Origin: Warburgia ugandensis
Taxonomy: Eukaryota; Streptophyta; Magnoliopsida; Canellales; Canellaceae
NCBI GenBank assembly: GCA_035236585.1
Contig: CP141132.1
Coordinates: forward strand, 39,497,880 to 39,561,879
Reading direction: 5' to 3'
Length of the DNA stretch: 64,000 nt
Positions 1 to 64,000 of this stretch are shown in pieces (positions within the stretch are counted from its first letter, which is position 1; each line of letters opens with the position of its first letter). Under the pieces are notes generated by a model, which saw only the letters and a list, made by a program, of their open reading frames with translations, had not been told where the DNA came from and did not search any database. Both the position numbers and the translations under genes were made by a program.

Positions 1-47
1 GTAATAAAATATCTTATTAAAAGAAATGATAAAAAATTCAAATTTGG

Positions 48-57
48 CTATAAATAT
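48..57 (+). promoter_or_regulatory. Upstream TATA box of LTR A
   Basis: CTATAAATAT, kept in every LTR copy that covers this position, about 570 bases from the LTR start. It could drive a transcript from the LTR 5' part. The better-supported start for the genomic RNA is the second TATA box near the LTR 3' end. Confidence 0.45.
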
Positions 58-880
58 GTCCCAAAATTTTCCAAAAATTTTCACAACCTTAACCACGAAA
101 TTTCCAAATCTTCCTTGGAGTTTCAGCCCCAAATTCTCATTCATCCCTCCCCAATCTCTATTTTTCTTATTTCTCTCTCCTCTTTCTAAGTGGAACAAGA
201 GACCTAAATTCAATTAGGCACTCCGTTCCAGGAAGAATCTGATCAATTTCACCGTCCATAACCTCCTACACTACATTATATACAAAAGCCCCAAATCAAT
301 TTCAAGATCCAACGGTTCCAACAACAGAAAACTACAAAAAGGTAGACAATCGGGCTATATTATCATCAACCGGTAATTCTCTCAAATTGAGCATCAAATA
401 TATGTTTTTTCTCCAATCAGGTAGGTGGAACTACTTCCCATTCATATTTATTATGTTTTAGTGTAATTTTTATTTTTCTGTAATTTAATTTGAATGAAAA
501 ATGGTAAAAAATAAAGTAAATACCAGCCCCTTCAAATTATGATGATAGAGAGCTCAGATTGAAATTCTGAGCTTTCCAATCAATCCAGGAGGGTTAGAAA
601 CCCCTAGGATACAATTTTCAAGAAAATCTAACAAGGTTTGGACCCTCAATTGAGAGAGATTATTCTGGTGGGCCCAGATCAAATCTAGACCCTAGGAATG
701 GCTGAAAACTTCAATTTAAGATTGTGGAGTCATATGAACTCCAAATTGAGATCAGAAAGAAGCTATGGAAAGCTTGTAATGTCTAGTTTCTAATGAATTC
801 ATAATATTTCTAAAATTTATTTCTGTATTTTTCTGTATTTTTCTATATTTTGGAAATAAGTGTCCAATTTCTAAGATCTT

Positions 881-905
881 CAAGATCTGAGGTGATCAGA
901 TCTTG
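881..905 (+). repeat. Perfect 10-bp hairpin in LTR
   Basis: Arms CAAGATCTGA and TCAGATCTTG are exact reverse complements around a 5-base loop. The same hairpin is visible in the other LTR copies I compared. Function unknown. Confidence 0.75.
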
Positions 906-1046
906 AAAATTTATTTTAGTGATGATATAATAATATAATAAATTAATATATATGGTTAATTTGGACAGATCTTGGATAAAATAAGAGATCTACCCTTTAT
1001 GGTAGAAAAACCCTAAAATAAAAAATAAAAATATACAAAGGGACCC

Positions 1047-1067
1047 ACTTGATCAATGAGATCAAGT
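1047..1067 (+). repeat. Perfect 8-bp GATC hairpin in LTR
   Basis: ACTTGATC and GATCAAGT pair perfectly around the loop AATGA. Conserved in other LTR copies. Confidence 0.75.
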
Positions 1068-1292
1068 ATGATCAGATCCTTGGGATGGATTAAAGGGGTG
1101 ATATGATGATGGAATCCAGTTAGATCATGGATGAAATGTGACAAAATCAAGTGGATATGATTTTTGGATCTTAATGGATTAAAAGCCCTAAAGGTAATTA
1201 AAACCCTTAATCTAAAGGAAAACACCTAAGATCTAATGGTTGGATCATATTTAAAGGTTTATAATAATCTTAATAAAATTAGTTTAAATTTT

Positions 1293-1383
1293 CTTTTATT
1301 GGATATAGAAGTGTAAATGTGATTTATGTTTTAGGTTTTAATTGTCTTTTATTGGATATAGAAGTGTAAATATGATTTATGTT
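1293..1383 (+). repeat. Two-copy tandem repeat, 53-bp period
   Basis: A 38-base block beginning CTTTTATTGG occurs at 1293-1330 and again at 1346-1383. LTRs A, B, C, G, H and the minus-strand LTR at 24733-28610 have two copies. LTRs D, E and F have one. The copy number is therefore a lineage marker within the family. Confidence 0.8.
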
Positions 1384-2262
1384 CTAAGTTAGAAAGCATG
1401 ATAGTGTAATCTTTAAATTTTAGTATGATATGCCCTAAACGAGTAATTTGTTAGTAGATTTGATTATCTTAGGATCATGTTAGTGTAAATTAGGATTTAA
1501 ACATGATTTCATTACGATAAAAGATGTGTTTCATAACTTAGGATCATGTTAGTTTTATTTCACTAGCTTAAGTTACATTCATAGGAAGAATGTTAGTATA
1601 TAGTTGTTAAACTTATATTTGATTTATGCTTTCAAGTTGATGAATTACTTATTGTCAAAATTTATTCAATTGTTAAGTAATTGTTAAGATATAAGGAGCA
1701 TAAATCACCAAAAATGTAAACTAATGAAATATAGAAATTCATGGACAACTAAGATGAATGAATGATTGTGACTTAATAAGGGCTATAGTTAGTAGGACAA
1801 TATAAGGAATGATTTATCATTTCCTTGGCCCAAAATAGGAAAATAATGAACATCCATGGATGACATTGTGCATATCCATGGAAATTAATTAAAATCAATT
1901 AGAGAAGGGACTTAAGGTAAAGAGCTCATAGGAACCTTGTCAAAGGTTGAGCTAGTACCACTCCAGTGGACTCTGAACATTGTGGTTATAGGGGGTATAC
2001 AAGAGCCAAGTGCTTTTCCCTCACCTCCCATTGACGTAAGAGAGGTCTAAACGCCTCCTTACATGAGGGTTGTATTAACTACTTTTTGAGCAGACTTTAA
2101 CTGGCAAGTACTGGTCATCCTGAAATAAGGAGGAGTTGTCTAGTGATAGGAAGAAATAAATTATCTTCAACCAAGTAAGACACTAACTGGTTGAATAATA
2201 ATAAGAACATAAAAAGATAGCAAATTATCTAACCCTAGTAAAAATAGTAAGTGAGATAAGGA

Positions 2263-2293
2263 TGATCAAACAAGATGAGATCTTGTATGATCA
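2263..2293 (+). repeat. 14-bp imperfect hairpin in LTR
   Basis: Outer arms are TGATCA and inner arms ACAAGAT/ATCTTGT around the loop GAG, with one mismatch. Present in all full LTRs inspected. A second perfect 9-bp hairpin (GATCATCCT/AGGATGATC) follows at 2412-2434. Confidence 0.7.
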
Positions 2294-3376
2294 AAAACAT
2301 TAAGGAAAAAGAAACATCTATGTAAATTAGATTGTTATGTATGATATAGATAGTATTTGTATAGATGATATTAAACCCATGGATATAGGATATTCAAGGA
2401 AGAAAGATTCAGATCATCCTACATAAGGATGATCAAAAGACCATGTAGCATGCACCCTTGATTAGAAAAATGACATTATACATATGATTTGACAGATATA
2501 TGTTGATCGAGACTATGGCAGATTTCAAGGAGTAAGAATACCTTATTGAGGTAGGTGGATTATTAAGAATGCCTTTACATGAAGATACATGTCTAATACA
2601 TGATCTTATGTTTTGAAGTATTGACATGTATGATACCAATATATTAAGGTAAATACCTCAAATTGAAATATGATCCAACCAAATGATGAGGAAAATAAGT
2701 ATTAAATAAGTTGAGAATTGAGAACAACCCTAAGTGAATAGGAAAGTAGAAAATATTCCAGTCCTAGTTAAACAGACAGATAGTCTGATATGTATAAGTA
2801 TTATTTTACATACAAGCTTGGAGGCTTGTGGTTTTGTTTTAAACTGGCATAAGCCTGGGGATGCTATGCTAAGAGAGTTAAGAGGGTTTGGCCACCCACT
2901 CTTTGAAACTTGATGATGTTGAATACCAAGCCTAAGAAAGGCTAAAAGTCGGGTGGGGCAATTATGGGAAGGCCACCACTGTGACAGCCATGGTCCTCCC
3001 ATATGGACATGGATATTGTAATTTCCACTAAGAATGGTATAAGTGGATTATTGAACAGTTATCCCGGCCATTTGACGGATCGATCGCAAGCATAGTAGTC
3101 CTTGATTATTTTGCATTATGATGCATATGAAATTGGCATAGTGAAATGCCTTAAAGGATGGCATGATGAAATGCCGTGTAATTGTATATTACCAATATTT
3201 TTCCCAAGAAGGGAAAAACCCAAGATAAGAATCGGCTGAAATACAAATCTCCTATAATGAAAGGAGTTGATCAGCTTTGTATGGAAATGATTATTATTTT
3301 TACAATTTTAACAGATTTGTTCTTATATACTATGTATGTATAAAGGTGAACACAAATGATAAGGAAATGAGATGTT

Positions 3377-3870
3377 TATATAAATAATAGTGGTCTGTGA
3401 ATGTGTTTATGATAGAATGAATTATGGGATAGTTGAATATTGAGATTTTACTGTCAATAACTTACATTCTTATCCCCTACCAAGCATAGCTTGCTGAGAT
3501 ATTGTAAATGTTCAAATGTTTACAATATCTCGTATACGAAAGAAGGAGACTTAGGAGCTCAAGACTTGAAGAACTAGTGAAGAATAAGTAATAAGGGTAT
3601 ATCCCTTGAAACATTGTATAGAGAGCATGTATTGTCTTTAGAACTTTGTAATTTGAATTGTGTATTTGGACAAGTATTGTAAAGATACAAGGGGTTGTGT
3701 CTTGTGAACCACCTGGATGGATCCTGAAGTTTAATAAAATCATATTCCTTCAATGGAATTTTATTTTGTACACAAATTGTACTTATGTTATGTATGAAGT
3801 GGTGACTTGGGTTTTCAAAACAAGTTTTAAAATAAAAGAATTTTCGTTGCTTTGTTTGCAAAAAAAAAAA
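3377..3870 (+). promoter_or_regulatory. Core promoter, R region and poly(A) signal of LTR A (model)
   Basis: TATATAAATA at 3377-3386 is followed by a perfect 13-bp hairpin at 3496-3531 (loop TGTTCAAATG), then AATAAA at 3831-3836 and an A-tract at 3860-3870. The order fits a U3-R-U5 layout: start just after the TATA box, R about 450 bases, U5 about 70 bases. Sequence elements are seen directly; the assignment to transcription is inference. Confidence 0.5.
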
Positions 3871-4032
3871 TTTACTAAGGGGACGTCCTTGCCTTTGAAA
3901 AATATATTATAAAATGTGTTTCAAAAACCCGGGTCGTCAACAAAAAAAAAAAAAAAAAGAATTTACTAAGGGGACGCCCTTGCCTTTGAAAAATATATTA
4001 TAAAATGTGTTTCAAAAACCCGGGTCGTCACA
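3860..4032 (+). repeat. Tandem duplication of LTR end, each copy led by an A-tract
   Basis: Two copies of the roughly 72-base LTR terminus (ATTTACTAAGGGGACG... to ...GGGTCGTCA) lie at 3870-3940 and 3960-4032, preceded by A11 at 3860-3870 and A17 at 3942-3958. Other LTRs have only one copy. The A-tract at both joints suggests slippage or strand transfer at the A-run. Confidence 0.85.
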
Positions 4033-4034
4033 GT

Positions 4035-4046
4035 TGGTATCAGAGC
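4035..4046 (+). other. Primer-binding site (initiator tRNA-Met)
   Basis: TGGTATCAGAGC, the standard plant PBS complementary to the 3' end of initiator tRNA-Met. It starts two bases after the LTR end. Confidence 0.92.
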
Positions 4047-4139
4047 TATTCATCCAAATACAAGACAAGTACCATCATGTCCAATATGAAGATGAATATC
4101 CAATTAAAGGATGAGGAATAGTGAATGAATAAGAGATAG

Positions 4140-4460
4140 GTTATTAGTTGATGAGAAGGAGTTATATGAATAAGACATAAGTTATTAGTTGATGAGAAGG
4201 AGTTATGTGATAAACTCATTATGTAAGAGATAAGTATAGAGGAAGTTGACTCATTAGTGAGGGATAAGTCTTGAAAGAGTAGCCTCAATTGTTGAAGAAT
4301 ATGCAAAGAGTTGACTCATTAGTGAGGAAAGAGTTAAACTCATTAGTTGAGAAATATGGAAAGAGTTGACTCATTCATGAAGAAAGAGTTGACTCATTAG
4401 TAAAAGATGAGAATAAAAAGAGTTAAACTCATTAGTTAAGAATGAGTATAAAAAGAGTTA
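4140..4460 (+). repeat. Degenerate tandem array of GTTGACTCATTAGT and AAACTCATTAGTT motifs
   Basis: GTTGACTCATT occurs at about 4245, 4310, 4365 and 4388, alternating with AAACTCATTAG near 4334 and 4425, after two copies of a TAAGTTATTAGTTGATGAGAA block. TGACTCA is the core of GCN4/bZIP sites and TTGAC of W-boxes. The array is shared by the other internal regions with different unit numbers. Confidence 0.75.
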
Positions 4461-7400
4461 TTATGAAGGAATAGTATAGTACAAGTAGATATTATTGGAT
4501 GAAAGGACTAGAAATATTATTCAGCAAGTAAGAATTTCAATATAGGGAATAGTAAGATATAAAAATCAATGAGGAAAACATTACAATGGATGTAAGGTAT
4601 GATGTTTAGGTCTAACCTAAAGTCCTGAGTAAACATACATATGTATGAACAAAGTACACCAATACTAGTATGTATATGACCATTACTAAGTGAAGGAATG
4701 GAGATAAAGAGAAAGAAGTGATAAATTGGAAAATGTGATGGAAAAACTCCAACCTTATGGAATAGGTGAAATGGAGATTTATGAGAAATAAAAGCTAAAG
4801 AGGAAACTTCAAAATTATTATAAAAATAAAAATTTATAATAAATATATGAATAAATATAAGTGTAAGAGTTATAATTGCTACATATATGGTATTATGATA
4901 ATTAGTTAAATGAAATTAATCATCAAAATAGAGATGATATTATTTGAAAGGAAATTGAAGAGATAAGTGAGATAATTCAAAATTTTGTAAATGAGGATAG
5001 TTTTAAGTAAAGATGAATAAGGAGATAAGTAAGTAATTTCTCTCCAAACTTAGTAAAGGTAAAGGATTTAATATAGAAATGATAAAATTTCAGAACATAA
5101 AGAGATGGTCTTTATAAAATGAAATGGGAGAAGAGAGTTTGATATGTTAAAAGGGACAGAAATATGATCCCAAACTTATTAAGAAAGCAATAAAACTATT
5201 AGGATGTATGGTTAACAAAGAAATTATAGCCCTATTGATGGAACAACAAAGATGAAATTCCTAAGATATAAATGAAATTGGTATGATAAATTAATTGTGG
5301 AAATTAGCACAAAAGGATTTTCAAGGATTAGAGAAATATTGATATGATAACTTGGGAATATTGAAAATAATTTTGGGATTATAGTAAAGAGAAGTACAAT
5401 TGATGGTGAAACAATTTTGGGCAATAGATAGAAATATTGATATGATGAATTGGGAAAATATAGTTATGGATTATCATGAAGAAGAGTACATTTATTGATC
5501 AAGAAAAATAAAGAACTAAATATGAATAGAGATATTAATTCCACTTACATGATATAGTGATGATATTGAAAGATTTAAGGAATATAATGAGGAAAATATA
5601 TTTTTGGAGGAAGGTTGAGATAAAACATGAGAAATGAAGACCTATAAACAAATAGTAATATCTAAACTTAAGTGTAGAGTTTGGAAAAATAAGATGATTA
5701 TGAATAAGTCATAAATCCAAATTTTTGGAGAAAAGAAGTGGTTAGAACTTTAAGATATTTTGAGATTTTCAATCTTACATGAGATTGAATGAGAAAATAT
5801 CTATAATAGTTGAGGAAAAGAACATCAAATTATTTGAATGAGCTGAAAGAACAAATGTTAAGGATTAAGGAGTGATTATAGAAATTTACAGATGAAAGTA
5901 ACGACTTTCTTTAGGAAAAGAAAATGGAAAGATCAATGTAAGGATGCATTGAACATGAAAGAGTTTATTAAGGAAATTTATTACCCTTGTTCTCCATAAG
6001 GATGCATTGAACATAAATGATGTTGAGGAAATTAAGTATCCGTTTTCTCTATAAGGATGAGCATTTTCAAAATTTATTATTATTATTTGAGAATTGGAAA
6101 TGCAACATCAAAGTATAGAATCAATACAAAATTTAAGTTCTATGAGTTGGATAAATGATGTTCATAAAGTTGAGGAGAATGAAATATATTAGATGAAGTA
6201 ATAATGATATATGGAAATGGATGTAAGGAGACCAAAAGAATTCATGGAATATATGTGTTGCAAGTGTACATTTTGATTAAAGAAATCAAGTTTTAAGGTT
6301 ATATAAATTTTAATAGATTTCAAGAAATCAAGAGCATTCATGGGATATATGTTAGATGCTTACAAAACTTGTCAATCATCTTGTTACATGTTGATTGAAG
6401 AAAGAAAAGTTTAGGGTTATATAAATTTTAAGGATAGCATGGAAATTAACCCCAACAAAGGGAGAATGTGAGATCAATATATGAAATGACAATGACAATT
6501 AGAGAAATATATATCTTACTGATTTTATAACGTAAGGACATTTAGTGCAATCTTGCAATGGATTACATAAATCCTAAATGAGTTAATGATAAATTATGGA
6601 GTTTGTAAAGACTTGAGAAGGGATGAATTCAAAATCAATAAGAACTCTTTTAATTATAATTATCAAGAATATTGCAAATTAAGAGTTAGTATGATATGAT
6701 AAAGGTTATGAGATATGCTTGAAAGAAGTATGAGAAAATGTATAATCTAGAAATTTTGGAAGCCCATGACATATAAATAGATATGTAAAAGAAAAAGAGA
6801 TAAATATTATCATAGATGGTAAGAAGGTTCAGAATATTGTTTTGAATACGAGAAAGGGATAACAAAGAGGATCGGGAATGTATATGCAGAGTAAAATGAC
6901 ACTCAAAGAGTGTTACAAAAACAATGGATGTGGTGAGAATGAGGAAAGAATCATCACAAGGTTACCACTCTTCAATGATAGAATTTGAAAAGAAATTTCT
7001 CAATAAAAGGAAATAGTAAAGAAGTATGAATTGTAGGATAGAAATAAAGTAATCACTTCCAAATAATGGAAGAACAACGAAAGAGATAATTACTTCCAAA
7101 GAATGGAAGATTGTTACAAAGAACAATAGTGGAAGTTATAGAATCCAATCACTATGTTATTAGTAAGGACTATACATAGTAAGAAAGCTATGTCAAAACT
7201 TTAGATGTTGAAATAGAATGAGAGTGAGCAATAGAAGATAGAATGAAAAATTTTCAAGTACAGAAAGATTGATGAAAGTAAGGAGTAGAAATTTAGCCAA
7301 GTAGAAGGTTTGAAACCAAAGGATAACTCAGATTAAGAGTTATTAATCCTTTTGGGAAAGTCTAGCAAAACTCAGCTCAATTGAATGATGCATAAGTAAG

Positions 7401-7591
7401 GTTAGACAGGTGTGAGCATTTTAATAGCAATCAACCATATGATTTATACCTTTGAGAAGAAGGTAGCTTGAAAAAGGAATAAAAGGAAAGAGGATTTCCC
7501 TAAGTGGCAAGGCCACATGTGTAAGGCTATGAAAGAATTATGAAAACTCCTAAGTGAGTTGATATGCAAATTTCGAGGACGAAATTATTAT

Positions 7592-7604
7592 AAGGGGGGA
7601 AGAT
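7592..7604 (+). other. Polypurine tract
   Basis: AAGGGGGGAAGAT directly before the LTR start TGTAATGACC, preceded by the conserved block TTTCGAGGACGAAATTATT also present before LTRs C, E and F. Confidence 0.92.
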
Positions 7605-7749
7605 TGTAATGACCCTGAATTTTTGTAACTTATTAAGGCAAATTCATAAAGTTTGATTTTTTAGAAATTATGGGCTGGAATATTAGGTTATTGAAAATTC
7701 TCTTTTTATTGAGATTATATCATGAATTAAAATATATAAATTAAGAATG

Positions 7750-8006
7750 TACTTGGAAAACTGATCGAAACAACATTAAGTACGTTCAATTCTGAGTTAA
7801 AATGAACATTCCTTAATTTTCTCCATTTAGGGGCAAAATGGTAATTTTACCAATATTCCATATCTAAGAAATAAGACCTCAATATTCATGAAGTACTTAG
7901 AAATACGATTCCAACGCCACTAAGTACGCTCAATTCCGAGTTCGGACAAATAATGCCTATTTTTCTCCAATTTTAGAGTTATAAGGGCGAAAACGTCTTT
8001 TTACAA
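7750..8006 (+). repeat. Diverged direct repeat with 144-bp period at LTR 5' end
   Basis: The block from 7750 (TACTTGGAAAACTGATCG..., then TTAAGTACGTTCAATTCTGAG) recurs from 7894 as TACTTAGAAATACGATTCC... then CTAAGTACGCTCAATTCCGAG. Weaker similarity continues through TTTCTCCA and GGGCAAAA to about 7850 and 8006. Both halves occur in every LTR, so the duplication predates the family's spread. Confidence 0.75.
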
Positions 8007-8060
8007 CAAAGTGGGCTAACGTTCTAGAAGCAACAATAATTGCTCAGTGCATTATTGCTG

Positions 8061-8105
8061 GTAGTGGAGAATGTAGTGGAGATTGTAGTGGAGAATGGAG
8101 AATGC
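8061..8105 (+). repeat. Short tandem repeat upstream of TATA (TAGTGGAGAATG unit)
   Basis: About three units of TAGTGGAGA(A/T)TG followed by a partial unit, about 70 bases upstream of the CTATAAATAT box. Unit number differs between LTRs: F has two, B and C three, and D and E carry variants containing GTGGGAGTGGAG. Confidence 0.8.
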
Positions 8106-8174
8106 ACTTGTAATAAAAAATTCTAAAGTAATAAAATATCTTATTAAAAGAAATGATAAAAAATTCAAATTTGG

Positions 8175-8184
8175 CTATAAATAT
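8175..8184 (+). promoter_or_regulatory. Upstream TATA box of LTR B
   Basis: CTATAAATAT. Upstream at about 8029-8036 is TTCTAGAA, which has the TTCnnGAA form of a minimal heat-shock element. The GGGGCCCAC part of the GC-box pair seen in LTR C is missing here. Confidence 0.4.
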
Positions 8185-11100
8185 GTCCCAAAATTTTCCA
8201 AAAATTTTCACAACCTTAACCACGAAATTTCCAAATCTTCCTTGGAGTTTCAGCCCCAAATTCTCATTCATCCCTCCCCAATCTCTATTTTTCTTATTTC
8301 TCTCTCCTCTTTCTAAGTGGAACAAGAGACCTAAATTCAATTAGGCACTCCATTCCAGGAAGAATCTGATCAATTCCATCGTCCATAACCTCCTCTACCA
8401 CAGTATATACAAAAGCCCCAAATCAATTTCAAGATCCAACGGTTCCAACAATAGAAAACCACAAAAAGGTAGACAATCGGGCTATATTATCATCAACCGG
8501 TAATTCTCTCAAATTGAGCATCAAATATATGTTTTTTCTCCAATCAGGTAGGTGGAACTACTTCCCATTCATATTTATTATGTTTTAGTGTAATTTTTAT
8601 TTTTCTGTAATTTAATTTGAATGAAAAATGGTAAAAATAAAGTAAATACCAGCCCCTTCAATTTATGGTGATAGAGAGCTCAGATGGAAATTCTGAGTTT
8701 TCCAATCAATCCAGAAGGGTCAAAAACCCTTAGGATACAATTTTCAAGAAAATCTAACAAGGTTTGGACCCTCAATTGAGAGAGATTAATTCTGGTAGGG
8801 CCATATCAAATCTGGACCCTAGGAACAGCTGAAAACTTCAATTTAAGATTGTGGAGTCATATGAACTCCAAATTGAGATCAGAAAGAAGCTATGGAAAGC
8901 TTGTAATGTCTAGTTTCTAATGAAGTCATAATATTTCTAAAAATTATATCTGTATTTTTCTGTATTTTTTTAAATAAGTGTCCAATTTCTAAGATCTTCA
9001 AGATCTGAGGTGATCAGATCTTGGAAATTTATTTTAGTGATGATATAATAATGTAATAAAGTAATATCTATGGTTAATTTGGACAGATCTTGGATAAAAT
9101 AGGGGATCTACCCTTTATGGTAGAAAAACCGTAAAATAAAAAATAAAAAAATTACAAAGGGACCCACTTGATCAATGAGATCAAGTATGATCAGATCCTT
9201 GGGATGGATTAAAGGGATGATATTATGATGGAATCCAGTTAGATCATGGATGAAATGTGACAAAATCAAGTATATATGATTTTTGGATCTTAATGGATTA
9301 AAAGCCCTAAAGGTAATTAAAACCCTTAATCTAAAAGAAAACACCTAAGATCTAATGGTTGGATCATATTTAAAGGTTTATAATAATCTTAATAAAATTA
9401 GTTTAATTGTCTTTTATTGGATATATAAGTTTAAATGTGATTTATGTTTTAAGTTTTAATTGTCTTTTATTGGATATAGAAGTGTAAATGTGATTTATGT
9501 TCTAAGTTAGAAAGTACGATAGTGTAATCTTTAAATTTTAGTATGATATGCCCTAAATGAGTAATTTTTTAGTAGATTTGATTATCTTAGGATCATGTTA
9601 GTGTAAATTAGGATTTAAATATGATTTCATTATGATAGAAGATGTGTTTCATAACTTAGGATCATGTTAGTTTTATTTCACTAGCTTAAGTTACATTCAT
9701 AGGAAGAATGTTAGTATATAGTTGTTAAACTTATATTTGATTTATGCTTTCAAGTTGATGAATTACTTATTGTCAAAATTTATTCAATTGTTAAGTAATT
9801 GTTAAGATATAAGGAGCATAAATCACCAAAAATGTAAACTAATGAAATATAGAAATTCATGGACAACTAAGATGAATGAATAATTTTGACTTAGTAAGGG
9901 CTATAGTTAGTAGGACAATATAAGGAATGATTTATCATTTCCTTGGCCCAAAATAGGAAAATAATGAACATCCATGGATGACATTGTGCATATCCATGGA
10001 AATTAATTAAAATCAATTAGAGAAGGGACTTAAGGTAAAGAGCTCATAGGAACCTTGTCAAAGGTTGAGCTAGTACCACTCCAGTGGACTCTGAACATTG
10101 TGGTTATAGGGGGTTTACAAGAGCCAAGTGCTTTTCCCTCACCTCCCATTCACGTAAGAGAGGTCTAAACGCCTCCTTACATGAGGGTTGTATTAACCAC
10201 TTTTTGAGCAGACTTTAACTGGTAAGTACTGGTCATCCTGAAATAAGGAGGAGTTGTCTAGTGATAGGAAGAAATAAATTATCTTCAACCAAGTAAGACA
10301 CTAACTGGTTGAATAAAAATAAGAACATAAAAAGATAGCAAATTATCTAACCCTAATAAAAATAGTAAGTGAGATAAGGATGATCAAACAAGATGAGATC
10401 TTGTATGATCAAAAACATTAAGGAAATGAAACATCTATGTAAATTAGATTGTTATGTATGATATAGATAGTATTTGTATAGATGATATTAAACCCATGGA
10501 TATAGGATATTCAAGGAAGAAAGATTCAGATCATCCTACATAAGGATGATCAAAAGACCATGTAGTATGCACCCTTGATTAGAAAAATGACATTATACAT
10601 ATGATTTGGATGATATATGTTGATCGAGACTATGGCAGATTTCAAGGAGTAAGAATACCTTATTGAGGTAGGTGGATTATTAAGAATGCCTTTACATGAA
10701 GATACATGTCTAATACATGATCTTATGTTTTGAAGTATTGACATGTATGATACCAATATATTAAGGTAAATACCTCAAATTGAAATATGATCCAACCAAA
10801 TGATGAGGAAAATAAGTATTAAATAAGTTGAGAATTGAGAACAACCCTAAGTGAATAGGAAAGTAGAAAATATTCCAGCCCTAGTTAAACAGACAGATAG
10901 TCTGATATGTATAAGTATTATTTTACATACAAGCTTGGAGGCTTGTGGTTTTGTTTTAAACAGGCATAAGCCTAGGGATGCTATGCTAAGAGAGTTAAGA
11001 GGGTTTGGCCACCCACTCTCTGAAACTTGATGATGTTGAATACCAAGCCTAAGAAAGGCTAAAAGTCGGGTGGGGCAATTATGGGAAGGCCACCACTGTG

Positions 11101-11251
11101 ACAGCCATGGTCCTCCCATAAGGACATGGATATTGTAATTTCCACTGAGAATGGTATAAGTGGATTATTGAACAGTTATCCAGGCGCTGTACGGATCAGA
11201 CTGCAAGCATAGTAGTCCTTGATTATTTTGCATTATGATGCATATGAAATT

Positions 11252-11383
11252 GGCATAGTGAAATGCCTTAAAGGATGGCATGATGAAATGCCAGGTAATT
11301 GTATATTACCAATATTTTTCCCAGGAAGGGAAAAACCCAGTATAGTAACTGGCTGAAATACAAATCTCCTATAATGAAAGGAG
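11252..11383 (+). repeat. Cluster of five short perfect hairpins
   Basis: Within 132 bases: GGCAT/ATGCC at 11252-11267 and again at 11277-11292; GGTAAT/ATTACC at 11294-11310; TTTTTCCC/GGGAAAAA at 11315-11335; CTCCT/AGGAG at 11366-11383. The same series is recognisable in the other LTRs, with differences mainly around the third and fourth stems. It lies just upstream of the downstream TATA box. Role unknown. Confidence 0.65.
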
Positions 11384-11497
11384 TTGATCAGTTTTGTATG
11401 GAAATGATTATTGATTATTTTTACAATTTTAACGGATTTGTTCTTATATACTATGTATGTATAAAGGTGAACACAAATGATAAGGAAATGAGATGTT

Positions 11498-11997
11498 TAT
11501 ATAAATAATAGTGGTCTGTGAATGCGTTTATGATAGAATGAATTATGGGATAGTTGAATATTGAGATTTTACTGTCAATAACTTACATTCTTATCCCCTA
11601 CCAAGCATAGCTTGGTGAGATATTGTAAATGTTCAAATGTTTACAATATCTCAGATACAGAGAAGGAGACTTAGGAGCTCAAGACTTGAAGAACTAGTGA
11701 AGAATAAGTAATAAGGGTATATCCCTTGAAACATTGTATAGAGAGCATGTATTGTCTTTAGAACTTTGTAATTTGAATTGTGTATTTGGACAAGTATTGT
11801 AAAGATACAAGGGGTTGTGTACTGTGAACCACTGGATGGATCTTGGAAGTTTAATAAAATCATATTCCTTCAATGGAATTTTATTTTGTACACAAATTGT
11901 ACTTATGTTATGTATGAAGTGGTGACTTGGGTTTTCAAAACAAGTTTTAAAATAAAAGAATTTCCGCTGCTTTGTTTTGCCCAAAAAAAAAAAAAAA
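11498..11997 (+). promoter_or_regulatory. Core promoter, R hairpin and poly(A) signal of LTR B (model)
   Basis: TATATAAATA at 11498-11507; hairpin 11617-11652 with 13-bp perfect arms; AATAAA at 11951-11956; A15 at 11983-11997, about 70 bases before the LTR end. The placement gives a short U5, as in most plant gypsy LTRs, and a very long U3 of about 3.9 kb. Confidence 0.5.
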
Positions 11998-12070
11998 TTT
12001 ACTAAGGGGACGCCCTTGCCTTTGAAAAATATATTATAAAATGTGTTTCAAAAACCCGGGTCGTCACAGT

Positions 12071-12082
12071 TGGTATCAAAGC
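12071..12082 (+). other. Primer-binding site, one mismatch
   Basis: TGGTATCAAAGC, one base different from the tRNA-Met PBS at 4035-4046, two bases after LTR B. Confidence 0.88.
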
Positions 12083-15000
12083 CATTCATCCAGTCACAGT
12101 ACAATACCATCATGTCCAATATGAAGATGAATATCTAATTAAAGGATGAGGATTAATAAATGAATAAGAGGTAAGTTATTAGTTGATGAGAAGGAGTTAT
12201 ATGAATAAGACATAAGTTATTAGTTGATGAGAATGAGTTATGTGATAAACTCATTAGTTAAGAGATGAGTATAGAAGGAGTTGACTCATTAGTAAGGGAT
12301 AAGTCTTGAAAGAGTAGCCTCAATTGTTGAAGAGTATGTAAAGAGTTGACTCATAGTGAGGAAAGAGTTAAACTCATTAGTTGAGGAATATGGAAGTAAA
12401 AGATGAGAATAAAAAGAGTTAAACTCATTAGTTAAGAAGGAGTATAAAAAGAGTTATTATGAAGGAATAGTATAGTACAAGTAGATATTATTGGATGAAA
12501 GGACTAGAAATACTACTTAGCAAGTAAGAATTCCAATATAGGGAATAGTAAGATATAAAAATCAATAAGAAAAACATTACAATGGATGTAAGGTATGATG
12601 TTTAGGTCTAACCTAAAGTTCTGAGTAAACATACATATGTATGAACAAAGTACACCAATACTAGTATGTATATGACCATTGCTAAGTGAAGGAATGGAGA
12701 TAAAGAGAAAGAAGTGATAGATTGGAAAATGTGATGGAAAAACTCCAACCTTATAGAAAAGGTGAAATGGAGATTTATGAGAAATAAAAGCCAAAGAGAA
12801 AACTTCAGAATTATTATAAAAATAAAAATATATAATAAATATAAGTGTAAGAGTTATAATTGCTACATATATGGTATTATGACAATTAGTTAAATGAAAT
12901 TAATCATCAAAATAGAGATGATATTATTTGAAAGGAAATTGAAGAGATAAGTGAGATAATTCAAAATTTTGTAAATGAGGATAGTTTTAAGTAAAGATGA
13001 ATAAGGAGATAAGTAAGTAATTTCTCTCTAAACTTAGTAAAGGCAAAAGATTTAATAAAGAAATGATAAAATTTCAGAACATAAAGAGATGGTCTTTATA
13101 AAATGAAATGGGAGAAGATAGTTTGATATGTTAAAAGGGACAAAAATATGATCCCAAACTTATTAAGAAAGACAATTAAACCATTATGATGTATGGTTAA
13201 CAAAGAAATTATAGCCCTATTGATGGAACAACAAATATGAAATTCCTAAGATATAAATGAAATTGGTATGATAAATTAATTGTGGAAATTAGCACAAAAG
13301 AATTTTCAAGGATTAGAGAAATATTGATATGATAACTTGGGAATATTGAAAATAATTTTGGACTATAGTAAAGAGAATTACAATTGATGGTGAAACAACT
13401 CTGGAAAATAAGTGAGAAATATTGATATGATGAATTGGGAAAATATAGTTATGGATTATCATGAAGAGGAGTATATTTATTGATCAAGGAAAATGAAGAA
13501 CTAAATATGAATAGAGATATTAATTCCACTTACATGATAGAGTGGTGATATTGAAAGATTTAAGAAATATAGTGAGGAAAATATATTTTTGGAGGAAGGT
13601 TGAGAGAAAACATGAGAAATGAATACCTATAAACAAATAGTGATATCTAAACCTAAGTGTAAAGTTTGGAAAAATAAGATGATTATGAATAAGTCATAAA
13701 TCCCAATTTTTGGAGAAAGAAGTGGTTAGAACTTTAAGTTATTTTGAGATTTTCAATCTTACATAAGATTGAATGAGAAAATATCTATAATATTTGAGGA
13801 AAAGAACATCAAATTATTTGAATGAGCTGAAAGAACAAATGTTAAGGATTAAGGAGTGATTATAGAATTTACAGTATGAAAGTAACGACTTTCTTTAGGA
13901 AAAGAAAATGGGAAGATCAATGTAAGAATGCATTGAACATAAAAGAGTTTATTAAGGAAATTTATTACCCTTGTTCTCCATAAGGATGCAATGAACATAA
14001 GTGATGTTGAGGAAATTAAGTATCCTTTTTCTCTATAAGGATGAAAATTTTCAAAAATTTATTATTATTATTCGAGAATTGGAAATACAACATCAAAGTA
14101 TAGAATCAAAACAAAATTTAAGTTCTATGAGTTGGATAAATGATGTTCATAAAGTTGAGGAGAATGAAATATATTAGATGAAGTAATAATGATATATGGA
14201 AATGGATGTAAGGAGACCAAAAGAATTCATGGAATATATGTGTTGCAAGTGTACATTTTGATTAAAGAAATCAAGTTTTAAGGTTATATAAATTTTAATA
14301 GATTTCAAGAAATCAAGAGCATTCATGGGATATATGTTAGATGCTTACAAAACTTGTCAATCATCTTGTTACATGTTGATTGAAGAAAGAAAAGTTTAGG
14401 GTTATATAAATTTTAAGGATAGCATGGAAATTAACCCCAACAAAGGGAGAATGTGAGATCAATATATGAAATGACAATGACAATTAGAGAAATATATATC
14501 TTACTGATTTTATAACATAAGGACATTTAGTGCAATCTTGCAATGGATTACATAAATCCTAAATGAGTTAATGATAAATTATGGAGTTTATAAAGACTCA
14601 AGAAGGGATGAATTCAAAATCAATAAGAACTCTTTTAATTATAATTATCAAGAATATTGCAAATTAAGAGTTAGTATGATATGATAAAGGTTATGAGATA
14701 TGCTTGAAAGAAGTATGAGAAAATGTATAATCTAGAAATTTTGGAAGCCCATGACATATAAATAGATATGTAAAAGAAAAAGAGATAAATATTATCATAG
14801 ATGGTAAGAAGGTTCAGAATATTGTTTTGAATACGAGAAAGGGATAACAAAAGAGGATCAGGAATGTATATGTAGAGTAAAATGACACTCAAAGAGTGTT
14901 ACAAAAACAATGGATGTGGTGAGAATGAGGAAAGAATCATCACAAGGTTACCACTCTTCAATGATAGAATTTGAAAAGAAATTTCTCAATAAAAAGAATT

Positions 15001-15588
15001 AGTAAAGAAGTATGAATTATAGGATAGAAATAAAGTAATCACTTCCAAATAATGGAGGAACAAGGAAAGAGATAATTACTTCCAAAGATTGGAAGATTGT
15101 TAAAAAAAAAAAAAAGAACAATAGTGGAAGATATAGAATCCAATCACTATGTTATTAGTGTAAGGACTATACATAGTAAGAAAGCTATGTAAAAACTTTA
15201 TATGTTGAAATAGAATGAGAGTGAGCAATAGAAGATAGAATGAAAAATTTTCAAGTACAGAAAGATTGATGAAAGTAAGGAGTAGAAATTTAGCCAAGTA
15301 GAAGGTTTGAAACCAAAGGATAACTCAGATTAAGAGTTATTAATCCTTTTGGGAAAGTCTAGCAAAACTCAGCTTAATTGAATGATGCATAAGTAAGGTT
15401 AGACAGGTGTGAGCATTTTAATAGCAATCAATCATATGATTTATACCTTTGAGAAGAAGGTAGTTTGAAAAAGGAATAAAAAGAAAGAGGATTTCCTTAA
15501 GTGGTAAGGCCACATGTATAAGGCTATGAAAGAATTGTGAAAACTCCTAAGTGAGTTGATATGCAAATTTCGAGGATGAAATTATTGT

Positions 15589-15601
15589 AAGGGGGGAAGA
15601 T
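15589..15601 (+). other. Polypurine tract
   Basis: AAGGGGGGAAGAT immediately before the TGTAATGACC start of LTR C. Confidence 0.9.
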
Positions 15602-16008
15602 TGTAATGACCCTGAATTTTTGTAACTTATTAAGGCAAATTAATAAAGTTTGAATTTTTAGAAATTAAAATTTGGAATATTAGGTTATTGAAAATTTTCT
15701 TTTTATGAAAATTATATCATGAATTAAAACATATATATTATGGATGTACTTGGAAAACTGATCGAAACATCATTAAGTACGTTCAATTCTGAGTTAAAAT
15801 GAACATTCCTTAATTTTCTCCATTTAGGGGCAAAATGGTAATTTTACCAATATTCCATATCTAAGAAATAAGACCTCAATATTCATGAAGTACTTAGAAA
15901 TACGATTCCAACGCCACTAAGTACGCTCAATTCCGAGTTCGGACAAATAATGCCTATTTTTCTCCAATTTTAGAGTTATAAGGGCAAAAACGTCTTTTTA
16001 CATAAAAG

Positions 16009-16040
16009 TGGGGCCCACAAAGTGGGCCAACGTTCTAGAA
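16009..16040 (+). promoter_or_regulatory. GGGCCCAC/TGGGCC motifs and TTCTAGAA element in LTR C
   Basis: GTGGGGCCCAC (16009-16018), TGGGCC (16023-16028) and TTCTAGAA (16033-16040) lie about 150 bases upstream of the CTATAAATAT box. GGCCCA-type motifs are known TCP/site II elements in plants, and TTCnnGAA is a minimal heat-shock element. The motifs are seen; binding is inference. Confidence 0.35.
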
Positions 16041-16185
16041 GCAACAATAATTTCTCAGTGCATTATTGCTGATAGTGGAGAATGTAGTGGAGATTGTAGT
16101 GGAGAATGGAGAATGCACTTGTAATAAAAAAATCTAAAGTAATAAAATATCTTATTAAAAGAAATGATAAAAAATTCAAATTTGG

Positions 16186-16195
16186 CTATAAATAT
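16186..16195 (+). promoter_or_regulatory. Upstream TATA box of LTR C
   Basis: CTATAAATAT at the same LTR position as in LTRs A and B. Confidence 0.42.
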
Positions 16196-19100
16196 GTCCC
16201 AAAAATTTCCAAAAATTTTCACAACCTTAACCACGAAATTTCCAAATCTTCCTTGGAGTTTCAGCCCCAAATTCTCATTCATCCCTCCCCAATCTCTATT
16301 TTTCTTATTTCTCTCTCCTCTTTCTAAGTGGAACAAGAGACCTAAATTCAATTAGGCACTCCGTTCCAGGAAGAATCTGATCAATTCCACCGTCCATAAC
16401 CTCCTACACTACATTATATACAAAAGCCCCAAATCAATTTCAAGATCCAACGGTTCCAACAACAGAAAACTACAAAAAGGTAGACAATCGGGCTATATTA
16501 TCATCAACCGGTAATTCTCTCAAATTGAGCATCAAATATATGTTTTTTCTCCAATCAGGTAGGTGGAACTACTTCCCATTCATATTTATTATGTTTTAGT
16601 GTAATTTTTATTTTTCTGTAATTTAATTTGAATGAAAAATGGTAAAAATAAAGTAAATACCAGCCCCTTCAATTTATGGTGATAGAGAGCTCAGATGGAA
16701 ATTCTGAGTTTTCCAATCAATCCAGAAGGGTCAAAAACCCTTAGGATACAATTTTCAAGAAAATCTAACAAGGTTTGGACCCTCAATTGAGAGAGATTAA
16801 TTCTGGTGGGCCCATATCAAATCTGGACCCTAGGAACAGCTGAAAACTTCAATTTAAGATTGTGGAGTCATATGAACTCCAAATTGAGATCAGAAAGAAG
16901 CTATGGAAAGCTTGTAATGTCTAGTTTCTAATGAAGTCATAATATTTCTAAAAATTATATCTGTATTTTTCTGTATTTTTAAATAAGTGTCCAATTTCTA
17001 AGATCTTCAAGATCTGAGGTGATCAGATCTTGGAAATTTATTTTAGTGATGATATAATAATGTAATAAAGTAATATCTATGGTTAATTTGTACAGATCTT
17101 GGATAAAATAGGGGATCTACCCTTTATGGTAGAAAAACCCTAAAATAAAAAATAAAAAAAATACAAAGGGACCCACTTGATCAATGAGATCAAGTATGAT
17201 CAGATCCTTGGGATGGATTAAAGGGATGATATTATGATGGAATCCAGTTAGATCATGGATTAAATGTGACAAAATCAAGTGGATAAGATTTTTGGATCTT
17301 AATGGATTAAAAGCCCTAAAGGTAATTAAAACCCTTAATCTAAAGGAAAACACCTAAGATCTAATGGTTGGATCATATTTAAAGGTTTATAATAATCTTA
17401 ATAAAATTAGTTTAAATTGTCTTTTATTGGATATAGAAGTGTAAATGTGATTTATGTTTTAGGTTTTAATTGTCTTTTATTGGATATAGAAGTGTAAATA
17501 TGATTTATGTTCTAAGTTAGAAAGCATGATAGTGTAATCTTTAAATTTTAGTATGATATGCCCTAAATGGGTAATTTGTTAGTAGATTTGATTATCTTAG
17601 GATCATGTTAGTGTAAATTAGGCTTTAAACATTATTTCATTATGATAGAAGATGTGTTTCATAACTTAAGATCATGTTAGTTTTATTTCACTATCTTAAG
17701 TTACATTCATAGGAAGAATGTTAGTATATAGTTGTTAAACTTATATTTGATTTATGCTTTCAAGTTGATGAATTACTTATTGTCAAAATTTATTCAATTG
17801 TTAAGTAATTGTTAAGATATAAGGAGCATAAATCACCAAAAATGTAAACTAATGAAATATAGAAATTCATGGACAACTAAGATGAATGAATGATTTTGAC
17901 TTAGTAAGGGCTATAGTTAGTAGGACAATATAAGGAATGATTTATCATTTCCTTGGCCCAAAATAGGAAAATAATGAACATCCATGGATGACATTGTGCA
18001 TATCCATGGAAATTAATTAAAATCAATTAGAGAAGGGACTTAAGGTAAAGAGCTCATAGGAACCTTGTCAAAGGTTGAGCTAGTACCACTCCAGTGGACT
18101 CTGAACATTGTGGTTATAGGGGGTATACAAGAGCCAAGTGCTTTTCCCTCACCTCCCATTGACGTAAGAGAGGTCTAAACGCCTCCTTACATGAGGGTTG
18201 TATTAACCACTTTTTGAGCAGACTTTAACTGGTAAGTACTAGTCATCCTGAAATAAGGAGGAGTTGTCTAGTGATAGGAAGAAATAAATTATCTTCAACC
18301 AAGTAAGACACTAACTGGTTGAATAATAATAAGAACATAAAAGATAGCAAATTATCTAACCCTAATAAAAATAGTAAGTGAGATAAGGATGATCAAACAA
18401 GATGAGATCTTGTATGATCAAAAACATTAAGGAAAAAGAAACATCTATGTAAATTAGATTGTTATGTATGATATAGATAGTATTTGTATAGATGATATTA
18501 AACCCATGGATATAGGATATTCAAGGAAGAAAGATTCAGATCATCCTACATAAGGATGATCAAAAGACCATATAGTATGCACCCTTGATTAGAAAAATGA
18601 CATTATACATATGATTTGACAGATATATGTTGATCGAGACTATGGTAGATTTCAAGGAGTAAGAATACCTTATTGAGGTAGGTGGATTATTAAGAATGCC
18701 TTTACATGAAGATACATGTCTAATACATGATCTTATGTTTTGAAGTATTGACATGTATGATACCAATATATTAAGGTAAATACCTCAAATTGAAATATGA
18801 TCCAACCAAATGATGAGGAAAATAAGTATTAAATAAGTTGAGAATTGAGAACAACCCTAAGTGAATAGGAAAGTAGAAAATATTCCAGTCCTAGTTAAAC
18901 GTACGAGATAGTCGATATGTATAAGTATTATTTTACATACAAGCTTGGAGGCTTGTGGTTTTGTTTTAAACGAGGCATAAGCACAGGGATGCTATGCTAA
19001 GAGAGTTAAGAGGGTTTGGCCACCCACTCTCTCGAAACTTGATGATGTTGAATACCAAGCCTAAGAAAGGCTAAAAGTCGGGTGGGGCAATTATGGGAAG

Positions 19101-19505
19101 GCCACCATCATGACAGCCATGGTCCTCCCATAAGGACATGGATATTGTAATTTCCACCGAGAATGGTATAAGTGGATTATTGAACAGGTTATCCGGCGCG
19201 TATGCGGATCAGGCTAAGCATAGTAGTCCTTGATTATTTTGCATTATGATGCATATGAAATTGGCATAGTGAAATGCCTTAAGGGATGGCATGATGAAAT
19301 GCCGTGTAATTGTATATTACCAATATTTTTCCCAAGAAGGGAAAATCCCAAGATAGTAATGTTGCTGAAATACAAATCTCCTATAATGAAAGGAGTTGAT
19401 CAGTTTTGTATGGAAATGATTATTATTTTTACAATTTTAACAGATTTGTTCTTATATACTATGTATGTATAAAGGTGAACACAAATGATAAGGAAATGAG
19501 ATGTT

Positions 19506-19661
19506 TATATAAATAATAGTGGTCTGTGAATGTGTTTATGATAGAATGAATTATGGGATAGTTGAATATTGAGATTTTACTGTCAATAACTTACATTCTT
19601 ATCCCCTACCAAGCATAGCTTCTTTGAGATATTGTAAATGTTCAAATGTTTACAATATCTC
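19506..19661 (+). promoter_or_regulatory. Downstream TATA box and R hairpin of LTR C
   Basis: TATATAAATA at 19506-19515 and the 13-bp hairpin at 19626-19661. No poly(A) signal remains because the LTR breaks at about 19956. Confidence 0.48.
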
Positions 19662-19956
19662 GTATACGTAGAAGGAGACTTAGGAGCTCAAGACTTGAAG
19701 AACTAGTGAAGAATAAGTAATAAGGGTATATCCCTTGAAACATTGTATAGAGAGCATGTATTTTCTTTAGAACTTTGTAATTTGAATTGTGTATTTGGAC
19801 AAGTATTGTAAAGATACAAGGGGTTGTGTACTGTGAACCACTGGATGGATCCTGGAAGTTTAATAAAATCATATTCCTTCAATGGAATTTTATTTTGTAC
19901 ACAAATTGTACTTATGTTAGGTATGAAGTGGTGACTTGGGTTTTCAAAACAAGTTT

Positions 19957-21166
19957 ATCTGGGCCCACCAGAATAATCTCTCTCAATTGAGGGTCCAAAC
20001 CTTGTTAGATTTTCTTGAAAATTGTATCCTAGGGGTTTTTAACCCTCCTGGATTGATTGGAAAGCTCAGAATTTCAATCTGAGCTCTCTATCATCATAAT
20101 TTGAAGGGGCTGGTATTTACTTTATTTTTTACCATTTTTCATTCAAATTAAATTACAGAAAAATAAAAATTATACTAAAACATAATAAATATGAATGGGA
20201 AGTAATTCCACCTACCTGATTGGAGAAAAAACATATAGTTGATGCTCAATTTGAGAGAATTAGGTTGATGATAATATAGCCCGATTGTCTACCTTTTTGT
20301 GGTTTTCTGTTGTTGGAACCGTTGGATCTTGAAATTGATTTAGGGATTTTGTATATAATGTAGTGTAGGAGGTTATGGACGGTGGAATTGATCAGATTCT
20401 ACCTGGAACGGAGTGCCTAATTGAATTTAGGTCTCTTGTTCCACTTAGAAAGAGGAGAGAGAAATAAGAAAAATAGAGATTGGGGAGGGATGAATGAGAA
20501 TTTGGGGCTGAAACTCCAAGGAAGATTTAGAAATTTCGTGGTTAAGGTTGTGAAAATTTTTGGAAATTTTTGGGACATATTTATAGCCAAATTTGAATTT
20601 TTTATCATTTCTTTTAATAAGATATTTTATTACTTTAGAATTTTTTATTACAAGTGCATTCTCCATTCTCCACTACAATCTCCACTACATTCTCCACTAC
20701 CAGCAATAATGCACTGAGCAATTATTGTTGCTTCTAGAACGTTGCCCCACTTTGTGGGCCCCACTTTATGTAAAAAGACGTTTTTGCCCTTATAACTCTA
20801 AAATTGGAGAAAAATAGGCATTATTTGTCCGAACTCGGAATCGAGCCTACTTAGTGGCGTTGGAATCGTATTTCTAAGTACTTCCTGAATATTGAGGTCT
20901 TATTTCTTGGATATGGAATATGGGTAAAATTACCATTTTGCCCCTAAATGGAGAAAAATAAGAAATTTTCATTTTAACTCAGAATTGAACGTACTTAATG
21001 TTGTTTCGATCAGTTTTCCAAGTACATTCTTAATTTATATATTTTAATTCATGATATAATCTCAATAAAAGAGAATTTTCAATAACCTAATATTCCATTT
21101 CATAATTTCTAAAAAATCAAACTTTATGAATTTGCCTTAATAAGTTACAAAAATTAGGTCATTACA
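19957..21166 (-). mobile_element. 3' LTR of inverted non-autonomous element, first 1.2 kb only
   Basis: Reverse complement of the first 1.2 kb of the LTR, ending at GGTCATTACA (21157-21166), the inverted LTR start. The left edge is an abrupt joint with LTR C. Its first 650 bases are nearly identical to 27996-28610, the matching part of the same element's other LTR. The upstream TATA box is at 20577-20586. Confidence 0.9.
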
Positions 21167-21179
21167 ATCTTCCCCCCTT
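21167..21179 (-). other. Polypurine tract (inverted)
   Basis: ATCTTCCCCCCTT, exact reverse complement of the family PPT, next to the inverted LTR start. Confidence 0.9.
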
Positions 21180-24100
21180 ATAATAATTTCGTCCTCGAAA
21201 TTTGCATATCAACTCACTTAGGAGTTTTCATAATTCTTTCATAGCCTTACACATGTGGCCTTGCCACTTAGGGAAATCCTCTTTCCTTTTATTCCTTTTT
21301 CAAGCTACCTTCTTCTCAAAGGTATAAATCATATGGTTGATTGCTATTAAAATGCTCACACCTGTCTAACCTTACTTATGCATCATTCAATTAAGCTGAG
21401 TTTTTGCTAGACTTTCCCAAAAGGATTAATAACTCTTAATCTGAGTTATCCTTTGGTTTCAAACCTTCTACTTGGCTAAATTTCTACTCCTTACTTTCAT
21501 CAATCTTTCCATACTTGAAAATTTTCCATTCTATCTTCTATTGCTCACTCTCATTCTATTTCAACATATAAAGTTTTGACATAGCTTTCTTACTATGTAT
21601 AGTCCTTACGAATAACATAGTGATTGGATTCTATAACTTCCACTATTGTTCTTTCTAACAATCTTCCATTCTTTGGAAGTAATTATCTCTTTCCTTGTTC
21701 TTCCATTATTTGGAAGTAATTACTTTATTTCTATCCTACAATTCATACTTCTTTACTATTTCTTTTTATTGAGAAATTTCTTTTCAAATTCTATCATTGA
21801 AGAGTGGTAACCTTGTGAAGATTCTTTTCTCATTCTCATCACATCCAATGTTTTTGTAACACTCTTTGAGTGTCATTTTACTCTGCATATACATTCCTGA
21901 TCCTCTTTTGTTATCCCTTTCTCATATTCAGAACAATATTCTGAACATTCTTACTATCTATGATAATATTTATCTCTTTTCCTTTCACATATCTATTTAT
22001 ATGTCATGGGCTTCCAAAATTTCTAGATTATACATTTTCTCATACTTCTTTCAAGCATATATCATAACCTTTATCATATCATACTAACTCTTTATTTGCA
22101 ATATTCTTGATAATTCTAATTAAAAGAGTTCTTATTGATTTTGAATTCATCCCTTCTCAAGTCTTTACAAACTCCATAATTTATCATTAACTCATTTAAG
22201 ATTTACGTAATCTTAAGATTGCACTAAATGTCCTTATGTTATAAAATCAGTAAGAGATATATTTCTCTATTTGTCATTGCCATTTCATATATTGATCTTA
22301 CATTCTCCCTTTGTTGGGGTTAATTTCCATGCTATCCTTAAAATTTATATAACCCTAAACTTTTCTTTCTTCAATCAACATGTAACAAGATGATTGACAA
22401 GTTTTGTAAGCATCTAACATATATCCCATGAATGCTCTTGATTTCTTGAAATCTATTAAAATTTATATAACCTTAAAACTTGATTTCTTTAATCAAAATG
22501 TACACTTGCAACACATATATTCCATGAATTCTTTTGGTCTCCTTACATCCATTTCCATATATCATTATTACTTCATCTAATATATTTCATTCTCCTCAAC
22601 TTTATGAACATCATTTATCCAACTCATAGAACTTAAATTTTGTATTGATTCTATACTTTGATGTTGCATTTCCAATTCTCAAATAATAATAATAAATTTT
22701 GAAAATGCTCATCCTTATAGAGAAAACGGATACTTAATTTCCTCAACATCATTTATGTTCAATGCATCCTTATGGAGAACAAGGGTAATAAATTTCCTTA
22801 ATAAACTCTTTCATGTTCAATGCATCCTTACATTGATCTTTCCATTTTCTTTTCCTAAAGAAAGTCGTTACTTTCATCTTGTAAATTTCTATAATCACTC
22901 CTTAATCCTTAACATTTGTTCTTTCAGCTCATTCAAATAATTTGATGTTCTTTTCCTCAACTATTATAGATATTTTCTCATTCAATCTCATGTAAGATTG
23001 AAAATCTCAAAATATCTTAAAGTTCTAACCACTTCTTTCTCCAAAAATTTGGATTTATGACTTATTCATAATCATCTTATTTTTCCAAACTCTACACTTA
23101 AGTTTAGATATTACTATTTGTTTATAGGTCTTCATTTCTCATGTTTTATCTCAACCTTCCTCCAAAAATATATTTTCCTCATTATATTCCTTAAATCTTT
23201 CAATATCATCACTATATCATGTAAGTGGAATTAATATCTCTATTTATATTTAGTTCTTCATTTTCCTTGATCAATAAATGTACTCCTCTTCATGATAATC
23301 CATAACTATATTTTTTTCAATTCATCATATCAATATTTCTCTCTGATTTTCCAGAGTTGTTTCACCATCAATTGTACTTCTCTTTACTATAATCCCAAAA
23401 TTATTTTCAATATCCCCAAGTTATCATATAAATATTTCTCTAATCCTTGAAAATCCTTTTGTGCTAATTTCCACAATTAATTTATCATACCAATTTCATT
23501 TCTATCTTAGGAATTTCATCTTTGTTGTTCCATCAATAGGGCTATAATTTCTTTGTTAACCATACATCCTAATAGTTTTATTGCTTTCTTAATAAGTTTG
23601 GGATCATATTTCTGTCCCTTTTAACATATCAAACTCTCTTCTCCCATTTCATTTTATAAAGACCATCTCTTTATGTTCTGAAATTTTATCATTTCTATAT
23701 TAAATCCTTTACCTTTACTAAGTTTGGAGAGAAATTACTTACTTATCTCCTTATTCATCTTTACTTAAAACTATCCTCATTTACAAAATTTTGAATTATC
23801 TCACTTATCTCTTCAATTTCCTTTCAAGTAATATCATCTCTATTTTGATGATTAATTTCATTTAACTAATTGTCATAATACCATATATGTAGCAATTATA
23901 ACTCTTACACTTATATTTATTCATCTATTTATTATAAATTTTTATTTTTATAATAATTCTGAAGTTTCCTCTTTAGCTTTTATTTCTCATAAATCTCCAT
24001 TTCACCTATTCCATAAGGTTGGAGTTTGTCCATCACATTTTCCAATTTATCACTTCTTTCTCTTTATCTCCATTCCTTCACTTAGTAATGGTCATATACA

Positions 24101-24719
24101 TACTAGTATTGGTGTACTTTGTTCATACATATGTATGTTTACTCAGGACTTTAGGTTAGACCTAAACATCATACCTTACATCCATTGTAATGTTTTCCAT
24201 ATTGATTTTTATATCTTACTATTCCCTATATTGAAATTCTTACTTGCTGAATAATATTTCTAGTCCTTTCATCCAATAATATTTACTTGTACTATACTAT
24301 TCCTTCATAATAACTCTTTTTATACTCATTCTTAACTAATGAGTTTAACTCTTTATTCTCATCTTTTACTAATGAGTCAACTCTTTCTTCATGAATGAGT
24401 CAACTCTTTCCATATTTCTCAACTAATGAGTTTAACTCTTTCCTCACTAATGAGTCAACTCTTTGCATATTCTTCAACAATTGAGGCTACTCTTTCAAGA
24501 CTTATCCCTCACTAATGAGTTAACTTCCTCTATACTTATCTCTTACCTAATGAGTTTATCACATAACTCCTTCTCATCAACTAATAACTTATGTCTTATT
24601 CATATAACTCCTTCTCATCAACTAATAACCTATCTCTTATTCATTCACTATTCCTCATCCTTTAATTGGATATTCATCTTCATATTGGACATGATGGTAC
24701 TTGTCTTGGTGGATGAATA

Positions 24720-24730
24720 GCTCGATACCA
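24720..24730 (-). other. Primer-binding site (inverted), one base deleted
   Basis: GCTCGATACCA, the reverse complement of the PBS lacking one base, two bases from the inverted LTR end at 24733. Confidence 0.85.
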
Positions 24731-24732
24731 AC

Positions 24733-27700
24733 TGTGACGACCGGGTTTTGAAACACATTTTATAATATATTTTTCAAAGGCAAGGGCGTCCCCTTAGTAA
24801 ATTTTTTTTTTTTTTGGCAAAACAAAGCAGCGGAAATTCTTTTATTTTAAAACTTGTTTTGAAAACCCAAGTCACCACTTCATACATAACATAAGTACAA
24901 TTTGTGTACAAAATAAAATTCCATTGAAGGAATATGATTTTATTAACGGATCCATCCAGTGGTTCACAGTACACAACCCCTTGTATCTTTACAATACTTG
25001 TCCAAATACACAATTCAAATTACAAAGTTCTAAAGACAATACATGCTCTCTATACAATGTTTCAAGGGATATACCCTTATTACTTATTCTTCACTAGTTC
25101 TTCAAGTCTTGAGCTCCTAAGTCTCCTTCTCTGTATCTGAGATATTGTAAACATTTGAACATTTACAATATCTCAGCAAGCTATGCTTGGTAGGGGATAA
25201 GAATGTAAGTTATTGACAGTAAAATCTCAATATTCAACTATCCCATAATTCATTCTATCATAAACACATTCACAGACCACTATTATTTATATAAACATCT
25301 CATTTCCTTATCATTTGTGTTCACCTTTATACATACATAGTATATAAGAACAAATCCGTTAAAATTGTAAAAATAATCAATAATCATTTCCATACAAAAC
25401 TGATCAACTCCTTTCATTATAGGAGATTTGTATTTCAGCCAATTACTATACTGGGTTTTTCCCTTCCTGGGAAAAATATTGGTAATATACAATTACCTGG
25501 CATTTCATCATGCCATCCTTTAAGGCATTTCACTATGCCAATTTCATATGCATCATAATGCAAAATAATCAAGGACTACTATGCTTGCGATCCCGATCCG
25601 TGACGCCGGATAACTGTTCAATAATCCACTTATACCATTCTCAGTGGAAATTACAATATCCATGTCCATATGGGAGGACCATGGCTGTCACAGTGGTGGC
25701 CTTCCCATAATTGCCCCACCCGACTTTTAGCCTTTCTTAGGCTTGGTATTCAACATCATCAAGTTTCAAAGAGTGGGTGGCCAAACCCTCTTAACTCTCT
25801 TAGCATAGCATCCCCAGGCTTATGCCTGTTTAAAACAAAACCACAAGCCTCCAAGCTTGTATGTAAAATAATACTTATACATATCGGACTATCATCTGTT
25901 TAACTAGGACTGGAATATTTTCTACTTTCCTATTCACTTAGGGTTGTTCTCAATTCTCAACTTATTTAATACTTATTTTCCTCATCATTTGGTTGGATCA
26001 TATTTCAATTTGAGGTATTTACCTTAATATATTGGTATCATACATGTCAATACTTCAAAACATAAGATCATGTATTAGACATGTATCTTCATGTAAAGGC
26101 ATTCTTAATAATCCACCTACCTCAATAAGGTATTCTTACTCCTTGAAATCTGTCATAGTCTCGATCAACATATATCTATCAAATCATATGTATAATGTCA
26201 TTTTTCTAATCAAGGGTACATACTACATGGTCTTTTGATCATCCTTATGTAGGATAATCTGACTCTTTCTTCCTTGAATATCATATATCCAAGGGTTTAA
26301 TATCATCTATACAAATACTATCTATATCATACATAACAATCTAATTTACATTGATGTTTCTTTTTCCTTAATGTTTTTGATCATACAAGATCTCATCTTG
26401 TTTGATCATCCTTATCTCACTTACTATTTTTATTAGGGTTAGATAATTTGCTATCTTTTTATGTTCTTATTATTATTCAACTAGTTAGTGTCTTACTTGG
26501 TTGAAGATAATTTATTTCTTCCTATCACTAGACAACTCCTCCTTATTTCAGGATGACCAAGATTACTTACCAGTTAAAGTCTGCTCAAAAAGTGGTTAAT
26601 ACAACCCTCATGTAAGGAGGCGTTTAGACCTCTCTTACGTCAATGGGAGGTGAGGGAAAAGCACTTGGCTCTTGTATACCCCCTATAACCACAATGTTCA
26701 GAGTCCACTGAAGTGGTACTAGCTCAACCTTTGACAAGGTTCCTATGAGCTCTTTACCTTAAGTCCCTTCTCTAATTGATTTTAATTAATTTCCATGGAT
26801 ATGCACAATGTCATCCATGGATGTTCATTATTTTCCTATTTTGGGCCAAGGAAATGATAAATCATTCCTTATATTGTCCTACTAACTATAGCCCTTACTA
26901 AGTCAAAATCATTCATTCATCTTAGTTGTCCATGAATTTCTATATTTCATTAGTTTACATTTTTGGTGATTTATGCTCCTTATATCTTAACAATTACTTA
27001 ACAATTGAATAAATTTTGACAATTAGTAATTCATCAACTTGAAAGCATAAATCAAATATAAGTTTAACAACTATATACTAACATTCTTCCTATGAATGTA
27101 ACTTAAGATAGTGAAATAAAACTAACATGATCTTAAGTTATGAAACACATCTTCTATCATAATGAAATCATGTTTAAATCCTAATTTACACTAACATGAT
27201 CCTAAGATAATCAAATCTACTAACAAATTACTCATTTAGGGCATATCATACTAAAATTTAAAGATTACACTATCATGCTTTCTAACTTAGAACATAAATC
27301 ATATTTACACTTCTATATCCAATAAAAGACAATTAAAACCTAAAACATAAATCACATTTACACTTCTATATCCAATAAAAGACAATTTAAACTAATTTTA
27401 TTAAGATTATTATAAACCTTTAAATATGATCCAACCATTAGATCTTAGGTGTTTTCTTTTAGATTAAGGGGTTTATTACCTTTAGGGCTTTTAATCCATT
27501 AAGATCCAAAAATCATATCCACTTGATTTTGTCACATTTCATCCATGATCTAACTGGATTCCATCATCATATCACCCCTTTAATATATCCCAAGGATCTG
27601 ATCATACTTGATCTCATTGATCAAGTGGGTCCCTTTGTATATTTTTATTTTTATTTTAGGGTTTTTCTACCATAAAGGGTAGATCTCTTATTTTATCCAA

Positions 27701-28610
27701 GATCTGTCCAAATTAACCATATATATTAATTTATTATATTATTATATCATCACTAAAATAAATTTTCAAGATCTGATCACCTCAGATCTTGAAGATCTTA
27801 GAAATTGGACACTTATTTCCAAAATATAGAAAAATACAGAAAAATACAGAAATAAATTTTAGAAATATTATGAATTCATTAGAAACTAGACATTACAAGC
27901 TTTCCATAGCTTCTTTCTGATCTCAATTTGGAGTTCATATGACTCCACAATCTTAAATTGAAGTTTTCAGCCATTCCTAGGGTCTAGATTTGATCTGGGC
28001 CCACCAGAATAATCTCTCTCAATTGAGGGTCCAAACCTTGTTAGATTTTCTTGAAAATTGTATCCTAGGGGTTTTTAACCCTCCTGGATTGATTGGAAAG
28101 CTCAGAATTTCAATCTGAGCTCTCTATCATCATAATTTGAAGGGGCTGGTATTTACTTTATTTTTTACCATTTTTCATTCAAATTAAATTACAGAAAAAT
28201 AAAAATTATACTAAAACATAATAAATATGAATGGGAAGTAATTCCACCTACCTGATTGGAGAAAAAACATATAGTTGATGCTCAATTTGAGAGAATTACC
28301 GGTTGATGATAATATAGCCCGATTGTCTACCTTTTTGTGGTTTTCTGTTGTTGGAACCGTTGGATCTTGAAATTGATTTAGGGATTTTGTATATAATGTA
28401 GTGTAGGAGGTTATGGACGGTGGAATTGATCAGATTCTACCTGGAACGGAGTGCCTAATTGAATTTAGGTCTCTTGTTCCACTTAGAAAGAGGAGAGAGA
28501 AATAAGAAAAATAGAGATTGGGGAGGGATGAATGAGAATTTGGGGCTGAAACTCCAAGGAAGATTTGGAAATTTCGTGGTTAAGGTTGTGAAAATTTTTG
28601 GAAATTTTTG
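24733..28610 (-). mobile_element. 5' LTR of inverted element, lacking its first ~0.6 kb
   Basis: Starts TGTGACGACC (inverted LTR end) and runs through the whole LTR in reverse until ...GGAAATTTTTG, where it breaks just before the upstream TATA box would appear. T14 at 24802-24815 is the inverted A-tract, the R hairpin is at 25137-25176 and TATTTATATA at 25284-25293. It has lost the LTR 5' end, so this element has no intact LTR. Confidence 0.92.
24802..25293 (-). promoter_or_regulatory. Core promoter, R hairpin and A-tract (inverted LTR)
   Basis: Reading on the minus strand: TATATAAATA (25284-25293), a hairpin with 15-bp perfect arms (25137-25176) and an A14 tract (24802-24815). Same order as LTR B. 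Confidence 0.48.
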
Positions 28611-28648
28611 AGATAATTCAAAATTTATTAACTTAATCAAAAATATAT
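28611..28648. other. Junction filler between inverted LTR and internal fragment
   Basis: About 38 bases matching neither side over their length. The first 17 (AGATAATTCAAAATTT...) match the sense internal region near 4974-4990 and the rest is unassigned AT-rich sequence. This is typical of end joining or template-switch filler. Confidence 0.6.
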
Positions 28649-29743
28649 TATATCTCTTACTGATTTTATAACATAAGGACATTTAGTGCAATCTTAAGAT
28701 TACGTAAATCTTAAATGAGTTAATGATAAATTATGGAGTTTGTAAAGACTTGCGAAGGGATGAATTCAAAATCAATAAGAACTCTTTTAATTAGAATTAT
28801 CAAGAATATTGCAAATAAAGAGTTAGTATGATATGATAAAGGTTATGTTATATGCTTGAAAGAAGTATGAGAAAATGTATAATCTAGAAATTTTGGAAGC
28901 CCATGACATATAAATAGATATGTGAAAGGAAAAGAGATAAATATTATCATAGATAGTAAGAATGTTCAGAATATTGTTCTGAATATGAGAAAGGGATAAC
29001 AAAAGAGGATCAGGAATGTATATGCCGAGTAAAATGACACTCAAAGAGTGTTACAAAAACATTGGATGTGATGAGAATGAGAAAAGAATCTTCACAAGGT
29101 TACCACTCTTCAATGATAGAATTTGAAAAGAAATTTCTCAATAAAAAGAAATTGTAAAGAAGTATGAATTGTAGGATAGAAATAAAGTAATTACTTCCAA
29201 ATAATGGAAGAACAAGGAAAGAGATAATTACTTCCAAAGAATGGAAGATTGTTAGAAAGAACAATAGTGGAAGTTATAGAATCCAATCACTATGTTATTC
29301 GTAAGGACTATACATAGTAAGAAAGCTATGTCAAAACTTTATATGTTGAAATAGAATGAGAGTGAGCAATAGAAGATAGAATGGAAAATTTTCAAGTATG
29401 GAAAGATTGATGAAAGTAAGGAGTAAAAATTTAGCCAAGTAGAAGGTTTGAAACCAAAGGATAACTCAGATTAAGAGTTATTAATCCTTTTGGGAAAGTC
29501 TAGCAAAAACTCAGCTTAATTGAATGATGCATAAGTAAGGTTAGACAGGTGTGAGCATTTTAATAGCAATCAACCATATGATTTATACCTTTGAGAAGAA
29601 GGTAGCTTGAAAAAGGAATAAAAGGAAAGAGGATTTCCCTATGTGGCAAGGCCACATGTATAAGGCTATGAAAGAATTGTGAAAACTCCTAAGTGAGTTG
29701 ATATGCAAATTTCGAGGACGAAATTATTGTAAGGGGGGAAGAT
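28649..29743 (+). mobile_element. Internal-region fragment, 3' 1.1 kb, plus strand
   Basis: Matches the last 1.1 kb of the internal region (from TATCTCTTACTGATTTTATAAC to the PPT). It shares private variants with 21167-22270 and 29798-30462, so all three derive from one recent source. Confidence 0.85.
29731..29743 (+). other. Polypurine tract
   Basis: AAGGGGGGAAGAT before a short LTR stub. Confidence 0.88.
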
Positions 29744-29797
29744 TGTAATGACCCTGAATTTTTGTAACTTATTAAGGCAAATTAATAAGGTGTGAAT
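29744..29797 (+). mobile_element. LTR stub, first ~45-54 bases only
   Basis: TGTAATGACCCTGAATTTTT... matches the non-autonomous LTR start to about 29788, then about 9 ambiguous bases lead into an inverted internal fragment. Confidence 0.82.
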
Positions 29798-30462
29798 AAT
29801 TTCTTTTCAAATTCTATCATTGAAGAGTGGTAACCTTGTGAAGATTCTTTTCTCATTCTCATCACATCCAATGTTTTTGTAACACTCTTTGAGTGTCATT
29901 TTACTCTGCATATACATTCCTGATCCTCTTTTGTTATCCCTTTCTCATATTCAGAACAATATTCTGAACATTCTTACTATCTATGATAATATTTATCTCT
30001 TTTCCTTTCACATATCTATTTATATGTCATGGGCTTCCAAAATTTCTAGATTATACATTTTCTCATACTTCTTTCAAGCATATATCATAACCTTTATCAT
30101 ATCATACTAACTCTTTATTTGCAATATTCTTGATAATTCTAATTAAAAGAGTTCTTATTGATTTTGAATTCATCCCTTCTCAAGTCTTTACAAACTCCAT
30201 AATTTATCATTAACTCATTTAAGATTTACGTAATCTTAAGATTGCACTAAATGTCCTTATGTTATAAAATCAGTAAGAGATATATTTCTCTATTTGTCAT
30301 TGCCATTTCATATATTGATCTTACATTCTCCCTTTGTTGGGGTTAATTTCCATGCTATCCTTAAAATTTATATAACCCTAAACTTTTCTTTCTTCAATCA
30401 ACATGTAACAAGATGATTGACAAGTTTTGTAAGCATCTAACATATATCCCATGAATGCTCTT
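29798..30462 (-). mobile_element. Internal-region fragment, inverted
   Basis: Matches 21776-22440 without a visible difference over long stretches, and is the inverted counterpart of 28649-29150. It stops at ...ATGAATGCTCTT, where LTR D begins after a short AT-rich joint. Confidence 0.85.
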
Positions 30463-31030
30463 AGTAAATTTTTTAAATTATTAAGGAAAATTAATAAAGT
30501 TTGAATTTTTAGAAATTCTGGGCTGGAATATTAGGTTATTGGTTATTGAAAATTCTCTTTTTATAGAGATTATATTAGAAATTAAAAAATAGAAATTATG
30601 GATGTACTTGGAAAACTGATCGTAACAACATTAAGTACGTTCAATTCTGAGTTAAAATAAAAATTCCTTAGTTTTTCCATTTGGGGGTAAAATGGTAATT
30701 TTACCCATATCCCATATCCAAGAAATAAGACCTCAATATTCATGAAGTACTTAGAAATACGATTCCAACGCCACTAAGTACGCTCGATTCTGAGTTCGGA
30801 CAAATATTGCCTATTATTCTCCAATTTTAGAGTTAAAAAGGGCAAAAAGGTCTTTTCACATAAAAGTGGGGCCCACAAAGTGGGCCAAGGTTCTAGAAGC
30901 ACCAATAATTGCTCAATGCATTATTGCTGGTAGTGGAGATTGTAGTGGGAGTGGAGAATGCATTAGTAATTAAAAATTCTAAAGTAATAAAATATCTTAT
31001 CAAAAGAAATGATAAAAAATTCAAATTTGG

Positions 31031-31040
31031 CTATAAATAT
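31031..31040 (+). promoter_or_regulatory. Upstream TATA box of LTR D
   Basis: CTATAAATAT, preceded at 30930-30960 by the two-unit variant of the TAGTGGAGA repeat. Confidence 0.42.
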
Positions 31041-34000
31041 GTCCCAAAAATTTCCAAAAATTTTCACAACCTTAACCACGAAATTTCCAAACCTTCCCTG
31101 GAATTTCCACCCCAAATTTCCCCCCCATCCCTCCCCAAACTCTCTTTTCCTTATTTCTCTCTCCTCTTTCTAATTGGAACAAGAGACCTAAATTCAATTA
31201 GGCACTCCGTTCCAGGAAGAATCTCATCAATTCCACCGTCCATAACATCCTATACTACAGTATATACAAAATCCCCAAATCAATTTCAAGATCCAACGGT
31301 TCCAACAACAGAAAATCACAAAAAGGTGGATAATCAGGCTATATTATCATCAACCGGTAATTCTCTCAAATTGGGCAGCAATTATATTGTTTTTCTCCAA
31401 TCAGGTAGGTGGAATTACTTCCCATTCATATTTATTATGTTTTAGTATAATTTTTATTTTTCTGTAATTTAATTTGAATGAAAAATGGTAAAAATAAAGT
31501 AAATACCAGCCCCTTCAAATTATGGTGATAGAGAGCTCAGATTGAAATTCTGAGCTTTCCAATCAATCCAGGAGGGTCAAAAGCCCCTAGGATACAATTT
31601 TCAAGAAAATCTAACAAGGTTTGGACCCTCAATTGAGAGAGATTAATTCTGGTGGGCCCAGATCAAATCTAGACCCTAGGAATGGCTGAAAACTTCAATT
31701 TAAGATTGTGGAGTCATATGAACTCCAAATTGAGATCAGAAAGAAGCTATGGAAATATTGTAATGTCTAGTTTCTAATGAAGTCATAATATTTCTAAAAT
31801 TTATTTCTGTATTTTTCTGTATTTTTCTATATTTTGGAAATAAGTGTCCAATTTCTAAGATCTTCAAGATCTGAGGTGATCAGATCTTGGAAATTTATTT
31901 TAGTGATGATATAATAATATAATAAAGTAATATCTATGGTTAATTTGGACAGATCTTGGATAAAATAAGGGATCTACCCTTTATGGTAGAAAAACCTTAA
32001 AATAAAAATAAATATATACAAAGGGACCCACTTGATCAATGAGATCAAGTATGATCAGGTCCTTGAGATGGATTAAAGGGATGATATTATGATGGAATCC
32101 AGTTAGATCATGGATGAAATGTGACAAAATCAAGTGAATATGATTTTTGGATCTTAATGGATTAAAAGCCCTAAAGTTAATTAAAACCCTTAATCTAAAG
32201 GAAAACACCTAAGATCTAATGGTTGGATCATATTTAAAGGTTTATAATAATCTTAATAAAATTAGTTTAATTGTCTTTTATTGGATATAGAAGTGTAAAT
32301 GTGATTTATGTTCTAAGTTAGAAAGCATGATAGTGTAATCTTTAAATTTTAGTATGATATGCCCTAAATGAGTAATTTGTTAGTAGATTTGATTATCTTA
32401 GGATCATGTTAGTGTAAATTAGGATTTAAACATGATTTCATTATGATAGAAGATGTGTTTCATAACTTAGGATCATGTTAGTTTTATTTCACTAGCTTAA
32501 GTTATATTCATAGGAAGAATGTTAGTATTTGATTTATGCTTTCAAGTTGATGATTTACTTATTGTCATATTTAATTCAATTGTTAAGTAATTGTTAAAAT
32601 ATAAGGAGCATAAATCACCAAAAATGTAAACTAATGAAATATAGAAATTCATGGACAACTAAGATGAATGAATGATTTTGACTTAGTAAGGGCTATAGTT
32701 AGTAGGACAATATAAGGAATGATTTATCATTTCCTTGGCCCAAAATAGGAAAATAATGAACATCCATGGATGACATTGTGCATATCCATGGAAATTAATT
32801 AAAATCAATTAGAAAAGGGACTTAAGGTAAAGAGCTCATAGGAACCTTGTCAAAGGTTGAGCTAGTACCACTCCAGTGGACTCTGAACATTGTGGTTATA
32901 GGGGGTATACAAGAGCCATGTGCTTTTCCCTCACCTCCCATTGACGTAAGAAAGGTCTAAACGCCTCCTTACATGAGGGTTGTATTAACCACTTTTTGAG
33001 CAGACTTTAACTGGTAAGTACTGGTCATCCTGAAATAAGGAGGAGTTGTCTAGTGATAGGAAGAAATAAATTATCTTCAACCAAGTAAGACACTAACTGG
33101 TTGAATAATAATAAGAACATAAAAAGATAGCAAATTATCTAACCCTAATAAAAATAGTAAGTGAGATAAGGATGATCAAACAAGATGAGATCTTGTATGA
33201 TCAAAAACAATAAGGAAAAAGAAACATCTATGTAAATTAGATTGTTATGTATGATATAGATAGTATTTGTATATATGATATTAAACCCATGGATATAGGA
33301 TATTCAAGGAAGAAAGATTCAGATCATCCTACATAAGGATGATCAAAAGACCATGTAGTATGTACCCTTGATTAGAAAATTGACATTATATATATGATTT
33401 GACAGATATATGTTGATCGAGACTATGGCAGATTTCAAGGGGTAAGAATACCTTAGTGAGGTAGGTGGATTATTAAGAATGCCTTTACATGAAGATACAT
33501 GTCTAATACATGATCTTATGTTTTGAAGTATTGACATGTATGATACCAATATATTAAGGTAAATACCTCAAATTAAAATATGATCCAACCAAATGATGAG
33601 GAAAATAAGTATTAAATGGTCAAGTTGAGAATTGAGAACAACCCTAAGTGAATAGGAAAGTAGAAAATATTCCAGTCCTAGATAAACGGACAAATAGTCG
33701 ATATGTATAAGTATTATTTTACATACAAGCTTGGAGGCTTTGGGCTTTGTTTTAAACAGGCATAAGCCTGGGGATGCTATGCTAGGAGAGTTAAGAGGGT
33801 TTGGCCACCCCCTCTCTGAAACTTGATGATATTGAATACCAAGCCTAAGAAAGGCTAAAAGTCGGGTGGGGCAATTATGGGAAGGCTACCACTGTGACAG
33901 CCATGGTCCTCCCATATGGACATGGATATTGTAATTTCCACTGAGAATGGTATAAGTGGATTATTGAACAGTTATCCCAAGGCGCGTACGGATCGGGATC

Positions 34001-34410
34001 GCAAGCATAGTAGTGCTTGATTATTTTGCACTATGATGCATATGAAATTGGCATAGTGAAATGCCGTAAGGGATGGCATGATGAAATGTCGTGTAATTGT
34101 ATATTACCAATATTTTTCCCAAGAAGGAAATTCCTGTATAGTAACTGGCTGAAATAGAAATCTCTTATAATGAAAAGAGTTGATCAGCTTTGTATAGAAA
34201 TGATGCTTGATTATTTTTACATTTTTAATGGATTTGTCCTTATACAATATGTATGTATAAAGGTGAACACAAATGACAAGGAAATGAGATGTCTTTATAA
34301 TTACTAGTTATTAATGAATGTGTTTATGATAGAACGAATTATGGGATACTTGAATATTGAGATTATACTGTCAATAACTTACATTCTTATCCCCTACCAA
34401 GCATAGCTTG

Positions 34411-34450
34411 CTGAGATATTGTAAATGTTCGAATGTTTACAATATCTCAG
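34411..34450 (+). repeat. R-region hairpin, 15-bp perfect stem, in LTR D
   Basis: CTGAGATATTGTAAA and TTTACAATATCTCAG pair perfectly around TGTTCGAATG. The loop differs by one base from the non-autonomous LTRs and surrounding sequence is diverged, yet the stem is unchanged. Confidence 0.8.
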
Positions 34451-34853
34451 ATACAGAGAAGGAGACTTAGGAGCTCAAGACTTGAAGAACAATTGAAGAA
34501 TAAGTAATCAGGGTATATCCCTCGAAACATTGTATTAGAACATGTATTGAATTTTGAACTTTGTAATTTGGATTGTATATTTGGACAAGTATTGTAAGGA
34601 TACAATGGGCTGTGTCCTGTGAACCACCTTGGATGGATCCCGAAGTTTAATAAAAGTATATTCCTTCAATGGAATTTTATCTTATACAAAATTCTACTTA
34701 TGTTATGTATGAAGTGGTGACTTAGGTTTTACAAAACAAATTCGAAAGAAAAGAATTTCCGCTGCTTTGGTTTGCGAAAAATTTTTACTCTAAGGGCCCT
34801 ATCTTTACAAAATGTATTATAAAATGTGTTATAAAAACCTGGGTCGCCACGCT

Positions 34854-34864
34854 TGGTATCGAGC
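34854..34864 (+). other. Primer-binding site of gag-pol element, one base short
   Basis: TGGTATCGAGC, the tRNA-Met PBS missing one base, two bases after LTR D. The leader to the gag start is about 114 bases. Confidence 0.85.
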
Positions 34865-34978
34865 ATTCATCCAACACAAGACAATCCCAATATGTCCAAG
34901 GGAGAATTGACAATCCAAATTTAGATTAAGATAGATATAGTATGAGGAATACTTATAGAAATTTTGGTTTATGAGCAG

Positions 34979-35284
34979 ATGCCGCCCAAGAGAGTTACAA
35001 GGCGTGACTCAAGGTACTTCGAGAAAACAATAGGGAGGAATTATCAATGAGCAATATGGAAGAAATGGTAACAAGAGTATTGAGGAACCTTATTCCTAAT
35101 ATTCAACTGCCCCAAAGTTCATCACCTCCGGTTGAAGTTCCTAGTATACGAGCACAAGCTCACTGAAGTTAGACCTCATACACCAACACCGAGAGATTCC
35201 TACACCAAGACAGTGGCCAATCTTCCCTTGTACCAAGTGAGGAAGTTCGCAATTCTCCATTAGCACCGAGAAAAGATTGACCAA
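34979..35284 (+). pseudogene. gag N-terminus, frameshifted
   Basis: The ATG at 34979 opens MPPKRVTRRDSRYF, a start typical of plant gypsy gag proteins (MPP + basic). This frame stops at 35048 after 23 codons. The continuation (MSNMEEMVTRVLRNLIP...) is in another frame from 35047 to a stop at 35164. No clear frame between 35167 and 35284; the region is Pro/Ser-rich and poorly conserved in the family. Confidence 0.7.
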
Positions 35285-35740
35285 ATGTTGCAAAGATTTC
35301 AGAAGATGGTGGTTGGATATAATGGCAAGGGTGAAGCAGAAAAGACAGAGGAATGGATCTACGAAGTAGAAAGAACATTTGATGCATTACGTACTCCTCC
35401 CGAATTGAAGGTCAAATTTGCTACATACCTATTAAAACAAGATGTTGCTTTACGGTGGAGATCAGCCAACAACACCTTCTTCTCAAATTCTAATGAGACT
35501 ACTTGGGAGGAATTCAAAGAAGTTTTTAATACTAAGTATTTTCCTACCCATGTAAAATCAAGGAAGGAGAAAGAATTCTTAGAACTTAAACAAGGGAACC
35601 TATCAGTGGTGGAGTATGATAATAAGTTCACCCAATTAAAGAGATTTGCTACACATATGTGTGATACCGAAAGGCACACTGTGGATAGATTTATGGAGGG
35701 ACTACAGCCAAGCCTTCAAGGTGAAAGTGATGGGTACTAA
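35285..35740 (+). pseudogene. gag capsid region (retrotransposon gag domain)
   Basis: The 151-codon open stretch matches the plant retrotransposon gag domain: TEEWIYEVERTFDAL near residue 21, then YLLKQDVALRWR, TTWEEFKEVFNTKYFP and EFLELKQGNLSVVEY..., ending DRFMEGLQPSL. This domain forms the virus-like particle shell. The frame is lost after about 35715 by a small indel; the last residues before the stop are out of frame. The ATG at 35285 is internal, not a true start. Confidence 0.88.
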
Positions 35741-36236
35741 ACCCACCACCATTGCCGATTGTGTAGAAATGGCTTCCAGGTTTGAAGATGAATTCAAGAA
35801 GACTCAAACCATTAAGTTTGGAGGAGGAAACTACAACCAAAGGCCTTTTCAGAAGGGCAAGAGACCTTTCAACAATTTCAAAACCCCCAGAAATCAAGGG
35901 AATCACATAAAAAGAAGGCCTTGTCCGAAATGTAGACGATTCCATCCTGGAAATATGTGTCCCACTCCGATACAACAACGACCTCCGATCAGATGTTTTA
36001 ATTGTGGAGAATTCGGGCATATCTCTGCAAACTGCAACAAACCATTAGCTATTAAGGAGGCGAAACCAGACAATATTCCTCGTCATCAAGGAAGGATATT
36101 CGCTATCACTGATGGCCAGGCTGGACCGTCTAATGCGGTAATTGAAGGTACATTACTTGTATCTGACAACCATGCCAAAGTATTGTTTGATTCTCGGATC
36201 TACGCATTCCTTTATATCTTGCTTATTTGCATCTAG
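35700..36236 (+). pseudogene. gag C-terminus with zinc knuckle, and start of protease
   Basis: Continues gag in the next frame (KVKVMGTKPTTIADCVEMASRFEDEF), then a basic linker. A cysteine-rich CPKCRRFHPGNMC comes before the CCHC zinc knuckle CFNCGEFGHISANC (35994-36035), which binds RNA for packaging. Then the protease begins (GTLLVSDNHAKVLFDS). One inserted base at about 36194, directly after the Asp-Ser of the catalytic DSG-type triad, throws the rest out of frame. Confidence 0.87.
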
Positions 36237-36765
36237 TATACAATTGCCAAGTGAAAAACTTGGGATTCAATCTAGATGTAACAACTCCGATGGGTAAAAC
36301 AGTTAAATTACAAGAATACCTTCATAATGTACCAATAGAAGTCTTGGGAAAAAGAAGAGATGTAGACCTCATTTCTACCGAACATGGTGGACTTTGATAT
36401 CATACTTGGGTATGGACTGGTTAGCAAAATACTTGGGTAGTTATGGATTGTCACAAAAAGAAAATCACATTTAGCATACCTGGTGAGGAAGTAGCGATTA
36501 CTATATGGGAAACAACATGACTTAGACAAATCCATTATTTCAGCTATGAAGACCTGTCAAACACATGTCCAAAGGGTGTCGGGCATTTTTAGCAACAGCT
36601 TGTTGCTTTGGATGTGAAACAGCCCAAGATAATGTAAATTGACATAGTCGAGAGAATTCCCAGACGTCTTTCCGGAAGAACTTCCGAGTACCCCCACGTA
36701 GAGAAATTGAGTTTACCATTGAAGTAATTCCTGGTACAACTCCAATTTCTAAAGCACCTTATAGG
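36237..36765 (+). pseudogene. Protease C-terminus and RT N-terminal linker, multiply frameshifted
   Basis: No single frame is open, but family-typical fragments are legible in alternating frames, including [11 protein letters not shown] near 36655-36690 and [18 protein letters not shown] running into the RT. The spacing is about right for a protease-RT linker, so small indels rather than a large deletion explain it. Confidence 0.72.
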
Positions 36766-37647
36766 ATGGCCCCAGCAGAATTGAAAGAATTGAAGGGTCA
36801 GCTACAAGAATTGTTAGACAAAGGGTTTGTTAGACCAAGAAGTTCACCATGGGGAGCACCAGTAATATTTGTGAAGAAGAAGGATGGATCTATGAGATTG
36901 TGCATGGACTATAGAATGTTGAACAATGTCACCGTGAAAAATAAGTATCCCTTACCTCGCATTGATGATCTCTTTGATCAACTCCAATCTGCTAAGGTCT
37001 TTTCAAAAATCGACCTTAGATCAGGATATCATCAATTGCGTAATAAGGATGAAGATATACCCAAGTCAGCATTCAGAACTCGGTATGGACATTACGAGTT
37101 TCTAGTCATGTCTTTTGGGCTGACCAATGCACCTGCAGTGTTTATGGATCTCATGAACAGAATTTTTAAGGAATTCTTAGACAAATTCGTAATTGTATTT
37201 ATTGATGATATATTGATTTACTCTACCAGTATGGAAGAACATCAAGAACACTTACAAATTGTACTAAATACCCTCAGACTTCATAAACTGTTTGGTAAAT
37301 TTAGTAAGTGTGAATTCTGGTTAGAGAAGGTCAATTTCTTGGGTCATGTAATTTCCAAGAATGGAGTAGAAGTGGGCCCCGCCAAGGTTGAAGCAAGAAT
37401 GAATTGGGAAAAACCTAAGACCGTAATGTACATACGTAGTTTTCTCGGGTTTGGCAGATATTACCGTAGATTTATTCAAGGATTTTCTCGTATAGCCCTT
37501 CCTTTGACTTCATTAACTAGAAAAGGGGTACGATTCACTTGGACAGATGAATGTGAGAATAGTTTCCAAGAGCTAAAAAAGAGGTTAACTACAAAGACCG
37601 GTATTGACATTGCCATCAGGATGTGGGGGATACGAAATATATTGTGA
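36766..37647 (+). pseudogene. Reverse transcriptase domain
   Basis: The 293-codon open stretch holds nearly the whole [28 protein letters not shown] lies at residues 28-53, [11 protein letters not shown] at 81-91 (catalytic Asp 83), [12 protein letters not shown] at 115-126 and FIDDILIYS at 145-153 (catalytic Asp 147-148), then the connection NFLGHVIS and [11 protein letters not shown]. All three catalytic aspartates are present. The frame is lost at about 37600, so the last 15 or so residues are not real. The ATG is internal. Confidence 0.92.
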
Positions 37648-38455
37648 TGCTTCAGGCAAGGGGTTAGGGAGTGTATTGATGCAAAATGGGAAGGTCATTG
37701 CATATGCATCTAGACAATTGAAGAAACATGAAATAAATTATCCAGTACATGACCTGGAATTAGCAGCTGTAGTGTTTGCATTAAAAATTTGGAGACACTA
37801 TTTGTATGGAGAAAAATTCAATGTATTCACAGATCATAAAAGTCTCAAATATATCTTCACTCAAGCTGATTTGAATATGAGACAAAGGAGATGGATGGAA
37901 TACATCAAAGACTATGATTTTGCCATCCATTACCATCCTGGAAAAGCAAACATAGTCGCTGACGCATTAAGTAGACAAACAAGAGCTGTACTTACAAACA
38001 TCGCCATTAAATCAGATTTTGTAGAAAGAGTCCTCAAGGCCCAAGAAGGGGATACAGTAACTCAGGAATTGTGTACAAAGACAGGGTTTTGTAAGGGTAC
38101 AGATGGGGGTATACGTTTTCAGGAGAGATTAGTGGTTCCTACAAATACAGACTTGAGAAAAGAACTATTACAAGAAGCCCATCAATCTAAATTGTCTATA
38201 CACCCTGGAGGTACAAAGATGTATCAGGATTTGAAAAGAAACTTTTGGTGGGAAGGCATGAAAAGAAACATAGGAGAGTTTGTAGCTAAGTGTCTGAATT
38301 GTCAACAAGTAAAAGCTGAACATCAAAGACCACCTGGAATGTTACAAACCTTAGAACTTCCAGAATGGAAATGGGACAATATCACCATGGATTTTGTGGT
38401 GGGATTGCCAAAAACAAGGGAAGGTCATGATATGATTTGGGTGATTGTGGACTGA
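37604..38455 (+). pseudogene. RNase H and integrase N-terminal part
   Basis: The 283-codon stretch in a new frame. RNase [14 protein letters not shown] (Asp 15), [12 protein letters not shown] (Glu 52), [10 protein letters not shown] (Asp 77) and NIVADALSR (Asp 120), so all four catalytic acids are kept. The integrase zinc-binding HHCC motif uses His 193, His 200, Cys 230 and Cys 233. The catalytic core begins [13 protein letters not shown] with the first Asp at 263. The stretch ends at a TGA (38453) just after VIVD. Confidence 0.92.
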
Positions 38456-39432
38456 TTAACAAAGTCGCACATTTTCTTCCAATTAAACAAAACCAGTCAG
38501 TTGACAATCTAGCTAAGTTGTACATAAAAGAAATAGTAAGTCTTCATGGGATTCCTTTATCCATCATCTCTGATAGAGATGGGAGATTTACTTCAAGATG
38601 TTGGAAGAGCGTACAACAAGCATTGGGAACTTCACTTAGATTCGGTCTGACATTTCATCCCCAAACGGATGGTCAATCGAAAGAACTATTCGGACACTTG
38701 GAAGATATGTTAAGGGCATGTGCATTAGATTGGAAGGGAAATTGGGATGAACATCTTCCATTAGTGGAATTTTCTTATAACAACAGTTTTCATGCAAGTA
38801 TTGGTATGGCACCATATGAAGCATTGTATGGGCGACCATGCCGATCACCAACTTGTTGGAGTGAAGTTGGAGAAAGGAAACTAATGAAGTCAGAACTAGT
38901 GGAACGAGTAATACGAGACAAGGTTAAAATGATAAAGCAAAGGTTGTTAACAAAGACACACAGTCGTCAGAAGAGTTACGCGGACAAAAGACGTAGAAAT
39001 CTGGAATTCGATGTGGGAGAGCATGTGTTTCTAAAAATATCACCAATTAAAGGGGTTATGAGATTTGGAACCAAAGGCAAACTCAGTCCTAGGTTCATTG
39101 GTCCATTTGAAATATTAGAAAGGATTGGTCTAGTGGCTTATAGATTAGCCTTACCACCACAACTCTCTGAAGTACACAATGTATTTCATGTATCCCTGTT
39201 ACGAAAATATCTACAAGATGATACTCACATACTTCAAATAATACCAGAGGAACTGAAGCCAGATCTAACCTTTGAAGAAAAAGCGATACGGATCTTGGAC
39301 CATAAGGAACAGAAATTAAGGACCAAAACAATTCCTTTAGTCAAAGTCCTATGGCAACATCACTCTGTCGAAGAAGCTACATGGGAAACAGAGGTAGAAA
39401 TGAGGAAGACACATCCGAGTTTATTTGATTAA
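38437..39432 (+). pseudogene. Integrase core, GPF module and chromodomain
   Basis: Continues the integrase in another frame. The second catalytic Asp is at residue 46 (ISDRDGRF). The glutamate of the DD35E triad should sit 35 residues on, but residue 82 is Lys and a stretch of about seven residues (38677-38701) looks locally frameshifted. The C-terminal part has NNSFHASIGMAPYEALYGR, the GPF-type SPRFIGPFEILERIG, HNVFHVSLLRKY and finally a chromodomain-like segment (RILDHKEQKLRTKTIPLVKV... EEATWE) to the TAA at 39430. Chromodomains direct integration to marked heterochromatin. Confidence 0.9.
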
Positions 39433-39469
39433 GTTATAGTATTACAAATTTCGAGGACGAAATTATTGT

Positions 39470-39482
39470 AAGGGGGGAAGAT
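39470..39482 (+). other. Polypurine tract of gag-pol element
   Basis: AAGGGGGGAAGAT right before TGTAATGACC. It is identical to the non-autonomous elements' PPT, as is the preceding TTTCGAGGACGAAATTATTG block. Confidence 0.93.
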
Positions 39483-40072
39483 TGTAATGACCCCGAAATT
39501 TTGTAAATTATTAAGGAAAATTAATAAAGTTTGAATTTTTAGAAATTAGAATTTGGAATATTGGGTTATTGGTTATTGAAAATTCTCTTTTTATAGAGAT
39601 TATATTAGAAATTAAAAAATAGAAATTATGGATGTACTTGGAAAACTGATCGTAACAACATTAAGTACGTTCAATTCTGAGTTAAAATAAAAATTCCTTA
39701 ATTTTTCCATTTGGGGGTAAAATGGTAATTTTACCCATATCCCATATCCAAGAAATAAGACCTCAATATTCATGAAGTACTTAGAAATACGATTCCAACG
39801 CCACTAAGTACGCTCGATTCTGAGTTCGGACAAATATTGCCTATTATTCTCCAATTTTAGAGTTAAAAAGGGCAAAAAGGTCTTTTCACATAAAAGTGGG
39901 GCCCACAAAGTGGGCCAAGGTTCTAGAAGCACCAATAATTGCTCAATGCATTATTGCTGGTAGTGGAGATTGTAGTGGAGATTGTAGTGGGAGTGGAGAA
40001 TGCATTAGTAATTAAAAATTCTAAAGTAATAAAATATCTTATCAAAAGAAATGATAAAAAATTCAAATTTGG

Positions 40073-40082
40073 CTATAAATAT
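40073..40082 (+). promoter_or_regulatory. Upstream TATA box of LTR E
   Basis: CTATAAATAT, preceded at 39959-40003 by three TAGTGGAGA-type units. Confidence 0.42.
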
Positions 40083-42162
40083 GTCCCAAAAATTTCCAAA
40101 AATTTTCACAACCTTAACCACGAAATTTCCAAACCTTCCATGGAATTTCAGCCCCAAATTCCCCTTCATCCCTCCCCAAACTCTCTTTTCCTTATTTCTC
40201 TCTCCTCTTTCTAATTGGAACAAGAGACCTAAATTCAATTAGGCACTCCGTTCCAGGAAGAATCTCATCCATTCCACCGTCCATAACATCCTATACTACA
40301 GTATATACAAAATCCCCAAATCAATTTCAAGATCCAACGGTTCCAACAACAGAAAATCACAAAAAGGTGGATAATCGGGCTATATTATCATCAACCGGTA
40401 ATTCTCTCAAATTGGGCATCAATTATATTTTTTTTCTCCAATCAGGTAGGTGGAATTACTTCCCATTCATATTTATTATGTTTTAGTATAATTTTTATTT
40501 TTCTGTAATTTAATTTGAATGAAAAATGGTAAAAATAAAGTAAATACCAGCCCCTTCAAATTATGGTGATAGAGAGCTCGCATTGAAATGCTGAGCTTTC
40601 CAATCAATCCAGGAGGGTCAAAAGCCCCTAGGATACAATTTTCAAGAAAATCTAACAAGGTTTGGACCCTCAATTGAGAGAGATTAATTCTGGTGGGCCC
40701 AGATCAAATCTAGACCCTAGGAATGGCTGAAAACTTCAATTTAAGATTGTGGAGTCATATGAACTCCAAATTGAGATCAGAAAGAAGCTATGGAAATATT
40801 GTAATGTCTAGTTTCTAATGAAGTCATAATATTTCTAAAATTTATTTCTGTATTTTTCTGTATTTTTCTATATTTTGGAAATAAGTGTCCAATTTCTAAG
40901 ATCTTCAAGATCTGAGGTGATCAGATCTTGGAAATTTATTTTAGTGATGATATAATAATATAATAAAGTAATATCTATGGTTAATTTGGACAGATCTTGG
41001 ATAAAATAAGGGATCTACCCTTTATGGTAGAAAAACCTTAAAATAAAAATAAATATATACAAAGGGACCCACTTGATCAATGAGATCAAGTATGATCAGA
41101 TCCTTGGGATGGATTAAAGGGATAATATTATGATGGAATCCAGTTAGATCATGGATGAAATGTGACAAAATCAAGTGAATATGATTTTTGGATCTTAATG
41201 GATTAAAAGCCCTAAAGTTAATTAAAACCCTTAATCTAAAGGAAAACACCTAAGATCTAATGGTTGGATCATATTTAAAGGTTTATAATAATCTTAATAA
41301 AATTATTTTAATTGTCTTTTATTGGATATAGAAGTGTAAATGTGATTTATGTTCTAAGTTAGAAAGCATGATAGTGTAATCTTTAAATTTTAGTATGATA
41401 TGCCCTAAATGAGTAATTTGTTAGTAGATTTGATTATCTTAGGATCATGTTAGTGTAAATTAGGATTTAAACATGATTTCATTATGATAGAAGATGTGTT
41501 TCATAACTTAGGATCATGTTAGTTTTATTTCACTAGCTTAAGTTATATTCATAGGAAGAATGTTAGTATTTGATTTATGCTTTCAAGTTGATGATTTACT
41601 TATTGTCATATTTAATTCAATTGTTAAGTAATTGTTAAAATATAAGGAGCATAAATCACCAAAAATGTAAACTAATGAAATATAGAAATTCATGGACAAC
41701 TAAGATGAATGAATGATTTTGACTTAGTAAGGGCTATAGTTAGTAGGACAATATAAGGAATGATTTATCATTTCCTTGGCCCAAAATAGGAAAATAATGA
41801 ACATCCATGGATGACATTGTGCATATCCATGGAAATTAATTAAAATCAATTAGAGAAGGGACTTAAGGTAAAGAGCTCATAGGAACCTTGTCAAAGGTTG
41901 AGCTAGTACCACTCAGGTGGACTCGAACATTGTGGTTATAAGGGGTATACAAGAGCCAAGTGCTTTTCCCTCACCTCCCATTGACGTAAGAGAGGTCTAA
42001 ACGCCTCCTTACATGAGGGTTGTATTAACCACTTTTTGAGCAGACTTTAACTGGTAAGTACTGGTCATCCTGAAATAAGGAGGAGTTGTCTAGTGATAGG
42101 AAGAAATAAATTATCTTCAACCAAGTAAGACACTAACTGGTTGAATAATAATAAGAACATAA

Positions 42163-42686
42163 AAACATAGCAAATTATCTAACCCTAATAAAAATAGTAA
42201 GTGAGATAAGGATGATCAAACAAGATGAGATCTTGTATGATCAAAAACAATAAGGAAAAAGAAACATCAATGTAAATTAGATTGTTATGTATGATATAGA
42301 TAGTATTTGTATAGATGATATTAAACCCTTGGATATATGATATTCAAGGAAGAAAGATTCAGATCATCCTACATAAGGATGATCAAAAGACCATGTAGTA
42401 TGCACCCTTGATTAGAAAAATGACATTATACATATGATTTGACAGATATATGTTGATCGAGACTATGGCAGATTTCAAGGAGTAAGAATACCTTATTGAG
42501 GTAGGTGGATTATTAAGAATGCCTTTACATGAAGATACATGTCTAATACATGATCTTATGTTTTGAAGTATTGACATGTATGATACCAATATATTAAGGT
42601 AAATACCTCAAATTGAAATATGATCCAACCAAATGATGAGGAAAATAAGTATTAAATAAGTTGAGAATTGAGAACAACCCTAAGTG
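42163..42686 (+). repeat. LTR segment, first of two 524-base copies in LTR E
   Basis: Corresponds to 43193-43716 at an offset of exactly 1030 bases. The first 180 bases differ at several sites and resemble LTR G (for example CCCTTGGATATATGA), so this is not a simple recent tandem duplication. Confidence 0.85.
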
Positions 42687-43194
42687 GCAAGGCCACATGT
42701 GTAAGGATGCATTGAACATGAAAGAGTTTATTAAGGAATTTTATTACCCTTGTTCTCCATAAGGATGCATTGAACATAAATGATGTTGAGGAAATTAAGT
42801 ATCGGTTTTCTCTATAAGGATGAGCATTTTCAAAATTTATTATTATTATTTGAGAATTGGAAATGCAACATCAAAGTATAGAATCAATACAAAATTTAAG
42901 TTTTATGAGTTGGATAAATGATGTTCATAAAGTTGAGGAGAATGAAATATATTAGATGAAGTAATAATGATATATGGAAATGGATGTAAGGAGACCAAAA
43001 GAATTCATGGAATATATGTGTTGCAAGTGTACATTTTGATTAAAGAAATCAAGTTTTAAGGTTATATAAATTTTAATAGATTTCAAGAAATCAAGAGCAT
43101 TCATGGGATATATGTTAGATGCTTACAAAACTTGTCAATCATCTTGTTACATGTTGATTGAAGAAAGAAAAGTTTAGGGTTATATAAATTTTAA
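42687..43194 (+). mobile_element. Internal-region piece inserted inside LTR E
   Basis: Two parts: a 20-base piece matching the internal region near 7504-7528 (GGCAAGGCCACATGTGTAAGG), then 0.5 kb matching about 5938-6438. The joints share TAAGTG, TGTAAGG and a short A/T run with the neighbouring sequences, as expected for microhomology-mediated template switching. Confidence 0.85.
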
Positions 43195-43716
43195 AGATAG
43201 CAAATTATCTAACCCTAATAAAAATAGTAAGTGAGATAAGGATGATCAAACAAGATGAGATCTTGTATGATCAAAAACATTAAGGAAAAAGAAACATCTA
43301 TGTAAATTAGATTGTTATGTATGATATAGATAGTATTTGTATAGATGATATTAAACCCATGGATATAGGATATTCAAGGAAGAAAGATTCAGATCATCCT
43401 ACATAAGGATGATCAAAAGACCATGTAGTATGCACCCTTGATTAGAAAAATGACATTATACATATGATTTGACAGATATATGTTGATCGAGACTATGGCA
43501 GATTTCAAGGAGTAAGAATACCTTATTGAGGTAGGTGGATTATTAAGAATGCCTTTACATGAAGATACATGTCTAATACATGATCTTATGTTTTGAAGTA
43601 TTGACATGTATGATACCAATATATTAAGGTAAATACCTCAAATTGAAATATGATCCAACCAAATGATGAGGAAAATAAGTATTAAATAAGTTGAGAATTG
43701 AGAACAACCCTAAGTG
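43193..43716 (+). repeat. LTR segment, second 524-base copy in LTR E
   Basis: Resumes the LTR 524 bases upstream of where it was left, then continues normally to the LTR end. Confidence 0.85.
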
Positions 43717-44357
43717 AATAGGAAAGTAGAAAATATTCCAGCCCTAGTTAAACAGACAGATAGTCGATATGTATAAGTATTATTTTACATACAAGCTTGG
43801 AGGCTTGTGGTTTTATTTTAAACGGGCATAAGCACAGGGATGCTATGCTAAGAGAGTTAAGAGGGTTTGGCCACCCACTCTCTCGAAACTTGATGATGTT
43901 GAATACCAAGCCTAAGAAAGGCTAAAAGTCGGGTGGGGCAATTATGGGAAGGCCACCACTTGTGACAGCCATGGTCCTCCCATACGGACATGGATATTGT
44001 AATTTCCACTGAGAATGGTATAAGTGGATTATTGATCAGTTATCCGGGCGCCGTACGGATCGATCGCAAGCATAGTAGTCCTTGATTATTTTGCATTATG
44101 ATGCATATGAAATTGGCATAGTGAAATGCCTTAAAGGATGGCATGATGAAATTCAGGTAATTGTATATTACCAATATTTTTCCCAGAAGGGAAAATCCCA
44201 AGATAGTAATGCTTGGCTGAAATACAAATCTCCTATAATGAAAGGAGTTGATCAGTTTTGTATGGAAATGATTATTATTTTTACAATTTTAACAGATTTG
44301 TTCTTATATACTATGTATGTATAAAGGTGAACACAAATGATAAGGAAATGAGATGTT

Positions 44358-44852
44358 TATATAAATAATAGTGGTCTGTGAATGTGTTTATGATAGAATG
44401 AATTATGGGATAGTTGAATATTGAGATTTTACTGTCAATAACTTACATTCTTATCCCCTACCAAGCATAGCTTGCTGAGATATTGTAAATGTTCAAATGT
44501 TTACAATATCTCAGATATCTGAAGAAGGAGACTTAGGAGCTCAAGACTTGAAGAACTAGTGAAGAATAAGTAAAAAGGGTATATTCCTTGAAACATTGTA
44601 TAGAGAGCATGTATTGTATTTAGAACTTTGTAATTTGACATGTGTATTTGGACAAGTATTGTAAGGATACAATGGGTTGTGTACTGTGAACCACTGGATG
44701 GATCCTGGAAGTTTAATAAAATCATATTCCTTCAACGGAATTTTATTTTGTACACAAATTGTACTTATGTTATGTATGAAGTGGTGACTTGGGTTTTCAA
44801 AACAAGTTTTAAAATAAAAGAATTTTCGTTGCTTTGTTTTGCAAAAAAAAAA
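44358..44852 (+). promoter_or_regulatory. Core promoter, R hairpin and A-tract of LTR E
   Basis: TATATAAATA at 44358-44367, a 15-bp perfect hairpin at 44475-44514 and A10 at 44843-44852. As 5' LTR of the next unit it would drive the non-autonomous internal region. Confidence 0.48.
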
Positions 44853-44927
44853 TTTACTAAGGGGACGCCCTTGTCTTTGAAAAAATATATTATAAAATGT
44901 GTTTAAAAAAAACCGGGTCGTCACAGT

Positions 44928-44939
44928 TGGTATCAGAGC
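44928..44939 (+). other. Primer-binding site (initiator tRNA-Met)
   Basis: TGGTATCAGAGC, exact, two bases after LTR E. Confidence 0.92.
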
Positions 44940-47900
44940 TATTCATCCAAATCCAAGATGCAGTACCATCATGTCCAATATGAAGATGAATATCCAATTA
45001 AAGGATGAGGATTAGTGAATGAATAAGAGATAAGTTATTAGTTGATGAGAAGGAGTTATATGAATAAGACATAAGTTATTAGTTGATGAGAAGGAGTTAT
45101 GTGATAAACTCATTAGGTAAGAGATAAGTATAGAAGGAGTTGACTCATTAGTGAGGGATAAGTCTTGAAAGAGTAGCCTCAATTGTTGAAGAATATGCAA
45201 AGAGTTGACTCATTAGTGAGGAAAGAGTTAAACTCATTAGTTGAGAAATATGGAAAGAGTTGACTCATTAGTAAAAGATGAGAATAAAAGAGTTAAACTC
45301 ATTAGTTAAGAATGAGTATAAAAAGAGTTATTATGAAGGAATAGTATAGTACAAGTAGATATTATTGGATGAAAGGACTAGAAATATTATTCAGCAAGTA
45401 AGAATTCCAATATAGGGAATAGTAAGATATAAAAATCAATGAGGAAAACATTACAATGGATGTAAGGTATAATGTTCAGGTCTAACCTAAAGTCTGAGTA
45501 AACATACATATGTATGAACAAAGTACACCAATACTAGTATGTATATGACCATTACTAAGTGAAGGAATGGAGATAAAGAGAAAGAAGTGATAAATTGGAA
45601 AATGTGATGGAAAAACTCCAACCTTATGGAATAGGTGAAATGGAGATTTATGATAAATAAAAGCTAAAGAGGAAACTTCAAAATTATTATAAAAATAAAA
45701 ATTTATAATAAATATATGAATAAATATAAGTGTAAGAGTTATAATTGCTACATATATGGTATTATGATAATTAGTTAAATGAAATTAATCATCAAAATAG
45801 AGATGATATTACTTGAAAGGAAATTGAAGAGATAAGTGAGATAATTCAAAATTTTGTAAATGAGGATAGTTTTAAGTAAAGATGAATAAGGAGATAAGTA
45901 AGTAATTTCTCTCCAAACTTAGTAAAGGCAAAGGATTTAATAAAGAGATGATAAAATTTTAGAGCATAAAGAGATGGTCTTTGAAATTTGAATAAAATGA
46001 AATGGGAGAAGAGAGTTTGATATGTTAAAAGGGACAAAAATATGATCCCAAACTTATTAAGAAAGACAATTAAACCATTAGGATGTATGGTTAACAAAGA
46101 AATTATAACAAAAACGAAATTCCTAAGATAGAAATGAAATTGGTATGATAAATTAATTGTGGAAATTAGCATAAAAGGATTTTCAAGGATTAAAGAAATA
46201 TTGATATGATAACTTTGGGATATTGAAAATAATTTTTGGACTATAGTAAAGAGAATTACAATTGATGGTGAAACAACTCTGGAAAATAAGTGAGAAATAT
46301 TGATATGATGAATTGGGAAAATATAGTTATGGATTATCATGAAGAGGAGTATATTTATTGATCAAGGAAAATGAAGAACTAAATATGAATAGAGATATTA
46401 ATTCCACTTACGTGATAGAGTGGTGATATTGAAAGATTTAAGAAATATAGTGAGGAAAATATATTTTTGGAGGAAGGTTGAGAGAAAACATGAGAAATGA
46501 ATACCTATAAACAAATAGTAATATCTAAACTTAAGTGTAGAGTTTGGAAAAATAAGATGATTATGAATAAGTCATAAATCCAAATTTTTGGAGAAAGAAG
46601 TGGTTAGAACTTTAAGATATTTTGAGATTTTCAATCTTACATGAGATTGAATGAGAAAATATCTATAATAGTTGAGGAAAAGAACATCAAATTATTTGAA
46701 TGAGCTGAAAGAACAAATGTTAAGGATTAAGGAGTGATTATAGAAATTTACAGTATGAAAGTAACGACTTTCTTTAGGAAAAGAAAATGGAAAGATCAAT
46801 GTAAGGATGCATTGAACATGAAAGAGTTTATTAAGGAAATTTATTACCCTTGTTCTCCATAAGGATGCATTGAACATAAATGATGTTGAGGAAATTAAGT
46901 ATCCTTTTTCTCTATAAGGATGAACATTTTCAAAAATTTATTATTATTATTCGAGAATTGGAAATACAACATCAAAGTATAGAATCAAAACAAAATTTAA
47001 GTTCTATGAGTTGGATAAATGATGTTCATAAAGTTGAGGAGAATGAAATATATTAGATGAAGTAATAATGATATATGGAAATGGATGTAAGGAGACCAAA
47101 AGAATTCATGGAATATATGTGTTGCAAGTGTACATTTGGATTAAAGAAATCAAGTTTTAAGGTTATATAAATTTTAATAGATTTCAAGAAATCAAGAGCA
47201 TTCATGGGATATATGTTAGATGCTTACAAAACTTGTCAATCATCTTGTTACATGTTGATTGAAGAAAGAAAAGTTTAGGGTTATATAAATTTTAAGGATA
47301 GCATGGAAATTAACCCCAACAAAGGGAGAATGTGAGATCAATATATGAAATGACAATGACAATTAGAGAAATATATATCTTACTGATTTTATAACGTAAG
47401 GACATTTAGTGCAATCTTGCAATGGATTACATAAATCCTAAATGAGTTAATGATAAATTATGGAGTTTGTAAAGACTTGAGAAGGGATGAATTCAAAATC
47501 AATAAGAACTCTTTTAATTATAATTATCAAGAATATTGCAAATTAAGAGTTAGTATGATATGATAAAGGTTATGAGATATGCTTGAAAGAAGTATGAGAA
47601 AATGTATAATCTAGAAATTTTGGAAGCCCATGACATATAAATAGATATGTAAAAGAAAAAGAGATAAATATTATCATAGATGGTAAGAAGGTTCAGAATA
47701 TTGTTTTGAATACGAGAAAGGGATAACAAAGAGGATCGGGAATGTATGCAGTAGTAAAATGACACTCAAAGAGTGTTACAAAAACAATGGATGTGGTGAG
47801 AATGAGGAAAGAATCATCACAAGGTTACCACTCTTCAATGATAGAATTTGAAAAGAAATTTCTCAATAAAAGGAAATAGTAAAGAAGTATGAATTGTAGG

Positions 47901-48452
47901 ATAGAAATAAAGTAATCACTTCCAAATAATGGAGGAACAAGGAAAGAGATAATTACTTCCAAAAATTGGAAGATTGTTACAAAGAACAATAGTGGAAGTT
48001 ATAGAATCCAATCACTATGTTATTAGTAAGGACTATACATAGTAAGAAAGCTATGTCAAAACTTTATATGTTGAAATAGAATGAGAGTGAGCAATAGAAG
48101 ATAGAATGAAAAATTTTCAAGTACGTAAAGATTGATGAAAGTAAGGAGTAGAAATTTAGCCAAGTAGAAGGTTTGAAACCAAAGGATAACTCAGTTAAGA
48201 GTTATTAATCCTTTTGGGAAAGTCTAGCAAAACTCAGCTCAATTGAATGATGCATAAGTAAGGTTAGACAGTGTGAGCATTTTAATAGCAATCAATCATA
48301 TGATTTATACCTTTGAGAAGAAGGTAGATTGAAAAAGGAATAAAAGGAAAGAGGATTTCCTTAAGTGGCAAAGCCATATGTATAAGGCTATGAAAGAATT
48401 GTGAAAACTCCTAAGTGAGTTGATATGCAAATTTCGAGGACGAAATTATTGT

Positions 48453-48463
48453 AAGGGGAAGAT
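48453..48463 (+). other. Polypurine tract, shortened
   Basis: AAGGGGAAGAT with four central G instead of six, directly before LTR F. Confidence 0.85.
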
Positions 48464-49035
48464 TGTAATGACCACGAATTTTTGTAACTTATTAAGGCAA
48501 ATTAATAAAGTTTGAATTTTTAGAAATTCTGGGCTGGAATATTAGGTTATTGAAAATTTTCTTTTTATGAAAATTATATCATGAATTAAAACATATATAT
48601 TATGGATGTACTTGGAAAACTGATCGAAACAACATTAAGTACGTTCAATTCTGAGTTAAAATGAACATTCCTTAATTTTCTCCATTTAGGGGCAAAATGG
48701 TAATTTTACCAATATTTCATATCTAAGAAATAAGACCTCAATATTCATGAAGTACTTAGAAATACGATTCCAACGCCACTAAGTACGCTCAATTCCGAGT
48801 TCGGACAAATAATGCCTATTTTTCTCCAATTTTAGAGTTATAAGGGCAAAAACGTCTTTTTACATAAAAGTGGGGCCCACAAAGTGGGGCAACGTTCTAG
48901 AAGCAACAATAATTGCTCAGTGCATTATTGCTGGTAGTGGAGAATGTAGTGGAGAATGGAGAATGCACTTGCAATAAAAAATTCTAAAGTAATAAAATAT
49001 CTTATTAAAAGAAATGATAAAAAATTCAAATTTGG

Positions 49036-49045
49036 CTATAAATAT
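49036..49045 (+). promoter_or_regulatory. Upstream TATA box of LTR F
   Basis: CTATAAATAT at the conserved LTR position. Confidence 0.42.
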
Positions 49046-52000
49046 GTCCCAAAAATTTCCAAAAATTTTCACAACCTTAACCACGAAATTTCCAAATCTT
49101 CCTTGGAGTTTCAGCCCCAAATTCTCATTCATCCCTCCCCAATCTCTATTTTTCTTTTTTCTCTCTCCTCTTTCTAAGTGGAACAAGAGACCTAAATTCA
49201 ATTAGGCACTCCGTTCCAGGAAGAATCTGATCAATTCCACCGTCCATAACCTCCTACACTACATTATATACAAAAGCCCCAAATCAATTTCAAGATCCAA
49301 CGGTTCCAACAACAGAAAACTACAAAAGGTAGACAATCGGGCTATATTATCATCAACCGGTAATTCTCTCAAATTGAGCATCAAATATATGTTTTTTCTC
49401 CAATCAAGTAGGTGGAACTACTTCCCATTCATATTTATTATGTTTTAGTGTAATTTTTATTTTTCTGTAATTTAATTTGAATGAAAAATGGTAAAAATAA
49501 AGTAAATACCAGCCCCTTCAATTTATGGTGATAGAGAGCTCAGATGGAAATTCTGAGTTTTCCAATCAATCCAGAAGGGTCAAAAACCCTTAGGATACAA
49601 TTTTCAAGAAAATCTAACAAGGTTTGGACCCTCAATTGAGAGAGATTAATTCTGGTGGGCCCATATCAAATCTGGACCCTAGGAACGGCTGAAAACTTCA
49701 ATTTAAGATTGTGGAGTCATATGAACTCCAAATTGAGATCAGAAAGAAGCTATGGAAATCTTGTAATGTCTAGTTTCTAATGAAGTCATAATATTTCTAA
49801 AAATTATATCTGTATTTTTCTGTATTTTTTTAAATAAGTGTCCAATTTCTAAGATCTTCAAGATCTGAGGTGATCAGATCTTGGAAATTTATTTTAGTGA
49901 TGATATAATAATGTAATAAAGTAATATATATGGTTAATTTGTACAGATCTTGGATAAAATAGGGGATCTACCCTTTATGGTAGAAAAATCGTAAAATATA
50001 AAATAAAAAAATTACAAAGGGACCCACTTGATCAATGAGATCAAGTATGATCAGATCCTTGGGATGGATTAAAGGGATGATATTATGATGGAATCTAGCT
50101 AGATCATGGATGAAATGTGACAAAATCAAGTGGATAAGATTTTTGGATCTTAATGGATTAAAAGCCCTAAAGGTAATTAAAACCCTTAATCTAAAGGAAA
50201 ACACCTAAGATCTAATGGTTGGATCATATTTAAAGGTTTATAATAATCTTAATAAAATTAGTTTAAATTGTCTTTTATTGGATATAGAAGTGTAAATGTG
50301 ATTTATGTTATAAGTTAGAAAGCATGATAGTGTAATCTTTAAATTTTAGTATGATATGCCCTAAATGAGTAATTTGTTAGTAGATTTGATTATCTTAGGA
50401 TCATGTTAGTGTAAATTAGGATTTAAACATGATTTCATTATGATAGAAGATGTGTTTCATAACTTAAGATCATGTTAGTTTTATTTCACTATTTTAAGTT
50501 ACATTCATAGGAAGAATGTTAGTATATAGTTGTTAAACTTATATTTGATTTATGCTTTCAAGTTGATGAATTACTCATTGTCAAAATTTATTCAATTGTT
50601 AAGTAATTGTTAAGATATAAGGAGCATAAATCACCAAAAATGTAAACTAATGAAATATAGAAATTCATGGACAACTAAGATGAATGAATGATTTTGACTT
50701 AGTAAGGGCTATAGTTAGTAGGACAATATAAGGAATGATTTATCATTTCCTTGGCCCAAAATAGGAAAATAATGAACATCCATGGATGACATTGTGCATA
50801 TCCATGGAAATTAATTAAAATCAATTAGAGAAGGGACTTAAGGTAAAGAGCTCATAGGAACCTTGTCAAAGGTTGAGCTAGTACCACTCAAGTGGACTAC
50901 GAACATTGTGGTTATAGGGGGTATACAAGAGCCAAGTGCTTTTCCCTCACCTCCCATTGACGTAAGAGAGGTCTAAACGCCTCCTTACATGAGGGTTGTA
51001 TTAACCACTTTTTGAGCAGACTTTAACCGGTAAGTACTTGGTCATCTGAAATAAGGAGGAGTTGTCTAGTGATAGGAAGAAATAAATTATCTTCAACCAA
51101 GTAAGACACTAACTGGTTGAATAATAATAAGAACATAAAAAGATAGCAAATTATCTAACCCTAATAAAAATAGTAAGTGAGATAAGGATGATCAAACAAG
51201 ATGAGATCTTGTATGATCAAAAACATTAAGGAAAAAGAAACATCTATGTAAATTAGATTGTTATGTATGATATAGATAGTATTTGTATAGATGATATTAA
51301 ACCCATGGATATAGGATATTCAAGGAAGAAAGATTCAGATCATCCTACATAAGGATGATCAAAAGACCATGTAGTATGCACCCTTGATTAGAAAAATGAC
51401 ATTATACATATGATTTGTCAGATATATGTTGATCGAGACTATGGCAGATTTCAAGGAGTAAGAATACCTTATTGAGGTAGGTGGATTATTAAGAATGCCT
51501 TTACATGAAGATACATGTCTAATACATGATCTTATGTTTTGAAGTATTGACATGTATGATACCAATATATTAAGGTAAATACCTCAAATTGAAATATGAT
51601 CCAACCAAATGATGAGGAAAATAAGTATTAAATAAGTTGAGAATTGAGAACAACCCTAAGTGAATAAGAAAGTAGAAAATATTCCAGCCCTAGTTAAACG
51701 CAGAGATAGTCCGATATGTATAAGTATTATTTTACATACAAGCTTGGAGGCTTGTGGTTTTGTTTTAAACAGGCATAAGCCTGGGGATGCTATGCTAAGA
51801 GAGTTAAGAGGGTTTGGCCACCCACTCTCTGAAACTTGATGATGTTGAATACCAAGCCTAAGAAAGGCTAAAAGTCGGGTGGGGCAATTATGGGAAGGCC
51901 ACCATCGTGACAGCCATGGTCCTCCCATAAGGACATGGATATTGTAATTTCCACCGAGAATGGTATAAGTGGATTATTGAACAGGTTATCCCGGCGCGCG

Positions 52001-52308
52001 ACGGATCAGACTGCAAGCATAGTAGTCCTTGATTATTTTGCATTATGATGCATATGAAATTGGCATAGTGAAATGCCTTAAAGGATGGCATGATGAAATG
52101 CCTGGTAATTGTATATTACCAATATTTTTCCCAGGAAGGGAAAAACCCAAGATAGTAATGCGGCTGAAATACAAATCTCCTATAATGAAAGGAGTTGATC
52201 AGTTTTGTATGGAAATGATTATTGATTATTTTTACAATTTTAACGGATTTGTTCTTATATACTATGTATGTATAAAGGTGAACACAAATGATAAGGAAAT
52301 GAGATGTT

Positions 52309-52790
52309 TATATAAATAATAGTGGTCTGTGAATGTGTTTATGATAGAATGAATTATGGGATAGTTGAATATTGAGATTTTACTGTGAATAACTTACATT
52401 CTTATCCCCTACCAAGCATAGCTTGCTGAGATATTGTAAATGTTCAAATGTTTACAATATCTCAGATACAGAGAAGGAGACTTAGGAGCTCAAGACTTGA
52501 AGAACTAGTGAAGAATAAGTAAAAAGGGTATATTCCTTGAAACATTGTATAGAGAGCTTTGTAATTTGAATTGTGTATTTGGACAAGTATTGTAAAGATA
52601 CAAGGGGTTGTGTACTGTGAACCACTGGATGGATCCTGGAAGTTTAATAAAATCATATTCCTTCAATGGAATTTTATTTTGTACACAAATTGTACTTATG
52701 TTATGTATGAAGTGGTGACTTGGGTTTTCAAAACAAGTTTTAAAATAAAAGAATTTCCGCTGCTTTGTTTTGCCAAAAAAAAAAAAAAAA
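52309..52790 (+). promoter_or_regulatory. Core promoter, R hairpin and A-tract of LTR F
   Basis: TATATAAATA (52309-52318), a 15-bp perfect hairpin (52426-52465) and A16 (52775-52790), in the usual order. Confidence 0.5.
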
Positions 52791-52861
52791 TTTACTAAGG
52801 GGATGCCCTTGCCTTTGAAAAATATATTATAAAATGTGTTTCAAAAACCCGGGTCGTCACA

Positions 52862-52870
52862 GTTGTTATC
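52862..52870 (+). other. Primer-binding-site remnant cut by a junction
   Basis: GTTGTTATC: the spacer plus the first bases of the PBS with one mismatch, then an abrupt switch into an inverted LTR at about 52871. No internal region follows LTR F. Confidence 0.7.
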
Positions 52871-55800
52871 AATAAGGTATTCTTACTCCTTGAAATCTGG
52901 CATAGTCTCGATCAACATATATCTGTCAAATCATATGTATAATGTCATTTTTCTAATCAAGGGTACATACTACATGGTCTTTTGATCATCCTTATGTAGG
53001 ATAATCTGACTCTTTCTTCCTTGAATATCATATATCCAAGGGTTTAATATCATCTATACAAATACTATCTATATCATACATAACAATCTAATTTACATTG
53101 ATGTTTCTTTTTCCTTATTGTTTTTGATCATACAAGATCTCATCTTGTTTGATCATCCTTATCTCACTTACTATTTTTATTAGGGTTAGATAATTTGCTA
53201 TCTTTTATGTTCTTATTATTATTCAACCAGTTAGTGTCTTACTTGGTTGAAGATAATTTATTTCCTCCTATCACTAGACAACTCCTCCTTTTTTCAGATG
53301 ACCAAGACTTACCGCTTAAAGTTCTGCTCAAAAAGTGGTTAATACAACCCTCATGTAAGGAGGCGTTTAGACCTCTCTTACGTCAATGGGAGGTGAGGGA
53401 AAAGCACTTGGCTCTTGTATACCCCTATAACCACAATGTTCAGAGTCCACCTGAGTGGTACTAGCTCAACCTTTGACAAGGTTCCTATGAGCTCTTTACC
53501 TTAAGTCCCTTCTCTAATTGATTTTAATTAATTTCCATGGATATGCACAATGTCATCCATGGATGTTCATTATTTTCCTATTTTGGGCCAAGGAAATGAT
53601 AAATCATTCCTTATATTGTCCTACTAACTATAGCCCTTACTAAGTCAAAATCATTCATTCATCTTAGTTGTCCATGAATTTCTATATTTCATTAGTTTAC
53701 ATTTTTGGTGATTTATGCTCCTTATATCTTAACAATTACTTAACAATTGAATAAATTTTGACAATGAGTAATTCATCAACTTGAAAGCATAAATCAAATA
53801 TAAGTTTAACAACTATATACTAACATTCTTCCTATGAATGTAACTTAAGATAGTGAAATAAAACTAACATGATCTTAAGTTATGAAACACATCTTCTATC
53901 ATAATGAAATCATGTTTAAATCCTAATTTACACTAACATGATCCTAAGATAATCAAATCTACTAACAAATTACTCATTTAGGGCATATCATACTAAAATT
54001 TAAAGATTACACTATCATGCTTTCTAACTTAGAACATAAATCATATTTACACTTCTATATCCAATAAAAGACAATTAAAACCTAAAACATAAATCACATT
54101 TACACTTCTATATCCAATAAAAGACAATTTAAACTAATTTTATTAAGATTATTATAAACCTTTAAATATGATCCAACCATTAGATCTTAGGTGTTTTCTT
54201 TTAGATTAAGGGTTTTATTACCTTTAGGGCTTTTAATCCATTAAGATCCAAAAATCATATCCACTTGATTTTGTCACATTTCATCCATGATCTAACTGGA
54301 TTCCATCATCATATCACCCCTTTAATCCATCCCAAGGATCTGATCATACTTGATCTCATTGATCAAGTGGGTCCCTTTGTATATTTTTATTTTTATTTTA
54401 GGGTTTTTCTACCATAAAGGGTAGATCTCTTATTTTATCCAAGATCTGTCCAAATTAACCATATATATTAATTTATTATATTATTATATCATCACTAAAA
54501 TAAATTTTCAAGATCTGATCACCTCAGATCTTGAAGATCTTAGAAATTGGACACTTATTTCCAAAATATAGAAAAATACAGAAAAATACAGAAATAAATT
54601 TTAGAAATATTATGAATTCATTAGAAACTAGACATTACAAGCTTTCCATAGCTTCTTTCTGATCTCAATTTGGAGTTCATATGACTCCACAATCTTAAAT
54701 TGAAGTTTTCAGCCATTCCTAGGGTCTAGATTTGATCTGGGCCCACCAGAATAATCTCTCTCAATTGAGGGTCCAAACCTTGTTAGATTTTCTTGAAAAT
54801 TGTATCCTAAGGGTTTTTAACCCTCCTAGATTGATTGGAAAGCTCAGAATTTCAATCTGAGCTCTCTATCATCATAATTTGAAGGGGCTGGTATTTACTT
54901 TATTTTTTACCATTTTTCATTCAAATTAAATTACAGAAAAATAAAAATTATTCTAAAACATAATAAATATGAATGGGAAGTAATTCCACCTACCTGATTG
55001 GAGAAAAAACATATAGTTGATGCTCAATTTGAGAGAATTACCGGTTGATGATAATATAGCCCGATTGTCTACCTTTTTGTGGTTTTCTGTTGTTGGAACC
55101 GTTGGATCTTGAAATTGATTTAGGGATTTTGTATATAATGTAGTGTAGGAGGTTATGGACGGTGGAATTGATCAGATTCTACCTGGAACGGAGTGCCTAA
55201 TTGAATTTAGGTCTCTTGTTCCACTTAGAAAGAGGAGAGAGAAATAAGAAAAATAGAGATTGGGGAGGGATGAATGCGAATTTGGGGCTGAAACTCCAAG
55301 GAAGATTTTGAAATTTCGTGGTTAAGGTTGTGAAAATTTTTGGAAATTTTTGGGACATATTTATAGCCAAATTTGAATTTTTTATCATTTCTTTTAATAA
55401 GATATTTTATTACTTTAGAATTTTTTATTACAAGTGCATTCTCCATTCTCCACTACAATCTCCACTACATTCTGCACTACCAGCAATAATGCACTGAGCA
55501 ATTATTGTTGCTTCTAGAACGTTGGCCCACTTTGTGGGCCCCACTTTTATGTAAAAAGACGTTTTTGCCCTTATAACTCTAAAATTGGAGAAAAATAGGC
55601 ATTATTTGTCCGAACTCGGAATCGAGCCTACTTAGTGGCGTTGGAATCGTATTTCTAAGTACTTCATGAATATTGAGGTCTTATGTCTTAGATATGGAAT
55701 ATTGGTAAAATTACCATTTTGCCCCTAAATGGAGAAAATTAAGGAATGTTCATTTTAACTCAGAATTGAACGTACTTAATGTTGTTTCGATCAGTTTTCC

Positions 55801-55950
55801 AAGTACATCCATAATATATATGTTTTAATTCATGATATAATTTTCATAAAAAGAAAATTTTCAATAACCTAATATTCCAAATTTTAATTTCTAAAAATTC
55901 AAACTTTATTAATTTGCCTTAATAAGTTACAAAAATTCAGGGTCATTACA
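52871..55950 (-). mobile_element. LTR G, inverted, first 3.1 kb only
   Basis: Reverse complement of LTR positions 1 to about 3080, ending at GGTCATTACA (55941-55950). It is the 3' LTR of the inverted element to its right. It lacks the downstream TATA box, R hairpin and U5. The upstream TATA box is at 55357-55366 and the short repeat at 55436-55481. Confidence 0.92.
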
Positions 55951-55963
55951 ATCTTCCCCCCTT
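55951..55963 (-). other. Polypurine tract (inverted)
   Basis: ATCTTCCCCCCTT next to the inverted start of LTR G. Confidence 0.9.
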
Positions 55964-58900
55964 ACAATAATTTCGTCCTCGAAATTTGCATATCAACTCA
56001 CTTAGGAGTTTTCACAATTCTTTCATAGCCTTATACATATGGCTTTGCCACTTAAGGAAATCCTCTTTCCTTTTATTCCTTTTTCAATCTACCTTCTTCT
56101 CAAAGGTATAAATCATATGATTGATTGCTATTAAAATGCTCACACCTGTCTAACCTTACTTATGCATCATTCAATTGAGCTGAGTTTTGCTAGACTTTCC
56201 CAAAAGGATTAATAACTCTTAATCTGAGTTATCCTTTGGTTTCAAACCTTCTACTTGGCTAAATTTCTACTCCTTACTTTCATCAATCTTTCTGTACTTG
56301 AAAATTTTTCATTCTATCTTCTATTGCTCACTCTCATTCTATTTCAACATATAAAGTTTTGACATAGCTTTCTTACTATGTATAGTCCTTACTAATAACA
56401 TAGTGATTGGATTCTATAACTTCCACTATTGTTCTTTGTAACCATCTTCCAATTTTTGGAAGTAATTATCTCTTTCCTTGTTCTTCCATTATTTGGAAGT
56501 GATTACTTTATTTCTATCCTACAATTCATACTTCTTTACTATTTCCTTTTATTGAGAAATTTCTTTTCAAATTCTATCATTGAAGAGTGGTAACCTTGTG
56601 ATGATTCTTTCCTCATTCTCACCACATCCATTGTTTTTGTAACACTCTTTGAGTGTCATTTTACTCTGCATATACATTCCTGATCCTCTTTTGTTATCCC
56701 TTTCTCGTATTCAAAACAATATTCTGAACCTTCTTACCATCTATGATAATATTTATCTCTTTTTCTTTTACATATCTATTTATATGTCATGGGCTTCCAA
56801 AATTTCTAGATTATACATTTTCTCATACTTCTTTCAAGCATATCTCATAACCTTTATCATATCATACTAACTCTTAATTTGCAATATTCTTGATAATTAT
56901 AATTAAAAGAGTTCTTATTGATTTTGAATTCATCCCTTCTCAAGTCTTTACAAACTCCATAATTTATCATTAACTCATTTAGGATTTATGTAATCCATTG
57001 CAAGATTGCACTAAATGTCCTTACGTTATAAAATCAGTAAGATATATATTTCTCTAATTGTCATTGTCATTTCATATATTGATCTTACATTCTCCCTTTG
57101 TTGGGGTTAATTTCCATGCTATCCTTAAAATTTATATAACCCTAAACTTTTCTTTCTTCAATCAACATGTAACAAGATGATTGACAAGTTTTGTAAGCAT
57201 CTAACATATATCCCATGAATGCTCTTGATTTCTTGAAATCTATTAAAATTTATATAACCTTCAAACTTGATTTCTTTAATCAAAATGTACACTTGCAACA
57301 CATATATTCCATGAATTCTTTTGGTCTCCTTACATCCATTTCCATATATCATTATTACTTCATCTAATATATTTCATTCTCCTCAACTTTATGAACATCA
57401 TTTATCCAACTCATAGAACTTAAATTTTGTATTGATTCTATACTTTGATGTTGCATTTCCAATTCTCAAATAGTAATAATAAATTTTGAAAATGCTCATC
57501 CTTATAGAGAAAACGGATACTTAATTTCCTCAACATCATTTATGTTCAATGCATCCTTATGGAGAACAAGGGTAATAAATTTCCTTAATAAACTCTTTCA
57601 TGTTCAATGCATCCTTACATTGATCTTTCCATTTTCTTTTTCCTAAAGAAAGTCGTTACTTTCATACTGTAAATTTCTATAATCACTCCTTAATCCTTAA
57701 CATTTGTTCTTTCAGCTCATTCAAATAATTTGATGTTCTTTTCCTCAACTATTATAGATATTTTCTCATTCAATCTCATGTAAGATTGAAAATCTCAAAA
57801 TATCTTAAAGTTCTAACCACTTCTTTCTCCAAAAATTTGGATTTATGACTTATTCATAATCATCTTATTTTTCCAAACTCTACACTTAAGTTTAGATATT
57901 ACTATTTGTTTATAGGTATTCATTTCTCATGTTTTCTCTCAACCTTCCTCCAAAAATATATTTTCCTCACTATATTTCTTAAATCTTTCAATATCACCAC
58001 TCTATCATGTAAGTGGAATTAATATCTCTATTCATATTTAGTTCTTCATTTTCCTTGATCAATAAATATACTCCTCTTCATGATAATCCATAACTATATT
58101 TTCCCAATTCATCATATCAATATTTCTCACTTATTTTCCAGAGTTGTTTCACCATCAATTGTAATTCTCTTTACTATAGTCCAAAAATTATTTTCAATAT
58201 CCCAAAGTTATCATATCAATATTTCTTTAATCCTTGAAAATCCTTTTATGCTAATTTCCACAATTAATTTATCATACCAATTTCATTTCTATCTTAGGAA
58301 TTTCGTTTTTGTTATAATTTCTTTGTTAACCATACATCCTAATGGTTTAATTGTCTTTCTTAATAAGTTTGGGATCATATTTTTGTCCCTTTTAACATAT
58401 CAAACTCTCTTCTCCCATTTCATTTTATTCAAATTTCAAAGACCATCTCTTTATGCTCTAAAATTTTATCATCTCTTTATTAAATCCTTTGCCTTTACTA
58501 AGTTTGGAGAGAAATTACTTACTTATCTCCTTATTCATCTTTACTTAAAACTATCCTCATTTACAAAATTTTGAATTATCTCACTTATCTCTTCAATTTC
58601 CTTTCAAGTAATATCATCTCTATTTTGATGATTAATTTCATTTAACTAATTATCATAATACCATATATGTAGCAATTATAACTCTTACACTTATATTTAT
58701 TCATATATTTATTATAAATTTTTATTTTTATAATAATTTTGAAGTTTCCTCTTTAGCTTTTATTTATCATAAATCTCCATTTCACCTATTCCATAAGGTT
58801 GGAGTTTTTCCATCACATTTTCCAATTTATCACTTCTTTCTCTTTATCTCCATTCCTTCACTTAGTAATGGTCATATACATACTAGTATTGGTGTACTTT

Positions 58901-59480
58901 GTTCATACATATGTATGTTTACTCAGGACTTTAGGTTAGACCTGAACATTATACCTTACATCCATTGTAATGTTTTCCTCATTGATTTTTATATCTTACT
59001 ATTCCCTATATTGGAATTCTTACTTGCTGAATAATATTTCTAGTCCTTTCATCCAATAATATCTACTTGTACTATACTATTCCTTCATAATAACTCTTTT
59101 TATACTCATTCTTAACTAATGAGTTTAACTCTTTTTATTCTCATCTTTTACTAATGAGTCAACTCTTTCCATATTTCTCAACTAATGAGTTTAACTCTTT
59201 CCTCACTAATGAGTCAACTCTTTGCATATTCTTCAACAATTGAGGCTACTCTTTCAAGACTTATCCCTCACTAATGAGTCAACTCCTTCTATACTTATCT
59301 CTTACCTAATGAGTTTATCACATAACTCCTTCTCATCAACTAATAACTTATGTCTTATTCATATAACTCCTTCTCATCAACTAATAACTTATCTCTTATT
59401 CATTCACTAATCCTCATCCTTTAATTGGATATTCATCTTCATATTGGACATGATGGTACTGTACTGTGACTGGATGAATA

Positions 59481-59492
59481 GCTCTGATACCA
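59481..59492 (-). other. Primer-binding site (inverted)
   Basis: GCTCTGATACCA, exact reverse complement of the tRNA-Met PBS, two bases from the inverted LTR H end. Confidence 0.92.
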
Positions 59493-59494
59493 AC

Positions 59495-62400
59495 TATGAC
59501 GACCCGGGTTTTTTTTTAAACACATTTTATAATATATTTTTTCAAAGACAAGGGCGTCCCCTTAGTAAATTTTTTTTTTGCAAAACAAAGCAACGAAAAT
59601 TCTTTTATTTTAAAACTTGTTTTGAAAACCCAAGTCACCACTTCATACATAACATAAGTACAATTTGTGTACAAAATAAAATTCCATTGAAGGAATATGA
59701 TTTTATTAAACTTCCAGGATCCATCCAGTGGTTCACAGTACACAACCCATTGTATCCTTACAATACTTGTCCAAATACACATGTCAAATTACAAAGTTCT
59801 AAATACAATACATGCTCTCTATACAATGTTTCAAGGAATATACCCTTTTTACTTATTCTTCACTAGTTCTTCAAGTCTTGAGCTCCTAAGTCTCCTTCTC
59901 TGTATCTGAGATATTGTAAACATTTGAACATTTACAATATCTCAGCAAGCTATGCTTGGTAGGGGATAAGAATGTAAGTTATTGACAGTAAAATCTCAAT
60001 ATTCAACTATCCCATAATTCATTCTATCATAAACACATTCACAGACCACTATTATTTATATAAACATCTCATTTCCTTATCATTTGTGTTCACCTTTATA
60101 CATACATAGTATATAAGAACAAATCTGTTAAAATTGTAAAAATAATAATCATTTCCATACAAAACTGATCAACTCCTTTCATTATAGGAGATTTGTATTT
60201 CAGCCAGTTACTATACTGGGATTTTCCCTTCTTGGGAAAAATATTGGTAATATACAATTACCTGGCATTTCATCATGCCATCCCTTAAGGCATTTCACTA
60301 TGCCAATTTCATATGCATCATAATGCAAAATAATCAAGGACTACTATGCTTGCAGTCTGATCCGTACAGCGCATCAGGGTAACTGTTCAATAATCTACTT
60401 ATACCATTCTCAATGGAAATTACAATATCCATGTCCATATGGGAGGACCATGGCTGTCACAGTGGTGGCCTTCCCATAATTGCCCCACCCGACTTTTAGC
60501 CTTTCTTAGGCTTGGTATTCAATATCATCAAGTTTCAGAGAGTGGGTGGCCAAACCCTCTTAACTCTCTTAGCATAGCATCCCCGTGCCTATGCCTGTTT
60601 AAAACAAAACCACAAGCCTCCAAGCTTGTATGTAAAATAATACTTATACATATCAGACTATCTGTCTGTTTAACTAGGGCTGGAATATTTTCTACTTTCC
60701 TATTCACTTAGGGTTGTTCTCAATTCTCAACTTGACCATTTAATACTTATTTTCCTCATCATTTGGTTGGATCATATTTCAATTTGAGGTATTTACCTTA
60801 ATATATTGGTATCATACATGTCAATACTTCAAAACATAAGATCATGTATTAGACATGTATCTTCATGTAAAGGCATTCTTAATAATCCACCTACCTCAAT
60901 AAGGTATTCTTACTCCTTGAAATCTGCCATAGTCTCGATCAACATATATCTGTCAAATCATATGTATAATGTCATTTTTCTAATCAAGGGTGCATACTAC
61001 ATGGTCTTTTGATCATCCCTATGTAGGATGATCTGAATCTTTCTTCCTTGAATATCCTATATCCATGGGTTTAATATCATCTATACAAATACTATCTATA
61101 TCATACATAACAATCTAATTTACATAGATGTTTCTTTTTCCTTAATGTTTTTGATCATACAAGATCTCATCTTGTTTGATCATCCTTATCTCACTTACTA
61201 TTTTTATTAGGGTTAGATAATTTGCTATCTTTTTATGTTCTTATTATTATTCAACCAGTTAGTGTCTTACTTGGTTGAAGATAATTTATTTCTTCCTATC
61301 ACTAGACAACTCCTCCTTATTTCAGATGACCAAGTACTTACCGGTTAAAGTCTTGCTCAAAAAGTGGTTAATACAACCCTCATGTAAGGAGGCGTTTAGA
61401 CCTCTCTTACGTCAATGGGAGGTGAGGGAAAAGCACTTGGCTCTTGTATACCCCCTATAACCACAATGTTCGTAGTCCACTTTGGAGTGGTACTAGCTCA
61501 ACCTTTGACAAGGTTCCTATGAGCTCTTTACCTTAAGTCCCTTCTCTAATTGATTTTAATTAATTTCCATGGATATGCACAATGTCATCCATGGATGTTC
61601 ATTATTTTCCTATTTTGGGCCAAGGAAATGATAAATCATTCCTTATATTGTCCTACTAACTATAGCCCTTATTAAGTCACAATCATTCATTCATCTTAGT
61701 TGTCCATGAATTTCTATATTTCATTAGTTTACATTTTTGGTGATTTATGCTCCTTATATCTTAACAATTACTTAACAATTGAATAAATTTTGACAATAAG
61801 TAATTCATCAACTTGAAAGCATAAATCAAATATAAGTTTAACAACTATATACTAACATTCTTCCTATGAATGTAACTTAAGCTAGTGAAATAAAACTAAC
61901 ATGATCCTAAGTTATGAAACACATCTTTTATGGTAATGAAATCATGTTTAAATCCTAATTTACACTAACATGATCCTAAGATAATCAAATCTACTAACAA
62001 ATTACTCATTTAGGGTATATCATACTAAAATTTAAAGATTACACTATCATGCTTTCTAACTTAGAACATAAATCATATTTACACTTCTATATCCAATAAA
62101 TGACAATTAAAACCTAAAACATAAATCACATTTACACTTCTATATCCAATAAAAGACAATTTAAACTAATTTTATTAAGATTATTATAAACCTTTAAATA
62201 TGATCCAACCATTAGATCTTAGGTGTTTTCTTTTAGATTAAGGGTTTTATTACCTTTAGGGCTTTTAATCCATTAAGATCCAAAAATCATATCCACTTGA
62301 TTTTGTCACATTTCATCCATGATCTAACTGGATTCCATCATCATATCATCCCTTTAATCCATCCCAAGGATCTGATCATACTTGATCTCATTGATCAAGT

Positions 62401-63944
62401 GGGTCCCTTTGTATATTTTTATTTTTATTTTAGGGTTTTTCTACCATAAAGGGTAGATCTCTTATTTTATCCAAGATCTGTCCAAATTAACCATATATAT
62501 TAATTTATTATATTATTATATCATCACTAAAATAAATTTTCAAGATCTGATCACCTCAGATCTTGAAGATCTTAGAAATTGGACACTTATTTCCAAAATA
62601 TAGAAAAATACAGAAAAATACAGAAATAAATTTTAGAAATATTATGAATTCATTAGAAACTAGACATTACAAGATTTCCATAGCTTCTTTCTGATCTCAA
62701 TTTGGAGTTCATATGACTCCACAATCTTAAATTGAAGTTTTCAGCCGTTCCTAGGGTCCAGATTTGATATGGGCCCACCAGAATTAATCTCTCTCAATTG
62801 AGGGTCCAAACCTTGTTAGATTTTCTTGAAAATTGTATCCTAAGGGTTTTTGACCCTTCTGGATTGATTGGAAAACTCAGAATTTCCATCTGAGCTCTCT
62901 ATCACCATAAATTGAAGGGGCTGGTATTTACTTTATTTTTACCATTTTTCATTCAAATTAAATTACAGAAGAATAAAAATTACACTAAAACATAATAAAT
63001 ATGAATGGGAAGTAGTTCCACCTACCTGATTGGAGAAAAAACATATATTTGATGCTCAATTTGAGAGAATTACCGGTTGATGATAATATAGCCCGATTGT
63101 CTACCTTTTTGTGGTTTTCTGTTGTTGGAACCGTTGGATCTTGAAATTGATTTGGGGCTTTTGTATATAATGTAGTGTAGGAGGTTATGGACGGTGAAAT
63201 TGATCAGATTCTACCTGGAACGGAGTGCCTAATTGAATTTAGGTCTCTTGTTCCACTTAGAAAGAGGAGAGAGAAATAAGAAAAATAGAGATTGGGGAGG
63301 GATGAATGAGAATTTGGGGCTGAAACTCCAAGGAAGATTTGGAAATTTCGTGGTTAAGGTTGTGAAAATTTTTGGAAAATTTTGGGACATATTTATAGCC
63401 AAATTTGAATTTTTTATCATTTCTTTTAATAAGATATTTTATTACTTTAGATTTTTTTATTACAAGTGCATTCTCCATTCTCCACTACAATCTCCACTAC
63501 ATTCTCCACTACCAGCAATAATGCACTGAGCAATTATTGTTGCTTCTAGAACGTTGCCCCACTTTGTGGGCCCCACTTTTATGTAAAAAGACGTTTTTGC
63601 CCTTATAACTCTAAAATTGGAGAAAAATAGGCATTATTTGTCCGAACTTGGAATCGAGCCTACTTAGTAGCGTTGGAATCGTATTTCTAAGTACTTCCTG
63701 AATATTGAGGTCTTATTTCTTGGATATGGAATATGGGTAAAATTTCCATTTTGCCCCTAAATGGAGAAAATTAAGGAATGTTCATTTTAACTCAGAATTG
63801 AACGTACTTAATGTTGTTTCGATCAGTTTTCCAAGTACATCCATAATATATATGTTTTAATTCATGATATAATTTTCATAAAAAGAAAATTTTCAATAAC
63901 CTAATATTCCAGCCCAGAATTTCTAAAAATTCAAACTTTATTAA
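59495..63944 (-). mobile_element. LTR H, inverted, nearly complete
   Basis: Starts TATGACGACC (one change from TGTGACGACC) and runs to within about 45 bases of the LTR start, where it breaks at ...CAAACTTTATTAA. T10 at 59570-59579, R hairpin 59906-59945, inverted TATATAAATA at 60053-60062, upstream TATA box at 63389-63398, short repeat at 63468-63513. Confidence 0.93.
59570..60062 (-). promoter_or_regulatory. Core promoter, R hairpin and A-tract of LTR H (inverted)
   Basis: On the minus strand: TATATAAATA (60053-60062), a 15-bp perfect hairpin (59906-59945) and A10 (59570-59579). Confidence 0.48.
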
Positions 63945-64000
63945 CCATAGATTTGAAACCAAAGGATAACTCAGATTAAGAGTTATTAATCCTTTTGGGA
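63945..64000 (+). mobile_element. Start of another plus-strand internal fragment
   Basis: After about six filler bases (CCATAG), TTTGAAACCAAAGGATAACTC and onward match the internal region at about 7307 in plus orientation. It runs off the window. Confidence 0.8.

What the first reader, a model, noticed from the sequence alone, without database searches (positions are those of the whole stretch)
30463..48463. Autonomous and non-autonomous elements share one chimeric LTR
LTR E closes the gag-pol element and opens a non-coding LARD-like unit. Its 5' part carries the variants of LTR D and its 3' part those of the non-autonomous LTRs, with the switch between about 41.6 and 42.4 kb. PBS, PPT, PPT-proximal block and R hairpin are common to both kinds. 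This places a candidate helper and its dependants in one family and shows they have recombined. The LARD resemblance is to a described class; this particular pairing looks worth describing.
Basis: partly seen in the sequence, partly recalled or inferred. Interest (0 to 1): 0.8.

Follow-up and report, generated by a model that had tools for sequence, protein, structure and literature searches.

The report
Helper and parasite retrotransposons swap LTRs
A plant retrotransposon that carries the copying genes and a gene-less relative that lacks them exchange pieces of their long end repeats, here inside a scrambled 145-kb cluster that looks as if it grew from one insertion; the swapping itself is a known kind of event, the cluster is an unusually tangled example.

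Summary
The core of the finding holds, but E is not an intact LTR. The gag-pol element (A; Ty3/gypsy, probably a chromovirus) and the non-coding units (N; LTR about 4.46 kb, internal 3.5 kb) share PBS/leader, PPT block and an LTR hairpin. Their LTRs differ mainly at the two ends. E is A-type up to window 41614 and N-type from 41992, then breaks at 42686: 13 bp, 493 bp of N internal DNA, and a restart at LTR position 2727. D lacks its first 13 bp.

D and E's 5' part share a private 19-bp gap and 98.8% identity, so they look like the LTR pair of one A insertion. Only E is switched, so the exchange most likely came after insertion, at the DNA level. Unbroken shared mosaic LTRs lie about 56 kb upstream of E (A>N) and at C7:2.39 Mb (N>A). 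One clean A and one clean N insertion with LTR ends of their own type were found.

The window sits inside a 145,336-bp cluster, 99.92% this family, with 14 orientation switches and 28 irregular joins, bounded by LTR termini and a 5-bp duplication. LTR swapping between such partners and TSD-bounded tandem LTR elements are in print; this is a new, unusually scrambled case.

The parts
30467..34850 (+). LTR D, A type, LTR positions 14-4463 (first 13 bp missing)
   Evidence: A-state at all but five scored diagnostic sites
34851..39482 (+). gag-pol internal region (A): PBS, gag, zinc knuckle, protease, RT, RNase H, integrase, sub-threshold chromodomain, PPT; reading frame broken
   Evidence: Chromo 22.8 bits, cut-off 25.1
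39445..39482 (+). PPT-proximal 38-bp block shared with N units
   Evidence: 94.7-100% identical
39483..42686 (+). E, first part: LTR 1-3249; A type to 41614, N type from 41992
42687..42699 (+). 13 bp at the break, outside the BLAST matches
42700..43192 (+). piece of N internal region, positions 1854-2346, inside E
43193..44924 (+). E, second part: LTR 2727-4463, N type; its first 524 bp repeat 42163-42686 (5 differences)
44925..48463 (+). N internal region, non-coding, PBS at 5' end and PPT at 3' end
48464..52860 (+). LTR F, N type at every scored diagnostic site
29798..30462 (-). inverted N internal fragment (2248-2916) abutting D
28649..29797 (+). N internal end (2426-3534), PPT and about the first 54 bp of an LTR, cut off
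19954..28613 (-). inverted N unit with partial LTRs (LTR 582-4463, internal, LTR 1-1205)
1..19956 (+). head-to-tail N array: LTR-internal-LTR-internal-LTR
52869..63944 (-). inverted N unit: LTR 39-4462, internal, LTR 1-3062

Best explanation
A (gag-pol) and N (non-coding, LARD-like) elements are the autonomous-type and dependent members of one Ty3/gypsy family. An A element with A-type LTRs on both sides came to lie next to N units. Its 3' LTR then recombined with an N-type LTR inside the long, nearly identical middle of the LTR, so the shared LTR keeps the A-type U3 edge next to A and the N-type U5 edge next to N. Breaks put a piece of N internal DNA and an LTR duplication into E. All this sits in a 145-kb family-only cluster that began as one N insertion (outer LTR pair with a 5-bp duplication) and grew by exchange, duplication and inversion among family copies. 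Shown: LTR types, mosaics, cluster outline, edge duplication. Inferred: DNA-level exchange after insertion, the order of events, growth from one insertion, dependence of N on A.
For: A- and N-type LTR ends separate at 100/100 in both end trees. E changes type (0 of 2000 permutations). D and E5 are the only 2 of 32 rows spanning the place that lack LTR 2111-2129, and they differ by 25 of 2106 bases over LTR 14-2177, like other LTR pairs (45 of 4444 and 53 of 4373). D is not switched as E is, though both LTRs of a freshly copied element should be alike. Two further A elements have unlike LTRs: L037 and L038 on the two sides of the A at C7:2.397 Mb, and n41900r (N then A) against n36877r (A, 402 bp left). 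A-N net divergence is 3.2-5.5% at LTR 1-900, 0.4-1.9% at 1201-3600 and 6.5-14.1% at 3601-4463, although in one older relative (og1) LTR 2401-3600 (68-75% identical) is about as diverged as LTR 301-900 (65-71%). Cluster edges: LTR termini with TTCAG on both sides; outer LTRs 98.79% identical with the same mosaic pattern. 99.92% of 145,336 bp is this family.
Against: LTR 1501-2400 is well conserved in og1 (82-88%), so part of the similar middle is constraint. A second older relative (og3) is more alike at LTR 2401-3600 (64-76%) than at 1-2100 (45-64%, hardly alignable), which also favours constraint; og2, held only from LTR 2101 on, shows 60-78% at 2401-3600 and 59-73% at 3601-4463. The five middle N-states in E5 are weakly diagnostic: L004 and L008, mostly A-type elsewhere, carry three of the five, L007 one. 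The ten-site run seen in E5 (five A-states, then five N-states) also occurs in three other rows (n26432r, n67374r, L003), so that switch may be older than E. E3 and F are not a close pair (39 of 1704 differences), so the N side was itself reshuffled. An AU test forcing E3 to the A side of the 3' tree was not rejected (p 0.227). Two of four control rows reach few permutations too (4 and 11 of 2000, with lower chi-square). Misassembly of E cannot be excluded. No transcript, particle or mobility data.
Confidence: 0.75

Rival explanations
1. Exchange during reverse transcription: A and N RNAs are copied together and template switching makes mosaic LTRs.
For: Reported for a plant LTR element (Onsen, PMC5668417, passage: most LTR recombinants fit the first template switch in R). 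The founding N insertion carries the same mosaic pattern in both LTRs (n26432r and n67374r), so some mosaics were copied through RNA.
Against: It predicts two like LTRs per element. D is A-type while E is switched; L037 and L038 differ; n41900r and n36877r differ. The switch points differ (541-632, 2158-2983, 3178-3385, 2177-2556).
Confidence: 0.15
2. Assembly artefact: D-E-F is a misjoin of similar copies.
For: E's break was found only at this locus among 40 scored candidates; LTR copies are highly alike, which makes misjoins possible.
Against: Two other shared mosaic LTRs without a break exist. D and E5 share a private gap. The cluster has matching termini and a 5-bp duplication, and the same older element on both sides. 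An inverted junction was also seen elsewhere (L011 on C12). None of this tests E itself.
Confidence: 0.15
3. E was made by end joining alone: an A element cut at LTR 3249 joined to a cut N internal piece and a cut N LTR, with no homologous switch.
For: The break at 42686-43193 is a non-homologous join, two of the 28 irregular joins in the cluster; the middle sites are weakly diagnostic.
Against: Five of five diagnostic sites between 41992 and the break are already N, and mosaics without breaks occur elsewhere.
Confidence: 0.25
4. Nested insertion alone built the array.
For: At three of the 28 irregular joins an LTR start terminus meets an inner LTR position (39434515, 39489286, 39567371) and at one (39463080) an LTR end does.
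Against: By eye these termini do not pair into a complete inserted element in the tile list, and the other irregular joins lie away from such clean termini.
Confidence: 0.08

Closest known systems
Autonomous/non-autonomous LTR swapping in soybean (Du et al. 2010, Plant Cell 22:48-61; title seen in a reference list, content recalled, paper not held)
   Same: Partner elements with and without coding capacity exchange LTRs.
   Different: Here exchange is seen in single shared LTRs inside arrays, with LTR ends still tied to the neighbouring internal region; lineage and host not compared.
Tandem LTR-retrotransposons (Morales-Diaz et al. 2025, PMC11899658; abstract, section 8 and Discussion read)
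   Same: LTR-internal-LTR-internal-LTR with shared inner LTRs inside one target duplication; gypsy elements more prone. The abstract argues for a single insertion, the Discussion leaves recombination open.
   Different: The rice example of section 8 is a tandem of two elements; here gag-pol and non-coding units are mixed over 145 kb with 14 orientation switches.
LARD (Kalendar et al. 2004; described in PMC7215508 passages)
   Same: A large non-coding internal domain between LTRs, no gag-pol, presumed trans-mobilisation.
   Different: A likely partner is identified here by shared LTR, PBS/leader and PPT; structure conservation of the internal RNA was not tested.
Autonomous and non-autonomous CRM in hop centromeres (PMC12371157, passages)
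   Same: Ty3/gypsy pair with shared PBS motifs and inferred dependence.
   Different: Hop non-autonomous CRMs are described as lacking RT, RH and INT; the N internal region here shows no recognisable gag-pol.
Dasheng/RIRE2 in rice (recalled; only a search listing seen)
   Same: Non-autonomous element with a putative autonomous partner.
   Different: I recall no mosaic shared LTR or mixed cluster for it; not checked.

Membership tests
Ty3/gypsy element (A) | gag, protease, RT, RNase H, integrase in that order | tested here: met
   Pfam Retrotrans_gag, zf-CCHC, RVP_2, RVT_1, RT_RNaseH, Integrase_H2C2, SH3_Tf2-1 above cut-off
Chromovirus | C-terminal chromodomain | tested here: inconclusive
   Pfam Chromo 22.8 bits, below its 25.1 cut-off; some listed relatives carry PF00385
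Tekay lineage | RT phylogeny within Tekay | not tested
   Name recalled; no tree made
LARD (N element) | long LTRs and a conserved non-coding internal domain | tested here: met
   LTR 4463, internal 3534; full internals in the cluster about 93-97% like the reference; best tblastn of five A ORFs against three N internals E 0.019
LARD (N element) | conserved internal RNA structure | not tested
   Passage says LARDs and TRIMs specify conserved structures
Non-autonomous partner of A | shared PBS, PPT and LTR signals | tested here: met
Non-autonomous partner of A | mobilised by A proteins | not testable with these tools
   needs expression or mobility data
Tandem LTR-retrotransposon | units sharing one LTR, whole flanked by one TSD | tested here: met
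   TTCAG at both cluster edges; N units head to tail
Tandem LTR-retrotransposon | head-to-tail units of one kind | tested here: not met
   14 orientation switches, A and N mixed

The most novel reading that the evidence does not exclude
One N insertion grew from about 12.5 kb to 145 kb by drawing in only copies of its own family, gag-pol copies included, through exchange in the LTR middle. The LTR middle acts as a common recombination zone that keeps helper and parasite LTRs alike, while the two LTR edges, tied to the PPT/U3 and U5/PBS ends, diverge into helper and parasite types.
Probability: 0.3. Interest if true: 0.6.

Novelty: new variant of a known kind. Interest (0 to 1): 0.45.

Why it matters
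How gene-less retrotransposons stay usable by their helpers is an open question. Here exchange shows in both directions (A>N and N>A) in single LTRs, and its expected footprint, similar middles and diverged ends, can be tested genome-wide. The cluster also suggests how a single insertion may turn into a satellite-like, family-only block that includes gag-pol copies.

Tried and rejected
Rejected: E as a simple chimeric LTR. Rejected: N internal region as a worn gag-pol; tblastn of five A ORFs against three N internals gave nothing better than E 0.019, and blastn only the 38-bp PPT block, a 26-27-bp match at E 0.012-0.041 and matches at E 0.5. Rejected as proof: likeness of the LTR middle alone (og1 and og3 point partly to constraint). 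Not useful: tRNA and Rfam scans of the window, no hits.

An outer-end survey was cut to four elements. Of eight stretches three held an LTR: the 3' end of the A at C4:23.3 Mb (A type) and both ends of the N at C7:48.98 Mb (N type, TSD ATCCC, 3' terminus reads TCATA). Five held none at the expected place: the 5' end of the C4 A, both ends of the A at C3:28.0 Mb, both ends of the N at C13:17.1 Mb. So the clean insertions are one A (C2:33.83 Mb, both LTRs whole) and one N (outer LTR ends only), not a survey.

Limits: diagnostic sites were defined with 11 N rows (one of them, n26432r, a mosaic) and 4 A rows (D, L038, L039, L040), so these are not independent of the sites; E, n76891, L037, n41900r and L003 were in neither set. 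L002-L008 have unknown flanks. A copies come from 40 scored of 5780 candidates, N copies from 40 scored of 1825.

Papers: PMC11899658 abstract, section 8, Discussion; PMC5668417, PMC12371157 and PMC7215508 passages; others only as search listings. I saw no mixed, inverted cluster of this kind in those listings and do not claim it is absent from print.

Full report
The window is C7:39497880-39561879 of an unnamed 1.12-Gb genome in 14 contigs. Among the 120 listed relatives of the integrase end, those with a species name are from flowering plants, so the host is most likely one.

Anatomy. With 7605-12067 as LTR reference (4463 bp) and 12068-15601 as N internal reference (3534 bp), nearly the whole window tiles into LTR, N internal and one gag-pol internal. 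D is 30467-34850 (LTR 14-4463), gag-pol 34851-39482, E 39483-44924, N internal 44925-48463, F 48464-52860. E is LTR 1-3249, 13 bp, N internal 1854-2346, LTR 2727-4463. The gag-pol copy lies in five ORFs in different frames with gag, zinc knuckle, protease, RT, RNase H, integrase and a sub-threshold chromodomain.

Types. In an alignment of 37 LTR rows 149 columns separate N from A rows: 49 at LTR 1-1200, none at 1201-1500, 24 at 1501-3600 and 76 at 3601-4463. E5 is A-type up to 41614, with isolated N-states on the way (40430, and 41174, 41420 and 41551, which D shares at the same LTR positions), and N at 41992, 42420, 42431, 42496 and 42615. The max-chi-square split for E lies at LTR 2177-2478, 0 of 2000 permutations; the other four mosaic rows tested also had 0 of 2000; the four control rows had 701, 11, 72 and 4 of 2000, with chi-square 7-24 against 54-156 for the mosaics. 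For n76891 the best single split (LTR 2080-2090) differs from its plain change of state at 541-632. Trees: E5 with A (LTR 14-1000), E3 inside N (LTR 3600-4460).

D and E as a pair. D and E5 differ by 25 of 2106 bases over LTR 14-2177 and are the only 2 of 32 spanning rows that lack LTR 2111-2129. Other pairs: C2 A element 45 of 4444, founding N 53 of 4373. With 1.3e-8 (recalled) or 6e-9 substitutions per site and year (near the hop value 6.1e-9 in a passage) these give about 0.4-1.0 million years; exchange between copies makes this rough.

Beyond E. C7:39476891-39481388 lies between A internal (3005-4632) and N internal and changes from A to N. L037 lies between N and A and changes from N to A; L038 between two A internals has an N patch at LTR 253-541 (the second A from the RT hit at C7:2406054). 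n41900r, the 5' LTR of the A copy at C7:39437286-39441897, changes from N to A at 3178-3385, while the 402 bp left of its 3' LTR are A. The C2:33.83 Mb A element has A-type LTRs throughout and TSD ACATC. N arrays with about 8-kb spacing show on C1, C2, C10 and C13.

Cluster. C7:39426432-39571762 plus the right-hand duplication (145,336 bp) is 99.92% covered at 85% identity or more by LTR, N internal or A internal references; one stretch of 20 bp or more (35 bp) is unassigned. Its 66 tiles show 14 orientation switches and 28 irregular joins, 10 near-complete N internals, two near-complete A internals and one partial A (counted by eye). The edges are an LTR end and an LTR start in the same (minus) orientation, with TTCAG on both sides. 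The host is an older A-like element (about 74-75% identical) that runs to A position 3262 on the left and resumes at 3385 on the right. The two outer LTRs are 98.79% identical over 4373 bases with the same mosaic pattern at the sites both hold.

Mechanism. The pattern asks for exchange between LTRs of different units after insertion, because LTRs of one element are unlike. Copying through RNA must also have happened, since the founding N pair shares a mosaic pattern. The low A-N difference in the LTR middle is partly conservation and, at LTR 2401-3300, possibly exchange: og1 supports that, og3 speaks against it, og2 is neutral. The E break and the inversions look like break repair that used other family copies; this step is inference.

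Known or new. LTR swapping between partners, TSD-bounded tandems and LARDs are in print. The mixed, inverted, family-only cluster with shared LTRs in both directions is a new variant as far as the listings seen go.

Noticed in passing
12068-15601: N internal region is strongly strand-asymmetric: A 42-46%, C 7-9% in its seven 500-bp bins; reason unknown.
   Followed up: partly
C7:39436877-39445943: An A unit with LTR 411-4463 on its 5' side and LTR 1-402 on its 3' side, like a one-LTR circle opened inside the LTR.
   Followed up: partly
C7:39434515, 39489286, 39567371: LTR start termini joined to inner LTR positions about 4286-4384, three times; may point to one kind of event.
   Followed up: partly
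L037, from 4615: The A element at C7:2.39 Mb carries an N-like PBS/leader (TGGTATCAAAGC) although its U5 end is A type.
   Followed up: no
30909-31445 +, 45846-46340 -, 58080-58574 +: ORFs of 164-178 aa in LTR or N internal sequence with no Pfam match; probably chance.
   Followed up: partly
L011 (C12:39.66 Mb): Another inverted junction, N internal 1009 against LTR 1862, so scrambled joins are not limited to this cluster.
   Followed up: no
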